NCBI RefSeq assembly: GCF_001593605.1
Contig: NZ_CP012836.1
Location: forward strand, 868,001-932,000
Length of the DNA stretch: 64,000 nucleotides
Reading direction: 5' to 3'
Source of the DNA: Algoriphagus sanaruensis
GTDB taxonomy: Bacteria > Bacteroidota > Bacteroidia > Cytophagales > Cyclobacteriaceae
The notes beneath the pieces were generated by a model that worked only from the letters and a program-made list of their open reading frames with translations, did not search any database and was not told the origin of the DNA. The position numbers were made by a program, and so were the translations under genes. Shown here piece by piece: positions 1 through 64,000 of this stretch. Every line of letters starts with the position of its first letter. The stretch's first letter is position 1.

Positions 1-1892
1 TATCTCCAAGTCGTGACCGGAGCTACTGCGATAGCTGTCTTGAACACTTCGTTTCCTACCATTAAAGATAGCGAAGACATATAGCCACCATACGACCAAC
101 CCCAAATCCCGATTCTAGTGGGATCGACAAATGGCATTTTAGCAAAATATTTTGCACCCTCGATCTGATCGATCGTTTCTAGTTTTCCAAGATTAGCATA
201 GGTAGAATGCTTAAAATCTCTGCCTCGAGCTCCTGTTCCTCGATTATCGACACAGGCCACGATAATTCCTTCAGCCGCAAGTTGTTGATGCCAAAAGTCA
301 CGAGTTCCTCCCCAAGAGTTCAATACATTTTGAGAGCCTGGGCCTCCATACACATACATCAGGACAGGATATTTTTTGTTGGGATCAAAGTCAGCCGGCT
401 TGATGATATAGCCATTGAGCTCGGTTCCGTCCACAGTTGGGAAGGTGAAAAACTCCTTTTTTCCTAATGCAAAACCTGCTAGGCGATCTCTCAAAGCCTG
501 ATTATCCTCTAAAACCTTTAGTTCCTTTCCGGCAGCATCGTTCAAGGTTACCTTGACAGGCATATCTGCTGTAGAGTAGTAATCGATGTAAAATTTATGA
601 TCAGGGCTCATATTAATGGTATGGCTGCCCTTCAAAGGAGTTAGGATTTTTTTTCCTTTTCCATCCAAGTTGATCACGTAAAAATTACGCTCCAGTGGAG
701 AGGCCTCGGTTGAAATGAAATAAAGTTTTTTGGCTTTTTCATCGATACCTACCATCGAAGTCACTTCCCAACTGCCTGAAGTGATCTGCCGAATAAGTGA
801 TCCGTCTAAATTGTGGTGATAGATGTGTTTGAAACCGTCTTGTTCGGAGGTACGGATAAATGTTTTTCCGTCGCTGAGGTATTGCAAGTCATCGTTGTAG
901 TCGAGGTCCACATAAGTTTTAGATGTCTCGGAGATGATCAGTTTGCTTTCGCCCGAAGTGGCATTAGCATGGAAGATATCCAGTTGATTCTGGAGTCTAT
1001 TCATTCGGATGAAAGCCAAGGTATTGGCATTCTGTGTCCAGTAGATTCTTGGAAGGTAGATGTCAGTTTCGGTTCCCGCATCGATCTTTTGAGTTTTTGC
1101 GGTAGCCAAATCATAGACATGGATACTTACCGTGGAATTCTTTTCTCCTGCTTTTGGATACTTAAACTTGTAATCCTGCGGATAAAGCGGTCCCCAAGTC
1201 TGCATGTTAAATTCTGGTACTTGGGATTCATCGAAGCGGATGAAAGCGATCTTTTTGCCGTCAGGCGACCATTTGAAAGCTTGAGCCATAGAAAATTCCT
1301 CCTCGTACACCCAGTCGGCAGCACCGTTGATGACCTTGTTCCATTCGCCATCCTGAGTGATTTGGGTCAGTTTGTTGCTTGCCAACTCGACCATAAACAG
1401 GTCATTGTCTTTTACAAAAGCTACCTTATCGTTGTCCGGTGAGAGGGTTGCATAGGAGATTTTTTCTCCGTTCATCAATTGCTGCTTTTGGCCTGAGGCC
1501 ATATCTACCACATAGAAAATTCCCTTGGAAGATCTGCGGTAAATGGATTCGACATCTGTAGCAATCAATGCCTTTGATTCATCGGCATTGAACGAATAGC
1601 TTGAAAAGTTTAGCCCAAGCTTGGCTCCATCCAATAAAACTCCAGCTTCTTCTCCTGTGGCCAAATTGATCTTAACTACGGCTGGTGCTCCACCACGCTG
1701 GACGAGCGAACTGTAAAATTGTCCATCTTTCATCCAATTGATGCCATAGACGGATTTTTCGTTGAAGGTCCCTTTTTTGAAGATATCTTCTAAGGTTACC
1801 TTTTTAAGATTTTGAGCTTGGGTGTTGATAGCCATTCCGATCATGGCGATCAAGACGAGGCTGAATACTCTCCAACTTTTAATCATATTCAT
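1..1892 (-). CDS. S9 family peptidase, dipeptidyl-peptidase IV type (3' end outside window)
   Basis: Reading the minus strand from the ATG at 1892 gives an open frame of about 630 codons that leaves the window at base 1. It begins with a signal peptide (MNMIKSWRVF, then a hydrophobic stretch ending INTQAQ), followed by a long beta-propeller-like region typical of DPP IV N-domains. The serine-nucleophile motif GWSYGGY lies at 81-101, about residue 600; YVYGGPGSQ and VDNRGTGARG precede it. The catalytic Asp and His should lie beyond the window edge. The expected role is removal of Xaa-Pro dipeptides from peptides in the periplasm or at the cell surface. Large antisense open frames here are shadows. 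Confidence 0.93.
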   Translation of the reverse strand, partial: MNMIKSWRVFSLVLIAMIGMAINTQAQNLKKVTLEDIFKKGTFNEKSVYGINWMKDGQFYSSLVQRGGAPAVVKINLATGEEAGVLLDGAKLGLNFSSYSFNADESKALIATDVESIYRRSSKGIFYVVDMASGQKQQLMNGEKISYATLSPDNDKVAFVKDNDLFMVELASNKLTQITQDGEWNKVINGAADWVYEEEFSMAQAFKWSPDGKKIAFIRFDESQVPEFNMQTWGPLYPQDYKFKYPKAGEKNSTVSIHVYDLATAKTQKIDAGTETDIYLPRIYWTQNANTLAFIRMNRLQNQLDIFHANATSGESKLIISETSKTYVDLDYNDDLQYLSDGKTFIRTSEQDGFKHIYHHNLDGSLIRQITSGSWEVTSMVGIDEKAKKLYFISTEASPLERNFYVINLDGKGKKILTPLKGSHTINMSPDHKFYIDYYSTADMPVKVTLNDAAGKELKVLEDNQALRDRLAGFALGKKEFFTFPTVDGTELNGYIIKPADFDPNKKYPVLMYVYGGPGSQNVLNSWGGTRDFWHQQLAAEGIIVACVDNRGTGARGRDFKHSTYANLGKLETIDQIEGAKYFAKMPFVDPTRIGIWGWSYGGYMSSLSLMVGNEVFKTAIAVAPVTTWR

Positions 1893-2048
1893 TTGATTTT
1901 GGGTAAAATTCTTGACTGAAACGAGGACGAATATATAAAAAGCTTGATTTTAACTCTCCAAGGGCTATGAAACCCTTGGAGGGTTTTTTGGAAACCTTTG
2001 GAGGGTAAACGGAAAATTAGCTATTTCGTAACCTAGTTTTTTCCCGAT

Positions 2049-3035
2049 ATGAAGAAGAAAATCGCCTTGGTTACCGGTGGATTTACCGGTGAATCAGTCA
2101 TCTCCTTGAAAAGTGCAGCAGTAGTTGAGAAGACTATTGACCGAGCACGTTATGATGTTTATAAGATTTTGATCTATCCTGGGGATTGGCATTTTATCTG
2201 TTCTTCCGGAGAAAAAATTCCAGTAGACCTGAACGATTTTAGTATTTCCATTGGGGACGAAAAAATCAAATTTGACGGTGTATTTAATATTCTTCACGGA
2301 TCTCCCGGGGAAGATGGAAAACTAGCGGGCTATTTTGATATGCTTGGTATTCCTTACACGACTTGCGATCAATTGACATCTGCGATTACCATGAACAAGG
2401 GCTACACGAAAGCCATTGTCCACGATATTCCTGAATTACATGTGGCAAAGTCAATCCAACTTTTCGAAAATTCTCCATTGAATGGTTCAAAAATCCAATC
2501 TGAGCTTCAACTTCCTCTTTTTATCAAACCAAATAATGGAGGGAGCTCTATTGGGATGAGCAAGGTGAAAACCTGGGAAGAATTACCTGAAGCTTTGGAA
2601 AAAGCATTTGCAGAGGACAAGCAGGTCTTGGTCGAGGAATTTGTATCGGGAAGGGAGTTTTCAATTGGGATTTTCAAAGGAAAAGGAAATATTACGGTCT
2701 TACCTGCAACTGAGATTGTCAGCAGTAAGGAGTTTTTTGACTATGAAGCCAAATATGTACCCGGAGTCTGTGAAGAAATTACTCCTGGAAGAATGACCGA
2801 AGAGGAAGTTGAACGGGTTGGTCGTATTGTGACAAAAGTTTATGAAAAACTCAACTGTAAGGGGGCTGTGCGTATTGATTACTTCTTACAGCACGGAACT
2901 GGAAAATTTTACTTTATAGAGATCAATACAGTACCGGGGCAGACAGAAACTAGTTTGATATCTCAACAGGTTCGTGCGATTGGGATGGAAGTGAAGGAGT
3001 TTTACACCCAATTGATTGAGGAGATGTTTGCCTAA
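2049..3035 (+). CDS. ddl: D-alanine--D-alanine ligase
   Basis: 328 aa, the usual size for Ddl. It joins two D-Ala molecules using ATP in the cytoplasm to make the dipeptide for peptidoglycan. The N-terminal half has the Ddl fold (ALVTGGFTGESVISLKSA; HGSPGEDGKLAGYFDMLGIP). The ATP-grasp half shows PLFIKPNNGGSSIGMSKV near residue 160 and the metal-binding end FIEINTVPGQTETS near residue 290. It stands alone, divergent from the S9 peptidase. ATG start at 2049; no close upstream alternative was seen. Confidence 0.95.
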   Translation: MKKKIALVTGGFTGESVISLKSAAVVEKTIDRARYDVYKILIYPGDWHFICSSGEKIPVDLNDFSISIGDEKIKFDGVFNILHGSPGEDGKLAGYFDMLGIPYTTCDQLTSAITMNKGYTKAIVHDIPELHVAKSIQLFENSPLNGSKIQSELQLPLFIKPNNGGSSIGMSKVKTWEELPEALEKAFAEDKQVLVEEFVSGREFSIGIFKGKGNITVLPATEIVSSKEFFDYEAKYVPGVCEEITPGRMTEEEVERVGRIVTKVYEKLNCKGAVRIDYFLQHGTGKFYFIEINTVPGQTETSLISQQVRAIGMEVKEFYTQLIEEMFA

Positions 3036-3184
3036 GCAGGAAGTTTTAATTCGGCAGTCCGTGCATGGATTCCTTATTATTATCTGTTAAAAATTTAAAA
3101 ATTCAAGGAATGTCAGAAAGGACTTTCTTCGTTTTGTGTTTTTCCATGAGATAAGTTTTATTTTTACAAAATATTTAGGCCCTA

Positions 3185-3688
3185 ATGATCGAAAAGCTAT
3201 TTCCACTTGATAAAAATTACATTCTCCGGCAAGCTCAGTCTTCGCTCGAGGAGGAATTGATCGACAGGATGGTTTTTGAATTAAAGCGCTCTTACACTTT
3301 TTTATATAATCCTTTGCGCTTAATGGATCATACTTATGCCATGATTTTGGATACGTTTGAATTTCCAAAAGATCGAGTGCGAATGATTTATCGTCAATTA
3401 TGTGGCATTTATCGATACAAGCATGGGGATAATCAATTGGAATTTTTGTTTGATGGCCGCACTCACTATGAGAAATTTCAAGAGGATTGGTCTGATGCTT
3501 TGATCGGATATGTTCAGCAACTCGGCCAACACGAACAATATGTGAAAACGATGCTCAGAATGACCCTGCTTTATGATACCGAATCACGGGCTGAATGGGC
3601 TGAAAATCATTGTAAGGCGTTTATTAATCAATACTTTGAACTCAAAGTAGTCAAACGACATGGAGAGCTCAGATTGAAAGTCTCATAA
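3185..3688 (+). CDS. hypothetical protein
   Basis: 167 aa, not recognised. The protein is soluble, rich in charged and aromatic residues, with no signal peptide or membrane span (MIEKLFPLDKNY; RQLCGIYRYKHGDNQLEF; LRMTLLYDTESRAEW). The frame is well filled, has an ATG 149 bases after ddl and ends just before a strong bidirectional terminator, which supports a real gene. No function can be inferred. Confidence 0.75.
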   Translation: MIEKLFPLDKNYILRQAQSSLEEELIDRMVFELKRSYTFLYNPLRLMDHTYAMILDTFEFPKDRVRMIYRQLCGIYRYKHGDNQLEFLFDGRTHYEKFQEDWSDALIGYVQQLGQHEQYVKTMLRMTLLYDTESRAEWAENHCKAFINQYFELKVVKRHGELRLKVS

Positions 3689-3692
3689 ATTC

Positions 3693-3719
3693 AAAACCCG
3701 CCTTAAAGCGGGTTTTTTT
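3693..3719. terminator. bidirectional intrinsic terminator
   Basis: AAAACCCGC, a 6-base loop, then GCGGGTTTTTTT. Flanked by A- and T-runs, it can serve both the upstream plus-strand gene and the convergent LOG-family gene. Confidence 0.85.
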
Positions 3720-3723
3720 AGGA

Positions 3724-4452
3724 CTAGAAGTTAGGACTGAGTAGGTACTTGCTGTAAAACTCATCGATGACTTTGACAGCTTCGGTGGCATCATCCACTA
3801 CATGAAACAAATCCAAGTCAGATTCACTGATGTAATTTGGGTCGCCTCGAAGTAAGGTTGATTTGATCCAATCTACCAAACCGCTCCAATAGTCCTTTCC
3901 GACCAAAACGATTGGGAATCGACCGATTTTATTGGTTTGAATTAATGTAAGTGCTTCAAAGAACTCATCCAAAGTTCCAAATCCACCTGGGAGTACTACA
4001 AACCCTTGTGAATACCGAATAAACATGACTTTGCGGACAAAGAAGTAATCAAAAGTCAGAAGCTTATCGCGGTCGATATAGATATTATTAAACTGCTCAA
4101 AAGGCAGATGTATATTCAATCCCACAGACTTTCCTCCTTCAGAAAAGGCCCCTTTATTCCCGGCCTCCATGATTCCTGGACCACCACCTGTTATGACCCC
4201 ATAACCATGCCGAACTAATTTTGCTGCAATTTCTTCCGCTACTTTGTAATAGTGATGGTCTCTGGGGGTTCGAGCTGATCCAAAAACAGAAACGCAAGGG
4301 CCGATTTTGGCGAGCTTCTCAAAACCCTCTACGAACTCAGACATCACTTTAAAAATTGCCCAAGAATCAGCGCTTTTTATCTCGCTCCAATCCCTCTCTT
4401 TGAAGGCTCTTCGAATACGTTCTTCAGATTTTTTTTCGTCAATGTGGCTCAT
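3724..4452 (-). CDS. TIGR00730/LOG family Rossmann-fold protein
   Basis: 242 aa. The family hallmarks are present: GGGPGIMEAGNKGA near residue 90 and PGGFGTLDE near residue 156, which form the nucleotide site of lysine-decarboxylase-like/LOG proteins. Characterised members hydrolyse N6-modified or plain nucleoside 5'-monophosphates to base plus ribose 5-phosphate; the substrate here is unknown. The N-terminal 45 residues form a charged helical extension, as in the longer class of this family. Convergent with the upstream hypothetical gene across a shared terminator. Confidence 0.88.
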   Translation of the reverse strand: MSHIDEKKSEERIRRAFKERDWSEIKSADSWAIFKVMSEFVEGFEKLAKIGPCVSVFGSARTPRDHHYYKVAEEIAAKLVRHGYGVITGGGPGIMEAGNKGAFSEGGKSVGLNIHLPFEQFNNIYIDRDKLLTFDYFFVRKVMFIRYSQGFVVLPGGFGTLDEFFEALTLIQTNKIGRFPIVLVGKDYWSGLVDWIKSTLLRGDPNYISESDLDLFHVVDDATEAVKVIDEFYSKYLLSPNF

Positions 4453-4591
4453 TTCAAAATCAAGTTAATGACTTAATAAAACGGATCTTTTGGATGCTAG
4501 GTAGTGTAAGTCAGTGGATGAGGAATTAAATCGCTGGTTTTCAGGGTGAAAAAATCATTTTGTGCGAGGATTTTTTGGGCTGGAAACACTC

Positions 4592-4599
4592 TAATTTTG
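4592..4599 (+). promoter_or_regulatory. Bacteroidota -7 promoter box
   Basis: TAATTTTG fits TAnnTTTG and lies 18 bases before the ATG at 4618. It falls inside the longer GTG-started reading frame, so it supports the 4618 start. Confidence 0.55.
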
Positions 4600-4617
4600 C
4601 AATCGAAAATCAATAAA

Positions 4618-5220
4618 ATGAATCTTTTCCAAAAATCACAAGCCGTCCAAGAAGTCTTCCGAGAATTGGAAGAAGAAGCAAAAGTTTTTCATGAAGAAGG
4701 CGGGATGAGATGTATCTCAGGCTGTGGTTTTTGTTGCGCCAATCCCAAAGTTCCTGCCTCTCCTTTGGAGTTTTTACCCCTTGCTTTTGATCTCTATGAA
4801 AAGGGCCTTGCAGATGAGTTTGCGAATAAATTGGCTATGCAAGATGCCCCTGGTATTTGTATTGTATACAAGTCCCAATCAGAGGATCAAAGTAAAGGGT
4901 TCTGTGGAAGCTATGTGAATAGGGGATTAATTTGTAGGCTTTTTGGTGCATCAGCTCGAAGGAACTCCAAAACTGGGAAAAAGGAACTCATCACTTGTAA
5001 AATCCTAAAAGCTGAAAAGCAAGAGCCCTATCAGACCTTGATGAATCGGATCAATCAAGATATGGAGATTCCGATGGCTCCTTCCTTTTATACTCGCCTC
5101 AATGATATTGATGAATACCTGAGCAATTTGTATCCTATCAATCAGGCAATTCTTATGGCATTAGAGCTGGTACTTCGTTATAAATTTTATCAGGAGTCGG
5201 ATTCATCGGTTGACCTCTAA
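4618..5220 (+). CDS. YkgJ-like cysteine cluster protein
   Basis: 200 aa from the ATG at 4618, chosen over a GTG at 4546 because a -7 box lies between them. It has the CxxxCxxCC cluster (CISGCGFCCANP, about residues 31-40) and further cysteines (ICIVY, FCGSY, ICRLFG, ITCKI) typical of the YkgJ/CxxCxxCC family, which probably binds a metal or Fe-S cluster. Biochemical role unknown. No neighbour suggests a pathway. Confidence 0.8.
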   Translation: MNLFQKSQAVQEVFRELEEEAKVFHEEGGMRCISGCGFCCANPKVPASPLEFLPLAFDLYEKGLADEFANKLAMQDAPGICIVYKSQSEDQSKGFCGSYVNRGLICRLFGASARRNSKTGKKELITCKILKAEKQEPYQTLMNRINQDMEIPMAPSFYTRLNDIDEYLSNLYPINQAILMALELVLRYKFYQESDSSVDL

Positions 5221-5293
5221 TTTTTTTGAAGCGCAGTTTGCTGTATATTCGGTGGTATAAAAGCCACTTTTAATACGCAATAACCCTTACACC

Positions 5294-5653
5294 ATGTTGA
5301 ATATTGGAGAGATTATCCAAACCATAAAGTCAATCGTAGAGACACGAGTGGGTTTGATAAAGCAAGAAATTCAAGAGGAATTTGTTGGAATTTTATCTCG
5401 ATTAATGCTTCTGGTGATCATTGGATCATTGCTATTACTTACATTTTTGTTTTTGTCTTTATCCATGGCATTTTACATCAGTCAGGTTATGCAGAGCCCA
5501 TATTTAGGGTTTTTGATTGTGGCACTGATTTACTTGGTAGTGGTTTTGATTCTGTACATGAGTAGAGATTCATTTCGAGTGCAAAACAAGGTTAGTGGCT
5601 CGCTGAAAAATTTTATTTTCACTATCAAGAAACCTTCAGATCAAGATGAGTAA
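5294..5653 (+). CDS. phage-holin-superfamily-III-like membrane protein
   Basis: 119 aa with two strong membrane spans (about residues 39-63 and 70-93) separated by a short loop, and an amphipathic N-terminus rich in E/K. This matches the Holin_X/DUF1469 architecture common in bacterial chromosomes. Despite the name there are no lysis or phage genes nearby. It overlaps the next gene by 8 bases, which implies translational coupling. Confidence 0.7.
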   Translation: MLNIGEIIQTIKSIVETRVGLIKQEIQEEFVGILSRLMLLVIIGSLLLLTFLFLSLSMAFYISQVMQSPYLGFLIVALIYLVVVLILYMSRDSFRVQNKVSGSLKNFIFTIKKPSDQDE

Positions 5654-6029
5654 GGAGTTAGAGAAAAAATCTCAGGAATTAGAGCAGACTCTTGCCAAGC
5701 AGCTCGATATGCTAAAAAAAGATTCCCAAGATTGGTTGAAGGTAGGAGCAGCGGTAGCAGCAGGAGCCTTACTCACCTATGGAATCGCCCAAGCTATAAA
5801 AAAGAAGAAGTCTTCTGATGAAACCCAAAAAGCCATGGCGGTTTTGGAGAAAGAAGGTCTTTTGAATAAAGATTTGAAAAAGAGGCTGACTCAAAATTCT
5901 AAGTCTAGTATTTGGCCATCACTTGCGCAGCGCTTATTAATTCTTGGATTTGCTTTGGCCAAAGATCAATTGATCAATGGGTTTTTTACTCCTTCTACAA
6001 TCGAAAAGGAAGTTGAAGAAACTAAGTAA
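5646..6029 (+). CDS. hypothetical protein, probably membrane-associated
   Basis: 127 aa. A charged helical N-terminus (MSKELEKKSQELEQTLAKQL) is followed by an Ala/Gly-rich hydrophobic segment at about residues 36-52, and a second moderately hydrophobic stretch near residue 100. Starts inside the end of the holin-like gene (ATGAGTAAGG) and overlaps the PcrB-like gene, so the three probably form an operon. The holin-like plus YtxH-like layout suggests an envelope-stress or membrane-organisation pair, but this is inference only. Confidence 0.65.
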   Translation: MSKELEKKSQELEQTLAKQLDMLKKDSQDWLKVGAAVAAGALLTYGIAQAIKKKKSSDETQKAMAVLEKEGLLNKDLKKRLTQNSKSSIWPSLAQRLLILGFALAKDQLINGFFTPSTIEKEVEETK

Positions 6030-6768
6030 ACTCATATCCGAACTCGCAATTTCAGGTCGAAAAGGAGTCGCATGGTTAGTTGACCCAGATAAATACCTGG
6101 ATTTTGAAGCATTGAATTGGATAAATGAGGCTGATTTAGACCTAATTCTTTTCGGTGGGAGTAGCGTAGATTCCGGTGTATTTCAATCCAATCTATCGAC
6201 GCTAAAAAGAAGATTCCCAAGGGTTCCGCTCTGCATTTTTCCTGGGTCTGCAGATCAATTATCGCCCGATGCAGATGGAGTTTTGTTTTTGTCCCTTATT
6301 TCAGGAACAAATCCTGAGTTCTTGATTTCATCCCAGATTAAAGCAGCATTTAAAGTAGTCGAATTTGGACTCGAAGCTTTACCGACTGGGTATTTGTTGA
6401 TCAATTCGGGGGAGCTATTAAGTGTCCATAAGGCAAGCAACACCCTTCCGATTTTGAATTCGGAGGTTGAAAAAGCGGTGCAAATTGCCTTAGCAGGGAA
6501 GCTTTTGGGTTTGGATTATTTATACCTGGAGGCTGGAAGTGGAGCCAAAGAACCCGTGAGTCCTGAAATTATTTCCCAGATAAAAAAACAGACTGGTCTG
6601 CCACTTTTTGTGGGAGGAGGTATTCGGGATTCAAAAGCTGTTAGAAGAGCATTTGATGCAGGAGCAGATTTGGTCGTTTTGGGAAACTCCATAGAAAAAG
6701 ACCCCAGCTTTTTGGCTGAGGTCTTGGAATTTAAAGCGATGTATAATCAGTTATTGCACGTTAATTAA
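5977..6768 (+). CDS. PcrB/GGGP synthase family prenylglyceryl phosphate synthase
   Basis: 263 aa TIM-barrel. It has VAWLVDPDKYL near residue 30, a GGSSVDSG phosphate loop, YLEAGSGAKEPV near residue 187 and FVGGGIRD near residue 211, the pattern of (hepta- or geranylgeranyl-)prenylglyceryl phosphate synthases. These attach a prenyl chain to sn-glycerol 1-phosphate, giving an archaeal-type ether lipid precursor. The ATG at 5977 overlaps the upstream gene by 53 bases; a TTG at 6013 preceded by AAAGGAAG is an alternative. The 3' end overlaps the convergent AraC gene by 18 bases. Confidence 0.82.
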   Translation: MGFLLLLQSKRKLKKLSKLISELAISGRKGVAWLVDPDKYLDFEALNWINEADLDLILFGGSSVDSGVFQSNLSTLKRRFPRVPLCIFPGSADQLSPDADGVLFLSLISGTNPEFLISSQIKAAFKVVEFGLEALPTGYLLINSGELLSVHKASNTLPILNSEVEKAVQIALAGKLLGLDYLYLEAGSGAKEPVSPEIISQIKKQTGLPLFVGGGIRDSKAVRRAFDAGADLVVLGNSIEKDPSFLAEVLEFKAMYNQLLHVN

Positions 6769-7680
6769 AGACTCCCGTCTTCTCATTTTTCCCGCCGGAA
6801 CTCCATACATCATTTTGAATCTTCTACAGAAATAAGCGGTGTCCTTATAACCTACCTCTTTTCCAATATCGCGAATTGATTTTTTGGTTGTTCGAAGTAG
6901 TTCTACAGCGGCTTCCATTCGCTGGTATTCGATGTAGTCTTGAGGGTTAATACCGGTCAACATTTTAAAGTATTGACCAACATAATCCTCCGAAACATTG
7001 GCCACTTTGGCAAGAATTTTATTGGAAAGGTCCCCGCTGATGTTGTTCTTAATGAAATTGAACAAATCAATCAATCTTGGATCTTTGAAATAGGTTGAGT
7101 TTGTAGATAATTCTTCAGTAAACAGACGGTTTTTGAGAATATGTCTCAACAGTTCGATGACTAAAACTTCGGTTTGGGCCTTAAGTGAGCGCTCTTTTCC
7201 TACATTCGAAATTTCTGTTTCCTTCATGATATCTTCCATCAAAATGGCAATGCGATCATTGAATCGGATGATAAAAGGAGGAATATCCAAGGAATTGAAG
7301 AAATTGACTACGTCAAAAACTTTAGATTCAAAGTTTATGATTGAAATGCAGTCATCATCAGTTGCTTTAATGTCTTTGAAACTGATGCTTTGAAGGTATT
7401 TTCTTCTGTTTTCTGAGAAATTCTCTGAAGAGATTTCCAAACGTTTTGTGCCGGAACCAAACGTTATTAATTTTTTTTGGCCTTTTGGAAGAAAGATAAC
7501 TTCTCCCTCATTGACTACTTCTTGATCGTCCCCAAATTTCAGGGTTCCATGATGTAGCAAAATCAGTGCGTTATCTTGTTCTTGATAATCTTGAACGGCA
7601 ATCGGCTTGTCAATTTTGTAATTTGAAGCCTTTAGAAACCGAACATGTACCGATTCGATAACTTTATTGTAGTATTCCAT
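6751..7680 (-). CDS. AraC family transcriptional regulator
   Basis: 309 aa. The N-terminal half looks like a cupin-type sensor (ALILLHHGTLKFGDDQEVVNEGEVIFLPKG). The C-terminal 100 residues carry the paired HTH of AraC/XylS proteins (ILAKVANVSEDYVGQYFKMLTGINPQ; SIRDIGKEVGYKDTAYFCRRFKMMYGVPAG). Cytoplasmic DNA-binding protein with unknown ligand. No obvious target sits beside it. Confidence 0.9.
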   Translation of the reverse strand: MEYYNKVIESVHVRFLKASNYKIDKPIAVQDYQEQDNALILLHHGTLKFGDDQEVVNEGEVIFLPKGQKKLITFGSGTKRLEISSENFSENRRKYLQSISFKDIKATDDDCISIINFESKVFDVVNFFNSLDIPPFIIRFNDRIAILMEDIMKETEISNVGKERSLKAQTEVLVIELLRHILKNRLFTEELSTNSTYFKDPRLIDLFNFIKNNISGDLSNKILAKVANVSEDYVGQYFKMLTGINPQDYIEYQRMEAAVELLRTTKKSIRDIGKEVGYKDTAYFCRRFKMMYGVPAGKMRRRESLINVQ

Positions 7681-7815
7681 AGCGTCTTTTGAAAAGGAAT
7701 TTCGTAAAAATATGACTTTTCCGGTAAATAGAACTTTATTTTTTCCAATTAAGGAAACAAAAAGATAGGAAAGGTATAGGAATCGTCTCCTATACCTTAA
7801 AAATTTTAAATTTTA

Positions 7816-8955
7816 CTATTTCAGAACACCTCGGGAAATTACAATTTTCTGGATTTCTGAGGTACCTTCATAAATTTGAGTGATTTTGGCATCGCGCATG
7901 AGGCGTTCTACATGGTATTCTTTGACATATCCATACCCACCATGAATTTGTACAGCTTCAATGGTGGTATTCATAGCTACTTCTGATGCATATAGTTTTG
8001 CCATCGCTGAGGCATGAGCATAGTCCTCGCCTTGATCTTTTAACCAAGCTGCTTTGTACACCAAAAGTCTCGCGGCTTCAATTTGAGTAGCCATATCTGC
8101 CAGCTTAAATTGAATAGCTTGATGTTGGCTGATTGGCTTTCCAAAAGCCTTTCTTTCTTTTGAATAGGCAAGGGAAAGTTCATAGGCACCAGCAGCTATT
8201 CCTAGTGCTTGAGCAGCTATTCCAATTCTTCCGCCATTTAGGGTTTCCATGGCAAAGGTAAATCCAAAGCCTTCCTCCCCAATTCGATTTTCGACGGGTA
8301 CTTTAACGTCATTAAACATTAGGGAATGGGTGTCAGAACCACGGATGCCTAGTTTGTCTTCTTTTTTACCGACAATAAATCCTTCCCATTCTTTCTCAAC
8401 GATAAACACAGAGATTCCTTTGTGCCCCTTGCTCGGGTCTGTCTGAGCTATTACCAAATAAATACTTGCTGAAGATCCATTGGTAATCCAGTTCTTGGTA
8501 CCATTCAAAATATAATGGTCTCCCTTTAATTCAGCGCTGGTTCGTTGTGAGGTTGCATCTGAACCCGCCTCTGGTTCAGAAAGACAAAACGCCCCAAGTA
8601 CTTCTCCTGTGGCAAGACGCGTTAAGTATTTCTGTTTTTGGGCTTCAGTACCATATTTTTCAAGACCCCAACAAACTAAGGAATTGTTGACTGACATGGA
8701 CACAGATGCTGAAGCATCTACTTTCGAAAGTTCTTCCATAGCAATTGCGTAGGAAATGGTATCCATTCCTCCTCCATTGTATGAAGGATCAACCATCATT
8801 CCCATCAATCCCAGCTCTCCCATTTTCTTAATTTGTTCCCAAGGGAACCGCGCTTCTGAATCTCTCTCGATGACCCCTGGAAGTAATTCATTTTGGGCAA
8901 ACTCACGTGCAGCCTCACGAACTGCCAATTGCTCTTCTGTAAGTTGGAAATTCAT
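7816..8955 (-). CDS. acyl-CoA dehydrogenase
   Basis: 379 aa, standard length for short/medium-chain enzymes. The signatures are in order: GAFCLSEPEAGSDA near residue 127, WITNG near 157, RKAFGKPISQHQAIQFKLADM, and IHGGYGYVKEYHVERLMRDAKITQIYEGTSEIQ. The catalytic glutamate is the one in IYEGTSE, near residue 363. It catalyses FAD-dependent alpha,beta-desaturation of acyl-CoA in beta-oxidation or branched-chain amino-acid breakdown; the chain-length preference cannot be told. Single gene. Confidence 0.93.
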   Translation of the reverse strand: MNFQLTEEQLAVREAAREFAQNELLPGVIERDSEARFPWEQIKKMGELGLMGMMVDPSYNGGGMDTISYAIAMEELSKVDASASVSMSVNNSLVCWGLEKYGTEAQKQKYLTRLATGEVLGAFCLSEPEAGSDATSQRTSAELKGDHYILNGTKNWITNGSSASIYLVIAQTDPSKGHKGISVFIVEKEWEGFIVGKKEDKLGIRGSDTHSLMFNDVKVPVENRIGEEGFGFTFAMETLNGGRIGIAAQALGIAAGAYELSLAYSKERKAFGKPISQHQAIQFKLADMATQIEAARLLVYKAAWLKDQGEDYAHASAMAKLYASEVAMNTTIEAVQIHGGYGYVKEYHVERLMRDAKITQIYEGTSEIQKIVISRGVLK

Positions 8956-9057
8956 ATCTGTAGTAAAATTTTGGGTTTAAATTCTGGAGGAAAATATAGT
9001 CCAAAAAAAGAAAAGGGACAAAAACTTGTCCCTTTCCGAATTTTATTTTGATATCGA

Positions 9058-9744
9058 TCAATCTCTATTGCCAAAGAAAATAAATATATAGTATGCTAAT
9101 GTGGCCAAAGAGGCTAAAGCCGCTACGACATAGGTCATGGCTGCCCATTTTAGAGCATCTTTAGACATTTCGTATTCCGGCCGGGTTACGATATTTCGAC
9201 TTTGTACCCAAGCTAATGCTCTATTAGATGCGTCAAATTCAACTGGAAGAGTAACCAAGGTGAATAAAGTCATGACAGAATAAGACCCTACTACAATATA
9301 TCCGATTATCGGTACAGGAAGGCCTAAAGCAAATCCTCCGAAGAGGGAAGCGATCAATACTACATTTAGAATTTTTCCAGAGATGTTTTGGATTGGAACC
9401 AATGCAGATCGGAAGTTAAGCCATGCATAGGAGGTAGCATGCTGAACAGCGTGTCCACATTCGTGTGCTGCTACAGCTGTGGCGGCAGCATTTCTTCCAT
9501 AATAAACATCTGGGGATAGATTGACAGTTTTATTCATTGGGTTGTAATGGTCAGTAAGCTGACCTTCTACACAAACAACCTGAACATCGTGAATATGATG
9601 ATCTGCCAACATGAGTTTGGCGATCTCTGCCCCAGAAAGATTTGCTTGAAGGGCAGTTTGAGAATATTTTCTAAACTTGCTTTTGAGTCTGCTGCTGACA
9701 ACAAACCCGAGGATTGCGAATACGACTACGATTAAGATAATCAT
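9058..9744 (-). CDS. YugP-like zinc metallopeptidase
   Basis: 228 aa. It has an N-terminal membrane span (MIILIVVVFAILGFVV), the zinc site HECGH at residues 94-98 (AAHECGHAVQH), and further hydrophobic spans around residues 127-165 and 205-225. This is the layout of the membrane-bound neutral Zn-peptidase family typified by Bacillus YugP. Substrate unknown; likely membrane-protein turnover. Followed on the same strand by the flippase-like gene 9789-10781, which lies upstream in transcription. Confidence 0.87.
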   Translation of the reverse strand: MIILIVVVFAILGFVVSSRLKSKFRKYSQTALQANLSGAEIAKLMLADHHIHDVQVVCVEGQLTDHYNPMNKTVNLSPDVYYGRNAAATAVAAHECGHAVQHATSYAWLNFRSALVPIQNISGKILNVVLIASLFGGFALGLPVPIIGYIVVGSYSVMTLFTLVTLPVEFDASNRALAWVQSRNIVTRPEYEMSKDALKWAAMTYVVAALASLATLAYYIFIFFGNRD

Positions 9745-9788
9745 TGGTATATTGGTTTAACTGGGTGTGATTACGGATGAATGGTTAA

Positions 9789-10781
9789 TTAGGTTGTTTT
9801 GGTTTGAACTCTCAACAGGTAGATCCAGCTGTAAAGTCCAGTGATCAAAACTAGCAAAACTTGAGTACCATGAATGATGGCTGCAAATATTTTTGCATCA
9901 GTTTCAATTACTCCAAACTGAATCAAAATGTAAGCCACTAGGGCATGAAAGGTTCCAATACCCCCTTGAACCGGTGCAACCATGCCAATACTACCCATCA
10001 CCATCACTAAAAGTACTTCTCCATAAGTCAAATTGGCAGTGCTCGGAATTCCAAAGGCAACAGTCGCCATAGTAAGAAAGTAAAAAATCCAAATGGTCAA
10101 AGAACTGAGCCAAAAGCCCTTTGGTTGTCTCAGGGACTGGATAGATTTTATTCCTGAAAGCATTTGTCTTGCAAAAGCTTTAAGCTTGGCTACTAGACCA
10201 TGATTTCGAAACTTGGAAAAGAAGTAATACAGGATTAATCCAAAGACAGTCAAACCTGCAAGTACAGTAGGCCAATGGCGGTTAAGCTTAATTAGTAGAC
10301 TAGGAATGTCGATAAGTTGAGATGCCAAGGATGTAAAAAGTTGGTTTTCGACCAAGAATGCCAAAATGATAGTTCCAATCAGGAAGAGCAAATCTATACT
10401 TCGCTCTACCAAAACAGTTCCGATTAAATGGCCAACAGGTTTGCCATTCGTTTTGGATAACATCCCACAGCGAACTAGTTCACCTGCTCTAGGAATCATT
10501 AAGTTGGCTAAGTATCCAACCATTGCTGCATGGTACGCCCTGTTTGCGGAGACTTTACTTCCAGTAGGGTCTTGAATCAAAAGTGACCACCTCCATCCTC
10601 TTATCCAAAAGCCTAGCCAAGCAATGGAAAGAGATGCCTCAATCCAGATCCAATTACTGGATTTCAGTTGAGACCATAGGGATGAGACCTCTATATCCTT
10701 GTATAAATACCAAAAAATCCAGCCTGCTATCCCTAAGGATAAAGCCAGCTGGATCAGATTTTTAATTTTGGATATGGTCAT
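9789..10781 (-). CDS. lysylphosphatidylglycerol synthase TM-region (UPF0104) family protein
   Basis: 330 aa, about eight predicted membrane spans (LIQLALSLGIAGWIFWYLY first). It has the family patterns NLMIPRAGELVRCGML and APVQGGIGTFHALVAYIL. These proteins resemble the flippase half of MprF and the AglD/UPF0104 family; the substrate here is not known. The ATG overlaps the stop of panD by one base (10781), so it is probably co-transcribed with panC-panD. Confidence 0.85.
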   Translation of the reverse strand: MTISKIKNLIQLALSLGIAGWIFWYLYKDIEVSSLWSQLKSSNWIWIEASLSIAWLGFWIRGWRWSLLIQDPTGSKVSANRAYHAAMVGYLANLMIPRAGELVRCGMLSKTNGKPVGHLIGTVLVERSIDLLFLIGTIILAFLVENQLFTSLASQLIDIPSLLIKLNRHWPTVLAGLTVFGLILYYFFSKFRNHGLVAKLKAFARQMLSGIKSIQSLRQPKGFWLSSLTIWIFYFLTMATVAFGIPSTANLTYGEVLLVMVMGSIGMVAPVQGGIGTFHALVAYILIQFGVIETDAKIFAAIIHGTQVLLVLITGLYSWIYLLRVQTKTT

Positions 10782-11128
10782 TAAATAATCCGATTTTTTT
10801 CATCAGGGAAAATTAAGACAGGCTTAAATTTTTTTGCTTCTTCAAGTTCCATACCTGCATAGGAAATAATAATTACAATATCTCCAACAGCAGCTTTGCG
10901 TGCAGCTGGTCCATTGAGACACACTTTTCCGCTTCCTCTTTCACCCTTGATCACATAGGTTTCCAATCGCTCACCATTATTCACATTGACTACTTGGACC
11001 TTTTCATTTTCAATTAGATTGGCTGCATCCATTAAATCTTCATCAATGGTAATAGAGCCGACATAATGAAGTTCAGCCTGGGTGATTTTTACCCGGTGAA
11101 TTTTTGATTTCAGTACTTGAATTTGCAT
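10781..11128 (-). CDS. panD: aspartate 1-decarboxylase
   Basis: 115 aa, normal length. The self-cleavage site Gly24-Ser25 (HYVGSITID) generates the pyruvoyl cofactor, and [14 protein letters not shown] is the usual C-terminal motif. It makes beta-alanine from aspartate for pantothenate and CoA. Follows panC by 24 bases in the same direction, giving the last two specific steps of pantothenate synthesis. Confidence 0.96.
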
Positions 11129-11152
11129 TGGTTTAGATTTTCAAAAGCGAAA

Positions 11153-12001
11153 TTATCCAATAATCGGAAGATTATCGATCAGACGGATTTCTCCGACAAA
11201 AGCAGCAACGCATATTGAGGAGGTTAAGTTTGAATCGAACTCATCATATATCTCGAATGTATTCGGCTGAATCAATTCAAAATATTCTAATGTAGTTCCT
11301 TCAGCATCTTGAAACTTTTGTGCGACAATTGATTTTACAGTCCTCCAAGATTTTCCGGAGAGTAGTTCGTTTTTTGCAAACCTCAAACAGTTAATCAGGA
11401 TCAAAGCTTGCTTTCTTTCAGTGGGGCTTAGGCGGAGGTTTCTGGAGGACATTGCTAATCCATCAAGCTCCCTTTTAGTAGGAACCGTAATAAGCTCTAC
11501 CGGAAAATTAAGATCATAGACAAGCCGTTTGATAACTGCCACTTGCTGGAGATCCTTTTGACCAAAAAAAGCAATAGAGGGTCGGATCATATTGAAAAGT
11601 TTGGCAACAACAATTCCTACTCCGTTAAAATGACCGGGTCTAAATTTGCCTTCAAGTACATGTTCCAAATCCCCAAAGTCGATTTTTAACTTCGGTAATT
11701 CTTGATACATCGTTTTTGTGTCTGGTATAAATAGGTAGTCTATTCCATATTTTTCCAATAAGGCGATATCCTGACTTAAGGTATTAGGATATTTTTCAAA
11801 ATCTGTGGAGTTATTGAATTGTGTCGGATTTACAAAAATAGATACGACGGTGACATCGGCAGTTTCAAGAGCTTTTCTTACTAGATCAAGATGTCCTTCG
11901 TGAAGTGCGCCCATTGTTGGGACAAATCCTATTTTTTGATTTTCACGAAGATGATTGAGCCAAAGGGGATTCCATTCAGCAGGGGAGTAGACTAGCTTCA
12001 C
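11153..12001 (-). CDS. panC: pantothenate synthetase
   Basis: 282 aa. It condenses pantoate with beta-alanine using ATP in the cytoplasm. VPTMGALHEGHLDLV carries the HxGH nucleotide-binding motif, FGQKDLQQ and the MSSRN loop (KMSKS-equivalent, near residue 187) are present. Forms an operon with panD; the divergent neighbour is the glycogen-synthase-like gene, the usual arrangement in this phylum. Confidence 0.96.
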   Translation of the reverse strand: MKLVYSPAEWNPLWLNHLRENQKIGFVPTMGALHEGHLDLVRKALETADVTVVSIFVNPTQFNNSTDFEKYPNTLSQDIALLEKYGIDYLFIPDTKTMYQELPKLKIDFGDLEHVLEGKFRPGHFNGVGIVVAKLFNMIRPSIAFFGQKDLQQVAVIKRLVYDLNFPVELITVPTKRELDGLAMSSRNLRLSPTERKQALILINCLRFAKNELLSGKSWRTVKSIVAQKFQDAEGTTLEYFELIQPNTFEIYDEFDSNLTSSICVAAFVGEIRLIDNLPIIG

Positions 12002-12080
12002 GAGAGGGTAACGTTTGGGCTAAATTGCCGCAAAACTAGATTAATATCCAGAAATCCAATGCATTTAGGCTTTTTTTTCT

Positions 12081-12088
12081 TACCTTTG
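12081..12088 (+). promoter_or_regulatory. Bacteroidota -7 promoter box
   Basis: TACCTTTG fits TAnnTTTG, 37 bases before the glycogen-synthase-like start. No clear -33 TTG was found. Confidence 0.45.
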
Positions 12089-12125
12089 TCGCGTTGTTTC
12101 TGACAAATACCAAAATCCCAATTAC

Positions 12126-12938
12126 ATGTCCAAACTACGTATCCTCTACGTTGCTAGTGAAATCAACCCCTTCCTCCAAACCTCAGAAGTAGCCAATTTC
12201 CTAAGAAGTCTTCCTCAAGCCATGCAAGAGCGTGGAATGGAGATTCGAATATTGGTTCCTCGATTTGGGTTGATCAATGAGCGAAAAAACCGACTTCATG
12301 AAGTAGTAAGACTATCGGGGATTAACATTGCGGTAGGAGATGAAGAAAAGCCATTAATTATCAAAGTGGCCTCAATTCCAAATGCAAAGCTTCAGGTGTA
12401 TTTTATTGATAATGAAGATTATTTTCAACGAAAGAGCGTCTTTCATGACAAGCAGCAACGCTTCTATGAGGATAATGATGAGCGAGCTATATTTTTCTGC
12501 AAAGGAGTTATTGAGACTGTTAAGAAGCTTGGTTGGGCTCCTGATGTTGTGCATTGTAATGATTGGATGACTTCCCTAATTCCAATGTATCTGAAAACAA
12601 CTTACAAAAATGATCCGCTCTTCAAGGACACCAAAACGGTCTTTGCTATTTATAACAATGGATTTTCTCATACCTTTGGCGACGATTTGTTAAACAAGGT
12701 TAAGATGGTGGACATCGATGACACTATTTTAGCACCTTTGAAAAGCAAAGACTTTGAAGGCTTTATTCGTATGGGCATGGAGTATGCCGATATGGTCGTA
12801 AAAGGCTCTGAAGTTTCTGCAGAACTTACCCAACTAATTGAGGATTTCTCTAAAGATAAAAAGCTTGAGATCAGTATTGAAGAGGAGCAGCAAGCTCACG
12901 AGGACCTATATGGTGTCTATACCAGTCTTGCGGGTTAA
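12126..12938 (+). CDS. glycogen/starch synthase-like protein, N-terminal domain only
   Basis: 270 aa, against about 480 for full GT5 glycogen synthase. It aligns by eye with the N-terminal Rossmann domain (ILYVASEINPFLQTSEVANFLRSLPQAM; DVVHCNDWMTSLIPMYLKTTY; VFAIYNNGFSHTFG). The ADP-glucose-binding K-T-G-G position reads Q-T-S-E, and the C-terminal nucleotide-sugar half is absent. Glycogen synthase activity is therefore doubtful; a regulatory or scaffold role is possible. The frame ends normally with no sign of a split gene, because a DUF4270 gene starts inside its last codons. Confidence 0.82.
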   Translation: MSKLRILYVASEINPFLQTSEVANFLRSLPQAMQERGMEIRILVPRFGLINERKNRLHEVVRLSGINIAVGDEEKPLIIKVASIPNAKLQVYFIDNEDYFQRKSVFHDKQQRFYEDNDERAIFFCKGVIETVKKLGWAPDVVHCNDWMTSLIPMYLKTTYKNDPLFKDTKTVFAIYNNGFSHTFGDDLLNKVKMVDIDDTILAPLKSKDFEGFIRMGMEYADMVVKGSEVSAELTQLIEDFSKDKKLEISIEEEQQAHEDLYGVYTSLAG

Positions 12939-14277
12939 ATTACTCGCACTAGCACTTTTTTCCACAATTCTTCTCAATTCTTGCAGCGACCCCGCCTCGG
13001 TGGGTCTGGAATTAGCACCTGATAACAATCAAATCGGGGTGTTTTACGAGGAATTTGTGCTAGACGCAGAAATGGTTTTGGTAGATTCTCTAACTTCTTC
13101 TACTAACCCTGTTTCTAGGGGAGTTTTGGTAGTTGGTCATGAAACCGATCCTTTCTTTGGGACAACTGAGGCCACTACCTATTCGAGGCTATTTATAGAT
13201 GTATCTGCTGATCGCCCATTAAGCGAAGCAATTCTTGATAGTATGTTTTTCGCGTTGGACGTGATAGCCGTTAATGGTGAAGATCTTACTGCACCAAAAA
13301 CTTACTCGGTGCATAAATTGATCGAACCTATTTTGGATACTGTTTATTATACCTCTGATAAAGTAGATTTTGAACTTGATCCTTTTGCGAAAGGAGAGGT
13401 TGTTTTCGATGAAGTTAAGGATACCATTGTAAATCTTTCTGTCAAACCTGAATTCTCTGAAGAGCTATTTAGCTATATGAAGAGGGGGCCTGAATTTGAT
13501 AATCTATTGTCTTTCAGAAGACTCTACCCTGGTGTGGCCATCAAAGCAACAGATGGAGACCAGACCACCTTAGGATTACAACAAGGAGTAAATACTGGCT
13601 TAATGGTTTACTACCATTATCCAGAAGATACTGTATCCACTTTATACCGGTTGTCAACTGGCTCAAGCCGTGCCTTTGTTGGGATAGAAAGCGATCGAAC
13701 CGGAACTCCAACTGAAGCGATTACCCAAGCGAATCTATCGTATGATGTTGGCTCAAAAGTAGGAATGAAGGCTGGTCTTGGAATGGCTTTAAAAATTGAT
13801 ACATCTCCGATTGATCAATTTTTGGATACGCTACAAGGAATTAATTTCAATCAAGTATTATTTGAAATTGGAGAAGTGGATGCTATTCCTGAGGGTCAAA
13901 ATGCCATGTTTTCTTATTACATCTATTTTACTGATCAACGAAATAAATTCATAAGGAGAGATTTGGATAACAATCCGCTAACCTTACAATTAACAGGGCA
14001 GCCACAAACCGAATTGGATGGGGATGATAATACTATCTTGCCGGTGAGAGCACCTGCTCAGTCTATTTTCTCTGAGACTAGCAAAAAATATTCGGTAGAT
14101 ATCTCTTCGTATTTAAATGCAATTTTTAGAGGAGAATTAACTCGAACAGATTGGTTGTTGTATGGAGGCTTGGTTACAACGGCCTCTCAAGATGATGATT
14201 TTAAAAAGTCATTGAGGCAATTTGTGGTCAACAAAGATAAAATCAAGATAAAAGTGATTTATTCCAAAAGAAGATAG
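12910..14277 (+). CDS. DUF4270 family lipoprotein
   Basis: 455 aa from the ATG at 12910, which overlaps the upstream gene by 29 bases. A TTG-started frame from 12838 is longer, but only the ATG places the signal peptide (LLALALFSTILLNSC, lipobox LNSC) at the N-terminus. The body is a long beta-rich secreted domain with the DUF4270 opening DPASVGLELAPDNNQIGVFY. Surface lipoprotein of unknown function, widely found after this glycogen-synthase-like gene in Bacteroidota. Confidence 0.85.
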   Translation: MVSIPVLRVKLLALALFSTILLNSCSDPASVGLELAPDNNQIGVFYEEFVLDAEMVLVDSLTSSTNPVSRGVLVVGHETDPFFGTTEATTYSRLFIDVSADRPLSEAILDSMFFALDVIAVNGEDLTAPKTYSVHKLIEPILDTVYYTSDKVDFELDPFAKGEVVFDEVKDTIVNLSVKPEFSEELFSYMKRGPEFDNLLSFRRLYPGVAIKATDGDQTTLGLQQGVNTGLMVYYHYPEDTVSTLYRLSTGSSRAFVGIESDRTGTPTEAITQANLSYDVGSKVGMKAGLGMALKIDTSPIDQFLDTLQGINFNQVLFEIGEVDAIPEGQNAMFSYYIYFTDQRNKFIRRDLDNNPLTLQLTGQPQTELDGDDNTILPVRAPAQSIFSETSKKYSVDISSYLNAIFRGELTRTDWLLYGGLVTTASQDDDFKKSLRQFVVNKDKIKIKVIYSKRR

Positions 14278-14308
14278 CGCAATCGATTTCAAAAAAGTAC
14301 TCCTAATC

Positions 14309-14342
14309 CACTCTCTGTTTTTAAGAAAGTGGATTATTTTTT
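14309..14342 (+). terminator. intrinsic terminator after the DUF4270 gene
   Basis: CCACTctctgtttttaagaAAGTGG pairs with small mismatches and is followed by ATTATTTTTTTT, about 30 bases after the stop codon. Confidence 0.6.
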
Positions 14343-14400
14343 TTGGCATTATTCCTGTTTCTTTGCGGAAGTAAAAACCAACTTTTGACAATTTTTATTT

Positions 14401-16242
14401 ATGTGTGGAATTGTAGCGTATGTAGGGCAACAAGAGGCTCTACCCATTATTCTAAAAGGACTTAAGCGACTCGAATATCGAGGGTATGATTCAGCCGGGG
14501 TCGCATTGATCGATCAAAAAGGTCTTAGTGTTTATAAAAAGAAAGGTAAAGTCTCCGAACTCGAAAGACATTTGGAAGAAAACGGTAATCTCCTTTCAAA
14601 AATTGGGATTGGTCATACCAGATGGGCCACCCATGGAGAGCCAAATGACGTCAATGCCCACCCCCATTATTCTTCTTCAGAACGTTTTGCAATGATCCAT
14701 AATGGAATAATTGAAAACTATGAGGTTCTGAAGAAGGATTTGCTTCAAAAGGGATATGTGTTTCAAAGTGAGACAGACACTGAAGTATTTGTCAAGTTTA
14801 TTGAGGATATATTCGTAAACAACAACTGTTCACTTGAGGAGGCCTTGAGATTGGCCCTTCAAAAAGTGGTAGGAGCCTATGCGATCGTTTTAATCAATCT
14901 TGAAGAGCCAGATACTTTAATTGCAGCTAGAAAAGGATCCCCTTTGGTTATCGGTGTTGGTGAAGATGAATTTTTCCTAGCTTCAGATGCAACTCCTATC
15001 GTTGAGTATACCAATAAAGTGGTCTATTTGGATGACTACGAAATTGCTGTAATCCGCGACGGCAAACTTCAGGTAAAAACCATTGAAAATATCGAAACCA
15101 GTCCTTATATCGATCAGCTAGAACTTGAACTCGAAGCCATTGAAAAGGGCGGTTTTGAGCATTTCATGCTCAAAGAAATTTATGAGCAACCCAAATCGAT
15201 AGCGGATTGTCTTCGAGGTAGATTGGATCCGAAGTCTGGAAGATTAGTGCTGGGGGGCTTGCGAGATTACATGAATAAGTTCCAAAATGCAGAGCGGATT
15301 ATTATTACCGCCTGTGGGACTTCATGGCATGCAGGCTTGGTCGCAGAATACCTGTTTGAGGAATTTGCAAGGGTACCGGTCGAAGTAGAATATGCGAGTG
15401 AATTCCGCTATCGGAATCCCGTAATTAGTGACAAAGATTTTGTGATTGCTATTTCACAGTCAGGAGAAACGGCAGATACTTTGGCAGCTATTGAATTAGC
15501 GAAATCGAAAGGTGCTACCATTTTTGGTGTGTGTAATGTGGTGGGTTCTTCCATTCCAAGAGCAACACATGCGGGTTCCTACACCCATGCCGGACCTGAA
15601 ATTGGTGTAGCGTCTACCAAAGCGTTTACCGCTCAGATCTCGGTACTAACGATGATGGCACTTAAGCTTGGCTACCAACGCGGGACACTTCCTGAGAGCA
15701 AATATATTTTGATGCTTCATGAATTGGCAGATATTCCCAATAAGGTCGAAAGAGCTCTTCAAACCAATGAAATCGTAAAGTCGATTGCGGAGCAATACAA
15801 AGATGCTAGAAATATGTTATACCTAGGTCGAGGATATAATTTCCCTGTGGCCTTGGAAGGAGCATTGAAATTGAAAGAGATCTCCTATATCCATGCTGAA
15901 GGTTATCCTGCCGCAGAAATGAAGCATGGTCCTATTGCTCTTATCGATGAGGAAATGCCTGTAATTTTCATTGCTACACTTGACAGCTCCTATGAAAAAG
16001 TGGTAAGTAACATTCAAGAAGTAAAAGCGAGAAAAGGAAAGGTGATAGCAGTAGTCACAGAGGGAGATATTCAGGTGAAGGCCTTAGCAGATCATGTGAT
16101 TGAAATTCCTCCTACTAATGAGGCATTTACGCCGCTGTTATCTGTCGTTCCTCTTCAATTATTATCTTATCATATTGCTGTATTGAGGGGTTGCAATGTG
16201 GATCAGCCAAGAAATTTAGCGAAGTCGGTTACGGTGGAATAA
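14401..16242 (+). CDS. glmS: glutamine--fructose-6-phosphate aminotransferase (isomerising)
   Basis: 613 aa, full length. Cys2 of MCGIVAYVG is the glutaminase nucleophile; GHTRWATHG and HNGIIENY complete that domain. Two SIS domains follow (TACGTSWHAGLVAEY; ISQSGETADTLAA; LGRGYNFPVALEGALKLKEISYIHAEGY), and the end QPRNLAKSVTVE is canonical. It makes glucosamine 6-phosphate for cell-wall amino sugars. Its last three codons and stop (16231-16242) coincide with the left end repeat of the mobile element, yet the protein end is intact, so insertion preserved the gene. Confidence 0.98.
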   Translation: MCGIVAYVGQQEALPIILKGLKRLEYRGYDSAGVALIDQKGLSVYKKKGKVSELERHLEENGNLLSKIGIGHTRWATHGEPNDVNAHPHYSSSERFAMIHNGIIENYEVLKKDLLQKGYVFQSETDTEVFVKFIEDIFVNNNCSLEEALRLALQKVVGAYAIVLINLEEPDTLIAARKGSPLVIGVGEDEFFLASDATPIVEYTNKVVYLDDYEIAVIRDGKLQVKTIENIETSPYIDQLELELEAIEKGGFEHFMLKEIYEQPKSIADCLRGRLDPKSGRLVLGGLRDYMNKFQNAERIIITACGTSWHAGLVAEYLFEEFARVPVEVEYASEFRYRNPVISDKDFVIAISQSGETADTLAAIELAKSKGATIFGVCNVVGSSIPRATHAGSYTHAGPEIGVASTKAFTAQISVLTMMALKLGYQRGTLPESKYILMLHELADIPNKVERALQTNEIVKSIAEQYKDARNMLYLGRGYNFPVALEGALKLKEISYIHAEGYPAAEMKHGPIALIDEEMPVIFIATLDSSYEKVVSNIQEVKARKGKVIAVVTEGDIQVKALADHVIEIPPTNEAFTPLLSVVPLQLLSYHIAVLRGCNVDQPRNLAKSVTVE

Positions 16243-16244
16243 TT
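16231..16244. repeat. left end direct repeat (attL core)
   Basis: ACGGTGGAATAATT; bases 16231-16242 are the codons for T-V-E and the stop of glmS. Identical to 26963-26976. Confidence 0.85.
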
Positions 16245-16661
16245 GATTTAGTTCAATTTTCTTACCCCCTAAAATCACTCATAACATTCTCTATATCAAT
16301 AGAAACTACTCATCTTTGGGAATCAAATTATTCCCAATATCAAGATGAAATTTTCACCAAAATAAGGGGTTTAAAAGAACATATTCTTACCCCTTTGGGA
16401 TATCGTTTGATTGCAAAGAAACTGAATGATGAGGGGTATTTGACGCCAGAAAATCATCGGTTTACCAATACCCACGTTTTTTCAATCTATCAAAAAGGAT
16501 TGAAGAGGTTGGAACGGGTAAACCGAATTGATTTTGTGGAATTTTCTGATTTTGAAGTGAGACCTTATAAATCATTTAAAAAGTTTTTTAAGGATTTTCA
16601 GTCCCTAAAAGGGGAAAAAGTTCGGTACTTTTCGTTTTATAAAAATTTAAAATTTTTCTAA
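16245..16661 (+). CDS. recombinase-like HTH fragment at the element's left end, no canonical start
   Basis: The open frame runs from within glmS (TTG at 16191, in another frame) through the left end to 16661. No ATG, GTG or TTG exists in this frame inside the element. The segment HILTPLGYRLIAKKLNDEGYL followed by TNTHVFSIYQKGLKR resembles the helical segment near the C-terminus of serine recombinases, including that of the large recombinase here (YSLEKICEILNKEG). It may be a remnant, use a rare start codon, or be read as an extension of another gene. Bounds are given from the repeat edge; the true start is unknown. Confidence 0.4.
   Translation, partial: DLVQFSYPLKSLITFSISIETTHLWESNYSQYQDEIFTKIRGLKEHILTPLGYRLIAKKLNDEGYLTPENHRFTNTHVFSIYQKGLKRLERVNRIDFVEFSDFEVRPYKSFKKFFKDFQSLKGEKVRYFSFYKNLKFF
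16246..16270. repeat. left inverted arm of the element
   Basis: 25 bp, beginning ATTTAGTTCA. Its reverse complement matches 26925-26949 in 24 of 25 positions. It starts one base inside the 14-bp repeat. Confidence 0.85.
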
Positions 16662-16739
16662 CTGATATTCAGTTAATTAAGAAATTACATCAATTTTCAC
16701 CCCATTTTTTTAACGTTTTCTCTCACTACCTAATATTTA

Positions 16740-16985
16740 TATCTGATATGTAGTGTCCAACAAAGGGTTCAACACTTCACACCCGAAAGGAGTCCATTAG
16801 TATCGGGTCAGAAGTCGGATAGTATTCTGTGGGATTGAAATAACGTCCAAACATAACGGAAGAGGTTTCTCCGATAGTATCGAAAATGGTTCTATTATAA
16901 ATCAGATATGGGTGATTCAAACGAACTGGTCTGAGGAAGTATAGAATTAAAACTCTGAAAAGATTCTAAAAAATCTGTAAGGGGA
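16740..16985 (+). ncRNA. candidate structured RNA or long leader
   Basis: The 324 bases between 16662 and 16985 hold no convincing ORF, but 16750-16885 is less AT-rich and folds locally. GTGT..AAC..GTT..ACAC pairs at 16754-16774, ACCCGA (16781-16786) pairs with TCGGGT (16803-16808), and CGATA-G-TATCG follows near 16875. AT-rich promoter-like DNA (ATATTTATAT at 16733-16742) precedes it. It could be a regulatory RNA, a leader for 17112, or a recombinase accessory site. Identified by eye only. Confidence 0.3.
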
Positions 16986-17111
16986 TTGGTGTATCTAAAC
17001 TTTAATAGTTTATACACTGAGAAGGTATCAAAAATTGATTTTAAGAAGAGATTTCTAAGAATTGATATCCCAAATACCAAAAATCAATTAAACCCATTAA
17101 AACCTATTAAA

Positions 17112-17309
17112 ATGAGAAAACTGAATAAAAAAGAACTCAATTGGATAAAAGATAACTCAGATGAGTTCTTTAAAAATTTGAGAAAGGAATTACTGAAAGT
17201 TGATACTGAAATTCAATTGAGGAAAGATGAATTGAAATCAATAGCAACTAAAAAAGAAAGAATCAAAAGAGTAAGTGAAATAGTAAAATTGGTTATGGAA
17301 AGGAATTAA
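17112..17309 (+). CDS. small hypothetical protein, charged helical
   Basis: 65 aa from the ATG at 17112; a TTG-started frame from 16986 is longer but less likely. The protein is almost entirely charged helix (KKELNWIKDNSDEFFKNL; KDELKSIATKKERIKR). It is the first of three small same-strand genes leading to an excisionase-like protein. Function unknown. Confidence 0.55.
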   Translation: MRKLNKKELNWIKDNSDEFFKNLRKELLKVDTEIQLRKDELKSIATKKERIKRVSEIVKLVMERN

Positions 17310-17323
17310 GAACCGATGGAAAA

Positions 17324-17488
17324 ATGGAAAGAAAGAAAAAGCATCACAGAATTGATGTTGAAGGAATTGAAAGAAGAATCAATGAAGTTTTAAATGGAAT
17401 AGATTCTGAAAAAATGGATGGTGAATCAAAATTCATTTTAAAAAGTGTAACTGATAAAAGGAATAAATATGAACGAAAAAGAAGATAG
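17324..17488 (+). CDS. small hypothetical protein
   Basis: 54 aa, ATG at 17324 to TAG at 17486-17488 (MERKKKHHRIDVEGIERRIN... ending NKYERKRR). Very basic; may bind nucleic acid. It lies 14 bases after the previous gene, and its last 20 bases overlap the start of the HTH gene at 17469, an arrangement typical of translational coupling. Function not recognised. Confidence 0.5.
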   Translation: MERKKKHHRIDVEGIERRINEVLNGIDSEKMDGESKFILKSVTDKRNKYERKRR

Positions 17489-17657
17489 AATACCGAAGAA
17501 AGAGATAATGAAGATGTATGGGATTGATAGAACAACGTTTGAGTTGTGGATTAAAGAAAGAAATCTACCTGTAATTGAAATATCATCTCATTCAAAGTAC
17601 ATCAGAAGAAAGGATTTGATTGATTGGGAGAACAATTTGATAGGGAGTGGTAATTGA
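17469..17657 (+). CDS. excisionase/AlpA-like HTH protein, candidate recombination directionality factor
   Basis: 62 aa with a single MerR-like winged HTH (IPKKEIMKMYGIDRTTFELWIKERNL, then KYIRRKDLIDWENN), the pattern of HTH_17/excisionase proteins. Such small DNA-binding proteins commonly steer integrases towards excision. Serine-integrase RDFs are very diverse, so the role is inferred from fold, size and location in the element. Confidence 0.6.
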   Translation: MNEKEDRIPKKEIMKMYGIDRTTFELWIKERNLPVIEISSHSKYIRRKDLIDWENNLIGSGN

Positions 17658-17807
17658 AATCAATCTATTCTATCAGAATTTAAAATGAATCATAAAATGA
17701 TAGACTTTATCTAACAAATAAATTTTTTATAGATGTGTATAAAACAGTAAAAACTAAATGCTCTGCAGAAAAGAATTCAGATTCAAATTTTCCGTAAATT
17801 CAGAGAT

Positions 17808-17990
17808 ATGAATAAGGAAAATAAACGGTTCAAAAAATCATTGGGGAGCTATACACTCAGAGAATTGGAGGAAAGGGGTTTGATTGAACCCAACCTCCAT
17901 TTGAGTGATGGAAATTACATCGGTGGTCTTACTTCCCCTAAATCCAATGAGTATTGGAAATCTCTTCCTTCGGTAAAAATCAAAAAGTAA
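17808..17990 (+). CDS. small hypothetical protein
   Basis: 60 aa (MNKENKRFKKSLGSYTLREL...; GNYIGGLTSPKSNEYWKSLP). Basic, soluble, not recognised. Its 3' end overlaps the convergent small serine recombinase by 11 bases. About 150 bases before it carry no gene. Confidence 0.5.
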   Translation: MNKENKRFKKSLGSYTLRELEERGLIEPNLHLSDGNYIGGLTSPKSNEYWKSLPSVKIKK

Positions 17991-18597
17991 GGGATAGGGA
18001 TTTTTTCACTTTAGTAACGGTGGATGGTGAAACTGATAATCTTCCACAGATATCTCTAACCGATTTACCCTTTTCCAAAAGGGATTGAATTTGTTTAACC
18101 TTCGGTTTCTGAAGGAACGATTGGAGATTCTCATTACTTCCAACCTTTCTACCCAACTTACCTCCATTGATTACATACATCTTCCTTCCACTTTCGGTTC
18201 TCTCTCTGATTTGTTCTCTTTCCAATTCATAAAGTGAACTCATCACTGAAGTAATCAGATTCCAAATTGGATTCTTCTTTCCATCAATATGTGATTGAAG
18301 ATTACCCATACCTCTCACTACCACATTCACACCCATTTCTTCCAACCATTGGAGATTGGTAAGAACATCTACAGTATTTCTACCCAACCTCGATAATTCT
18401 TCCACCACCACAGTTTCCACTTCACCTTTTTGAATAAGTTCCACTAATACTTTTCCTTTTTCCCTTTCCTTAAATGGAACTTTACCACTTACCCCTTTAT
18501 CAAAGAGGGTTAATTCATACTTCTCCGAATCCAACTTATATCTCTCCCCACTCTGATTGATGGTGGAGGTTCGGTTGTACTTCACTTTCATACCCAT
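17980..18597 (-). CDS. small serine recombinase (resolvase/invertase family)
   Basis: 205 aa. The catalytic serine is Ser11 in YNRTSTINQ, aligned with Ser10 of gamma-delta resolvase. Next come DKGVSGKVPFKER, VVVEELSRLGRNTVDVL and the long helix E region (YELEREQIRERTESGRKMY), then a C-terminal HTH (KSVRDICGRLSVSPSTVTKVKK). Length and domain order match resolvases/invertases. It may resolve multimers, invert a segment or be a second mobility enzyme; no paired inversion sites were seen. It is the only recombinase here on the minus strand. Confidence 0.88.
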   Translation of the reverse strand: MGMKVKYNRTSTINQSGERYKLDSEKYELTLFDKGVSGKVPFKEREKGKVLVELIQKGEVETVVVEELSRLGRNTVDVLTNLQWLEEMGVNVVVRGMGNLQSHIDGKKNPIWNLITSVMSSLYELEREQIRERTESGRKMYVINGGKLGRKVGSNENLQSFLQKPKVKQIQSLLEKGKSVRDICGRLSVSPSTVTKVKKSLSLTF

Positions 18598-18952
18598 AGT
18601 GTTTCTGTTTTTCTTTCAGATTTAATTTAACCAAAATGGGGATGATTTCCAACTAGAAAATTAGCGAAGATGTTATCATTTTTATTGTGAATTATTGGGT
18701 AACGAAGAAGGAATCATCAAATGGCACCTACTTTACCTATTTCTTTTGGGAAAACCGATTCGCAGAATTTACTTTCGTTTCAGATTGAAAAATTCTCAAA
18801 GAGAAGGTGACTTTGATTTTTGTTGGTGAGGGGAGGAATTGGGTGAAATTCCTCCTCATTTTTTTTTCTTACTTCCAAAGAGAGGTGGTTTTTAGACCTT
18901 TTGAATTAGTGAATTTTCTGACCTATTTTGAATCAAAGAAAAACAATCAGAT
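18598..18952. other. 355-base region without a confident gene
   Basis: It contains the divergent upstream regions of the small recombinase and the MORN protein. A 29-codon frame at 18721-18810 (starting MAPTLPISFGKT) is preceded by AAGGAA about 8 bases upstream and followed by a terminator at 18832-18867. A tiny plus-strand transcript ending there is possible, but coding evidence is weak. Confidence 0.5.
18832..18867 (+). terminator. intrinsic terminator in the element
   Basis: GGAGGAATT, a 6-base loop, AATTCCTCC, then TCATTTTTTTTT. Its strand implies a plus-strand transcript ending here although no confident gene precedes it. Confidence 0.75.
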
Positions 18953-20482
18953 ATGAAAAAGATAAACACATTCGGAATAGGTTCATTTACAACCCTATTG
19001 ATTTTGGTTGTTATGGGAATTCCACTTTGGGTTTATTTTTTTGGTGATGGGAGTTTACCTTCAATTAAGTATCTGTTTTTCTCCTTCATCCTTTTTGGGG
19101 TAATTCTCCTATTGATTATTTCAAACCTTAAACTTATAGCAGATTTTTACAATTCTTTATCCGATGTGGATATTAAACCTACTTCACCAAAGGAAAAGAA
19201 AACTGAGGAGGGAATTAAGGATGGACTTTTTGAGGAATTCTATCCTAATGGGAATTTGAAATTTTTAGGAAACTATTTTGATGGAAAAAGAGAGGGTGAA
19301 TGGAAAGAATATTTTGATAATGGAATTCTGAGGGAAAAAGGAAATTACTCTAAGGGAAAGAAAGATGGGGTTTTTCAGATTTTTGAAATTGGAGGAGAAA
19401 AAGTTGGAGAATTAGTTTTTAAAAATGGTGTATTAAAGGAAAGTAACCAATTCAAAAACAACCTCCTTCACGGAATCCAAAAGTACTATGATAATGATGG
19501 AATTTTACTTAGAACCTTAACCTGTGAAGATGGGGAAATCATTGATGGGTTATGGGAATCATACTATGAATATGGTCAATTAAAGAAAAAGGGAAATTAT
19601 CAAAATGGAAAAAGGGAGGGTCTTTGGGAATCCTACCACCAAAATGGTCAATTGAGAGATAAAGGAAATTATCTCAACGATAAAAGAGATGGATTGTGGG
19701 AATCCTACCACCAAAATGGTCAATTGAGAGATAAAGGAAATTATCTCAACGATAAAAGAGATGGATTGTGGGAATACTACCACGAAAATGGTCAATTAGA
19801 GGAAAGAGGAAATTATCTTAATGGATTGAGGAATGGTTATTTTGAATCCTATAATCAAAACGGACAATTGAGAGAAAGAGGGAGTTATATCGACAGTAAA
19901 AAGGCGGATGGATTATGGGAATCATACGATGAAAATGGTCACATATCCGAAAAGGGAAATTATCAAAATGGAAAAAGGGAAGGTCTTTGGGAATCCTATC
20001 ACCGTAAAGGTCAGTTATACCAAAAACGAAATTATCATAATGGATTGGAAGAAGGTCTTTGGGAATCCTATTTCGAAAATAGTCACATATCCGAAAAGGG
20101 AAATTATCAAAATGGAAAAAGGGAAGGTCTTTGGGAATCCTACAACTATTTAGGTCAGTTATATGGAAAAGGAAATTATCTCAACAATGGAAAGGAGGGT
20201 ATTTGGGAATATTTTGATAATGAAAAGGGTTTAGTTAGAACCGTAATCTATAAAAATGGAAGTGTAATTGATGGACTTTGGAAATCCACTGACGATGAAT
20301 TCGATTTTGGATATGAAACTGGAAATTATGTTAATGGATTGAGGGAAGGTCTTTGGGAATCCTACAACCATTTAGGTCAGTTAGTTGAGACAAAAAATTA
20401 TCATAAAGGGAAAATTCAATGGTCAATAAATTATTTTTTCTCACGGATTAAGCAAAAAATCACCTCCATATTTTCGTCTTAG
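18953..20482 (+). CDS. two-TM MORN-repeat (YwqK-like) protein
   Basis: 509 aa. Two N-terminal membrane spans (about residues 13-32 and 41-63) anchor a long array of roughly 23-24-residue repeats with the pattern WESYxxNGQLxxKGNYxNGKREGL, at least ten copies. This is the MORN variant of YwqK-family proteins. Two adjacent copies are identical at DNA level, so the array has been copied recently. The repeats should face the cytoplasm or periplasm depending on topology, which is unclear. Known MORN proteins bind lipids or proteins; the role here is unknown. Own terminator at 20500-20530. Confidence 0.85.
   Translation: MKKINTFGIGSFTTLLILVVMGIPLWVYFFGDGSLPSIKYLFFSFILFGVILLLIISNLKLIADFYNSLSDVDIKPTSPKEKKTEEGIKDGLFEEFYPNGNLKFLGNYFDGKREGEWKEYFDNGILREKGNYSKGKKDGVFQIFEIGGEKVGELVFKNGVLKESNQFKNNLLHGIQKYYDNDGILLRTLTCEDGEIIDGLWESYYEYGQLKKKGNYQNGKREGLWESYHQNGQLRDKGNYLNDKRDGLWESYHQNGQLRDKGNYLNDKRDGLWEYYHENGQLEERGNYLNGLRNGYFESYNQNGQLRERGSYIDSKKADGLWESYDENGHISEKGNYQNGKREGLWESYHRKGQLYQKRNYHNGLEEGLWESYFENSHISEKGNYQNGKREGLWESYNYLGQLYGKGNYLNNGKEGIWEYFDNEKGLVRTVIYKNGSVIDGLWKSTDDEFDFGYETGNYVNGLREGLWESYNHLGQLVETKNYHKGKIQWSINYFFSRIKQKITSIFSS
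19557..20370 (+). repeat. MORN-coding tandem repeat array, 72-bp exact units inside
   Basis: Units start GGGAATCCTAC at 19626 and 19698, with a diverged third copy at 19770; the period is 72 bases (24 codons). A second longer-range identity links about 19940-20000 with 20083-20140. Confidence 0.85.
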
Positions 20483-20499
20483 GAAAAGGAAAATGAATG

Positions 20500-20530
20500 A
20501 AAAACCACCTCTTTTTGGGAGGTGGTTTTT
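20500..20530 (+). terminator. intrinsic terminator after the MORN gene
   Basis: AAAACCACCTC, a 7-base loop, GAGGTGGTTTTT, about 18 bases after the stop codon. Confidence 0.85.
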
Positions 20531-20663
20531 CATTTTAGGGGAGTCCATTCATACCCCTTTCATTTTTTCTGAATTGATATTAAAAAATATGTGTCATTTT
20601 TCATCACCCAATTTTACTCAGTTACATATTTCACTTATGGGGTAATAGAAATACCTTCATTCA

Positions 20664-20849
20664 GTGTCAAACGAATTAAGAATCAGAATCACCCATTTTC
20701 TACTTCTTATCAATTTATTCGGTTGTAACCTTCTGAATACTGAAAAAACTATCATTGATGATGGTGAGGGAATCCGATTCACCTTCGATGATGGATTGAA
20801 TGATGACCCACGTTTCAGATTACCAAAAGATGAAAATGGGTTCTATTAA
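20664..20849 (+). pseudogene. 5' part of an interrupted lipoprotein gene
   Basis: 61 codons from a GTG. A lipoprotein signal (HFLLLINLFGC, lipobox LFGC) is followed by a short exported region ending DENGFY and a TAA. The next three bases are an ATG in the same frame, and the protein continues (20850-21302) with no gap. The simplest reading is one lipoprotein gene split by a nonsense codon; termination-reinitiation at TAAATG is the alternative. Function unknown. Confidence 0.6.
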
Positions 20850-21302
20850 ATGAATTTGACCAAAAGTGGTCAAAATCCTCAACGGATTTCTGTCAGATTA
20901 TTAAGGGGAGATGAGGTAGTTGAGACAAAATCAATGGGTAGAAGGAGTTATATCTATTGGAGTAATAATCTCTATTGGTGGTTGAGAGAAGGAGATACGG
21001 TTGCAAACATCACCAAAACCTACTTTAATCCATTTACGGGAGAAATCCAATACGTAAATCTTCCTCCTTTGATAAATTGGAAAGATGTTATTGTACCTAC
21101 CATCAATTCGGTATCAATTACAAACGATGTAACTGGAAGAGGAAGTACAGTGATTGGTCCAATTGGAGAAATGAAGGGAGATACGATGACAGTTTATGTA
21201 AAATATTCCCACGTAATCAGTAAGTGGACGGAGGGTTCATCTTTCTTCACACCATTAGGAGAAAAAGAAATAATTGATTCAATAAAAATAATACTTAAAT
21301 AA
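20850..21302 (+). CDS. 3' part of the interrupted lipoprotein gene, or separate ORF
   Basis: 150 aa, in the same frame as 20664-20849 and starting right after its stop. There is no signal peptide of its own, which fits a body domain separated from its export signal. Recognisable text includes SNNLYWWLREGDTVANITKTYFNPFTG and LPPLINWKDVIVPTINS, which looks like a conserved secreted domain. As a separate product it would stay in the cytoplasm. Confidence 0.6.
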   Translation: MNLTKSGQNPQRISVRLLRGDEVVETKSMGRRSYIYWSNNLYWWLREGDTVANITKTYFNPFTGEIQYVNLPPLINWKDVIVPTINSVSITNDVTGRGSTVIGPIGEMKGDTMTVYVKYSHVISKWTEGSSFFTPLGEKEIIDSIKIILK

Positions 21303-21308
21303 AACGTT

Positions 21309-21803
21309 ATGAAAAAAAGTTATTCATTAATACTATTGTTAGGAATGATAGTATTGTCTACTTCTTGTACAGATTATGAGAAAACAATATCCACTGATGA
21401 TTTAACAAAGGGGAGTTGGTATATGGAGAATTCTGAATTAGAAAAAAGATTAGATAATTATATGGAATCAAGAGGAATGTATGATAATGTTTATAGAGAA
21501 TTGCAATTTATTGGGGATGGAAAGTCTGGTTCCGTAAATTATTATGAAACAGTTAGTGGAAATCAAAGTTGTCGTTCAGAAGGTAGGTACCTAGCAGATG
21601 CTAGTAGTGGGACTTTAAAAATTACTATTTCTGGTTTAGAAAATTCTTATTGTTCTTACGTAAAAGAACTAAATGGAGAATATAAATACAAATATATGTT
21701 AATGGGTGATATAGACCCAAAATATAATGAACTTTATTCTGGTAAAAAAACCTTAACCATCTCTAAAGGAGGACAAATATTATTTCAGAAAGATAAAAAA
21801 TAA
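21309..21803 (+). CDS. small lipoprotein
   Basis: 164 aa with a clear lipoprotein signal (MKKSYSLILLLGMIVLSTSC). The mature part, starting near CTDYEKTISTDDLTKGSWY, resembles small lipocalin-like domains that test for solute or measure envelope state, but is not recognised. It lies 6 bases after the previous gene, so co-transcription is likely. Confidence 0.7.
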   Translation: MKKSYSLILLLGMIVLSTSCTDYEKTISTDDLTKGSWYMENSELEKRLDNYMESRGMYDNVYRELQFIGDGKSGSVNYYETVSGNQSCRSEGRYLADASSGTLKITISGLENSYCSYVKELNGEYKYKYMLMGDIDPKYNELYSGKKTLTISKGGQILFQKDKK

Positions 21804-21810
21804 AATTATT

Positions 21811-22098
21811 ATGAAAAAATCAATTAAAAATTGTTCCTTTTTTATTTTGTTATGTTGTTTTATTTTTTCCTGTGGAAAAAATTCAAACAATAATACTACA
21901 ACAAATAGTTCATCAGACCCTTGTGAAGATATGAGGAGTTATAATGCTGGTGTTCAATATGGAAAAGACGATAAAGGTGGTTCTAGGATTTCTGGACTCC
22001 CAACCTCTACTTGTGAAGGAATACTTAATTATTATGACGATAACTATAATAAGGATTGTTTTTGCAAAGGGTTTTATAAAGGTCAATCTGAAGGTTAA
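21811..22098 (+). CDS. small cysteine-containing lipoprotein (paralogue 1)
   Basis: 95 aa. Signal SFFILLCCFIFSC with lipobox, an Asn/Ser/Thr linker, then a small domain with PCEDMRSYNAGVQYG and DCFCKGFYKG. It shares PC(E/D)DM..SYN.GV and DC(F/Y)CKG with 22401-22664, so the two are paralogues. Four cysteines in the mature domain suggest disulfides. Lies 7 bases after the previous gene. Confidence 0.68.
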   Translation: MKKSIKNCSFFILLCCFIFSCGKNSNNNTTTNSSSDPCEDMRSYNAGVQYGKDDKGGSRISGLPTSTCEGILNYYDDNYNKDCFCKGFYKGQSEG

Positions 22099-22112
22099 TT
22101 TATTGAAAAAGT

Positions 22113-22373
22113 ATGAATGTGAATATTAAATGTATCAAATGTAATGAGATTCTTACTTTTGCTACGATGACAAAGCAATCAATGAAACAAAGTGTAAAAC
22201 AATCTTTTGATTGGAAAGTAATGCTCGGATTAAAGAAAATAGAGTGGGTTCCAACCTGTGAACAATGTAATTCTAGTGGGAAAGAAAATTTTTGTTGTCC
22301 TGAATGTGGGAGTAGTCAAATTTGGACAGAGGATATATTGAAAACAGGAAATTTGATTCATAAATGTAAATAA
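22113..22373 (+). CDS. zinc-ribbon protein
   Basis: 86 aa, cytoplasmic by sequence. Cysteine pairs CIKC, CEQC, CPEC and a final HKCK suggest two zinc ribbons separated by a Met/Gln/Lys-rich helix. It sits between the two paralogous lipoproteins on the same strand. Function unknown. Confidence 0.62.
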   Translation: MNVNIKCIKCNEILTFATMTKQSMKQSVKQSFDWKVMLGLKKIEWVPTCEQCNSSGKENFCCPECGSSQIWTEDILKTGNLIHKCK

Positions 22374-22400
22374 TTAAATTTAATAAAATATAAAAATGTT

Positions 22401-22664
22401 ATGAGAAGAATATTAGTTATTATTTTGATTTCCATGTTTGTTTATTCATGTGGAGGTAATAGTTCAAAGGAAAGTAGTGAAACTTACCAAGAGTCTTCCA
22501 GCCCCTGTGATGATATGGTTTCATACAATAGAGGGGTAAATACTGGTAGAGCAAATAAAAATCTTTGGGCTGATTGTAATTATTTTTGGGAACTCGATAA
22601 TGATGGAAATATGTCCAAAGATTGTTATTGCAAAGGATATGAAACAATTAAAAAAGAGTTATAA
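22401..22664 (+). CDS. small cysteine-containing lipoprotein (paralogue 2)
   Basis: 87 aa. Signal ILVIILISMFVYSC, a Ser/Glu-rich linker, then PCDDMVSYNRGVNTG and DCYCKGYE, matching 21811-22098. Same strand and spacing as the rest of the small-lipoprotein cluster. Likely surface- or periplasm-exposed; function unknown. Confidence 0.68.
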   Translation: MRRILVIILISMFVYSCGGNSSKESSETYQESSSPCDDMVSYNRGVNTGRANKNLWADCNYFWELDNDGNMSKDCYCKGYETIKKEL

Positions 22665-22726
22665 ATTCATCTAATTTTCATCTGTTAACAAATTACATTA
22701 ATTAATTTTTTTATAATTTGACTTTA

Positions 22727-22771
22727 TGTAACGGATTGACTAATTTTTAACAAATTAGTCAATCCGTTACA
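22727..22771. repeat. perfect 20-bp inverted repeat with 5-base loop
   Basis: TGTAACGGATTGACTAATTT at 22727-22746 is exactly reversed at 22752-22771, around TTAAC. It lies between convergent genes. The stem is AT-rich and no U-run follows, so it is not a typical terminator. Confidence 0.75.
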
Positions 22772-22807
22772 TTTATTATCCCAATTTTACTGCTCAATTT
22801 TCTCTTT

Positions 22808-23116
22808 TTAAATTCGAATGAGTTCATCAAAACATACCCCTTCAAATGAATCCAATACTTCACCTAATTTGGTGAGGATATGAACCCTATAATAATCATC
22901 CCAACCCAACGTAATCAGTACCCATCCACAATGGTGATGTCCGTTCACTTTTAACATCAATCCCTTTCCTTCTACATCAAAGATTCTTTCAACTCCCCAA
23001 CTGAGAAAAATGGATGGATTACTCTTCAGAATGGAGAGAGTTTCATTTGAATCAAACTTATCCATTACCAATTTCATCACACTTTCCTTCAACATAAGTT
23101 TCTGTTTCATAATCAT
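22808..23116 (-). CDS. hypothetical protein
   Basis: 102 aa; ATG at 23116 or 23110. The segment KGLMLKVNGHHHCGWVLITLGWDDYYRVH looks like a small beta-rich domain with a His/Cys cluster. No signal peptide. Convergent with the lipoprotein cluster and divergent from the coiled-coil gene. Not recognised. Confidence 0.6.
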   Translation of the reverse strand: MIMKQKLMLKESVMKLVMDKFDSNETLSILKSNPSIFLSWGVERIFDVEGKGLMLKVNGHHHCGWVLITLGWDDYYRVHILTKLGEVLDSFEGVCFDELIRI

Positions 23117-23240
23117 TTAACACATTTCGTTTTACTCTTTAATTTACGATTAAAGAGGCTGAATATCAAGTAATTACAATCCATTTCTCTTCTTTTCTAC
23201 TTTCTGATATTTATATGAGTAATCATTAAAGTGGAATAGA

Positions 23241-23777
23241 ATGAAAAGAACAGAATTGAAGGAATTAATCAGAGAGATACTTCTCTCCGAATTCCAAAGG
23301 AATAAAGATGTTGAATCCAAAATCAATGAATTTGGAGAACTCAACGATGAAATTGATAGAGTAAAAAACCAATTGGAAGGACTAAGAAAAAGATACTCTC
23401 AGTTGGAGGATGAATTAAGACCGATATTGGAGAACCTCTATCAGTTCAATCAAAAATCGGTTCAAACCGAACGGTATTTGGTATCCATTAAACGGATGGG
23501 ATATGAGAAAACCAATTACCGATATAAGGAGGTATTTGAGGAGAGTTTGGATAAAGTGAATAAGAATACGAGGATGATATTGGAGAACCTCTTAGAATCA
23601 ACCAAAACACTCTCAAAGGTGGTTTCTTCTATTGGAGTTCAATCCATTGGAGAAAACTTCTTCAGAAATATGGTTCAAAAAATCAAAGGGGTATTCCAAA
23701 TGATTTTCCCTCAACTCAAATCCACTCAAACTGAAATGGATAACCTTCAGAGGATATCCAAAATGATGATGAAATAA
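23241..23777 (+). CDS. coiled-coil hypothetical protein
   Basis: 178 aa. A basic N-terminus (MKRTELKELIREILLSEF) leads into a strong coiled coil at about residues 23-75 (heptads of L/I in NDEIDRVKNQLEGLRKRYSQLEDEL), then a helical C-terminal half. The opening resembles leader segments seen in some phage proteins, but no phage genes are nearby. Function unknown. Followed by a terminator. Confidence 0.65.
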   Translation: MKRTELKELIREILLSEFQRNKDVESKINEFGELNDEIDRVKNQLEGLRKRYSQLEDELRPILENLYQFNQKSVQTERYLVSIKRMGYEKTNYRYKEVFEESLDKVNKNTRMILENLLESTKTLSKVVSSIGVQSIGENFFRNMVQKIKGVFQMIFPQLKSTQTEMDNLQRISKMMMK

Positions 23778-23802
23778 CTTTCCACTTTTCCATATATACT
23801 TT

Positions 23803-23835
23803 GAACCCCATCCAAATCGGTTGGGGTTCTTTTTT
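23803..23835 (+). terminator. intrinsic terminator, copy 1
   Basis: GAACCCCA (23803-23810), then TGGGGTTC (23822-23829) and TTTTTT. Part of a 48-bp sequence duplicated at 24875-24922. Confidence 0.8.
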
Positions 23836-23861
23836 GGAGGAGGTTTTTTGTAATTGAGAGA
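23814..23861. repeat. 48-bp intergenic direct repeat, copy 1
   Basis: Matches 24875-24922 in 46 of 48 positions. It spans the right arm of a terminator and about 25 bases beyond, and brackets the BspA-like gene. Confidence 0.8.
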
Positions 23862-23983
23862 ATCTGATTATGAAAAGTGAAATTGAGGATTCTTGAAATC
23901 TCGGTAATGAAAAAGGAAATGAGAAGATTTTTGAGAAGAATCCATTTCAGATTAAATTCCTGTATTTAAAGGATAGATAAACA

Positions 23984-24835
23984 ATGGATGATAAAAACAA
24001 CCCAAATTCTGGAAATCCCAGAATTTTCATAGATACCAATGGAATAACAGTCAAATGTGAAAACTGTGTGGTTGGATACAAAGAAATTCTCAACGGAATT
24101 GAGTATGAGGTTGTGGATAATGATTTGATTAGGAAAAGGAGAGATGAGGGAGTCGATATGACTAAACTCTGTACTTCTTTAGTTACTGATATGAGTTGGT
24201 TGTTCTTTTTTTCTGTATTCAATTATCCAGAAAATGATTGGGATTTTGAAAATCTTATGAGGTGGATGGACACAATTCCCGAATTCAATCAATCTATAGG
24301 GAACTGGGACGTAAGTAATGTCACGAAAATGACCAGTATGTTTAAAGGTTCCTCTTTCAATCAACCAGTTGAGAACTGGGATGTAAGTAAGGTTATCAAT
24401 ATGAGTGGTATGTTTGAAGATTCTTCGTTTAATCAATCCATTGGAAAATGGGATGTAAGTAATGTTACCGATATGAGTGGTATGTTCTCAGGTTCCTTTT
24501 TTAATCAATCTATTGGAAAATGGGATGTAAGTAATGTGATTTATATGACTCGGATGTTCAATGGTTCCCCTTTCAATCAACCTATTGAAACTTGGAATGT
24601 AAGCAAGGTCACTGATATGAGTTTAATGTTCGAAGGGTCCAAATTCAACCAACCCATTGGAAATTGGGATGTAGGTTTGGTTACAGATATGAGTTTAATG
24701 TTTGAAGATTCCAAATTCAATCAGAATATCTCTAAATGGTGTGTATCTAAAATTCCAACTGAACCAATCGGTTTCTCAAAAAATTCTCCTCTAACTGAAC
24801 AAAACAAACCCCAATGGGGAACTTGTCCTGAATAA
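23984..24835 (+). CDS. BspA-like leucine-rich/DUF285 repeat protein
   Basis: 283 aa. After an N-terminal region (GITVKCENCVVGYKEILNGIEYE) come about seven repeats of roughly 24-25 residues with the pattern FNQ.IG.WDVS.VTDMS.MF, the DUF285/BspA-like signature. These form an extended solenoid typical of surface proteins, but no signal peptide is visible, so export is uncertain. Bracketed by the duplicated 48-bp intergenic sequence. No partner is obvious. Confidence 0.82.
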   Translation: MDDKNNPNSGNPRIFIDTNGITVKCENCVVGYKEILNGIEYEVVDNDLIRKRRDEGVDMTKLCTSLVTDMSWLFFFSVFNYPENDWDFENLMRWMDTIPEFNQSIGNWDVSNVTKMTSMFKGSSFNQPVENWDVSKVINMSGMFEDSSFNQSIGKWDVSNVTDMSGMFSGSFFNQSIGKWDVSNVIYMTRMFNGSPFNQPIETWNVSKVTDMSLMFEGSKFNQPIGNWDVGLVTDMSLMFEDSKFNQNISKWCVSKIPTEPIGFSKNSPLTEQNKPQWGTCPE

Positions 24836-24861
24836 TTACTTTTCAAATTCCGAAAAAAAAT

Positions 24862-24896
24862 GAACCCCAATCTTAAATCGGTTGGGGTTCATTTTT
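24862..24896 (+). terminator. intrinsic terminator, copy 2
   Basis: GAACCCCAA (24862-24870) pairs with TTGGGGTTC (24882-24890), then ATTTTT. Follows the BspA-like gene. Confidence 0.8.
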
Positions 24897-24922
24897 GGAG
24901 GAGGTTTTTTGTAACTGAGAGA
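24875..24922. repeat. 48-bp intergenic direct repeat, copy 2
   Basis: 46 of 48 positions match 23814-23861. The remaining bases up to 25057 hold no gene and carry the upstream region of the large recombinase. Confidence 0.8.
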
Positions 24923-25057
24923 TTTGGATTTTGCGAAATGAGTAAGAAGGTGGTTTTTATATCGGAGATAAAATTTTTCTCGTATGGAAAAAATTTCCAT
25001 CTGACTTAAAAGATTCTCAATTAAATTGAGTAAGAATAATCACCAAATCATTTTGCT

Positions 25058-26947
25058 ATGACTAAATCAATTAACCAGATTGGGCTTCTATTTAGGGTTT
25101 CATCTAAACCTCAGGAAACTGATGGTGGTGGACTGGAAGTTCAGAAGAGATTGGGTTTGGAAATTGCAAATAGACTTCAATTAGAACCTATTGAATTTAA
25201 TGAAGGAGTTCAATCCTCCTTCAAAGTTGAAATAAACCAAAGACCCAAATTGGTTGAACTTTTGGATGAAATTCAGAAACCCAATGGAATCAGAAAAGTA
25301 TGGGTGTTCAATACCGATAGATTGGGTAGGTATTCGAATTCGTGGTACTCAATATTAAAGGTCTTTATCGATTATGGGGTTGAGATATACATTGGTGAGG
25401 ATTTAAATCCCTATGATTTATCTAGTTCAGTTGATAAACTAACAATCAATATTCTTTCTTCAATTTCTCAATATGATAATGAGTTAAGAAGAATGAGGTC
25501 AGTTTTGGGAAAAAGAAATTCCCTAAAAAATGGAAATACCTATGTTGGAGGTACGGTTCCTTTCGGATATACGGTTGAAGGAAAGAATTTGGTTATTCAC
25601 CCTACAGAATCAAAGTATATCAAAAAGATGTATGAGATGTACAGTGAAGGAAAATCACCGATGGAAATTAAGGTTTTCTTAGACCATCAAACTGAAGTGA
25701 ATCCGAGAAGGAGTGTTAAGGGATGGAATGTAGGTACTATACTTTCAATGTTGAAGAAAGAAATCTACAAAGGTGTTCAGATTTGGGAGTGGAAAGAAAA
25801 ACTTCCTAATGGAGAGGAAGAAATTGTAGAATCCTTTGAACTTAAAGTTCCTCCAATTATTAATGAGAACTTTTGGAATGAGGTACAAGAAAAAATTCAA
25901 AACCACTATCCTCTCCAATTTGATGGAAAGAGTAGGAAATCACTTTTAAAGGGGTTGTTAATTTGTCCTAAATGTAAGTTAAGGTTGGGACATCGGTTTA
26001 AAACCAATAACCATTACTATGGAAAATGTAGTGAAGATAATTGGAGAAAAGTTGGAAAGAAGAATGACCTAAAAAGTTGTCCAATAAAAAAGAGTCCTCG
26101 AATGGAAGTATTGGATGAAAAAATAATTGATTCGGTAATTGAAGTAATTAAAAATTCCAAAAGGAAAAGAGAGGATTACAAAATCAAAAACCTTCAAACA
26201 AAATTCGATGAAGTAGAAAATATAAGGTTGCAAAAATCCACTTTAGAAAGGAAAATTAGGGGTAAGAATTCTGAACTATCCAAAATTGAAGAACAGGAAA
26301 TTCAGATAGAATTTGATATCAGAATTGGAAATTTAACAGAGAAGAAGGGTGAGCTCCTCAAAAAGAAATTCGGTGAACACATCCAAGTTTTGAAGGAAGA
26401 AATTGAAAATTTAAAAGGAGAATTAGAAGTGTTTTCCAATTCTAAAGGTTGGATAGATTGGCTAGAAAAAATGAATGAGGAAATTGAAAAGTTAAAAACT
26501 CAATCATTGGAGAAAAAACGAGAATTCCTTTTTAGTGTCCTCAAAGAGATTCAAATTATTTATGACCAAAAGAAACAATCCCATAAGATTGATATTAAGT
26601 TTTTACTTCCACTGGTTGGGGATTCTATCCTCTATAATGTTGAAAGAGACGATAATGGATTTAAAACCTATAATCTAAAGGAAGGAAGTACAGTTTATGA
26701 AATGGAAGTTGATTCCTTTGTTCCAAACAACTCAAAAGACCAATCTTATAAGGGGGAATTGGTTCAGAGAATTGTAGAACTGAAAGAGATTGAAGGATAC
26801 TCTTTGGAAAAGATTTGTGAGATTCTAAATAAAGAAGGTAAGAAACCAATAGGGGGTGGTATTTGGTATAAAAGTAGGGTTTCCTCGTTCTATAGTTACA
26901 ATAGAAAACTCCTCCCAAAGGTGGAGGGGGTAAGAAAAATGAACTAA
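25058..26947 (+). CDS. large serine recombinase (integrase)
   Basis: 629 aa. N-terminal catalytic domain: Ser15 in LLFRVSSKPQ, VWVFNTDRLGRYSNSW, and the helix E region NILSSISQYDNELRRMRS. Recombinase domain: GGTVPFGYTVEGKNLVIHPTES and a KGVQIWEWKEK segment. Zinc-ribbon: CPKC near residue 308, then further Cys at GKCSEDN and SCPIKK. A coiled coil follows at about residues 375-480. This is the usual order for large serine integrases that recombine attP with attB. Its TAA lies inside the right inverted arm, 15 bases before the right repeat, so gene and att site overlap. Confidence 0.95.
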   Translation: MTKSINQIGLLFRVSSKPQETDGGGLEVQKRLGLEIANRLQLEPIEFNEGVQSSFKVEINQRPKLVELLDEIQKPNGIRKVWVFNTDRLGRYSNSWYSILKVFIDYGVEIYIGEDLNPYDLSSSVDKLTINILSSISQYDNELRRMRSVLGKRNSLKNGNTYVGGTVPFGYTVEGKNLVIHPTESKYIKKMYEMYSEGKSPMEIKVFLDHQTEVNPRRSVKGWNVGTILSMLKKEIYKGVQIWEWKEKLPNGEEEIVESFELKVPPIINENFWNEVQEKIQNHYPLQFDGKSRKSLLKGLLICPKCKLRLGHRFKTNNHYYGKCSEDNWRKVGKKNDLKSCPIKKSPRMEVLDEKIIDSVIEVIKNSKRKREDYKIKNLQTKFDEVENIRLQKSTLERKIRGKNSELSKIEEQEIQIEFDIRIGNLTEKKGELLKKKFGEHIQVLKEEIENLKGELEVFSNSKGWIDWLEKMNEEIEKLKTQSLEKKREFLFSVLKEIQIIYDQKKQSHKIDIKFLLPLVGDSILYNVERDDNGFKTYNLKEGSTVYEMEVDSFVPNNSKDQSYKGELVQRIVELKEIEGYSLEKICEILNKEGKKPIGGGIWYKSRVSSFYSYNRKLLPKVEGVRKMN

Positions 26948-26949
26948 AT
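26925..26949. repeat. right inverted arm of the element
   Basis: 25 bp ending GAACTAAAT; reverse complement of 16246-16270 with one mismatch. It includes the last codons and stop of the recombinase gene. Confidence 0.85.
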
Positions 26950-26962
26950 GGAGTTCAGATTA

Positions 26963-26976
26963 ACGGTGGAATAATT
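26963..26976. repeat. right end direct repeat (attR core)
   Basis: ACGGTGGAATAATT, identical to the glmS-end copy; presumably the displaced original glmS tail. Host sequence resumes at 26977. Confidence 0.85.
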
Positions 26977-27004
26977 ATCGAAAAATTGTCTTTGATTGGA
27001 AGAG

Positions 27005-27036
27005 GCTGTCTGACTATTTGTTGGACAGCTTTTTTA
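27005..27036 (+). terminator. probable native glmS terminator, displaced by the element
   Basis: GCTGTC (27005-27010) pairs with GACAGC (27024-27029) followed by a T-run. It lies about 29 bases after the right repeat, where a terminator of uninterrupted glmS would sit. The convergent Kazal gene ends inside it. Confidence 0.75.
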
Positions 27037-27273
27037 ATCTGTAGGATTGCATGATCCAGGGGCATAGGCTCTTATTCCAGAAGATTGAGCATAGCAAGAA
27101 TTATAATAAGTGATTCCATCACAGCCACATACCGGATTATAAATGGCTATGCATTCATCTGGCCTATTTGAAATTTCCGAATCAAAACAAAGATTCATAG
27201 GTTCCGATTTTTCGGTGCACTGGAATAGGAATAATGGTGAAATAAAAAATATCAAGAATTTTAAAAAGCGCAT
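27034..27273 (-). CDS. Kazal-type protease-inhibitor-like lipoprotein
   Basis: 79 aa. Lipoprotein signal FLIFFISPLFLFQC, then one Kazal-like domain with the spacing C..IYNPVCGCDGITYYNSCYA...C (CIAIYNPVCGCDG; TYYNSCYAQSSG). Kazal domains inhibit serine proteases by presenting a loop; whether this one inhibits a protease of the cell, a predator or a prey is unknown. Its stop overlaps the probable glmS terminator. Host-side gene, not part of the element. Confidence 0.82.
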   Translation of the reverse strand: MRFLKFLIFFISPLFLFQCTEKSEPMNLCFDSEISNRPDECIAIYNPVCGCDGITYYNSCYAQSSGIRAYAPGSCNPTD

Positions 27274-27356
27274 TGTTAGGATTGATTACGTCCTAAAGAT
27301 ACTATTCAGTAAGGAACAGACTAGTTAATTTACACTCAGTCGGAAAATAAAATCCC

Positions 27357-27364
27357 TACTTTTG
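27357..27364 (+). promoter_or_regulatory. Bacteroidota -7 promoter box of prfA
   Basis: TACTTTTG fits TAnnTTTG, 19 bases before the prfA ATG. Confidence 0.55.
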
Positions 27365-27383
27365 CAAAGTCTAATCAATCCCT

Positions 27384-28457
27384 ATGCTTGACAAATTACA
27401 AGCCTTAAAAGAGCGTTTTGAAGAAGTAGGTCAGCTCATCATTTTACCGGACTCCATGTCCGATATGTCAAAATATGCCAAACTGACCAAGGAGTACAAA
27501 GATCTTGAGAAAATCGTAGGTGTTTTTGATACCTACATGCTAGTTCTTAAAAATATTGATAGCTCCAAGCAAATCCTTGAAAAGGAAAAAGATCCTGAAT
27601 TTCGCGAAATGGCGAAAATGGAATTGGATGATCTTGCCGAACAAAAAGTAACCTTGGAGGAGGAACTTAAGCAACTGTTAATACCTAAAGATCCCAATGA
27701 TTCAAAAGATTGTATTCTTGAGGTGAGAGCAGGAACAGGGGGGGATGAAGCTGCCATTTTTGCTGGTGACTTGTTCCGAATGTATGAACGATTCTGCGAA
27801 ATGCAGGGCTGGAAACTGACTGTTTTGGACTTGACTTTTGGTTCGGCTGGAGGATACAAAGAAATCATTGCTACTGTTTCAGGTGCAGACGTATACGGCA
27901 TGCTCAAATATGAATCTGGGGTTCACCGAGTTCAACGAGTTCCTGCTACCGAATCTCAGGGGCGAGTTCATACTTCTGCTGCCTCAGTGGCGGTACTTCC
28001 TGAAATGGACGAAGTAGAAGTTCATTTGGACATGAATGATATTCGGAAAGATACCTTTTGCTCCTCCGGTCCTGGGGGACAATCCGTGAATACTACCTAT
28101 TCGGCAGTTCGTCTTACTCACCTTCCATCTGGTCTTGTAGTGACTTGTCAGGATGAAAAATCTCAAATTAAGAACTTTGAGAAAGCATTGAAAGTATTGA
28201 GATCGAGACTCTATGAGATTGAACTGGCTAAGCATAACGAAGCTGTAGGCGCTCAAAGAAAATCAATGGTCGCAAGTGGAGACCGATCTGATAAAATCAG
28301 AACCTACAATTATCCTCAATCGAGAGTGACGGATCACAGAATCAATAAAACGGTCTATAATTTACCTGAAGTGATGGATGGACATGTAGAAGAATTTATT
28401 TCTGCCTTGAGATTAGCTGAAAATCTTGAAAAACTTCAAGCAGGAGGAATAGAATAG
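27384..28457 (+). CDS. prfA: peptide chain release factor 1
   Basis: 357 aa. The GGQ peptidyl-hydrolysis motif (SSGPGGQSVNT) is near residue 230, and the stop-codon recognition region has RVPATESQGRVHTSAASV, whose P-A-T is the RF1-type tripeptide. It ends translation at UAA and UAG. Length and domain order are normal. It follows a Bacteroidota promoter box and is separate from the Kazal gene on the other strand. Confidence 0.97.
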   Translation: MLDKLQALKERFEEVGQLIILPDSMSDMSKYAKLTKEYKDLEKIVGVFDTYMLVLKNIDSSKQILEKEKDPEFREMAKMELDDLAEQKVTLEEELKQLLIPKDPNDSKDCILEVRAGTGGDEAAIFAGDLFRMYERFCEMQGWKLTVLDLTFGSAGGYKEIIATVSGADVYGMLKYESGVHRVQRVPATESQGRVHTSAASVAVLPEMDEVEVHLDMNDIRKDTFCSSGPGGQSVNTTYSAVRLTHLPSGLVVTCQDEKSQIKNFEKALKVLRSRLYEIELAKHNEAVGAQRKSMVASGDRSDKIRTYNYPQSRVTDHRINKTVYNLPEVMDGHVEEFISALRLAENLEKLQAGGIE

Positions 28458-28524
28458 CCTTCTTTTCGCATCCGGAATTTATCGAGTATATTGAGTATTA
28501 TTCTTTTAAAACCCAGTACCCACT

Positions 28525-29049
28525 ATGACCATATCAGGCGAAAGGGAAATAAGTTTGGTGACATGGAATGAAATACATTTTCATCAGCTCTATCCTCTGG
28601 CTAATAATCCAAAAATTGCCATGAATCTTCGTGACAGCTATCCTCAGCCGTACACGATACATGATGCAAGACATTGGATTGAGCACAATCAGAAATTCAA
28701 CCCACCGCAAAATTTTGCGATCGAATTTGAAGGGAAATTAGCAGGGGCAATTGGGGCTGAGCGTGGCAAAGATGAGCTTAGAACCAATATGGAATTAGGG
28801 TTTTGGATTGGGGAACCATTTTGGGGAAAAGGCATTGCCACAGAAGCAGTAAAGCTGTATACCGACTATATATTTCAGAAATTCGATATCCAGCGAATTT
28901 TCGCTCAGGTGTTTGACTTTAATGGAGAATCCATGAGTGTATTAGAAAAAGCAGGATATGTTCCTGAGGCGATTCTTAAAAAGGCGTTTATTAAAAGAGG
29001 TCGAATCGGAGACCTATTCCAATATGTAAGGGTACGGGATGAAGAATAA
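28525..29049 (+). CDS. GNAT family N-acetyltransferase (RimJ/RimL type)
   Basis: 174 aa. The acetyl-CoA site is visible in LGFWIGEPFWGKGIATEAVKLYTDYIF (about residues 91-117), followed by RIFAQVFDFNGESMSVLEKAGY, typical of RimJ/RimL-like GNATs that acetylate N-terminal amines or small molecules. Substrate unknown. The stop codon is inside the hairpin of a terminator. Confidence 0.88.
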   Translation: MTISGEREISLVTWNEIHFHQLYPLANNPKIAMNLRDSYPQPYTIHDARHWIEHNQKFNPPQNFAIEFEGKLAGAIGAERGKDELRTNMELGFWIGEPFWGKGIATEAVKLYTDYIFQKFDIQRIFAQVFDFNGESMSVLEKAGYVPEAILKKAFIKRGRIGDLFQYVRVRDEE

Positions 29050-29066
29050 TCTTCATCCCTTTTTTA
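29036..29066. terminator. terminator overlapping the end of the GNAT gene
   Basis: GGGATGAAGA, a 4-base loop, TCTTCATCCC, then TTTTTTATT. The left arm is coding sequence and the stop codon is in the loop region. It separates two convergent genes. Confidence 0.85.
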
Positions 29067-30305
29067 TTATACTAGGTCTAGTGCTTGTTTGATATCCCAA
29101 ATCAAATCATCAGCATGTTCAACGCCAATAGAAAGGCGGACCAATTTTTCGGAAATCCCTAGCTTTTGACGATCTGAATCACTCACATCGCTATGCGTCA
29201 TGGTAGCAGGATGCTCAGCAAGGGATTCTGTGCTTCCTAGAGATACGGCTAAATGGAAAAGTTTCAGGCTATCTAGGAATTTGAAAGCCTCCTTTTCACC
29301 TCCTTTAATGTCAAAGGAGACCATTGCGCCTGCGCAACTCAACTGCTTTTTGAAAATTTTATATTGATTGGTTCCTTCAGCAAGGTGTCCCAAATAATAT
29401 ACCTTGTCGACCTTGGGATGTGCTGCCAAGTAATCAGCTACCTTTTCGGCATTTAAGGCTTGCTGAGTCATTCTCACTTTTAATGTTTCAAGACTTCGCA
29501 TTAATAGCCATCCTGTCCAAGGTCCCGCCATGTTTCCTAAAAAAGTTCGTAAGGTTCGGACCCGCTGCATCAATTCTTTTTTTCCAAGTACGGCTCCAGC
29601 TATTAAATCAGAATGTCCACCAATGTATTTTGTAGCTGAGTAAACAACGAGGTCAGCACCATGTAGAAGCGGATGTTGCCAGAGAGGTCCCATATAGGTG
29701 TTGTCGACTGCTACTGGTACATACGAGTTTTCTGATGAGAAATGATCCGCAATTTTCCGACAGAGTTCAAGGTCAAATAGCGCATTTGTGGGATTAGCAG
29801 GGGTTTCTACATAGACCAATTTGATAGAATGGCCTTTGGTTTTTTCTAGGATTTCCTCAAAGGTCTCGTCAGCCGAAAATCCAATCCCGTTAATTCCATA
29901 TTGCGGAAGTACCTTGTTTATGAAGTGATCAGTGCCTCCATATACAGGCATACTGTAAAGTAAATAGTCACCCGGGCGGAGAAATTCTAATAAAACGGTG
30001 GAAATAGCAGACATTCCACTTTCAAAAACGGCACATTCATCCGCTTGATCCCATAAACAAAGCCGCTCCTCGAGGATTTGAAGGTCTGGATTATTTAGCC
30101 GAGAATAAATCAAACCAGGTTGCTCTCCTGGCGATTTTTCCCTTTTTCCATAGGCTAATTCAAAAAACTCTTTGCCTTCTTGGGCATTTTTGAATACAAA
30201 GGTAGAGGTTTGAAAAATGGGACATTTTATTGCTCCTTCTGACCACTCTGGCTTGTAACCATGAGACATCATGAGACTTTCTGGGTGGAAATTTTTTGGG
30301 TTCAT
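29067..30305 (-). CDS. Cys/Met-metabolism PLP enzyme (cystathionine gamma-synthase-like)
   Basis: 412 aa. It has QTSTFVFKNAQEG, the PLP lysine region YSATKYIGGHSDLIAGAV near residue 227, and SLGSTESLAEHPATMTHSD near residue 366, all hallmarks of the trans-sulfuration PLP family. It could be cystathionine gamma-synthase, methionine gamma-lyase or a relative; the family cannot be split safely by eye. The long insertion near residues 45-65 (YGKREKSPGEQPG) is typical of one clade of this family. Single gene. Confidence 0.88.
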   Translation of the reverse strand: MNPKNFHPESLMMSHGYKPEWSEGAIKCPIFQTSTFVFKNAQEGKEFFELAYGKREKSPGEQPGLIYSRLNNPDLQILEERLCLWDQADECAVFESGMSAISTVLLEFLRPGDYLLYSMPVYGGTDHFINKVLPQYGINGIGFSADETFEEILEKTKGHSIKLVYVETPANPTNALFDLELCRKIADHFSSENSYVPVAVDNTYMGPLWQHPLLHGADLVVYSATKYIGGHSDLIAGAVLGKKELMQRVRTLRTFLGNMAGPWTGWLLMRSLETLKVRMTQQALNAEKVADYLAAHPKVDKVYYLGHLAEGTNQYKIFKKQLSCAGAMVSFDIKGGEKEAFKFLDSLKLFHLAVSLGSTESLAEHPATMTHSDVSDSDRQKLGISEKLVRLSIGVEHADDLIWDIKQALDLV

Positions 30306-30503
30306 ATTCAGGTCTTTTCTTAATTCAAATCACCACAATTTTAAAATAAGAATCAACTTGAGCTTCCCTATAATATTTTGTGTCTATTCAATTGATAAAT
30401 CATAATTCTGATTTATTCTTATTTTTTTAGAAATAATTTTACAGATACAAAATAATATTTGGAATCTTTCAAAATTTGCTTTGAAGATTCAAAGAATATT
30501 TTT

Positions 30504-33323
30504 TTAGCGAACCCAAAGCTTTTTGGTGATAATTCCTTGTCTTCCCTGGAGGTGAACTAAATGAACACCTTGGGGTAAATTATCAAATGTAAGTGACGTC
30601 TCATTAGACCTGATTTTTCTTGAATCCAAGATCTGACCTAGCGAATTAATAATTACGACTTCTTCAAAATTGCCTAAACTTTTTCCTGCAACGGTTATGG
30701 AGCCAGTACTTGGATTGGGATACACTTTCCAATTAGAGTTGTCTAAAGGTTCTAGGGAGGTTATGATATCCACCAGCACATTAAGTGTGGTAGATGGGCC
30801 AAAATCACAAGCATTTTGAGCTTTTACCGACAAGGTATGATTTCCTTCTTGCTCCCAAATTACCTGAATTTGAGCCGTACCTTGACCTGATAAAATACGG
30901 CCACCAGAGCTTAGGGTCCATTGATAATTTAGTCTAGGAGAATTAACAGTCGAGTAGGTTTGGGTAGATAGCGCAGGAGTAGACTCGCCAATAATTGGAG
31001 ATGGGGCCTCAGGGGAAGTGATCACCTGAACCGGAAAAACTTTTGAAGTGGAATTCCCGCATTCATTGTCTAGCCTAACACTTAAGGATTGAAGTCCTTC
31101 TGTGTCCCAGATTACTTCAATCTCCGCCTGGTTTTCATCAGAAATAATCGTTCCACCTTGAATGTTCCAAGTGTAAATAAAGTTACCAATGATCGGAGCT
31201 TTGTAGCTATAAGATTCACCTTGACATACTGTCCCTTCACCTTCGATTCCCTCCTCTAGACTTGGAATGTCTCCTATAGCTACCTCTAAGAATGAGGTCT
31301 CTCCCGCGCCACAGAAGTTAGACCGATTGACAAATACGCCACCTTTTCCCGGCAAAGTCCACTGTACTTCGATTTGATTTGTGCCTTGACCTTTGACAAT
31401 TTGCCCCCCATCCACTCTCCAAATCAATGAGGATCCATCCTCTGGTAGATCAGAAATCTGATAAACCTGATTGCTTAAACAACTTTGGCTAGGTCCACTG
31501 ATCGTACTTAACCTTCCCGTAGGGGGATTACAGTTATACTTAATTATTGTTCCTTCATCCCCAACTGCAAATGCCCCATTTTCGGTAAATGCCATCACTG
31601 CATATAAATCACGGGTGGTTCCTGTGGCTAATTTTGTCCAAGTAATTCCTCCGTCAGTTGTGGCTAGAGCTAATCCTTTTTCACCAACGGCCATTCCAAA
31701 GTTGTCCCCAAAAAAGTCCACTCCATAAATATTCTCAGCGATTCCGGTGTTTTGAAGACTCCACGTTCTACCCAAATCGGTTGTCTTCAAAGCTGTTCCC
31801 TTATCCCCTACAGCATAGGCGGTCGTTCCATTGATTCGAGTGGTATAGTTTAAATTTTCAGTCGTTTGGGAGGGAATAGTTTCCCAAATTGATCCGTTAT
31901 TTGACCAAAGAATTTTCCCACCATCTCCTACAGCATAAGCTGTTTGCAAATCAAATGCGCTGATATCGTTAATACTCTCGGAAGTTTGTGAAACATTTGA
32001 GCCAAAAACTTCCCAAGAATTTCCACTACTTCCAGAGGAGCGAGCAATGGTTCCAGCATCCCCAACTACATATGGAAATTCAGGAAGAAAAATATGAACT
32101 CCCTTGATGGCATTAGTGGTAGGGATTTGAAGCTTGGTCCATCCCTGTCCTGCATTAGAAGTACGGTAAACTACTCCTGAGCTGCTGGTCACGAATCCGT
32201 AATTCGTATTCCAAAATTCCAGTGAATGAATGGATTCTACCTCAGGAATCGGTCTTGGAATTAAGGTTGTAGCCCCATTTGTAGTTACAAAAAATTCCCC
32301 CGCTCGTCCTCCGAGCAATAAGTAGGTGGCTGATTCTAAATCCATGGTGATGAAATCTGCCTTTACTCCTGCAAAAGGAACAGACCATGAATTTCCTTGA
32401 TTAGTAGATTTTACTATATATCCAGCACTCCCAACCAATACTATTTGAGAACCATCTACTGAAAATGTACTCGAGTTAAATTTGGAAGCCAAATTGGTTC
32501 CATAGTTTATACTAGAAAAATCAACCCCTCCATTTTTAGATTGGAAGCCTTTCCCATCTTTAGTTCCTAAGATTATATGATTGGGATTGGTCGGGTGGAT
32601 TGAAATAGTGGAAATATCGCTAGAAGTGAACGATTGGATTGGAGAGAAAGTCGTATTTGAAGCATTGAACTTCTCGATAAAACCATTTTTCCCTGCCACA
32701 AACATTTGTTCAGGGTTTGTTCCTGATACAGATAATAATGTGTCGGTGGTTGAGGTTTGAAATGTATTCCAAGTGGATCCTAAATTAGTGGATAAGACCA
32801 ATTTGCCTTCAGAGCCCACTAAAAAAAGAGTATTGGGCCCAACAATGGACATTCCATAAAAGGAAAAGCCTGGAACCGAAGTTATTGGTGACCAGTTCTT
32901 TCCAAAATCCGAAGAGGTAAGTAGAATCCCATTTTCTCCAGCGGCAAAGGCAATATTTTCCGTGGAAAATTTGATCTGATTTAAATTCTCTGAAACTCCG
33001 GAGTTGCTATTTACCCATGTTTCTCCTCCATTTTCAGTAAATAAAATTTGCCCCCCTTTTCCAACTGCAATACCCCTTGATTCATCAAAAAAAGAAACAT
33101 CCAGAAGCCAATCGTTAATTTCTTGTGTCGATTCTGTCCATGAGTTTCCGCCATTACTGGTTCGAATGATGATGTTTTCACCAACAATTATGGCTTTCTG
33201 GTCTGTAAGCCAATGGATACCTTCAAAATCAAGTCCCCAACTTTGCATTCGGGTCCAAGTTTGAGAAAAACCAATAGTTGACTCAAGTAAGAAAAATAAA
33301 AAGGCCAGTAAGGGTTTTTTCAT
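30504..33323 (-). CDS. T9SS-sorted protein with YCF48-like propeller and PKD-like domains
   Basis: 939 aa. A signal peptide (LLAFLFFLLESTIGFSQ) is followed by about 570 residues of repeated propeller blades with motifs such as GNSWTE, GGETWVNSNSG, VGDGGKILWSNNG and VGEKGLALATTDGG (YCF48/BNR type). Then come cysteine-containing PKD-like modules (about residues 600-840). The last 75 residues form a type A T9SS signal (VYPNPSTGSITVAG; LPQGVHLVHLQGRQG). It should be exported by the type IX system and fixed or released at the surface. Binding target unknown. Confidence 0.9.
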   Translation of the reverse strand: MKKPLLAFLFFLLESTIGFSQTWTRMQSWGLDFEGIHWLTDQKAIIVGENIIIRTSNGGNSWTESTQEINDWLLDVSFFDESRGIAVGKGGQILFTENGGETWVNSNSGVSENLNQIKFSTENIAFAAGENGILLTSSDFGKNWSPITSVPGFSFYGMSIVGPNTLFLVGSEGKLVLSTNLGSTWNTFQTSTTDTLLSVSGTNPEQMFVAGKNGFIEKFNASNTTFSPIQSFTSSDISTISIHPTNPNHIILGTKDGKGFQSKNGGVDFSSINYGTNLASKFNSSTFSVDGSQIVLVGSAGYIVKSTNQGNSWSVPFAGVKADFITMDLESATYLLLGGRAGEFFVTTNGATTLIPRPIPEVESIHSLEFWNTNYGFVTSSSGVVYRTSNAGQGWTKLQIPTTNAIKGVHIFLPEFPYVVGDAGTIARSSGSSGNSWEVFGSNVSQTSESINDISAFDLQTAYAVGDGGKILWSNNGSIWETIPSQTTENLNYTTRINGTTAYAVGDKGTALKTTDLGRTWSLQNTGIAENIYGVDFFGDNFGMAVGEKGLALATTDGGITWTKLATGTTRDLYAVMAFTENGAFAVGDEGTIIKYNCNPPTGRLSTISGPSQSCLSNQVYQISDLPEDGSSLIWRVDGGQIVKGQGTNQIEVQWTLPGKGGVFVNRSNFCGAGETSFLEVAIGDIPSLEEGIEGEGTVCQGESYSYKAPIIGNFIYTWNIQGGTIISDENQAEIEVIWDTEGLQSLSVRLDNECGNSTSKVFPVQVITSPEAPSPIIGESTPALSTQTYSTVNSPRLNYQWTLSSGGRILSGQGTAQIQVIWEQEGNHTLSVKAQNACDFGPSTTLNVLVDIITSLEPLDNSNWKVYPNPSTGSITVAGKSLGNFEEVVIINSLGQILDSRKIRSNETSLTFDNLPQGVHLVHLQGRQGIITKKLWVR

Positions 33324-33450
33324 CGGCGTTGGATTAGGAATGCAACTTTCAACACTCTACTTTTTGGGGATAAAAAGGTAAATTAAGTACAAATTAAAGG
33401 ATATGAACTATATCTCAGGGTTTTTGAGGGTAGTATTACAGATAAAATTT

Positions 33451-34119
33451 ATGGAAAAGTCATGGAAGGTTAAGATGGGGATTCTCGCTTGTTTGTTCTT
33501 GTTGATGATTAGTTGTGGTCCTCAAGAGCGTGTATCCAAGGAAGTATTTGAAGAGGCAAACAGACATCTAGAAGTAAAGAGAATATCTGAAGCCCAAATC
33601 ATCGAAGAAGCTATGATTTGGGGGGATTCCATTTCCCAAGAAGCACAAAAAGAATTGATTGCTAAGCTGCAAGCTTCCGTTGCAGAAGTGGGAATTCCTG
33701 GAGCAATCGAATTCTGCAGTACAAATGCATTGTCAATACTGAATGAATTCAGCCAATCTCATCAAGTCACGGTTAGGAGAGTTTCAAATAAATATCGAAA
33801 TCCATCCGATCAGCCTGATGATTCTGAACTACCTATTTTGGAGGCTTATGAATACAATGCCGAAAACGGGTTAGAAAGTGAGCCGAATATTCAAAAGTTA
33901 AATGGTGGAGAGGTACTACTTTATACTAAGCCAATTGTAATTGGGTCGGGACTATGTCTAAGTTGCCACGGTGAGCAAGGGAAAGAAATTAATGATGAGA
34001 CTGCCAATAAACTATCCACAATCTATTCGAATGATTTAGCTCAAGGCTATAAACTAGGAGATCTTCGAGGGATGTGGTCTATTCGAATTCCCAAAAGTGA
34101 AGTGGCGAAACGGTTGTAA
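33451..34119 (+). CDS. DUF3365-type haem-binding lipoprotein
   Basis: 222 aa from the ATG at 33451; an ATG at 33403 gives 16 more residues, but only the shorter form has its signal peptide (MGILACLFLLMISC, lipobox MISC) near the N-terminus. CLSCHG near the C-terminal third is a CxxCH haem attachment site, and the overall pattern (CSTNALSIL, VSNKYRNPSDQPDD) matches DUF3365/Tll0287-like proteins. Likely a periplasmic sensor or electron carrier. First gene of the 33.4-38.3 kb cluster. Confidence 0.83.
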   Translation: MEKSWKVKMGILACLFLLMISCGPQERVSKEVFEEANRHLEVKRISEAQIIEEAMIWGDSISQEAQKELIAKLQASVAEVGIPGAIEFCSTNALSILNEFSQSHQVTVRRVSNKYRNPSDQPDDSELPILEAYEYNAENGLESEPNIQKLNGGEVLLYTKPIVIGSGLCLSCHGEQGKEINDETANKLSTIYSNDLAQGYKLGDLRGMWSIRIPKSEVAKRL

Positions 34120-34129
34120 TTTTAAAAGA

Positions 34130-35086
34130 ATGGAAAAAAAGTTAGTGTTAATTGTGCTAATTCTGATGAGTTTCCAGCTCAACATTTCGGCAGTTTTTGA
34201 TCCTTATACTCAAAAAATCCCAGGCACTCCCGTTTCCTTTGATATGACTCCTATTCCTGGAGGCACATTTTGGATGGGTAGTAATGATTCCGATTTTTCG
34301 GACCAAACCCCATCCCATGAAGTCTCTTTAGCTCCATTTTGGATGGGAACGCATGAAGTTACTTGGGATGCATTTGAGCTCTTTTTGGATAAGCACTTCG
34401 AAGAATCGATGACGGAAGGGGGAATTGAAGAGCGAGTAGATGGCTTGACGCGTCCTAGTTTACCGTATTTGGATATGACCTTTGGAATGGGGAAAGAAGG
34501 TAAGCCTGCTGTCGGAATGACTCAATATGGTGCACTTCAATTCTGTCACTGGCTTTATTTGAAAACAGGAATTTTTTATCGACTTCCTACAGAGGCAGAA
34601 TGGGAATATGCAGCTCGTGGAGGTTCTCAGGAACGATTTTTCTATGGCAATGACCCAGCAAAGCTCGTCGAATATGCTTGGGTTAAATCCAATAGTAATG
34701 GACAGACGCATAGCGTGGGGCAGAAAAAGCCCAATCCCTTTGGACTTTATGATATTTATGGAAATGTACAGGAGTGGACGATAGATCTTTATGAGCCTGA
34801 TTTTTACAGCAGGTCACCCAAGGATAATCCAATGAATCCAGCGGATAAATTGTACCCTCATGTGGTAAGAGGGGGAAGTTTCAAATCCGATCCGACTGAG
34901 ATCAGTTCAGCGATGAGGGCTACCTCTGATCCGAATTGGAAAAGAATAGATCCTCAAATACCCAAAAGTCAATGGTGGTTTCCCGAGGCACCATTCATTG
35001 GGCTTCGGATAGTTAGACCTTTAACACCTCCTTCACCAGAAGAAATTCAAGCCTATTACAATCAAGAACCAATAGCTGATTATTAA
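34130..35086 (+). CDS. formylglycine-generating-enzyme (SUMF1) family protein lacking the catalytic cysteines
   Basis: 318 aa from the ATG at 34130. A signal peptide (LVLIVLILMSFQLNISA) is followed by the SUMF1 domain: IPGGTFWMGSND, YRLPTEAEWEYAARGG, GLYDIYGNVQEWTIDLY and VVRGGSFKS. In active enzymes two cysteines lie after the last motif; here that stretch reads SFKSDPTEISSAMRAT with no cysteine. It is therefore unlikely to make formylglycine; related non-catalytic members act as carbohydrate-binding or complex subunits. It lies 10 bases after the DUF3365 gene. Confidence 0.83.
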   Translation: MEKKLVLIVLILMSFQLNISAVFDPYTQKIPGTPVSFDMTPIPGGTFWMGSNDSDFSDQTPSHEVSLAPFWMGTHEVTWDAFELFLDKHFEESMTEGGIEERVDGLTRPSLPYLDMTFGMGKEGKPAVGMTQYGALQFCHWLYLKTGIFYRLPTEAEWEYAARGGSQERFFYGNDPAKLVEYAWVKSNSNGQTHSVGQKKPNPFGLYDIYGNVQEWTIDLYEPDFYSRSPKDNPMNPADKLYPHVVRGGSFKSDPTEISSAMRATSDPNWKRIDPQIPKSQWWFPEAPFIGLRIVRPLTPPSPEEIQAYYNQEPIADY

Positions 35087-35104
35087 CCCTAAATAACACC
35101 TATC

Positions 35105-36418
35105 ATGAATCAAAATAATTCGAGAAGAGACTTTTTGAAAACTTCCGCTCTTGTCACTGGCGGAATGTTAGCCCCATCATTTCTAGTTCCAGGAGCTTAT
35201 GCCGCTCCTGAAAACCACCTAAAACTTGCCGTCATTGGTTGTGGAGGTAGAGGAACTGGAGCTGTGTTTCAAGCTTTTGAAACAGGACACCCAATTAAAT
35301 TAGTTGCAATGGCAGATGCCTTTGAGGATCGTTTGGAGCAAAGCTATAAGGCTATTTCAGGAAAATATGGGGCTGAAAAAGTCACCGTTACACCTGAAAA
35401 GATGTTTGTTGGATTTGATGGATATAAGCAGGCCATTGCAGAAGCTGATGTAGTTATTTTGGCATCACCTCCAGGATTTCGCCCCCAACATTTTGAGGAG
35501 GCCGTAAAGCAGGGAAAACAGATTTTTATGGAAAAACCAGTGGCCACCGATGCAGCTGGTATTCGAAAAGTTCTAGCGGCAGCGGAGGAAGCAAAAGCCA
35601 AAAAACTGAATGTCGTTGTAGGACTTCAGCGACATTATCAAAGCAATTACCGAGAAGTGATGAAGCGAATTCATGATGGAGCTTTGGGAGAAATTATCGG
35701 AGGACAAGTCTATTGGAATGACGGTGGAGTTTGGGTTCGTGAACGCAAACCGGAGCAGACGGAAATGGAATACCAAATGCGGAATTGGTATTATTTCAAT
35801 TGGCTCTGTGGAGATCATATCGTAGAGCAGCATGTTCATAATATTGACGTAGCCAATTGGGCCAAGAATGGTTATCCCGTAAAAGCAGAAGGAACGGGTG
35901 GTCGTCAAGTCCGGACAGGAAAAGACCATGGAGAGATCTTTGATCACCATGTATTAACCTTCACATATGCGGATGGATCTGTAATTCATTCGGAGTGTAG
36001 GCATTTTCCAGGTGCTGCCAATCGGGTGGATGAGACTTTCCAAGGAACCAATGGAAAGGTGTACCTGAGTGCTGGAAATCATGGAAATATGACTGATTGG
36101 AAAGGAAATCCAATCTATACCCATGATCGTGATAATAACCCCAATCCTTACCAAGTAGAGCATGACGAGCTCTGGGCAACGTTAGTTAAAGGAGAATACA
36201 AATTCGCTGATGCTGAAAATGCAGCAAAATCTACCATGACGGCGATTATGGGTCGATATGCAACCTATTCTGGCAAAGTGATAACTTGGGACGAAGCCTT
36301 AAATGGTTCTGTTGATCTTTTCCCTGAGAAGTTGGCTTGGGATGCTTTACCTAAACTTTTACCGAACGCTGATGGGTATTACCCTTATGCAATTCCAGGA
36401 AAAACTAAAGTAATCTAA
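35105..36418 (+). CDS. Gfo/Idh/MocA family oxidoreductase with Tat signal
   Basis: 437 aa. Tat signal with NSRRDFLKTSALVTGG, then a Rossmann domain (LAVIGCGGRGTGAVFQ). The conserved catalytic region contains EKPVATDAAG near residue 145. It is probably an NAD(P)-dependent sugar oxidoreductase exported already folded with its cofactor, as in many Bacteroidota pairs. Sits 4 bases before the isomerase gene and should act with it on a sugar or sugar acid in the periplasm. Confidence 0.88.
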   Translation: MNQNNSRRDFLKTSALVTGGMLAPSFLVPGAYAAPENHLKLAVIGCGGRGTGAVFQAFETGHPIKLVAMADAFEDRLEQSYKAISGKYGAEKVTVTPEKMFVGFDGYKQAIAEADVVILASPPGFRPQHFEEAVKQGKQIFMEKPVATDAAGIRKVLAAAEEAKAKKLNVVVGLQRHYQSNYREVMKRIHDGALGEIIGGQVYWNDGGVWVRERKPEQTEMEYQMRNWYYFNWLCGDHIVEQHVHNIDVANWAKNGYPVKAEGTGGRQVRTGKDHGEIFDHHVLTFTYADGSVIHSECRHFPGAANRVDETFQGTNGKVYLSAGNHGNMTDWKGNPIYTHDRDNNPNPYQVEHDELWATLVKGEYKFADAENAAKSTMTAIMGRYATYSGKVITWDEALNGSVDLFPEKLAWDALPKLLPNADGYYPYAIPGKTKVI

Positions 36419-36421
36419 TCG

Positions 36422-37336
36422 ATGGAAAGAAGAGGATTTATTAAGCGAATGGGTGTAGGTAGTGCTTTTTTAAGTGCTGCTGGAGCACTAAGTTTTCCTG
36501 GTTTTGCAGAAGAAATCAAACGAGCCATTCCTTTCAATATGGATTTTGCACCACATTTTGGGATGTTCCGAAATCATGCTCCCGGAGGAATAGTAGAAGA
36601 GCTCAAGTTTATGGCAGATCAAGGATTCAGGTCCTTGGAGGACAATGGGATGCTGAAAAGATCGGTGGCCGAACAAGAATTAATCGGAAAAACACTCCAG
36701 GACTTGGGAATGAGGATGGGAGTGTTTGTTATTGATGGAGGAGACAACTGGAAAGTATCTCTGGCTACTGGAAAGCAAGAATTTTTGGATACTTTTTTGG
36801 CCACCTGTCGAACATCAGTTGAAGTAGCTAAACGAGTAGGAGCCAAATGGATGACAGTCGTGCCTGGATACTTTGAGCGAAATCTTCCTTTAGGTGTCCA
36901 AACTGGAAATGTCATTGAAGCCTTAAAGCGGGGAGCCGAGATTTTGGAGCCGCATGGGCTGACTATGGTACTAGAGCCATTGAGTGATAATCCTGACTTA
37001 TTTCTCCGCCACGCCGACCAAACCTATATGATTTGTAAAGCTGTAGATAGCCCTGCCTGCAAGATTCTCTACGATATCTATCACATGCAGCGAAATGAAG
37101 GGAATCTAATCGCAACTATGGACAAGACCTGGAGTGAAATAGCCTACATTCAAATTGGAGATAATCCAGGGAGAAAAGAGCCAGGTACTGGAGAAATTAA
37201 CTTTTCTAATGTATTTAAGTGGATTCATGAAAAAGGATTTACTGGAGTGATGGGAATGGAGCATGGTAATGCAGGGCCTGGGAAAGAGGGCGAGCTTGCC
37301 TTGATTGAGGCTTACCGAAAAGTTGATGTAAAATGA
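36422..37336 (+). CDS. hydroxypyruvate-isomerase-like TIM-barrel protein, Tat-like signal
   Basis: 304 aa. The N-terminus (MERRGFIKRMGVGSAFLSAAG) resembles a Tat signal. The barrel shows LTMVLEPLSDNPDLFLRHADQ, YDIYHMQRNEGNL and MGMEHGNAGPGKEGE, with metal-binding Glu/Asp/His positions of the AP-endonuclease-2/hydroxypyruvate isomerase family. Follows the oxidoreductase gene by 3 bases and overlaps the next gene by 4 (ATGA), so the cluster is translationally coupled. Confidence 0.85.
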   Translation: MERRGFIKRMGVGSAFLSAAGALSFPGFAEEIKRAIPFNMDFAPHFGMFRNHAPGGIVEELKFMADQGFRSLEDNGMLKRSVAEQELIGKTLQDLGMRMGVFVIDGGDNWKVSLATGKQEFLDTFLATCRTSVEVAKRVGAKWMTVVPGYFERNLPLGVQTGNVIEALKRGAEILEPHGLTMVLEPLSDNPDLFLRHADQTYMICKAVDSPACKILYDIYHMQRNEGNLIATMDKTWSEIAYIQIGDNPGRKEPGTGEINFSNVFKWIHEKGFTGVMGMEHGNAGPGKEGELALIEAYRKVDVK

Positions 37337-38337
37337 AACGAGGGTTATTCTTTCTATTGAGTTATTGTTTGATTTCTGGACTTATTGCCCAGGAAGTCCA
37401 GTGGAAAGAAATAACTACACCAGTGAAAGCTTCCTTAAGGGGGCTTTCACCGGTTTCAACTACCGTGTGCTGGGCTAGTGGAAGCCAAGGTACTTGGCTG
37501 AAAACCATGGACGGTGGCGAATCGTGGGAACATGGATCTATTGAAGGACTTGATTCTTTAGATTTCCGAGCAATTCATGCTTGGGATGACGAGAGAGCGA
37601 TCGTGGCATCGGCAGGATCGCCGGCTGTAGTCTATAAAACCAGCGATGGAGGAAAAACATGGGAAAAAGTACATGAAGAAGCGGAGCCTGCTTTTTTTGA
37701 TGCGCTTACTTTTTTGTCCCCAAATCGTGGTTTTTTGTTAGGGGATCCAATTGATGGAACTTGGATGTTACTGGAGACTTATGATGGGGGCGATTCTTGG
37801 CAGCGCTTGCCTATATCACCTCCAGCCGCAGAAGGTGAAGCAGCGTTTGCTGCGAGTAATTCTTCACTTTTAGTCAATCGGAATATTCTTGTTTTTGGGA
37901 CAGGAGGGGCCACCTCTAATTTGCACCTTTACTCGCTCAATGACCAGTACTGGACCTTATTTCAAGGACCTCTTTTGCAAGGAGCGTTCTCACAGGGGAT
38001 ATTCGGATTATCTTTTGTTCAAGATGGAATAGTCGCAGTCGGGGGAGATTTCGAAAAGCCTGATTCAAGGGATCGAACCGCGGCAGTTTTTAAAAATCAA
38101 ATGGCGGAATTGCCGAATAGGTTTCCTTCTGGATATCGTTCGGGGATTGCCTATTGGAAACAGAAAAAATTATTGATCGCTGTTGGTCCTTCGGGATCTG
38201 ATATTTCGTTGGATCAAGGAATGAACTGGGAAAACTTCTCAGCTACTGGCTTTCATGCGGTCAAAGTTTCTTTGGATCAGAAGTCAATCTGGGCATCGGG
38301 TTCTCAAGGGCGAATTGGGAAATTGATTTCAAAGTAA
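37333..38337 (+). CDS. YCF48/BNR-repeat propeller protein
   Basis: 334 aa. Signal peptide (GLFFLLSYCLISGLIAQ), then repeated blades (MDGGESWEHGS; TSDGGKTWEKVHEE; YDGGDSWQRLP; LDQGMNWENFS), as in YCF48-like or sialidase-like propellers. Exported and probably binding rather than catalytic. It ends the 33.4-38.3 kb cluster and overlaps the isomerase gene by 4 bases. A larger YCF48-like protein lies at 30504-33323 on the other strand. Confidence 0.83.
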   Translation: MKRGLFFLLSYCLISGLIAQEVQWKEITTPVKASLRGLSPVSTTVCWASGSQGTWLKTMDGGESWEHGSIEGLDSLDFRAIHAWDDERAIVASAGSPAVVYKTSDGGKTWEKVHEEAEPAFFDALTFLSPNRGFLLGDPIDGTWMLLETYDGGDSWQRLPISPPAAEGEAAFAASNSSLLVNRNILVFGTGGATSNLHLYSLNDQYWTLFQGPLLQGAFSQGIFGLSFVQDGIVAVGGDFEKPDSRDRTAAVFKNQMAELPNRFPSGYRSGIAYWKQKKLLIAVGPSGSDISLDQGMNWENFSATGFHAVKVSLDQKSIWASGSQGRIGKLISK

Positions 38338-38490
38338 TTTCCTCCCAAAAGGAAAATCAGGCCTTTTAAATAACCTTATCTCTCATTTTTTTTCGATCAA
38401 TTCCTCACTACTTCTTAAAAAAAGGGTCTTGAGTTGTATATTTATCAAGCTTTAATTTTCCCTTTGCCTTTCAAACTCTCTAAACTTATA

Positions 38491-39231
38491 ATGCATATGT
38501 TCGAAATTATTCCTTCCATTTGGCTGATAAACGGAAAGTGTGTCCGACTAAAAAGGGGGGATTTTGCTACTGAAGAGGTAATTTCCAATAATCCATTGGA
38601 AATTGCTCAGGCGTTTGAAAGCATCGGAATCAAGCGACTCCATTTAGTGGATTTGGATGGTGCTCGCCGTGGGGAGCCAAAGAACTATCATATTTTAGAG
38701 ACGATTGCTGGTTATACAGATTTGAAAATTGATTTTACAGGAGGGGTTTCGACAGATGGTGATGTGATAAAATGTTTTGAGTTTGGTGCCAAGACGGTGA
38801 CAATTGCCTCTGCAGCTGCTAACTTTCCAGAAAGATTTGCGCAGTTTATCTTGTCCTACGGAAGAGAGAAAATCAATCTAGCAGCTGATACGACGCCCAC
38901 TGATCATAAAATAAAAATCCGCGGCTGGCTGAAAAAAACCGAAATCGACTTGTTTGAGCATATCGAATTCTTTTATGATCGAGGATTGAAATATCTGAAG
39001 TGTTCAGATGTAACTCGAGATGGTGTCATGGAAGGGCCTAATTTTACCCTTTATCAAGAAATATTAGATCGTTTCCCAAATTTACAATTGGCCGCTTCAG
39101 GTGGGGTTCGAGGAATAGATGATTTCAGAAAACTTCGTGATATGGGGGTCCATGCTGCAGTTTTTGGACGTGCCTATTACGAAGGGAAAATTGAACTTGC
39201 TGATCTAGAAAAATTTATGCTAGAAGGATAG
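38491..39231 (+). CDS. HisA/HisF-family protein, HisA-like isomerase
   Basis: 246 aa from the ATG at 38491; an ATG at 38497 is an alternative. A TIM-barrel with PSIWLINGKCVRLKRGDF, LHLVDLDGARRGEPKNY, DFTGGVSTDGD, YLKCSDVTRDGVMEGPN and ASGGVRGIDDFRKL. It is close to HisA, which isomerises ProFAR in histidine synthesis, but here it stands without other his genes, so the role may differ. A longer TTG-started frame from 38434 is less likely. Confidence 0.85.
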   Translation: MHMFEIIPSIWLINGKCVRLKRGDFATEEVISNNPLEIAQAFESIGIKRLHLVDLDGARRGEPKNYHILETIAGYTDLKIDFTGGVSTDGDVIKCFEFGAKTVTIASAAANFPERFAQFILSYGREKINLAADTTPTDHKIKIRGWLKKTEIDLFEHIEFFYDRGLKYLKCSDVTRDGVMEGPNFTLYQEILDRFPNLQLAASGGVRGIDDFRKLRDMGVHAAVFGRAYYEGKIELADLEKFMLEG

Positions 39232-39243
39232 TAACCACACAAA

Positions 39244-39271
39244 AAAAGGAGGCTTTAAGCCTCCTTTTTTA
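39244..39271 (+). terminator. intrinsic terminator
   Basis: AAAGGAGGC, loop TTTAA, GCCTCCTTTTTT, between the HisA-like gene and the convergent secreted protein. Confidence 0.85.
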
Positions 39272-39289
39272 TGAATATCAATTTTGATT

Positions 39290-39652
39290 TTAGTCTCCTT
39301 TAAACTTATCTACGATGTAGAGGAAAATATTGAATGATAGTGTAGAAGGAGATTCTGGTTTTTTTGTTTCCCCTTCTTTAGGAAAATCAGTAGTGTTATC
39401 TCTTTTGGCCAGAGGAGTAGTAGTTTTTTGTACTGAAGTGCTAGCCTTAGATGCGTTAAATAAAATAGGTGCATTCTCTCGGGATGCCGTATGATCTTCA
39501 GATCCAGAACGATCCACTCTCGTAGATGGCAATTCTTCTGCCTTTTCATTTTCATTTTGGGCGGAAGACTCGTGTGAGATTAAAGCCATTCCCATCAAGA
39601 CAAAAACCAACAAAAGAGGTTTTTTGACAGAAAAGTTTGAAAATTTCAGCAT
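39290..39652 (-). CDS. hypothetical secreted protein
   Basis: 120 aa. Signal peptide (PLLLVFVLMGMALISHESSAQ), then a low-complexity charged and Ser/Thr/Pro-rich mature part (NENEKAEELPSTRVDRSG; ETKKPESPSTLS) ending in a short hydrophobic tail (FNIFLYIVDKFKGD). Not recognised. Divergent from csaA. Confidence 0.62.
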   Translation of the reverse strand: MLKFSNFSVKKPLLLVFVLMGMALISHESSAQNENEKAEELPSTRVDRSGSEDHTASRENAPILFNASKASTSVQKTTTPLAKRDNTTDFPKEGETKKPESPSTLSFNIFLYIVDKFKGD

Positions 39653-39726
39653 GGCTCGATTTAGAGTTCTTATGACTTAACTTAGAGTTCGTGTAAAGGT
39701 TGCTAAAAATAATAAAAAAAACAGCT

Positions 39727-40065
39727 ATGCAAACGATTGACCAGGAAGATTTTCTCAAAATTGACTTACGATTAGGAACAATAATACAGGCAGAAATTTT
39801 TGAGAAAGCTCGTAAACCCGCCTATAAAATTTGGATAGATTTCGGGGCGGATCTGGGAGTGAAAAAATCCTCAGCTCAAGTGACTTCATTTTATACCCCA
39901 GAAAGCTTACTGGGTAAACAAGTGATTTGTGTGGTCAATTTCAAGCCCAGACAAATCGCAGATTTTATGTCTGAAGTTTTGGTCACTGGATTTTCAGCTG
40001 AATCAGGAGGAATTGTTTTGGCTACCTCCGACCAACTTGCGCCAAATGGTGCTAAATTACATTAA
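39727..40065 (+). CDS. csaA: tRNA-binding/chaperone CsaA
   Basis: 112 aa from the ATG at 39727. It has the OB-fold Trbp111 pattern: DLRLGTIIQAEIFEKARKPAYKIWIDFG, QVICVVNFKPRQIADFMSEVLV, GGIVLATSD. Family members bind tRNA or act as export chaperones. Size is normal. Single gene. Confidence 0.9.
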   Translation: MQTIDQEDFLKIDLRLGTIIQAEIFEKARKPAYKIWIDFGADLGVKKSSAQVTSFYTPESLLGKQVICVVNFKPRQIADFMSEVLVTGFSAESGGIVLATSDQLAPNGAKLH

Positions 40066-40148
40066 TGAACTGGAAGGTGAGTCAGATACTTTACCCATTC
40101 ATGTTACACACTAGCCCATTAATCAATTTCAGATTTAAATAGTTATCG

Positions 40149-40895
40149 ATGAGACTTCTACTTTTAATTCCAGCCCTACTATTGGGCACTTTACTTCAAG
40201 CTCAAAGTTTGGAAGGAGCTTGGAAACTGATCAGCCAAAACGGAAGCTTGATTACAGAGCAGGAGTTTATTAAAATCTACCAGGATGATTATTTCGCCTT
40301 TGGAATTAAAAATTCCTCTGATCATGCTTTTATAGGGGCTGGAGGGGGACCTTATGAATATGCCAATGGGAAATACTCCGAAACACTAGATTTTTTTACG
40401 CTCGATCCGCTTCAAGTGGGCACTACGACTCCATTCAAAGTGGAACTTAAAGAGAATAGGCTTTCACTTACTGCAAATACCAATCAAGGCATTCTAGTTG
40501 AGGTTTGGGAACGAATTTCAGAATCCAAAGATGACCTTACCGGTAATTGGGTGATCACCGGACGAAAAAGAGAGGAAGAAATTTCAAGATCTACTCCAGG
40601 AGCGCGGAGAACGATAAAAATTTTGAGTGGAGGACGTTTTCAGTGGGTAGCATTTAACTCCGATACAAAAGAATTTTCTGGAACTGGAGGAGGAACATAC
40701 ACCGCAATAGAAGGTAAATACACCGAAAATATCACCTTTTTTTCCCGAGATAATTCCCGTGTAGGGGCTAGTTTAAGTTTTGATTACAAGGTGATCGATG
40801 GGGAGTGGCATCATAGTGGCCTCAGTTCTCAAGGCCAACCCATTTATGAAATTTGGACTCCCTACGCGATTGGCTATACCCCAACCTCGAAATGA
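40149..40895 (+). CDS. hypothetical secreted protein with two lipocalin-like halves
   Basis: 248 aa. Signal peptide (LLLLIPALLLGTLLQAQ), then two similar domains each holding GxGGGxYxxxxGKYxE (GAGGGPYEYANGKYSE; GTGGGTYTAIEGKYTE) and a preceding L.G.W segment (SLEGAWKLI; LTGNWVITG). The duplication suggests two small lipocalin-like barrels. Exported; ligand unknown. Confidence 0.7.
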   Translation: MRLLLLIPALLLGTLLQAQSLEGAWKLISQNGSLITEQEFIKIYQDDYFAFGIKNSSDHAFIGAGGGPYEYANGKYSETLDFFTLDPLQVGTTTPFKVELKENRLSLTANTNQGILVEVWERISESKDDLTGNWVITGRKREEEISRSTPGARRTIKILSGGRFQWVAFNSDTKEFSGTGGGTYTAIEGKYTENITFFSRDNSRVGASLSFDYKVIDGEWHHSGLSSQGQPIYEIWTPYAIGYTPTSK

Positions 40896-40897
40896 AA

Positions 40898-40929
40898 CAA
40901 AAAAGGAGCTTTTTATAGCTCCTTTTTCT
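40898..40929. terminator. bidirectional terminator
   Basis: AAAAAAGGAGCT, loop, AGCTCCTTTTTC; lies between the secreted protein and the convergent cysteine desulfurase. Confidence 0.8.
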
Positions 40930-40930
40930 T

Positions 40931-42076
40931 TTATGCCTCTACACTGTAAAGCTCCTTAAGTCGCTCAATTGTGTAATCAACTTCTTGTAATGAATTAAAT
41001 CGGCTAAAAGAAAACCGGACAGAATCTCGATCAGCTTTTGCTCCAATTGCGCGTAAAACATGAGATCCTACTGTGGCTCCAGAACTACAAGCTGAACCAC
41101 CTGAAGCAGAAATTCCAGCTAAGTCCAAATTGAAAAGTAACATGCCACTATTTGATTCAGAAGGCGGAAGGCTGACATTAAGAACAGTGTAAAGAGACTG
41201 GTCTATGTTTTCAGACATTCCATTAAATTCTACACCCGGAATTTCTGCCCTTAATTTTTCTATGAATCGAGCTTTTAACGAACGAATTTGAGATTGATGT
41301 TCTTCCATGTGCTCGTAGGCAAGCTCCAATGCTTTAGCCACACCAATTATTCCAATCACATTTTCAGTCCCTCCTCGCATATTTCGCTCTTGGGCCCCTC
41401 CATGAATAAATGGGTGAATTTTTTTGTCTTTTCTGACATAAAGAAAACCTGCACCTTTTGGTCCATGAAATTTATGTCCTCCTGCGACAATGGCATCCAC
41501 GGGCAGATTTTTAAGATCATGTCGATAGTGCCCCATGGTTTGAACGGTATCGGAATGGAAAAAAGCGCCGTATTCTTTAGCAAGTGTTCCAATTCGCTCC
41601 AGATCATTCAAGGTGCCAATTTCATTATTGGCATGCATTAAGGAGACCAAACTCTTTGGATTGGCTTTTAAAAGTGTTGTCAATTGGTCGTAATCAATAT
41701 TTCCTTGGTGATCGACATCAAGCAAGGAAAGTTTGATTTTACCTTTTTGGGCCAAAACTTCTAGCGTATGTAATACCGCATGGTGCTCAATCGGGGAGCT
41801 TATGGCATGGGTAATCTCGTGCGTATCAATACCACAGACCAAAGCAGTGTTATCTGCCTCCGTTCCACCAGAGGTGAAGAAAATTTCAGATGGGCTAGCA
41901 TTGAGTAGTTCCGCAACTTTTTTTCTTGATTTTTCAATGGCGGATCTTACCTCTCTTCCATGGCTATGCACTGAAGAAGGATTACCAAAATGACTTTTCA
42001 TGAATGGAAGCATGGCTTCGATCACTTGATCGTCCATGGCTGTGGTTGCGGCATTGTCAAAGTAAACTTTCATCAT
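40931..42076 (-). CDS. cysteine desulfurase (NifS/IscS family)
   Basis: 381 aa. PLP lysine 202 in GGHKFHGPKGAG and catalytic cysteine 330 in SGGSACSSG, with VYFDNAATTAMD at the start. It takes sulfur from cysteine for Fe-S clusters and thio-modified tRNA. The loop around Cys330 is the longer NifS/IscS type. No isc/suf partner is adjacent. It lies in the same direction as glmM and 31 bases downstream of it. Confidence 0.93.
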   Translation of the reverse strand: MMKVYFDNAATTAMDDQVIEAMLPFMKSHFGNPSSVHSHGREVRSAIEKSRKKVAELLNASPSEIFFTSGGTEADNTALVCGIDTHEITHAISSPIEHHAVLHTLEVLAQKGKIKLSLLDVDHQGNIDYDQLTTLLKANPKSLVSLMHANNEIGTLNDLERIGTLAKEYGAFFHSDTVQTMGHYRHDLKNLPVDAIVAGGHKFHGPKGAGFLYVRKDKKIHPFIHGGAQERNMRGGTENVIGIIGVAKALELAYEHMEEHQSQIRSLKARFIEKLRAEIPGVEFNGMSENIDQSLYTVLNVSLPPSESNSGMLLFNLDLAGISASGGSACSSGATVGSHVLRAIGAKADRDSVRFSFSRFNSLQEVDYTIERLKELYSVEA

Positions 42077-42107
42077 ATCTGGGGTTGGGGCATTCGATTT
42101 TTCAGTC

Positions 42108-43502
42108 TTAAATCAGCGATGCACTCACCACCTCCTTGATATCTAGCATAATTTTTTTAGCTAAATGCTCAGCGGTAGCTTCGCTGTCCGATTCTGAATA
42201 AATCCGAATGATCGGTTCTGTATTTGATTTTCTCAAATGAACCCATTCTTTATCGAATTCTATTTTGACTCCATCAATATCATTGATGGGGTGTTTTTTA
42301 TACTTGTTTTTGATTTCGAGGAGGATTTTGTCCACGTCGATCTCAGGAGTAAGTTCGATTTTGTTTTTTGAAATATGGTAGTTCGGATAGGTGGCTCTAA
42401 GCATGGAAATTGATTTTCCGAACTTTGCCAGATGGGTTAAAAATAGACCAATCCCAACCAAGGCATCTCTTCCATAATGGGAAGTAGGATAGATAATCCC
42501 TCCATTTCCTTCTCCGCCAATTACCGCATTTACGGCTTTCATTTGATTGACGACATTAACTTCCCCCACTGCTGCTGCGGTATAATTACCACCTCTTTTT
42601 AGAGTTACATCCTTCAGAGCTCGGGTAGAAGAAAGGTTGGAAACCGTATTTCCTGGGGTTTGGGACAACACGTAATCTGCAACTGCAACTAGCGTATATT
42701 CCTCTCCAAACATGGAACCATCCTCGTTGACAAGGGCTAATCGATCCACATCAGGGTCTACCACGATGCCTAGATCAAAGTTTCCTTTTTCTAATTTTTT
42801 TGAAATCTCCCGCAGATTCTCAGGAAGTGGTTCAGGATTATGTGGGAAATGACCGTCAGGAGTACAATACATTTCTTCAATTTCTGTAACTCCAAGGGCT
42901 TTTAGCAATTTTGGAACAGCTATTCCTCCTGTGGAATTGACAGCATCAACCACGATTTTGAAATTCCTTGCTCGAATAGCTTCCACATCCACCAGCTCCA
43001 GATCAAGAACATGTTGGATATGGCGGTCAAGGTAATCGTCGATAGCGGTGTACTTTCCGAGTTTTTTGACTTCAGCGAAGTTAAAATCCTCCTTTTCTGC
43101 TTTTTCCAGAATGGATTTCCCTTCTTCATCTGAAATGAACTCACCGACTGAATTCAGCAATTTTAGCGCATTCCATTGAATGGGATTATGGGAAGCAGTG
43201 AGGATAATACCTCCTCCCGCTTGTTCTTTTGGCACCGCAAATTCTACCGTTGGTGTGGTGCTTAGCCCAAGATCTATTACATGAATTCCTAGCCCTTGAA
43301 GGGTGGCTGAAACAAGATCCGAGATCATTTTTCCAGAGAGCCTTGCATCTCGTCCAATTACAACTTTTGGATTCCCGGTTTTTTCGATGACCCAAGCCCC
43401 ATAGGCGGAAGCAAATTTAACTACATCAATTGGTGTGAGTCCCTCACCGGCCTTGCCGCCGATAGTTCCTCTAATTCCGGAAATTGATTTAATGAGTGAC
43501 AC
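42108..43502 (-). CDS. glmM: phosphoglucosamine mutase
   Basis: 464 aa alpha-D-phosphohexomutase. Active serine 104 in TASHNPIQWNALK, the metal loop DPDVDRLALVNEDG, GEGNGGIIYPT sugar loop and the final phosphate loop RKSNTEPIIRIY. It is most likely GlmM, interconverting glucosamine 6- and 1-phosphate, the step after GlmS; a phosphomannomutase function cannot be excluded by eye. Followed by the cysteine desulfurase gene. Confidence 0.87.
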   Translation of the reverse strand: MSLIKSISGIRGTIGGKAGEGLTPIDVVKFASAYGAWVIEKTGNPKVVIGRDARLSGKMISDLVSATLQGLGIHVIDLGLSTTPTVEFAVPKEQAGGGIILTASHNPIQWNALKLLNSVGEFISDEEGKSILEKAEKEDFNFAEVKKLGKYTAIDDYLDRHIQHVLDLELVDVEAIRARNFKIVVDAVNSTGGIAVPKLLKALGVTEIEEMYCTPDGHFPHNPEPLPENLREISKKLEKGNFDLGIVVDPDVDRLALVNEDGSMFGEEYTLVAVADYVLSQTPGNTVSNLSSTRALKDVTLKRGGNYTAAAVGEVNVVNQMKAVNAVIGGEGNGGIIYPTSHYGRDALVGIGLFLTHLAKFGKSISMLRATYPNYHISKNKIELTPEIDVDKILLEIKNKYKKHPINDIDGVKIEFDKEWVHLRKSNTEPIIRIYSESDSEATAEHLAKKIMLDIKEVVSASLI

Positions 43503-43560
43503 TAATAAGTTGGTTTAAAAGATGATCAGAATAAAAAAATAAAAGGTCAAATGGGTGATT

Positions 43561-43791
43561 TTATTTGAATTTGGCCAACACCTTGTCGACTTCATTGTCG
43601 GGATTGGCACAAGAAGAATCAGAGTCTACTGTTTTACCGCATAGACTACAAGTGACTCCTTCCTTATTTAGAAATGGGCTTTGGGATGCACAAGTGCCTT
43701 TGAATTCTCCATTTTTGAGGAAAATTAGCCTTACAGACATCAAAACGAAGAACAAAGCTACAAAGCCGACGGTGATCAATACAGTTGCCAT
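43561..43791 (-). CDS. small membrane protein with cysteine motif
   Basis: 76 aa. One N-terminal span (LITVGFVALFFVLMSVRLIFL), then cysteines CASQ, CSLCG and SSCANP, which may bind a metal. Similar small membrane proteins occur beside mazG in related organisms as far as remembered, but the function is unknown. A -7 box at 43808-43815 precedes it. Confidence 0.72.
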   Translation of the reverse strand: MATVLITVGFVALFFVLMSVRLIFLKNGEFKGTCASQSPFLNKEGVTCSLCGKTVDSDSSCANPDNEVDKVLAKFK

Positions 43792-43807
43792 AACGGATAT
43801 ATTTGCG

Positions 43808-43815
43808 CAAATTTA
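43808..43815 (-). promoter_or_regulatory. Bacteroidota -7 promoter box
   Basis: On the minus strand TAAATTTG fits TAnnTTTG, 17 bases before the ATG of the small membrane protein. Confidence 0.5.
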
Positions 43816-43863
43816 AACCTTTACTCCGAAAACGTCCACAACTTTAGCATAGTTTCCCAAGTC

Positions 43864-44664
43864 ATGTCCAATTTGAGTACCCGAGCAGAACAGCTTGCCG
43901 CATTTGATCGATTGTTGACCATTATGGATGAGCTGCGTGCACAATGTCCTTGGGATAAAAAGCAAACGACGGAGAGCCTCAGACATTTAACGATAGAAGA
44001 AACCTTTGAATTATCGGATGCCATTTTGGAGGGGAATCCCGAAGAAATAAAAAAAGAACTGGGAGACATCTTATTGCATATCGTTTTTTATGCAAAGATT
44101 GGCTCTGAAGAAGGCAATTTTGATATTTCCACCTTGATCCATTCTTTGTGTGAGAAATTGGTCCGACGCCATCCCCACATTTATGGAGATACAGTTGCGC
44201 AAGATGAAGAAACTGTCAAGCAAAACTGGGAAAAGATCAAGTTGAAAGAAAAAGGGAATAGTTCTGTTCTAGGAGGGGTTCCCAAATCATTGCCAGCTTT
44301 GATCAAAGCCATGCGAATCCAAGAAAAAGCCCGCGGTGTAGGTTTTGATTGGGAAGAAAAGCAGCAGGTTTGGGAAAAGGTTGAGGAGGAGATGAAAGAG
44401 TTTCAAGCAGAATTTAATGCAGCCTCCGAGGAAGAAATCGACCATGAAAAGGCGACAGGCGAATTTGGTGATCTTCTTTTTTCGCTCATTAATTACGCCC
44501 GTTTTATTGACATCAATCCTGAAGAGGCGTTGGAGCGAACAAACCTTAAATTCATCAAGCGGTTTCAATATCTAGAAAATGCTGCTCGCGAGGCTGGCAA
44601 AAACTTGAGTGATATGACCCTCGCTGAAATGGACGTTTATTGGAATGAGGCCAAGAAAAAATAA
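43864..44664 (+). CDS. mazG: nucleoside triphosphate pyrophosphohydrolase MazG
   Basis: 266 aa, the two-domain MazG. First domain: CPWDKKQTTESLRHLTIEETFELSDAI with the helix EELGDILLHIVFYAKIG-type metal site. Second domain: VEEEMKEFQAEF and EFGDLLFSLINYARF. It hydrolyses NTPs to NMP plus pyrophosphate, cleaning nucleotide pools. Single gene, divergent from the small cysteine membrane protein. Confidence 0.94.
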   Translation: MSNLSTRAEQLAAFDRLLTIMDELRAQCPWDKKQTTESLRHLTIEETFELSDAILEGNPEEIKKELGDILLHIVFYAKIGSEEGNFDISTLIHSLCEKLVRRHPHIYGDTVAQDEETVKQNWEKIKLKEKGNSSVLGGVPKSLPALIKAMRIQEKARGVGFDWEEKQQVWEKVEEEMKEFQAEFNAASEEEIDHEKATGEFGDLLFSLINYARFIDINPEEALERTNLKFIKRFQYLENAAREAGKNLSDMTLAEMDVYWNEAKKK

Positions 44665-44778
44665 TCCTACTCAGAAAGTCCAGAAACTTGAAATTTCGTA
44701 ATTCCGATATGAGTGGGCTTTCCAAATAACCATGAAAATTTCAATTAACTCAATAAATAGATAACTCAATTTTCAGCT

Positions 44779-45168
44779 ATGCCCAATCAAGTAATTTTCA
44801 CCCCAGAAGCTCCTGCACCGATCGGTCCCTATTCCCAAGCTATATTAGCGGGTAATACCTTATATGTTTCTGGTCAAATCGCTTTAGATCCTGATACGGG
44901 AGACTTGATCAATGAAAATATTACAGAGGAGACTCATGCTGTCATGAAAAACATGGAGGCCATTTTAAGAGCTGCCGGTTTTGGATTTGGAGATATAGCT
45001 AAGTGTACCATTTTTATTCGCGACATGGGGCAGTTTGCAACGATCAATGAAGCTTATGGGCAATATTTTAAAGTTAATCCTCCTGCCCGGGAAACAGTCG
45101 AGGTGAGCAAACTCCCTAAGAATGTAAATGTGGAAATTTCTTGCATTGCGATAAAAGCGGGCAGTTGA
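44779..45168 (+). CDS. ridA: RidA family protein (2-iminobutanoate deaminase)
   Basis: 129 aa. IGPYSQAILAGNTLYVSGQIALDP and the tail ARETVEVSKLPKNVNVEISCIAIK carry the conserved Arg and substrate-pocket residues of RidA. It hydrolyses reactive enamine/imine intermediates of PLP enzymes. Normal length. Confidence 0.93.
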   Translation: MPNQVIFTPEAPAPIGPYSQAILAGNTLYVSGQIALDPDTGDLINENITEETHAVMKNMEAILRAAGFGFGDIAKCTIFIRDMGQFATINEAYGQYFKVNPPARETVEVSKLPKNVNVEISCIAIKAGS

Positions 45169-45206
45169 ATCTCATTCCCTTTCATAGCGAAACGATCGTG
45201 AGCGCC

Positions 45207-45656
45207 ATGTCCCAAGAGGAAGTCTTGGGACAACTTAGGGCTGTGACTCGTGAAGCTAATTTTTTAGACGCCCGTACCCAGACTTTAGCTGATGTCAAAT
45301 TCAATGGTTTGGTGGGCAGGCAGAAGTTTCGAATCTCTAGAGTCATTCGAAGAGGGGAGACTTTTCTCCCACTTATTGAGGGGAGGGTAGAGAAAACTCC
45401 GCGTGGAAGTATCATTTTTTTAGCTTATCGGTTATTTCCTGTGGCCTTATTTTTTTTGATTTTCTGGAGTGTAGTTTTGGTGTCATTTGCCATATTTTAT
45501 GGGTTAGCTTTGGAGAATTGGCAAAACGCCATGATTTGCAGCCTTCTCGCGGTGGTCAATTACATGCTTTGCGTCTTTTTCTTTCACCGGCAGGTAAAGG
45601 CTTCGCGGGCGATTTTTCATCAACTCATTAATTTTCATTTGAAAGGCAAGGATTAA
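45207..45656 (+). CDS. hypothetical membrane protein
   Basis: 149 aa from the ATG at 45207; a TTG-started frame from 45141 would overlap ridA. Two membrane spans (about residues 78-100 and 107-127) lie between a polar N-terminus and a short basic tail (FHRQVKASRAIFHQL). Not recognised. Runs with ridA and ends before the fumC promoter. Confidence 0.65.
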   Translation: MSQEEVLGQLRAVTREANFLDARTQTLADVKFNGLVGRQKFRISRVIRRGETFLPLIEGRVEKTPRGSIIFLAYRLFPVALFFLIFWSVVLVSFAIFYGLALENWQNAMICSLLAVVNYMLCVFFFHRQVKASRAIFHQLINFHLKGKD

Positions 45657-45692
45657 ATCGCTGCTGGTCTAGGCAAAAGGAGGGTTTGATTG

Positions 45693-45700
45693 TAACTTTG
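45693..45700 (+). promoter_or_regulatory. Bacteroidota -7 promoter box of fumC
   Basis: TAACTTTG fits TAnnTTTG, 35 bases before the fumC ATG. Confidence 0.55.
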
Positions 45701-45735
45701 CGCCCGTATCAATTCAAACCCATTTACCAAAAATT

Positions 45736-47136
45736 ATGACTATCCGTATCGAGAAGGACACCATGGGACCTGTTGAGGTGCCTGCTGACAAATATTGGGG
45801 TGCACAGACGCAGCGCTCCATAAATAATTTTAAAATCGGTGGTGAGAAAAACCGCATGCCAATCGAGATTGTTCGAGCTTTTGCGATTTTGAAAAAAGCG
45901 GCGGCACTGACTAATGCTGAACTTGGCGTATTGACACAGGATAAAGCAGAGATCATTGCTCAAGTATGTGATGAGATCCTTGCTGGCAAATTGGACGATC
46001 AATTTCCATTGGTGATCTGGCAGACTGGATCTGGGACGCAGTCTAATATGAACGTAAATGAGGTGATTGCCTACCGCGCCCACGTACTATTGGGAGGCTC
46101 TTTGGAGGATGCAAAAAAGAAAATTCACCCCAATGATGACGTGAATAAATCTCAGTCCTCTAATGATACCTATCCTACTGCGATGCACATTGCTGCATAC
46201 CAAATGGTGGTAGAAAACACCATACCAGGGGTACAAAAATTAAGAGACACCTTAGCTGCTAAAGCAGAGGCATTCAAAAATGTGGTGAAAATCGGTCGAA
46301 CTCATTTTATGGATGCTACTCCGCTCACCCTTGGTCAAGAATTTAGTGGCTATGTAGCCCAGCTTGATCATGGATTGAGGGCTTTGAAAAATACGTTGGC
46401 TCATTTATCAGAGCTAGCACTTGGCGGAACAGCCGTGGGAACAGGATTGAATACTCCACAAGGCTATTCAGAATTAGTGGCTAAGAAAATTGCGGAGCTA
46501 TCCGGACATCCATTTGTTACTGCTCCAAATAAATTTGAGGCATTAGCTGCCCATGATGGAATGGTGGAATCGCATGGAGCTTTGAAGCAAATGGCAGTTT
46601 CCTTGATGAAAATTGCGAATGATATTCGAATGCTTTCTTCTGGACCTAGATCAGGAATTGGTGAAATTTTAATTCCTGAAAACGAACCGGGATCTTCCAT
46701 TATGCCTGGTAAAGTCAATCCAACTCAAGTGGAAGCCATGACGATGGTGGCAGCGCAAGTGATGGGAAATGACGTGGCCATCTCTATTGGAGGATCTAAT
46801 GGTCACTTTGAACTCAACGTGTTTAAGCCATTGATTGCAGCTAACTTCCTACAGTCGGCACGTTTGATCGGTGATGCATGCGTCTCATTCAACGATAACT
46901 GCGCCATTGGTATTGAACCAAATACCCCGATGATCCAACGTCATTTGGAAAACTCCTTGATGCTAGTTACTGCGCTTAATACGCATATTGGCTATGAAAA
47001 TGCCGCGGCAATTGCCAAAAAAGCGCATAAAGAAGGAACAAGCCTTCGTGAAGCTGCCATTGCTCTTGGACTACTTACCTCTGAGCAATTTGACGAGTGG
47101 GTGAAGCCAGAAGATATGATTGGAAGCTTGAAATAA
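45736..47136 (+). CDS. fumC: class II fumarate hydratase
   Basis: 466 aa. [16 protein letters not shown], the [24 protein letters not shown] region and the catalytic-serine loop [16 protein letters not shown] identify the fumarase/aspartase superfamily, class II fumarase branch. It interconverts fumarate and malate in the TCA cycle. Full length; its own promoter and terminator make it a monocistronic gene. Confidence 0.96.
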
Positions 47137-47158
47137 GAGTTATTTAATTAAAAAAGTA

Positions 47159-47197
47159 AAGCCCTTGCAACCTAAGCTTGCAAGGGCTTTTTTTTGT
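47159..47197. terminator. strong terminator between fumC and the DinB gene
   Basis: AAGCCCTTGCAA, 7-base loop, TTGCAAGGGCTT, then eight more T. Confidence 0.9.
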
Positions 47198-47207
47198 GAT
47201 TCATGGA

Positions 47208-47735
47208 TTAAAATCCAACGAATGCTGGTGGCTCTACCCCCACTGCTCGTAAATAAGCAATAGCAGAGCCTCGGTGATGAGTACCATGATCCATCAATAA
47301 AGCTTCCACTTGTCTGATGCTTACTTGATTGCCGAAGACATCCATTTTTTGTGCCTCTTCAGCTGGAGATAAGGCCTTGATGCTAGCAGAACCGTAATCG
47401 TAAGCTTCTGCCACATAGGCTGCCAATTGCTCTCGAGTGGCAGTGGCCAAATCCAAGGTTGGAGTATTTTCAGCACCTTTCAAATAGCCTTTGGATATGC
47501 CAACAATAGAGCTTGCGATATGATGAATTTGTTCCTTGAAGCTCATCGCACCTGGGTCAGTCTTGTAATCCATTCCAGAGTCGGGCATTTTGGCCAAAAC
47601 ATCTAAGGTAAACTGCTTACTGTTTTCCCATTTACTTAGGTATTCTTCTTTGGTAGTCTGTGCAGAGACAATAGTTCCAGAGAAAAAGAAAGCAGCAAAT
47701 AGAGCTGCAAAAGTTACTTTCATTAAATTTTTCAT
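47208..47735 (-). CDS. DinB family protein, secreted
   Basis: 175 aa. Signal peptide (VTFAALFAAFFFSGTIVSAQ), then a DinB-like four-helix bundle with metal-histidine positions at IHHIASSI near residue 70 and LLMDHGTHHRGSAIAYLRAVG near residue 147. DinB proteins are thiol-dependent metalloenzymes in some lineages; substrate unknown. Exported form is common in Bacteroidota. Confidence 0.85.
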   Translation of the reverse strand: MKNLMKVTFAALFAAFFFSGTIVSAQTTKEEYLSKWENSKQFTLDVLAKMPDSGMDYKTDPGAMSFKEQIHHIASSIVGISKGYLKGAENTPTLDLATATREQLAAYVAEAYDYGSASIKALSPAEEAQKMDVFGNQVSIRQVEALLMDHGTHHRGSAIAYLRAVGVEPPAFVGF

Positions 47736-47812
47736 AAGTGAACAATGTTTAGAGGATGGTTAAAGTTCAAGGATTGAATCTGTAATTCAAATCGAAAGTC
47801 TAATTTTAACCC

Positions 47813-48388
47813 ATGAGAAAATTCTTTTGGTTCATTGCTGTAGTCGTCGTTCTTTCTTCCTGTGAAAAAAATTGGCTTCCTAGGCCGACAGGGTATAATC
47901 GAATTGATCTCCCCGCTCATGATTATCAACAACTCCCAGAAGGATACCCGTATCAGATGGATGTATCAAAGTACAGCATAGTGGAGCCAGATTCGTTTAA
48001 TCTTCAGGAAAAGGCCTGGATCAACCTTAACTATCAGGAGTTCGGAGCAAAAGTTCACTTAACCTATAAGCGTATTGATGGGAAGGATGTCGATTTTAAA
48101 ACCCTTTCGAATGACGCCTTTAAGCTTACCGCTAAGCATCAAATTAAAGCCTATGGAATTGATGAGGGAGTTTTAATAACGCCAAATGGATATTCTGCTG
48201 TTGTAGCTGAACTAACTGGTGAGGTTCCTACCCAATTTCAGTTTTTTGTAACCGATTCCACCAAGCACTTTCTCCGAGGGGCACTCTATTTCAATACAGC
48301 CACAAAAAACGATTCCCTTGCTCCGGTAATCGAATACATCAAGATTGATATGACCCATTTGATGAATTCAGTTAAATTTTTGGATTAA
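47813..48388 (+). CDS. gldD: gliding motility lipoprotein GldD
   Basis: 191 aa. Lipoprotein signal (IAVVVVLSSC), then RPTGYNRIDLPAHDYQQLPEGYPYQMDVSKY, the characteristic GldD opening. GldD is needed for gliding motility or type IX secretion in Bacteroidota and sits in the envelope. No other gld genes are adjacent. Convergent with the Na+ symporter across a terminator. Confidence 0.93.
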   Translation: MRKFFWFIAVVVVLSSCEKNWLPRPTGYNRIDLPAHDYQQLPEGYPYQMDVSKYSIVEPDSFNLQEKAWINLNYQEFGAKVHLTYKRIDGKDVDFKTLSNDAFKLTAKHQIKAYGIDEGVLITPNGYSAVVAELTGEVPTQFQFFVTDSTKHFLRGALYFNTATKNDSLAPVIEYIKIDMTHLMNSVKFLD

Positions 48389-48511
48389 TCGAGATAAGTT
48401 GGTTTCGAGGTCCATTCGATTTTGATCTTTGGTTTTTTTTAAACTTCAACCATCTCAATTGATCGAAATTTTTAACCCACAACTTCCACCAATTGGAATG
48501 CTTTGGAACAA

Positions 48512-48545
48512 AAAAGCCTGCCCTTTGCTAAAAAGGCAGGCTTTT
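48512..48545. terminator. terminator between gldD and the symporter
   Basis: AAAAGCCTGCC, loop, GGCAGGCTTTT. Symmetric A- and T-runs allow use from either side; most useful to the minus-strand symporter and gldD. Confidence 0.75.
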
Positions 48546-48567
48546 CCATGTCAAATGGCTTTGCGTT

Positions 48568-50343
48568 TTATTTAAGCGACTTCCAAGATTTTACAATTAA
48601 AATACCTCCGATCAGCGCAATGATAGCGGCAATTAAGCCTGCTGAGATTTCGCCGTAAATGAAAAATCCAGTCGAAAACAAGGCCGAATAAACCATAAAT
48701 GTCCCGGTAATCATCAGTCCGATTTCCTTTCCCAATGTGCCTTTTTCTTCTTTTTCAGAAGGATATCGTTCTAAGACTTTTTTCCATCCTAAAGAGGCTG
48801 GTCTTACTTTTCTATAAAAAGACAACAAGACTTCATCTTTTTCCGGTTGGGTCATAAAAGTGACCAATAGCCAACCAATGGTGGTAATGGAAACAGAATA
48901 GATAAGTTTCAAATAGGATTGGTCCGCAGCGATATCGATAAGTCCGATTTTTGGATTGATTACTTCAAAAAAGATCGCTACGACAAAGGAAATGGCCATT
49001 GCTGAAATTTCGGTGTAAGCGTTTATTCTCCACCAAAACCATCTTAAAATGAAAATCAAACCTGTTCCAGCTCCGATTTGAAGGAGGATTTGGAAGGCAT
49101 CCAAAGCAGAAGACAAGGCAAGCGCTAATAGCGCTGAAAGCACCATCAGAACTACCGTGGAGATCCTTCCGACAGCAACCAATTGCTTGTCTGTTGCCTC
49201 AGGCTTGATAAATCGAAGGTAGAAATCATTCACCACGTAGCTAGAACCCCAGTTCAGGTGAGTAGATAGGGTTGACATTACCGCAGCGATCAAGGAAGCC
49301 AAAACGATCCCAATTAATCCGGTCGGTAAAAAGGACAGCATCGCAGGATAAGCCAAGTCATCACCTAATTTATCCACAGGAATATTTGGGAAGGCAGCTT
49401 GGAGATCGGAAATATTTGGGAAAATCACCAAGGAAGACAAGGCTACAATAATCCATGGCCAAGGTCTTAGGGCATAATGAGCCACATTGAAAAATAAAGT
49501 AGCTCCAATCGCATTTTTTTCATCTTTGGCAGAAAGCATTCGCTGAGCGATGTATCCACCACCTCCTGGCTCTGCTCCAGGATACCAAGTCGCCCACCAC
49601 TGAATTGCAATAGGAAGGATGAATATGGGGATGTAGACATTGGGATCACTAAAGTCAGGTACAAAGTCCAATTTCGTAGAAACAATGTCATGGCTTAATA
49701 AGCCACTCAACGAACCGATTTCTGGTAAATCCAAAACGTAATAGGCAGCACCGAAAGAACCGATCATTGCAATGAAAAACTGAAAGAAATCCGTCAAAAG
49801 GACACCTTTCAATCCTCCTAGCGAGCTATATACCACCGTTACGATGGAGGCTATCAATAAGGTCTGAACCGGAGATAACCCAAGCATTACACCTCCGATT
49901 TTAATGGCGGCCAAGGAAACGGTTGCCATAATAACCACATTGAAGAATACACCAAGATAAATTGCTCGGAATGCCCTCAGAAAGGCAGCTCCTTTTCCAG
50001 AATATCGTAATTCGTAAAATTCTAAGTCAGTGGTAACCTCTGATCTTCTCCAAAGTTTTGCATAGACGAATACGGTTAGCATTCCCGTCAAAAGGAAAGC
50101 CCACCATGCCCAGTTCCCTGCCACACCATTTTTTCGAACAATGTCGGTCACAAGGTTGGGAGTATCTGCAGAAAAGGTGGTTGCTACCATGGATACGCCA
50201 AGAAGCCACCAGGGCATATTTCTACCGGAAAGGAAAAACTCTTTCGCCGAGCTCCCCGCAGTTTTTGCGGTAAATAGACCGATCAATAAAGAGATAATAA
50301 AGAAGGCTGCAATTATGCCCCAATCCAAGGCGGTTACATTCAT
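48568..50343 (-). CDS. sodium:solute symporter family transporter
   Basis: 591 aa with about 14 membrane spans; the SSF-type N-terminus (IIAAFFIISLLIGLFTAKTAG, SAKEFFLSGRNMPWWLLGVSMVATTFSADTPNLVTDIV). The substrate could be a sugar, amino acid or acid; the motif around GRNMPWW alone does not decide it. Inner-membrane Na+-driven uptake. Single gene, convergent with gldD. Confidence 0.9.
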   Translation of the reverse strand: MNVTALDWGIIAAFFIISLLIGLFTAKTAGSSAKEFFLSGRNMPWWLLGVSMVATTFSADTPNLVTDIVRKNGVAGNWAWWAFLLTGMLTVFVYAKLWRRSEVTTDLEFYELRYSGKGAAFLRAFRAIYLGVFFNVVIMATVSLAAIKIGGVMLGLSPVQTLLIASIVTVVYSSLGGLKGVLLTDFFQFFIAMIGSFGAAYYVLDLPEIGSLSGLLSHDIVSTKLDFVPDFSDPNVYIPIFILPIAIQWWATWYPGAEPGGGGYIAQRMLSAKDEKNAIGATLFFNVAHYALRPWPWIIVALSSLVIFPNISDLQAAFPNIPVDKLGDDLAYPAMLSFLPTGLIGIVLASLIAAVMSTLSTHLNWGSSYVVNDFYLRFIKPEATDKQLVAVGRISTVVLMVLSALLALALSSALDAFQILLQIGAGTGLIFILRWFWWRINAYTEISAMAISFVVAIFFEVINPKIGLIDIAADQSYLKLIYSVSITTIGWLLVTFMTQPEKDEVLLSFYRKVRPASLGWKKVLERYPSEKEEKGTLGKEIGLMITGTFMVYSALFSTGFFIYGEISAGLIAAIIALIGGILIVKSWKSLK

Positions 50344-50590
50344 GGAAAGAAGAGTTAAGGTGGGATTAGTTAATTTTTTTATAAAATTGACAGAAACTTA
50401 TCTAATAAATTTTTCTAATCTAAAGATAATTTGACTTTGACCAAATAATTTTATTTGTCGGCTTCTGATCTTGATCAAATTATCTAGTATTTCCTGAATG
50501 TTTCTTAATTCCCTCCTTTTTTGGGATTTTCGATTTCAAGATTTTAAGTTTTGATAATTTACCGATAAAGCCCCTCTCTTTGACCTCCGA

Positions 50591-50598
50591 TAGTTTTG
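50591..50598 (+). promoter_or_regulatory. Bacteroidota -7 promoter box
   Basis: TAGTTTTG fits TAnnTTTG, 24 bases before the ATG at 50623. It lies at the edge of a longer TTG-started frame, supporting the later start. Confidence 0.55.
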
Positions 50599-50622
50599 CA
50601 TCAAAAGATAAATTCCATTTTG

Positions 50623-52116
50623 ATGAAAAAACGTATCCTACTCTTAGCTTTTATTCCCTTTCTTTTTTCGTGTGAAAGGGATCCTCAGGTCAATCCTTCC
50701 CCTGAAACTCAGTTTTCTGAAATTTCCCGATTGCAGATCGGAGGCGAGGCTGCCGCTGAAATCACAGCCTACGATCCAGTCACCAGTCAACTCTTCGTTG
50801 TAAATAATAGCGATGGGTCTACCGTTGATGTGATTAATTTTTCAAATCCCTCCCAGCCCTACAAAGTATCGAGCATCCAGATTGCCTCGTTTGGTGGAGG
50901 AGTAAATAGCGTGGCGGTAAAAAATGGTCTTTTGGCAATTGCCGTAGAGGCTTCGGTCAAAACTGATAACGGAAGCATCGTCATTTTCAGGACTGATAAT
51001 TTGACCAATCCTGTGGCAAACGTTGCTGTAGGGGCATTGCCTGACATGGTTACTTTCAGTCCAAATGGTCGATTTATTATCTCTGCCAATGAAGGAGAGC
51101 CTAGTCCAGATTACGCCATTGATCCTCCTGGCACAGTTTCAATTATTGATGCGTTTTCGAATTTTCAAGTCACAACCTTGGGATTTGCTGCATTCGAAGG
51201 CCAGCTCAATGCTCTAAAATCTCAAGGATATCGTGTCTTTGGTCCTAATGCAAGCCTTTCGACGGATACCGAACCGGAGTATGTTGCAATTGATCAAAAT
51301 TCAGAAGTAGCCTGGATCACGCTGCAAGAAAATAATGGAATTGCCCGAATCAATTTGATCAATCAGACTGTGGAAGGCATTTTCCCATTGGGGCTCAAGG
51401 ATATTTCTCTAGTAGGTAACGAAATGGATGCAAGTGATCGAGACAATTCGATCAACCTGAAAAACTGGCCAGTTTATTCCTACTATCTCCCGGATGCAAT
51501 TGCATATTTCCATTCTGGGAACACGAATTATTTGATTACTGCCAATGAAGGTGATACTCGAGACTATCCAGGATTTGCAGAGGAGGCGCGAGTGAAAGAT
51601 TTGCAACTCAATCCCGCTAATTTTCCTAATTGGCAAGATCTAAGAAAAGACCAAAACTTGGGAAGGTACACCGTGACTACCTCGTCGGGAGATGATAATG
51701 GAGATGGAATTTATGAAGCCCTTTATGGCATCGGAGGAAGATCCTTTACCGTTTGGAATGGAGATAACGGCCAAAAGGTCCTGGATTACAATCGCCTCGA
51801 AAAGGATTTTTTGGAATATGCCTCTTCCAAATATGATGATGGACGAAGTGACAACAAAGGAGTGGAACCTGAAGCTGTTACCATTGGTCAGTCTGCTGAC
51901 AAAACGTTGGTTTTTATCGGATTGGAAAGATCAGATGCAGTAATGGTGTATGAGCTTAACAATGTAGCTGGCTTTTCACTTTTACAAGTTTTAGAAACCG
52001 GTGATGCGCCAGAAGGCGTCTTATTTATCCCTGCCGCAGAAAGTCCAAGCCGAAAGGATCTTTTGGTGGTCAGTTCAGAAGGAGACGGATTTCTGAGAGT
52101 TTACCAAAACCGATAA
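50623..52116 (+). CDS. choice-of-anchor I family lipoprotein
   Basis: 497 aa from the ATG at 50623. Lipoprotein signal (LLLAFIPFLFSC), then a propeller-like body with ANEGEPSPDYAIDPPGTVSIID, DTEPEYVAIDQNSEVAWITLQENN, ANEGDTRDYPGF and EGVLFIPAAESPSRKDLLVVSSEG. This is the choice-of-anchor I (alkaline-phosphatase-like surface) family. Surface or periplasmic; substrate unknown. Confidence 0.87.
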   Translation: MKKRILLLAFIPFLFSCERDPQVNPSPETQFSEISRLQIGGEAAAEITAYDPVTSQLFVVNNSDGSTVDVINFSNPSQPYKVSSIQIASFGGGVNSVAVKNGLLAIAVEASVKTDNGSIVIFRTDNLTNPVANVAVGALPDMVTFSPNGRFIISANEGEPSPDYAIDPPGTVSIIDAFSNFQVTTLGFAAFEGQLNALKSQGYRVFGPNASLSTDTEPEYVAIDQNSEVAWITLQENNGIARINLINQTVEGIFPLGLKDISLVGNEMDASDRDNSINLKNWPVYSYYLPDAIAYFHSGNTNYLITANEGDTRDYPGFAEEARVKDLQLNPANFPNWQDLRKDQNLGRYTVTTSSGDDNGDGIYEALYGIGGRSFTVWNGDNGQKVLDYNRLEKDFLEYASSKYDDGRSDNKGVEPEAVTIGQSADKTLVFIGLERSDAVMVYELNNVAGFSLLQVLETGDAPEGVLFIPAAESPSRKDLLVVSSEGDGFLRVYQNR

Positions 52117-52123
52117 AAAAAAT

Positions 52124-52154
52124 AGAGGTTGATTAAGTTCAGCCTCTTTTTTTT
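52124..52154 (+). terminator. intrinsic terminator
   Basis: AGAGGTTGA pairs with TCAGCCTCT (one G-U) and is followed by a long T-run, just after the choice-of-anchor gene. Confidence 0.75.
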
Positions 52155-52178
52155 CTCCAAAAGTGAGTTCTTTACGGC

Positions 52179-53246
52179 ATGAATAAAGAACTTATCCTTG
52201 CCTTGATCAAGGAGTATGGATTTACCAATGATGATTTCATTGAATTTAATCCCTTGGGAAATGGATTGATTCATGGTACCTATAAATTGATCACCCGGCG
52301 AGGTGCGTTTGTCCTTCAGGAATACAATCTTTCCGTGTTTCCATTTCCAGATCGGATTTCAACCAATCTTTCGATTCTAAAAGATAGCAATTGGGTAGAG
52401 ACATTGCCTTTTTTATTACCTCTTCCTGAGCGAACCACCTCGGGAGATCCCATTCCATTAATTGATGGGAAATATTGGCGACTTTTTCCATTTGTAGATG
52501 GGAAAACTTTAGAGCAGATTCAGAATCCTCAGCAAGCTAGACTAGCTGCAAGAGCTTTTGGTCAATTTACTGGAGCCTCCATCGGGGAAAATCTCGAGAA
52601 CTTCCAAGAAACTATCCCAAATTTTCATCGCCTCGATCTTCGATTCCAGAAGTTTGAAGAAGTGCTTTCAACTTCGAAAAATCTCAATCAAGAGGAAAGT
52701 CAAATTGCGGAATTCTACCAAGGTCAGAAGCCGTTAATTTATTGGTATTTGCAGCAAATTGAAAATCTACCGCTCAGAGTTACGCACAATGATACCAAGA
52801 TCAACAACTTGATTTTTTCCCAAAATCTCGACCAAGTCCAAGCTTTGATCGATTTGGATACCGTGATGGGAGGGTATTTGATGTATGATTTTGGAGACTT
52901 GGTGAGGACAGTGACTTGTAGTTTACCGGAGACTTCGACAAGTTGGAATGGGCTCTATTTTATACCCGAGCTTTTCAACGAATTGTTGGCAGGCTATTGG
53001 GATGGAGTGAAAGAGTTTTCGACCAAGGAGGAAAGTAAATCCTTACTCTTTGGAGGCGAAGTGATGACGCTGATCATGGGCTTGCGCTTTTTTACAGATC
53101 ATCTTCAAGGGAATATTTATTACAGGGTTTCCTATCTGGAGCAAAACTTACATCGGGCAAAAAATCAAATGATCTTTCTCGAAAGCCAGCAAAGGCATCG
53201 GGAAGTTTTATTGTCAAATTGGAGTAAAATCACAGGATTGGTTTAA
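52179..53246 (+). CDS. phosphotransferase, N-acetylhexosamine 1-kinase-like
   Basis: 355 aa, APH/choline-kinase fold. N-lobe: FNPLGNGLIHGTYKLITRRGAFVLQEYN. Catalytic loop RVTHNDTKINNLIF near residue 204 and metal site ALIDLDTVMGGYLMYDFGDLVRT near residue 226; the pair HNDTK plus IDLDTVMxG resembles NahK-type anomeric hexosamine kinases. It would make a sugar 1-phosphate; a nucleotidyltransferase that could follow it lies at 62224-63129, not adjacent. Confidence 0.8.
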   Translation: MNKELILALIKEYGFTNDDFIEFNPLGNGLIHGTYKLITRRGAFVLQEYNLSVFPFPDRISTNLSILKDSNWVETLPFLLPLPERTTSGDPIPLIDGKYWRLFPFVDGKTLEQIQNPQQARLAARAFGQFTGASIGENLENFQETIPNFHRLDLRFQKFEEVLSTSKNLNQEESQIAEFYQGQKPLIYWYLQQIENLPLRVTHNDTKINNLIFSQNLDQVQALIDLDTVMGGYLMYDFGDLVRTVTCSLPETSTSWNGLYFIPELFNELLAGYWDGVKEFSTKEESKSLLFGGEVMTLIMGLRFFTDHLQGNIYYRVSYLEQNLHRAKNQMIFLESQQRHREVLLSNWSKITGLV

Positions 53247-53332
53247 TTCTGGTTCAATTCGATATTATTTTCAAATTCTTGGGAAATGAGCCCCTCAGAA
53301 TTTATTTTGCCTGACGCTAAAATCAGTTTCTC

Positions 53333-55426
53333 TTGTCTGGAATTTTTGATACTCGCATCGAATACCTCAAAGGTGTAGGCCCTCAAAAGGCCGAGCTCCT
53401 GAATAAGGAACTGAATATTTTCACCTATGGAGACATGCTTCAGCATTATCCATTTCGATATGAGGATCGGACCAAATTTTTTAAAATCCGTGAGCTTAAT
53501 GATGAATTAGAAAATGTCCAAGTCATCGCCAGAATCAAAAATGTCGAACTGATCGGCGTTGGCAGTAAAAAAAGACTGGTTGCTCACGTGTTTGATGAAA
53601 CAGGTGAAATGGAAATGACTTGGTTCAAAGGGATTCAATGGGTTCAAAAAAAACTTCCCGCTGGAGCTGCATTTATATTTTTTGGTAAGCCTGCACAGTA
53701 TGGTAGAAAATGGTCCATGGCACATCCCGAAATGGAACCAGTCACTGCGGCAAACGAAAAGCGAAATAATTTTCAACCCGTTTATTCCACTACAGAGAAG
53801 CTCCGCGCCAAGTTTTTAGATTCTCGTGGGCTTTCGAAAATCCTTGAAGTTCTAGTTCCTCAGGTTTTTTCCCATATTCCAGAAACGCTATCTCCAGAGA
53901 TCCTGCATCAATACCAATTGCTTGGGAAGCAGGAATCAGTCAGGCAGATTCATTTTCCAAGTTCACCAGAATTACTGCATCGAGCTCGAAAACGACTGAA
54001 ATTTGAAGAGTTTTTTTATCTACAGCTTAGACTTCTGATGCTCAAGGTGAGCCGGACGGAAAAGTATCGTGGACAGGTCTTAGCCAATACAGATCTGCTC
54101 ACGGATTTCTATAAAAATCACATTCCTTTTGATTTGACGAATGCTCAAAAGCGAGTGATTCGGGAGATTTTTTCAGATATGAAGTCAGGAAAACAGATGA
54201 ATCGCTTGGTTCAAGGGGATGTTGGAAGTGGCAAGACTATGGTGGCTTTTATTGCGACCTTGCTTGCGATCAGTTCGGGTGCTCAGGCCTGCCTGATGGC
54301 ACCCACGGAGATTTTGGCAAACCAGCATTTTGAAGGTCTCAAAGGATATGCAGAAATGATGGGACTAAAAATCGCGCTTCTCACCGGGTCAACCAAAAAG
54401 CCTGCCCGCAAAATCATTCATGAAGAATTGCTCAATGGTGAGTTGAAAATTTTGATTGGAACCCATGCCTTGCTGGAGGATGTTGTCCAATTCCAAAATT
54501 TAGGCTTGGCCATCGTGGATGAGCAGCACCGCTTTGGGGTAGCTCAACGCGCAAAACTTTGGGCAAAGAATGAGGAATTTATTCCCCATGTTTTAGTCAT
54601 GACAGCCACTCCGATTCCGAGAACTTTGGCAATGACGCTATACGGAGACTTGGATGTATCTGTCATCGATGAATTGCCTGCTGGAAGAAAACCGATTCAG
54701 ACGGTACATCGATACGACAAGGACCGACTCAAAGTATTCGGGTTCATCAATGAGGAGATCATAAAAGGGCGGCAGGTGTATATCGTCTATCCCTTGATTG
54801 AAGAATCCGAAAAAATGGATTTGAAAAACCTGATGGATGGCTACGAGAGTATTGCGAGAGCTTTTCCCCAATATCACCTCAGCATAGTCAATGGAAATAT
54901 GAAAGCCGAAGACAAAGACTACGAAATGCAGCGCTTTGTCAAGGGGGAAACACAAATCATGGTAGCAACTACGGTGATTGAGGTGGGGGTCAACGTGCCT
55001 AATGCTTCTGTGATGGTGATTGAGAATGCAGAGCGATTTGGATTATCTCAGCTTCATCAGCTTCGTGGACGAGTGGGTCGAGGAGCGGAGCAAAGTTATT
55101 GCGTGCTGATGAGTAAGTATGAATTGAGCAAAGATTCAAGAATTCGTTTGGAAACGATGGTTCGAACCAACGATGGGTTTGAAATTGCCGATGTGGATCT
55201 CAGGCTGCGTGGCCCGGGAGATCTGATGGGGACGCAGCAGAGCGGGATTACAGATTTGATTATTGCGGATTTAAGTAAAGACGCAGCTTTACTCACCTTG
55301 GCGAGGGATGCAGCACAACAGCTTTTGGCAAATGATTCTGATCTTTCTCAACCTCAAAATACCTCCATTCTCCGGCAAGTAAAACAGCAGAAAAAAACGG
55401 CCTTGAATTGGAGTAGAATCAGTTGA
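53333..55426 (+). CDS. recG: ATP-dependent DNA helicase RecG
   Basis: 697 aa from a TTG; no ATG fits better at the conserved N-terminus (FDTRIEYLKGVGPQKAELLNKEL). Wedge/OB domain first, then Walker A QGDVGSGKTMVAF, DEQH at IVDEQHRFGVAQR, TATPIPRTLAM and the RecG-specific C-terminal motif RGRVGRGAEQSYC, ADVDLRLRGPGDLMGTQQSG. It remodels stalled forks and Holliday junctions. Single gene. Confidence 0.95.
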   Translation: MSGIFDTRIEYLKGVGPQKAELLNKELNIFTYGDMLQHYPFRYEDRTKFFKIRELNDELENVQVIARIKNVELIGVGSKKRLVAHVFDETGEMEMTWFKGIQWVQKKLPAGAAFIFFGKPAQYGRKWSMAHPEMEPVTAANEKRNNFQPVYSTTEKLRAKFLDSRGLSKILEVLVPQVFSHIPETLSPEILHQYQLLGKQESVRQIHFPSSPELLHRARKRLKFEEFFYLQLRLLMLKVSRTEKYRGQVLANTDLLTDFYKNHIPFDLTNAQKRVIREIFSDMKSGKQMNRLVQGDVGSGKTMVAFIATLLAISSGAQACLMAPTEILANQHFEGLKGYAEMMGLKIALLTGSTKKPARKIIHEELLNGELKILIGTHALLEDVVQFQNLGLAIVDEQHRFGVAQRAKLWAKNEEFIPHVLVMTATPIPRTLAMTLYGDLDVSVIDELPAGRKPIQTVHRYDKDRLKVFGFINEEIIKGRQVYIVYPLIEESEKMDLKNLMDGYESIARAFPQYHLSIVNGNMKAEDKDYEMQRFVKGETQIMVATTVIEVGVNVPNASVMVIENAERFGLSQLHQLRGRVGRGAEQSYCVLMSKYELSKDSRIRLETMVRTNDGFEIADVDLRLRGPGDLMGTQQSGITDLIIADLSKDAALLTLARDAAQQLLANDSDLSQPQNTSILRQVKQQKKTALNWSRIS

Positions 55427-55427
55427 T

Positions 55428-55556
55428 TTACGATTTCAGAATTACGATTTACGATATACAAAAGGACTTCAATCATCTATTTATAAATCTGGACAATTGA
55501 AAATCAGCGTTGAGGTTCTTCGAAATGTCGTAAATCAAAAATCGTAAATTTCAGAC
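55428..55556. repeat. short intergenic inverted repeats
   Basis: GATTTACGATTT near 55434 and the opposite CGTAAATCAAAAATCGTAAAT near 55532 can pair across about 100 bases, and the ATTACGATTTACGAT motif is also repeated within the left side. AT-rich; could be a stem or an old interspersed element. No gene seen. Confidence 0.5.
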
Positions 55557-55560
55557 AGAT

Positions 55561-55893
55561 TTAATTTCCTTTCTTCCCAAAAAGGCTTCCTATTCTTCTA
55601 AAAATTTGTTTTTCCTTTTCCCAGAAAAAAGAAAACTGTCCAAAAATAAACCCATATATCAGAAGGAAAATCTGGTACAAGGGGAGTACCAAGAGTAGGT
55701 ATAAAAGTGTATTCAGCCAGCCATTTTCTCCACCACGTTCTATCCCAAAGAAATCAAGAATGGGGTTTTTAATAAATAAAATGGTAAATCCAGTGCAGGC
55801 AAAAACGACTAACACCATGACTACTTGAAATAAGCTGTCCAATTTCCATTTCGTCTGAAGTCGCTGAAGAAATCCGGGTTTGTCAGTTTGCAT
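55561..55893 (-). CDS. DUF6787-like membrane protein
   Basis: 110 aa from the ATG at 55893 (a longer start at 55920 adds MESFLVLLT). Two spans (about residues 20-42 and 58-86) around a short loop, with the pattern LQTKWKLDSLFQVVMVLVVFACTGFTILFIKNPILDFFG that recalls the DUF6787 family. Function unknown. Confidence 0.68.
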   Translation of the reverse strand: MQTDKPGFLQRLQTKWKLDSLFQVVMVLVVFACTGFTILFIKNPILDFFGIERGGENGWLNTLLYLLLVLPLYQIFLLIYGFIFGQFSFFWEKEKQIFRRIGSLFGKKGN

Positions 55894-55983
55894 GGTCAAA
55901 AGTACTAAGAAAGATTCCAAATAAAAGGGCCAGATTTCTCTGGCCCAATTTCAATTCATAAGAAAGGCTGAATCGATTTTCTA

Positions 55984-57306
55984 TCAATTCCAATCAAACA
56001 CACCCTCATTTAAGCTTTTTAGGGCTTGCGTTTTATACTGTGCATCCACAAGAATAGATACATTGTGTTTGGAGCCTCCGAAGGAAACCATCCGAACAGG
56101 GATTTCTACTAAAGAATCCAAAACGGATTGCAAGGCTCCCTTGGTCTCAGCAACTTGGTTTCCAACTACACAGATGATAGCCTGATTTTGATCGACTTCC
56201 ACCGTACCAAAGTCTCGGAGTTCGGAAACAATTTGGTCCAAATGGCTCAGCTCATCGATCGTCACTGATACGGCCACTTCTGAGGTGGTAATCATATCAA
56301 TTGGGGTTTTGTATTTTTCGAAAATCTCAAAAACCTGACGAAGGAAGCCATAGGCCAATAGCATTCGGCTTGATTTAATTTTTATGGCAGTGATTCCATC
56401 TTTGGCTGCGATGGCTTTCACGCCTGTAGTGTCCACCTTGGCTTTGATCAAAGTCCCTCCAGCATCGGGCTGCATGGTATTTAGCAGTTTGACTGGAATG
56501 TTGTACAACTGGGCAGGCCAAATCGAAGCAGGGTGAAGGATTTTGGCACCGAAATAGGCCAATTCTGCCGCTTCGTCAAATGACATTTCTGCAATTGGGC
56601 GCGTGCGATCCACGACTCGCGGGTCATTGTTGTGCATCCCATCAATGTCAGTCCAGATCTCACAAACGGAGGCTTGAATTGCCGCAGCAACCAAAGAAGC
56701 TGTATAATCACTTCCGCCTCGCTTCAAGTTATCTACCTCATTTCGATGATTTTTACAGATGTATCCTTGGGTGATAAATAGACGCTCATTTGGGTGTTGA
56801 GCCAAAATCGCCTTTAGTCTTTCAGAGATTTTTTCCAGTTCAGGCTCTGAATTTTCATCAATGCTCATGAAATCCAAAGCAGGAAGGAATACCGCAGGAA
56901 TCTGCAATTCTCCTAAAAGGGTGTAGAAAAGCTTGGTAGAAAGCAATTCCCCTTGAGCCAAAATGTCCCGGTTGATTGCTTCGTTGAAGGAGATTTTCAG
57001 AAGGATATTCAAAAACTCGAAATGCTCCTTAATGATATCTTCCGCTTTTTCCCTAGCCTCTGCAGTTTGAAGAAGTGCAGGGTAAAAGGCCAAATAATGA
57101 GCATGCAAGGTGTCAATTCGTTCCTTGGCTAAGGTTTTGTCAGCCGCAGCTAATGCCTCACCGATTCCCACAAGGGCATTGGTAGTGCCAGAAAGTGCAG
57201 AAAGAACCACAATGGTAGGTTCAGTTCCTCGGGTAATGAGGTCCTTGACCTGGTGCATTCGTTCAGGACGGCCCACGGATGTGCCTCCAAACTTCATGAT
57301 TTTCAT
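55984..57306 (-). CDS. aspartate kinase
   Basis: 440 aa, monofunctional. MKIMKFGGTSVG start, GGSDYTASLVAAAI catalytic region near residue 193, DPRVV..RPI loop, then a C-terminal ACT-type regulatory region (VTIDELSHLDQIV; ICVVGNQVAETKGAL). It makes aspartyl phosphate for lysine, threonine and methionine; ACT domains suggest feedback control by one of these. Confidence 0.94.
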   Translation of the reverse strand: MKIMKFGGTSVGRPERMHQVKDLITRGTEPTIVVLSALSGTTNALVGIGEALAAADKTLAKERIDTLHAHYLAFYPALLQTAEAREKAEDIIKEHFEFLNILLKISFNEAINRDILAQGELLSTKLFYTLLGELQIPAVFLPALDFMSIDENSEPELEKISERLKAILAQHPNERLFITQGYICKNHRNEVDNLKRGGSDYTASLVAAAIQASVCEIWTDIDGMHNNDPRVVDRTRPIAEMSFDEAAELAYFGAKILHPASIWPAQLYNIPVKLLNTMQPDAGGTLIKAKVDTTGVKAIAAKDGITAIKIKSSRMLLAYGFLRQVFEIFEKYKTPIDMITTSEVAVSVTIDELSHLDQIVSELRDFGTVEVDQNQAIICVVGNQVAETKGALQSVLDSLVEIPVRMVSFGGSKHNVSILVDAQYKTQALKSLNEGVFDWN

Positions 57307-57331
57307 AACTAGAGTCTATATAGGTTTGAGA

Positions 57332-57808
57332 TTAAAATCCGAGCATTTTGATCGCGGTGATCGCTGCCTCATCGCCTTTGTTTCCATGCTTTCCTCCTGC
57401 ACGATCGAGGGCTTGTTGCTGTGTATTGGGAGTCAATACTCCAAAAATCACAGGTTTGTTGAACTTGAGACTGACGTTAGTGATGCCTTGTGCCACCGCG
57501 TCACAAATGAAATCAAAGTGGCGAGTTTCCCCTTGAATCACGCATCCTAAGCAGATGACGGCATCAATGGTGTCCTCTTGGGCACACCATTGGGCACCGA
57601 GTGAAAGTTCAAATGAGCCGGGCACATTTTTCCGAATGATGTTTTCTTTTTTAGCACCATGCTGGAGCAAGGTTTGGTAGGCTCCTGAATAAAGGGCCTC
57701 GGTTACATCTTCATTCCATTCGGATACCACGATGGCAAATTTCTTTGCGCTGATATCCAAGATATTTTTTGAACTGTATTCGCTTAGGCTTTTGAGAGTG
57801 GTTGCCAT
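57332..57808 (-). CDS. ribH: 6,7-dimethyl-8-ribityllumazine synthase
   Basis: 158 aa, normal size. VVSEWNEDVTEALYSGAYQTLLQHG, KNVPGSFELSLGAQW, CLGCVIQGETRHFDFICDAVAQGI with the catalytic His (TRHFDF), FGVLTPNTQQQALDRAGGKHGNKGDEAA. Builds the lumazine capsid or pentamer of riboflavin synthesis. Lies downstream of the TPR gene and upstream of aspartate kinase on the same strand. Confidence 0.95.
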   Translation of the reverse strand: MATTLKSLSEYSSKNILDISAKKFAIVVSEWNEDVTEALYSGAYQTLLQHGAKKENIIRKNVPGSFELSLGAQWCAQEDTIDAVICLGCVIQGETRHFDFICDAVAQGITNVSLKFNKPVIFGVLTPNTQQQALDRAGGKHGNKGDEAAITAIKMLGF

Positions 57809-57837
57809 AATTCGTTGATATTGAAATTGGTTTAAAA

Positions 57838-57871
57838 CAAAAAAGAGTAAGACCTCAGGGCCTTACTCTTT
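57838..57871 (-). terminator. terminator after the TPR gene
   Basis: On the minus strand AAAGAGTAAG, 10-base loop, CTTACTCTTT, then further T. It separates the TPR gene from ribH. Confidence 0.78.
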
Positions 57872-57891
57872 CGTAAATGCATGTCAAAGCA

Positions 57892-58596
57892 TTACTTAGC
57901 GGCAAGGCCTTCTAAGCGAGCTTTATGTTTTCGAGCAGCAGTGTATTCAAACGACTCGTAGTATTTTTCTTCGATTTCACCGTAGGTTTTGATGGCATCT
58001 TCGATCTTGCCAGCTTCTTCTTGAGCTACCGCAAGCTTTGCCAAGTACTTTGGTGTCATGAATTTATTTTCATTCGTACGCGCAGCCTTGGTATAGTTTG
58101 AAATAGCCGCATCGGTATTTCCTAATTCAAGGTTGGCGTCACCAATCAAAGAATAGGCTTTAGACTGAACCAAATAATCATCAGATGAAAATTCTTCAAA
58201 ATGATCCAAAGCCTCTTGAAAGTTCTTTTGAGAAAGGTAAATCGACCCGATGTAGAAATGAGCCAAGTTTGCTGCGTCAGTTCTTGGATAATCTTCTACA
58301 ATGGAAAGCAATCCTTTGTTGATCCCGTCTCCGTTTAGTGCAAAGTCTACACTATCCTGCTCGAAGAAGTAAACTGCCTGAAACATTTCTTCCTGAGCTT
58401 TTTCATTTTGATTTTGGGTATTAATCTGGAAGAAGAGGATACCTCCTACCAAGATCAAAGCGGCTACCAATACTCCGCCTAATACTTTGCTATTTTTCTT
58501 TAAAAAAGCTTCACTTCTACCGATTTGTTCTGCCAAAACCTCAGGATTTTCCAGAAGATCGTTTGTATGTGCTTTTTTAGATTCCTTTGTTGCCAT
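57892..58596 (-). CDS. tetratricopeptide-repeat membrane protein (YfgM-like)
   Basis: 234 aa. One membrane span near residues 38-55 (VLGGVLVAALILVGGILFF) is followed by a periplasmic TPR region (AHFYIGSIYLSQKNFQEALDHFEEF; AYSLIGDANLELGNTDAAISNYTKA). This is the YfgM/ancillary-translocon-like layout. A -7 box lies at 58618-58625. Partner proteins unknown. Confidence 0.8.
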   Translation of the reverse strand: MATKESKKAHTNDLLENPEVLAEQIGRSEAFLKKNSKVLGGVLVAALILVGGILFFQINTQNQNEKAQEEMFQAVYFFEQDSVDFALNGDGINKGLLSIVEDYPRTDAANLAHFYIGSIYLSQKNFQEALDHFEEFSSDDYLVQSKAYSLIGDANLELGNTDAAISNYTKAARTNENKFMTPKYLAKLAVAQEEAGKIEDAIKTYGEIEEKYYESFEYTAARKHKARLEGLAAK

Positions 58597-58617
58597 TTTT
58601 ACTCAAAATTTCGGTCG

Positions 58618-58644
58618 CAAATATACGGTTTTTATCAAATTCAC
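58618..58644 (-). promoter_or_regulatory. Bacteroidota promoter of the TPR gene
   Basis: On the minus strand TATATTTG (58625-58618) fits the -7 box; TTG at about 58644 is 18 bases upstream and fits the -33 element. Confidence 0.55.
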
Positions 58645-58654
58645 AAGGCCCAAC

Positions 58655-58690
58655 AAAAAAGCCATGAAGTAAGAAAGACTTCATGGCTTT
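58655..58690 (-). terminator. terminator after pdhA
   Basis: On the minus strand AAAGCCATGAAGT, 7-base loop, ACTTCATGGCTTT plus T-run; 13-bp stem. Confidence 0.85.
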
Positions 58691-58711
58691 CGTTGATTAG
58701 GAGTGAGTTGA

Positions 58712-59731
58712 TTATTCCATGACAAATGGATAATCTTCTTGGACGTAAACATCCTTGAAGGCATCCTGTCCATCAGGCCAAGGAGATTCCTCGGCGAATT
58801 TTACCGCATCGTCCACTTGTTTCTTAACCTTTTTCACTACTGCCTCAATTTCCTCTTCGGTCATGAGGTTATTTTCTCGGATAGTAGCCAATACTTGCTC
58901 GATTGGGTCGCGTTGCTTGTATTCCTCTACTTCCTCCTTGGTTCTATATTTCTGTGGATCGGACATTGAGTGTCCTTTGTATCGATAGGTTCTGAATTCC
59001 AATAGGGTAGGTCCATCACCTCGTCTTGCTCGGTCAGCAGCTTCAGCTACAGCCTCGTGAACAGCTTCTACATCCATTCCATCTACTGGGAATGAAGGCA
59101 TGTCATATGCTTCACCGATTTTATACAGTTCAGTCACATTAGACGTACGAGCTACTGAAGTACCCATGGCATAGCCATTGTTCTCAATCACGAAGATGAT
59201 TGGGGATTTATAAAGCATCGCCAAGTTGAACGCCTCGTGAACAGCACCTTGACGAACTGCCCCGTCACCCATTTTGGTGATACATACATTTTTGGTACCG
59301 GCATATTTTTCAGCAAAGCCAATTCCCAAGCCCATCGGAACCTGAGCCCCAACGATCCCATGGCCTCCCATGAAGTTACGTTCCTTGTCAAAAATGTGCA
59401 TGGAGCCACCTTTACCTTTGGTAGTTCCGGTTGCTTTGCCAAAAAGCTCAGCCATCACAGCTCCTGGATCAGTACCCAATCCTAGCGGATGCGCATGGCA
59501 ACGATAGGCGGTAATCCATTTGTCATCCTTGGTCAATGCGGTAATTGCTCCGGATGCGCAGGCTTCTTGTCCAATATATAAATGGCAGAACCCTCTGATT
59601 TTTTGCTGGCCATAAAGCTGACCCGCTTTCTCCTCAAACCTTCTCATTAAGAGCATGCTTTCATACCAGTAAGCATAGGTTTCTTTGGAATATTTCACTT
59701 TGGACTTAGCCGCTGCAGTTTTCTTTGCCAT
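58712..59731 (-). CDS. pdhA: pyruvate dehydrogenase E1 component, alpha subunit
   Basis: 339 aa. TPP-binding GDGAVRQGAVHEAFNLAML near residue 168 with IENN 22 residues later, GAQVPMGLGIGFA, and the phosphorylation-loop-type YRYKGHSMSDPQKYR near residue 262. E1-alpha of a 2-oxo acid dehydrogenase; identity as the pyruvate enzyme is likely because of the overall pattern GHGIVGAQ and length. The beta subunit is not in the window. A -7 box TATATTTG is at 59765-59772. Confidence 0.9.
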   Translation of the reverse strand: MAKKTAAAKSKVKYSKETYAYWYESMLLMRRFEEKAGQLYGQQKIRGFCHLYIGQEACASGAITALTKDDKWITAYRCHAHPLGLGTDPGAVMAELFGKATGTTKGKGGSMHIFDKERNFMGGHGIVGAQVPMGLGIGFAEKYAGTKNVCITKMGDGAVRQGAVHEAFNLAMLYKSPIIFVIENNGYAMGTSVARTSNVTELYKIGEAYDMPSFPVDGMDVEAVHEAVAEAADRARRGDGPTLLEFRTYRYKGHSMSDPQKYRTKEEVEEYKQRDPIEQVLATIRENNLMTEEEIEAVVKKVKKQVDDAVKFAEESPWPDGQDAFKDVYVQEDYPFVME

Positions 59732-59764
59732 ATCGTACTAATCAAAATATGCTATTTTAGGCCC

Positions 59765-59772
59765 CAAATATA
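59765..59772 (-). promoter_or_regulatory. Bacteroidota -7 promoter box of pdhA
   Basis: Minus-strand TATATTTG, about 34 bases before the pdhA ATG. Confidence 0.5.
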
Positions 59773-59822
59773 GTAATCCCGACCTAAAAATCAGGATGTC
59801 ATTTAAATAATTCCCTGCTTCC

Positions 59823-60923
59823 ATGATTCTGGAGTCCTTAGACCTTATCCAGTTTAAAAACCATCTCCAAACCAGCTTGATCTTCAGCCCTCAGATCAAC
59901 TGTCTTTTGGGATTGAACGGCAGCGGGAAAACCAATATTCTCGATGGCATTCACTACCTCTCCTTGACCAAAAGCGCGGTGCAAAGCAGTGACAGTTTGA
60001 ATATTTCGCATGGGCTGGACTTTTTTACCATCAAAGGGAAGCTTCAAATCGAAGGAAAACCATTGGAAGTTCGCTGTTCTTTTGAGTCCGGGAAAAAGAA
60101 ACAAATCTTCCAAAACGGAAAGGTTCTTGACAAAACCAGCGAGCATGTGGGCCTCATCCCGCTCGTCCTGATTGCTCCCGACGATACCGAACTCATCAAA
60201 GGAGGCAGCGAGGGCCGACGAAAATTTTTCGACGGACTCATCTCCCAACTCGACCGTAGCTACCTCGATCAGCTGATCCGTTACCATCATTTTCTCAAGC
60301 AGCGCAATGCTCTGCTCAAGCAGTTTGCTGAGACAGGCAGGCGGGACCTGACCCTGCTCGGGAGCTACGATCAGGAACTCATCCGACTCAGCATCCTGCT
60401 AGCCCGTCGGCGAGCAGAACTGATGCAGGTAATGGGACCGGTGCTTCAGGAATATTACGAGGAGATTTCGCTTGGAAGGGAAAAAGTGGAGGTCATCTAT
60501 GAAACCGAAGCCCTGAGAGAGGATTTTGAGGCTTATTTTCTAAGCCTGCGGCAAAAAGACTTAGCTACCAAAAACAGCAATGCCGGCATTCACAAGGACG
60601 ACTTTGAGTTCCGCATCGGAACCCATCCGCTCCGCAAAATCGGAAGTCAGGGACAGCAGAAGTCTTTTATCATCGCTTTGAAGCTGGCGCAGTTTCAGAT
60701 TTTCGAACAAGCCAAAGGAGAAAAGCCTTTACTTCTTTTGGATGATATTTTTGACAAGCTCGACGATGACCGGATCGCCAAGCTGATGGACTTGGTATCC
60801 AAGGGAACTTTTGGGCAGATCTTTCTGACCGATGCCCGACCGGAGCGATCGAGAGGAATTTTGGGAGAGTTGGATGCAGAGGTTTTCTTTTTTGAAGTGG
60901 AAAAGGGAGAGGTTAAGAAATAA
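59823..60923 (+). CDS. recF: DNA replication/repair protein RecF
   Basis: 366 aa. Walker A GLNGSGKTNILDGIHYLSLTKS near residue 30, APDDTELIKGGSEGRRKFFD, ABC-type signature GSQGQQKSFIIALKLAQF and Walker B LLLLDDIFDKLD near residue 300, H-region FLTDARPER. It loads RecA at gaps. Convergent with a small outer-membrane protein across a perfect hairpin that includes its stop codon. Confidence 0.95.
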   Translation: MILESLDLIQFKNHLQTSLIFSPQINCLLGLNGSGKTNILDGIHYLSLTKSAVQSSDSLNISHGLDFFTIKGKLQIEGKPLEVRCSFESGKKKQIFQNGKVLDKTSEHVGLIPLVLIAPDDTELIKGGSEGRRKFFDGLISQLDRSYLDQLIRYHHFLKQRNALLKQFAETGRRDLTLLGSYDQELIRLSILLARRRAELMQVMGPVLQEYYEEISLGREKVEVIYETEALREDFEAYFLSLRQKDLATKNSNAGIHKDDFEFRIGTHPLRKIGSQGQQKSFIIALKLAQFQIFEQAKGEKPLLLLDDIFDKLDDDRIAKLMDLVSKGTFGQIFLTDARPERSRGILGELDAEVFFFEVEKGEVKK

Positions 60924-60948
60924 CAAAGAGGCCGAAGCCTCTTTGTTA
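60921..60948. terminator. perfect bidirectional hairpin
   Basis: TAACAAAGAGGC, loop CGAA, GCCTCTTTGTTA; the recF stop codon is its first three bases. The core AAAGAGGCCGAAGCCTCT recurs at 61583-61599 and 62203-62219. Confidence 0.8.
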
Positions 60949-61491
60949 CTATTTCAAACGGTATCCCAGATTGAACTCAAAATTAATGGGTAATACTCCA
61001 CCAGTTCCCGTCAAATCGAAGTAATAGATAGGACCCAAACTTCCCAAAACTGTCCACTTCTCATAAACCTTCTTAAATCCCCAGGTGGGACCCACTGCCA
61101 TGCTGTAATTTTCATTGGTTCGCACATTCCCGGCAATTCTCGGCCCGTAAAATAGGTATCTCAAGGCAATGAAATTCTGGCTTCTCCGACCATTCTCAGC
61201 AATCTTCTGGATATTGTAATAACTTCTTGCCTGAACATCCAAAAAGGGAGCGAGCTGACCCTGAAATCCATTTTCACCAAATTCAGTATTAATCCATGGA
61301 TAGGAATAATTGTAACCAATTCCAAAGTTGTATTCTACTGTAGTCTTATTGCCAATGGGATTTTCAAAAGCTATTCCGGGATTTAGGATGTTTAACCTTA
61401 ATTCTTTAGAGGTTTGAGCAAAAGAAATTGTGGTTATCAAAACAAAAAGTGACAATCCTAAAAGAGATCCTATTGTGCCTTTTGTTTTCAT
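60949..61491 (-). CDS. small secreted or outer-membrane beta-barrel-like protein
   Basis: 180 aa. Signal peptide (SLLGLSLFVLITTISFAQ), then alternating beta-like strands rich in Tyr/Gly (VEYNFGIGYNYSYPWINT; YNIQKIAENGRR; LGPIYYFDLTGTGG) ending in FEFNLGYRLK, whose terminal aromatic/basic pattern fits an outer-membrane barrel. Function unknown. Its promoter and start lie in the 126-bp duplicated block. Confidence 0.72.
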   Translation of the reverse strand: MKTKGTIGSLLGLSLFVLITTISFAQTSKELRLNILNPGIAFENPIGNKTTVEYNFGIGYNYSYPWINTEFGENGFQGQLAPFLDVQARSYYNIQKIAENGRRSQNFIALRYLFYGPRIAGNVRTNENYSMAVGPTWGFKKVYEKWTVLGSLGPIYYFDLTGTGGVLPINFEFNLGYRLK

Positions 61492-61510
61492 ATTATTTAA
61501 GATTATTCTA

Positions 61511-61518
61511 CAAAGCTA
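61511..61518 (-). promoter_or_regulatory. -7 promoter box, copy 1
   Basis: Minus-strand TAGCTTTG fits TAnnTTTG, about 20 bases before the ATG at 61491. Confidence 0.6.
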
Positions 61519-61538
61519 GAGGCTTGAAAAATGAAAAG

Positions 61539-61560
61539 AAATACCTAGTGCTAGGTATTT
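61539..61560. promoter_or_regulatory. operator-like palindrome, copy 1
   Basis: AAATACCTAG, TG, CTAGGTATTT: perfect 10-bp arms. It lies about 20-40 bases upstream of the -7 box on the minus strand, a position suited to a dimeric regulator. Confidence 0.6.
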
Positions 61561-61751
61561 TTTAGGTGTTTTGATAAAAAAAAAGAGGCCGAAGCCTCTA
61601 TTATAAATTGAACGACTATATTAAAATTAAGTGATGCTAAACAACTAGCAACTGCAAATAAAATTTCAAAACTAAACCAGCGAAATACTCGATTTTGACT
61701 AAAATAGTTAGATTTTAATTGCGGAAACAAAAAATTAATAGATTAAATGCG

Positions 61752-61883
61752 TTATCTTTTTGTCCGAGTGAGTGCTTTATAGACCCTATATATTAAGTAG
61801 CAAATTATTGTTAAAAAAAATACATTCAAAATTTGCCAAAGGAGTACATTTGACCCAAGAACCGTTAAATCATTGATTTCCAT
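61752..61883 (-). CDS. small membrane protein
   Basis: 43 aa, ATG at 61883 to TAA at 61754-61752: MEINDLTVLGSNVLLWQILN, then a hydrophobic span (VFFLTIICYLIYRVYKAL) and a basic end (TRTKR). One base separates it from the stop of the upstream lipoprotein frame, so the two would be coupled. About 150 bases beyond it hold no gene before the terminator at 61583. Confidence 0.5.
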   Translation of the reverse strand: MEINDLTVLGSNVLLWQILNVFFLTIICYLIYRVYKALTRTKR

Positions 61884-61884
61884 A

Positions 61885-62111
61885 CTACAAAATATTCATT
61901 ATTTTTATACCTTCTCTACCTTCCTTATTTATTCTATCAAGGTTGAAATCATACTTTCCCAGAATTTCATTTATAGAATTTGTAGAAATACTTTTTTCAT
62001 GACCAATTTCAACACATGAGATTGAAAATAGTAAGGAGAACAATAAAACTATAAGTTTTGTGTTTTGTGTTTTGTGTTTTGTGCTTTGAGCTTTGTGCCT
62101 TCTGTTTTCAT
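61885..62111 (-). pseudogene. lipoprotein frame out of phase with its start codon (repeat-tract OFF state or decayed)
   Basis: From the ATG at 62111 the frame gives only 20 residues before a TAG. In another frame the stretch LIVLLFSLLFSISC is a clear lipoprotein signal followed by a short domain ending at the TAG 61887-61885. Between them lie four exact TTTTGTG units (62056-62083, plus-strand sense) and two degenerate ones. Adding one 7-base unit would put the ATG in frame and give a 77-residue lipoprotein. The gene is either phase-variable and now OFF, or dead. Confidence 0.55.
62056..62097. repeat. heptanucleotide tract (TTTTGTG)4 plus two variants
   Basis: Units at 62056, 62063, 62070 and 62077 are exact; CTTTGAG (62084) and CTTTGTG (62091) follow. 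It lies in the 5' coding region of a lipoprotein frame. Confidence 0.85.
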
Positions 62112-62130
62112 ATTATTTAAGATTATTCAA

Positions 62131-62138
62131 CAAAGCTA
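62131..62138 (-). promoter_or_regulatory. -7 promoter box, copy 2
   Basis: Minus-strand TAGCTTTG, 20 bases before the ATG at 62111. Confidence 0.6.
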
Positions 62139-62158
62139 GGGGCTTGAAAACTGAAAAG

Positions 62159-62180
62159 AAATACCTAGTGCTAGGTATTT
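62159..62180. promoter_or_regulatory. operator-like palindrome, copy 2
   Basis: Same 22-bp palindrome as at 61539-61560, same position relative to promoter and start. Confidence 0.6.
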
Positions 62181-62200
62181 TTTAGGTGTTTTGATGAAAA

Positions 62201-62219
62201 AAAAGAGGCCGAAGCCTCT
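62201..62219 (-). terminator. terminator after the nucleotidyltransferase gene
   Basis: On the minus strand AGAGGC, CTTCGG-type loop, GCCTCT followed by a T-run. Confidence 0.7.
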
Positions 62220-62223
62220 TTCC

Positions 62224-63129
62224 TTATTTCCACAAATCCCCAGGATATTCTCCTTCTAGATGCAGCTTTTGAAGCGCCTCGATGACCACTGGTCGGTCTT
62301 CGGTATAGGTCACTCCAAACCAGGTTTTACCTCCCGGAAGAATCTCAAATGCTGCCTTTCCTGATTTGATCAGATTATTGGCTACGGTCGGGATGTAAAA
62401 CTCTGACTTCAGGTTTTCCCGATTGGCAGGAAGAAATTCCTTCCACATCTGCTCAATATCTCCAAACACATCCGGATGAAATCCCCAAAAGTTCATACTC
62501 ACGGGTGTATTCTCAGCAATTTCCAAGACTTCACCTTCTCCCCGGCTGAGGATTTGAGCTCCTTCCCGGGCAATCGAGGTTCGTTCGGTCATCCCGATTA
62601 GCTGTCCTTTCTCGTTGGTTTCGCAGACTCCTCGGCTGACGGTTCCGTTTTCAGAAAGTACATTCTGAATCGCATAGCCGACCATGGCATGCAGGTCTGG
62701 GCGAACTTCCGTGGAGAGAAACTTGCCCAACACCTCAAAGGCCTCTTTTCCATAAAAGTCATCTGCATTGATTACAGCGAAGGGTTCCTTAATTGCGTCT
62801 TTGGCGCAAAGTACGGCATGGGCCGTGCCAAAGGGCTTCACCCGGTCTGCCTGCTTGAGTTCGGCTGGTACAAAGCTATCGAGCGACTGGATCACCCAAT
62901 CCACTTCGATTTTGCCTTCTAGCTTGGGGAGGAATTTTTCTTGGGCTACTTCCAATATTTCTTGACGGACGATAAAGACCACCTTACCGAATCCGGCACG
63001 GATGGCGTCAAAAATAGAGTACTCCAGAATGGTTTCGCCGTTTGGGCCAAACCCGTCAATCTGCTTATTGCCTCCATAGCGGCTACCCATGCCGGCAGCC
63101 AAAACGAGGAGTGTTGGTTTGTTAGTCAT
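62224..63129 (-). CDS. sugar-phosphate nucleotidyltransferase family protein
   Basis: 301 aa from the ATG at 63129 (27 bases inside a longer frame from 63156). The nucleotide-binding opening LVLAAGMGSRYGGNKQIDGFGPNGETILEYSIFD and INADDFYGKEAF metal site near residue 125 mark the NTP_transferase fold. It joins an NTP to a sugar 1-phosphate; the sugar is unknown. A NahK-like kinase at 52179-53246 could supply its substrate, though the two are 9 kb apart. Confidence 0.85.
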   Translation of the reverse strand: MTNKPTLLVLAAGMGSRYGGNKQIDGFGPNGETILEYSIFDAIRAGFGKVVFIVRQEILEVAQEKFLPKLEGKIEVDWVIQSLDSFVPAELKQADRVKPFGTAHAVLCAKDAIKEPFAVINADDFYGKEAFEVLGKFLSTEVRPDLHAMVGYAIQNVLSENGTVSRGVCETNEKGQLIGMTERTSIAREGAQILSRGEGEVLEIAENTPVSMNFWGFHPDVFGDIEQMWKEFLPANRENLKSEFYIPTVANNLIKSGKAAFEILPGGKTWFGVTYTEDRPVVIEALQKLHLEGEYPGDLWK

Positions 63130-63403
63130 TTTTACTTGCTTAAAAATCGCTGGCAAAATTAGTCCTTATTCCTAGCGTACCAAATTCAGAATAAATTGAG
63201 CTTTAGGTTTAATAAATACCCATCAAGTCAAAAAATAAATGTCCTTTAATCTGTTTGTGGGTTAATTTTGAACCATATAGTTTATTTTTTATCATACAAA
63301 AATTAAAAAGTGGTTTAAAAAAGAACCAATATTTTGATTTTGAATTAATTTTTCTCTTACTTTCCTGCCAGATTCTTAAAAAACCATTAAACCTTTTGAT
63401 AAA

Positions 63404-63742
63404 ATGAAAAAAATCGAAGCGATCATCCGCACCTCACGCTTTGAGCAAATCCACACTTGTCTTTCGGGATTGGGAGTAAAATTCCTCTCCTTTTATGAAA
63501 TCAAGGGCTTGGGTTTTGAGCATGCCCGTTTGGAAATGTATCGAGGCGTAGCTTATGAGCCAGCCTACATCCCACGCACTAAGTTGGAAATCGTCGTTCC
63601 TGACGAATTAAAAGACGGAGTAATTCAATGCATTCTGAACGAAGGCAAAACCGGAGAAGTAGGCGATGGAAAAATCTTCGTCTATGAAGTTCAGGAAGCG
63701 TACCGAATCCGAAACAATGAAACCGGAGAGGCAGCTCTTTAA
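63404..63742 (+). CDS. P-II family nitrogen regulator
   Basis: 112 aa. MKKIEAIIRTSRFEQIHTCL, T-loop with Tyr51 (YRGVAYEPAYIPRTK), and the C-terminal GDGKIFVYEVQEAYRIRNNETG ATP/2-oxoglutarate region. A trimeric sensor of nitrogen and energy state that should regulate the adjacent ammonium transporter, as in glnK-amtB pairs. The 275 bases upstream hold no gene. Confidence 0.94.
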   Translation: MKKIEAIIRTSRFEQIHTCLSGLGVKFLSFYEIKGLGFEHARLEMYRGVAYEPAYIPRTKLEIVVPDELKDGVIQCILNEGKTGEVGDGKIFVYEVQEAYRIRNNETGEAAL

Positions 63743-63778
63743 ATCTTTATCATCTTATCACCGAACCTATTTAGACCA

Positions 63779-64000
63779 ATGGAAGAACCTATCGTACAAG
63801 ACCTATTTACGGTCAATAATCTCTGGATGATGATTTCCACCTTTTTGGTGTTCATCATGCACTTGGGCTTTGCCACCTTGGAGGCTGGACTTACCCGCTC
63901 CAAAAACACCGTTAACATCCTATTCAAGAATACCATCATTCCAGGAATCGGATTGCTTACTTATGCACTAGTAGGATTTAACTTGATGTATCCGGGCAGC
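63779..64000 (+). CDS. amt: ammonium transporter, N-terminal part (runs off the window)
   Basis: 74 codons from the ATG at 63779 to the window edge: MEEPIVQDLFTVNNLWMMIS, FIMHLGFATLEAGLTRSKNTVNILFKNT, PGIGLLTYALVGFNL, the start and first two spans of the Amt/MEP family. Directly follows the P-II gene, 36 bases apart. NH3/NH4+ uptake at the inner membrane. Confidence 0.92.
   Translation, partial: MEEPIVQDLFTVNNLWMMISTFLVFIMHLGFATLEAGLTRSKNTVNILFKNTIIPGIGLLTYALVGFNLMYPGS

Follow-up and report, generated by a model that had tools for sequence, protein, structure and literature searches.

A serine-integrase island at the end of glmS in Algoriphagus sanaruensis with a recombinase frame that probably spans attP and is divided by integration

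The window analyzed here, 64,000 nucleotides from the Algoriphagus sanaruensis genome (3.88 Mb, one contig), carries an AT-rich island of 10.7 kb between glmS and prfA. The island is best explained as a serine-integrase element in which the frame of the recombinase spans attP and a C-terminal domain is parted from the enzyme by integration. Taken as a whole, this explanation is held with good confidence. The insertion, the empty site, the conserved ends and the frame that continues across attP are read directly from the sequences, from which we infer frameshifting, a role for a hairpin and the function of the domain. The evidence for the element in the window is sequence, and its own circle is not among the sequences.

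The island and its integration site

The target gene, glmS (14401-16242, plus strand; TIGR01135, E 7.7e-249), has its last codons and stop within a 14-bp direct repeat, ACGGTGGAATAATT, found on the plus strand at 16231-16244 (attL) and 26963-26976 (attR). Inside the repeat lie inverted arms at 16246-16270 and 26925-26949 that pair at 24 of 25 positions. From the pairing and the symmetry of attP they are assigned as the P' half (left) and the P half (right), the latter overlapping the integrase stop codon. The GC content of the island is 29-36% (eleven 1-kb windows, 16-27 kb), whereas flanking values are for the most part 38-46%. A hairpin with T's behind it, recognized by eye at approximately 27001-27035 and also present in the computed fold, has its counterpart directly behind glmS in several congeners (e.g. 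L041, L048 and L060, by eye), and prfA follows at 27384-28457, both on the plus strand. These results agree with a preliminary description of the same DNA, which had noted the repeat, the 25-bp arms, the AT-richer interior, a large serine recombinase at one end and a probable native glmS terminator displaced to the far side.

All features of the interior are on the plus strand except a small serine recombinase. Behind the extension domain discussed below (16233-16661) are a conserved, structured non-coding RNA candidate without an Rfam family (16706-17010) and an ORF of 62 aa with an HTH_17-like helix-turn-helix (17469-17657; E 2.2e-5, 25 bits against a cut-off of 27), which at a guess is a directionality factor. 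The small serine recombinase (17980-18597, minus strand) has relatives in other elements, with identities of 75% in L064, 78% in L094 and 37% in L101. The cargo comprises a MORN_2 repeat protein (18953-20482; Pfam E 9.8e-50), small proteins (21309-22664), three of which have signal- or lipoprotein-like starts by eye and matched no Pfam family, and a DUF285 repeat protein (23984-24835; Pfam E 3.9e-72). Pfam scans of 13 island ORFs revealed no relaxase and no conjugation or transfer gene, and a conjugative element was rejected on that ground. PADLOC called no defense system in ten island ORFs, giving only weak matches to DruC (E 2.5e-5, a coiled-coil-like ORF) and mad1 (E 1.2e-4, the 62-aa helix-turn-helix ORF). 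No tRNA was found in the window.

Searches with the RNA candidate returned little. Nothing reached Rfam gathering scores, two plastid matches to the stretch in the window were at chance level, and L085 gave nothing up to E 1. A covariance model recovered the two sequences on which it was founded, one being present as two named loci, and one match at E 0.38. A DNA search of 395 Bacteroidota genomes found the candidate in its own genome only, an exact 20-base pattern had no match in viral contigs, and there was no match in plasmids.

The large serine integrase at the right end (25058-26947, 629 aa) was identified from Pfam domains, relatives and a structural model. The Resolvase (E 1.6e-15) and Recombinase (E 1.4e-18) domains are both above their cut-offs, and the zinc ribbon PF13408 scored 22.3 bits against a cut-off of 25.3. 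Matches to chains of A118 (E 1.9e-11) and TP901-1 (E 2e-5) were obtained, and two long helices in the model are read as a coiled coil. The second NCBIfam match was CcrB (E 4.3e-21), with a score of 75 against a cut-off of 900.

A protein database yielded 235 relatives of the integrase at E<=0.001 among 7998 scored candidates; the 120 listed have 45-88% identity and are at most 682 aa long, the two longest (P0023 and P0101) having extra N-terminal residues. Two peptide patterns searched in 84,980 genomes gave 23 loci, of which six are close (46-72% identity): an Algoriphagus MAG, Maribacter sp. ACAM166, a Spirosoma MAG, a Chitinophagaceae MAG, a bin labeled Woesearchaeota and a Lutibacter MAG. 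An archaeal origin of the labeled bin (L065) was rejected, the bin being taken for a mixed one. Within the family, 41 of 295 genomes matched at all, none above 34% identity except the window's own, which alone carried a close integrase of this clade. In a sample of the phylum one of 395 genomes passed E 1e-60, with no close relative beyond the window's own. Integrase and alignment scans of viral contigs found no relative, and plasmids and phages gave distant integrases only, with less than 30% identity among the matches listed.

The empty site is common in the genus. Thirty loci were taken from 55 matching genomes, one being the window's own, and in 25 of the other 29 prfA lies within ~1.5 kb behind glmS with no island. 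Two of the remaining four are on contigs that end 60 and 99 bp past glmS, and two have no prfA in the ~1.5-kb stretch. The gap between the genes is 136-1305 bp in 14 measured congeners, eight of which have 372-394 bp. The ends of the element are likewise conserved, with an arm and a glmS-like tail behind the integrase in all six close relatives. In four of these relatives' genomes glmS was found, and in three of the four (L085, L086 and L087, not L088) the left arm and the left ORF, which encodes the extension domain, lie directly 3' of the gene. Empty sites, conserved ends and the recurrence of such elements beside glmS in other genomes were the checks suggested by the preliminary description, and together with the Pfam domains they support its proposal of an island that uses its own integrase at the end of glmS.

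The crossover is predicted at AC, 16231-16232, because of the symmetry of the arms. Joining the ends gives arms that mirror each other about A^C at 25 of 30 positions for the window, 20 for Maribacter and 21 for Chitinophagaceae, the next-best axis giving 14-15. This axis is the best in three of four joined or natural attP sites; the fourth, L066, has a short arm, and there other axes equal or outscore it. The bases right of AC in L061, which depart from the usual element sequence, point likewise. The rest of the repeat would therefore be an element-borne glmS tail that rebuilds the last codons. Read in this way, the element enters glmS among its final codons and itself provides the closing bases of the gene.

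A recombinase frame across the attachment site

Once the ends are joined, the extension frame (16233-16661) continues from the integrase in the -1 frame, and on the natural contig L066 the extension lies directly behind the integrase, also in the -1 frame. On this arrangement the attachment site is inside the recombinase's own coding frame, a refinement beyond the preliminary description. The domain, recognized from its conserved frame, a helix-turn-helix and a weak match to PF07508, is conserved in an alignment of 22 sequences. Its model (pLDDT 75, pTM 0.49) has a strand pair followed by helices, and a fold search of the PDB returned a best E of 0.24. A profile of the domain matched 11 of the 120 listed window-clade homologues at E about 1e-5, and the eight matches printed were all at the integrase's own C-terminal domain. 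The two domains look like repeats of one kind and, because of this resemblance, the extension in the window clade may be partly redundant, a second copy of the C-terminal domain.

In five loci the extension frame is open through the repeat, in the same frame and at the same distance from it. The pN/pS ratios, calculated from pairs of sequences that are non-independent, were 0.43 and 0.34 in two segments of the domain and 0.74 just past the arm. Over the repeat, arm and linker (19 codons) the ratio was 1.23, indicating no protein-level constraint there, and in 21-28% of shuffles chance alone leaves a 57-nt frame open. L087 alone offers an ATG or GTG in the stretch from repeat to domain; the window has no ATG, GTG or TTG there, the first start-codon candidate after the repeat being at codon 54, and L066 has none. 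When integrated, as in the window, the frame can be followed upstream without a stop as far as a TTG in glmS at 16191. The left ORF is carried by 26 listed database proteins, the window's own included. Six of them run upstream into glmS sequence; seven have other upstream sequence taken for the integrase side (five by motif, from a pattern list composed after the proteins had been viewed, and two guessed). The others have a later start or are unclassed, and P0144 visibly opens with glmS sequence.

A means of entering the -1 frame is suggested by the end of the integrase gene, where the slippery heptamer CCCAAAG (26914-26920, plus strand) is in phase 6 nt upstream of GGGGTAAG of the right arm. 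An in-phase X_XXY_YYZ is present at this position in all seven integrases, CCCAAAG in six and GGGAAAG in L066, and the distance to the arm motif GG(G/A)GTAAG is 6 nt in all seven. The stop follows immediately in five, one codon on in L065 and nine codons on in the window. A comparison set of 341 ORFs with 120 codons or more, taken from 25 sources, includes 12 with a heptamer at 0 or 3 nt from the stop; six of these are the close relatives, leaving a background of 6/335. None of 16 distant integrases checked (17 found) has a stop-proximal heptamer. In 116 of the 120 listed integrases the C-terminus is PK, GK or KK with 0-2 residues after it, the exceptions being P0001 and P0023, with PK further in, and P0035 and P0043, which end otherwise; the KK endings, known from protein sequences alone, would fit AAAAAAG. 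According to the accessible part of a heptamer survey in E. coli, CCCAAAG, GGGAAAG and AAAAAAG were the most efficient with stimulators, and CCCAAAG with the IS3 pseudoknot reached 54% (PMC4066793).

The arm that pairs with the right arm is adjacent to it in the circle only. Past the heptamer, the joined attP of the window folds with -38.9 kcal/mol (z -6.8 against base shuffles), that of Maribacter with -37.0 kcal/mol (z -6.0) and that of Chitinophagaceae with -26.7 (z -4.5). The natural junctions fold more weakly, L066 with -17.9 kcal/mol (z -1.1) and L065, not significantly, with -19.7 (z 0.0). Among attR controls the window gave -27.0 kcal/mol (z -2.8) and L062 -31.5 (z -4.5), both from stretches with a chromosomal hairpin, and L063, L064 and L061 gave z -0.4, -2.1 and 0.6. 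Since a palindromic attP forms a hairpin anyway, the regulatory role of this structure is one that we infer.

A second integrase clade, with 30% identity to the integrase of the window, also has its att copies at this AC in glmS, which strengthens the suggestion in the preliminary description that the glmS end is a safe harbor reached by unrelated routes. Here the coding frame of the integrase runs on over attP, in phase, to a homologous domain, as one ORF in natural sequence, and this domain is located at the end remote from glmS. The attachment site is thus within the integrase coding frame directly in the second clade and by way of the -1 frame only in the window clade. A query of joined integrase and domain retrieved 302 proteins among 7999 scored candidates. 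By profile and pattern, the 120 listed divide into 18 with the domain, 69 with an antisense-glmS tail and 33 with neither, these last being fragments, tails in other frames and outgroups. Judged from these proteins, both predicted gene states occur in nature. The largest contig is 6,823 bp for the domain forms and 2.55 Mb for the tailed forms. None of the 18 domain forms is on a contig longer than 10 kb, compared with 28 of the 69 tailed forms (Fisher p 4.4e-4), and a comparison of contig sizes by rank shows no difference between the long and the tailed forms (Mann-Whitney p 0.25). The closest named entry among those listed is P0147, a partial protein of Olleya marilimosa with 99% identity over 83% of the query.

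Proposed mechanism and alternatives

In the mechanism proposed, the large serine integrase would recombine attP with attB in the last glmS codons, with crossover at AC, and glmS would stay intact by virtue of the copy of its last bases on the P' side of attP. The circle would allow production of an enzyme carrying an additional C-terminal helix-turn-helix domain, which in the integrated state would be separated from the integrase gene and left at the opposite end of the island. The window clade probably reaches the domain via programmed -1 frameshifting at CCCAAAG, aided by a hairpin of the two arms that would form only when they are joined; in the second clade the domain is simply in frame. 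The circle would most likely yield both a short and a long recombinase, the long form favoring integration, and its loss would help to lock the integrated state. The island would then stay until a directionality factor, at a guess the 62-aa helix-turn-helix protein, or full-length enzyme from an incoming circle acts. A further proposal, which we regard as evenly balanced between true and false, is that the recombinase senses circularity, the arms of attP serving as half-sites, frameshift hairpin and linker codons of a long, integrating recombinase at once, and integration destroying hairpin and linker together, with a different enzyme produced from then on. If true, a directionality switch would lie within the structure of the gene and not in a separate factor.

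The extension could also be made in the circle as a separate protein, by termination and reinitiation at the integrase stop, in which case attP would still lie between the two parts and integration would still separate them. An in-frame ATG overlaps or adjoins the stop in three of seven right ends (L064, L065 and L066), and gene callers start at that ATG in P0128 and P0130. No such ATG is present, however, in the window, L061, L062 or L063, while the heptamer is kept in seven of seven, even where CCC has become GGG, and the domain of the second clade is in frame with the integrase; we therefore consider reinitiation unlikely. It is very improbable that the element is an ordinary serine-integrase island with the left ORF as a functionless fragment of a recombinase inserted earlier. 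Although the site has been re-used, as seen from junctions or remnants at L065 and L066 and from the second clade at the same place, and although the similarity of the left ORF to PF07508 is weak and partial, the constant position and frame of the ORF in five of five loci, its purifying selection and its retention in 25 further database proteins argue against a fragment.

Another alternative is a function of the left ORF in the integrated state, either as a directionality factor started inside glmS or as a frameshifted extension of GlmS. The ORF lies directly behind glmS with the native terminator moved off, the frame of the window includes the TTG at 16191, L087 has an in-frame ATG near the repeat, P0144 fuses glmS sequence to the domain, and an in-phase A_AAT_TTA occurs 31 nt upstream of the glmS end in three of four element-bearing loci (window, L086 and L087). 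The TTG and the A_AAT_TTA make this alternative somewhat more probable and the preferred explanation somewhat less so. Nevertheless, the -1 frame has stops in the last 63 nt of glmS in L085, L086 and L087, and the open path of the window to the TTG is unconserved. The A_AAT_TTA is missing in L085, and AAATTTG, which RNL codons permit, is also present in 4 of the 16 glmS tails checked from congeners. The domain of the second clade sits at the end away from glmS and shares the frame of the integrase. A role in the integrated state is considered improbable, and separation of the domain from the recombinase by integration is the preferred reading.

Relation to known systems and significance

The directionality of serine integrases is usually ascribed to separate directionality factors. 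The integrase of the island resembles large serine integrases of the A118, TP901-1, phiC31 and Bxb1 type in its Resolvase and Recombinase domains, its sequence match to A118 and TP901-1, the coiled-coil-like helices of the model and attP half-sites symmetric about a dinucleotide; it differs in the extra C-terminal domain, the frame across attP, the probable frameshift and the target at the end of glmS. SCC cassettes, with the serine recombinases CcrA and CcrB, likewise reside where a housekeeping gene, rlmH, has its 3' end, and carry varied cargo. Here the target is glmS and the recombinase belongs to a different subfamily, the CcrB match being far below cut-off, and we know of no attP-spanning frame in SCC cassettes.

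The main text of a catalogue of thousands of large serine integrases, in the part accessible, does not mention glmS (PMC10083194). Tn7 also uses the 3' end of glmS, but by TnsABC and TnsD and with insertion downstream of the coding region, according to the part of the source available (PMC4046053), whereas the island inserts in the last codons. In keeping with the preliminary description, no TnsABC, TnsD or other Tn7 protein was found in the 13 Pfam-scanned island ORFs; the small recombinase gave one sub-threshold match to a TnsD helix-turn-helix (16 bits against 32.4).

The nearest parallel is with the suicidal integrases of SSV1, pTN3 and pT26-2, in which att is inside the integrase gene and integration divides it (PMC8371274, in part). 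Those enzymes are archaeal tyrosine recombinases, whereas here serine recombinases of Bacteroidota are concerned and the terminal domain alone is cut off. The accessible portion of that 2021 review describes self-splitting integrases as exclusive to archaea and reports that the complete gene acts as a directionality factor (PMC8371274), a parallel to the long form proposed here. In the integration-dependent immunity of mycobacteriophage BPs, as described in the part available, attP is also in a gene and integration shortens its product, but the gene is that of the repressor and not of the recombinase (PMC4557955). Frameshifting of the IS3/IS911 type is alike in the class of heptamer and the downstream RNA structure (PMC4066793, in part), although the stimulating hairpin would here exist only with joined ends. 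Integrase expression also differs between the integrated and excised states of ICEKp1, by a promoter switch in the portion accessible (PMC13023037), whereas here the protein itself would be altered. The frameshift site in the available part of PMC5506516 concerns tail genes. The combination of a frame across attP with frameshifting was not found for serine integrases in the accessible parts of the open-access full-text literature. Each ingredient is already known; the combination in serine integrases is new as far as that literature shows.

Two natural integrase clades appear to alter their own C-terminus on integrating, which makes the role of that end testable. As far as open-access searches show, this would be the first self-splitting integrase outside the tyrosine enzymes of archaea, and it may also be the first frameshift signal governed by DNA topology. 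The end of glmS is a repeated site for serine integrases in Bacteroidota, which may help the development of insertion tools.

Conserved stretch behind the left ORF

A conserved non-coding stretch lies 3' of the left ORF at 16706-17010 of the window and has its counterpart in the Maribacter element at L085:4430-4744, the two being identical at 210 of 323 alignment columns. The consensus fold of this two-sequence alignment comprised 62 pairs, none of them broken; 10 changes were one-sided and 8 were two-sided. Compared with column shuffles, the fold of the two sequences gave a z of -7.9. Folded singly, neither the window nor the Maribacter stretch was better than its own shuffles, and no Rfam family was assigned to either. 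The stretch is a candidate structured RNA.

Repeats within the window island

A 99-nt repeat has copies, 76% alike, at 23814-23912, 5' of the DUF285 gene, and at 24875-24973, 5' of the integrase gene, and is perhaps a common regulatory sequence. In the cargo region, at 22726-22772, two 21-bp arms form a perfect inverted repeat around a 5-nt loop.

Cargo and ends of related elements

The small serine recombinase of the Maribacter element (L094) is 78% identical to that of the window. Inspection of L094 by eye revealed a type I restriction-modification set, and the element also encodes a HEPN protein and a ParB-methylase. In the G799 island (L101 9970-11427, G799:C1:1434674-1450928), a copy of attP that has not recombined lies inverted. 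It is adjacent to a small serine recombinase and to a gene that, read by eye, is type I restriction-like. The island also contains exact repeats of the element ends, 1253 bp and 462 bp in length.

glmS ends in other genomes

In L046, a contig end from a congener of the window, approximately 55 nt directly 3' of glmS are nearly identical to L099 sequence extending from glmS to a G1093-type integrase. A degraded left-ORF-like sequence, read by eye 3' of glmS in L056, is perhaps an old insertion. A window-clade element was also present in a bin labelled Candidatus Woesearchaeota (L065, L088), in which a distant glmS (48% identity) was found without the element; the bin is probably mixed.

A window-clade integrase, att site and left ORF occur together at 3900-4300 of a single Lutibacter contig (L066), for which a search for an exact terminal overlap found none. 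At a second place in the same genome, a left end is located at glmS (L087). The arrangement of L066 and L087 is that of a circle or of tandem elements.
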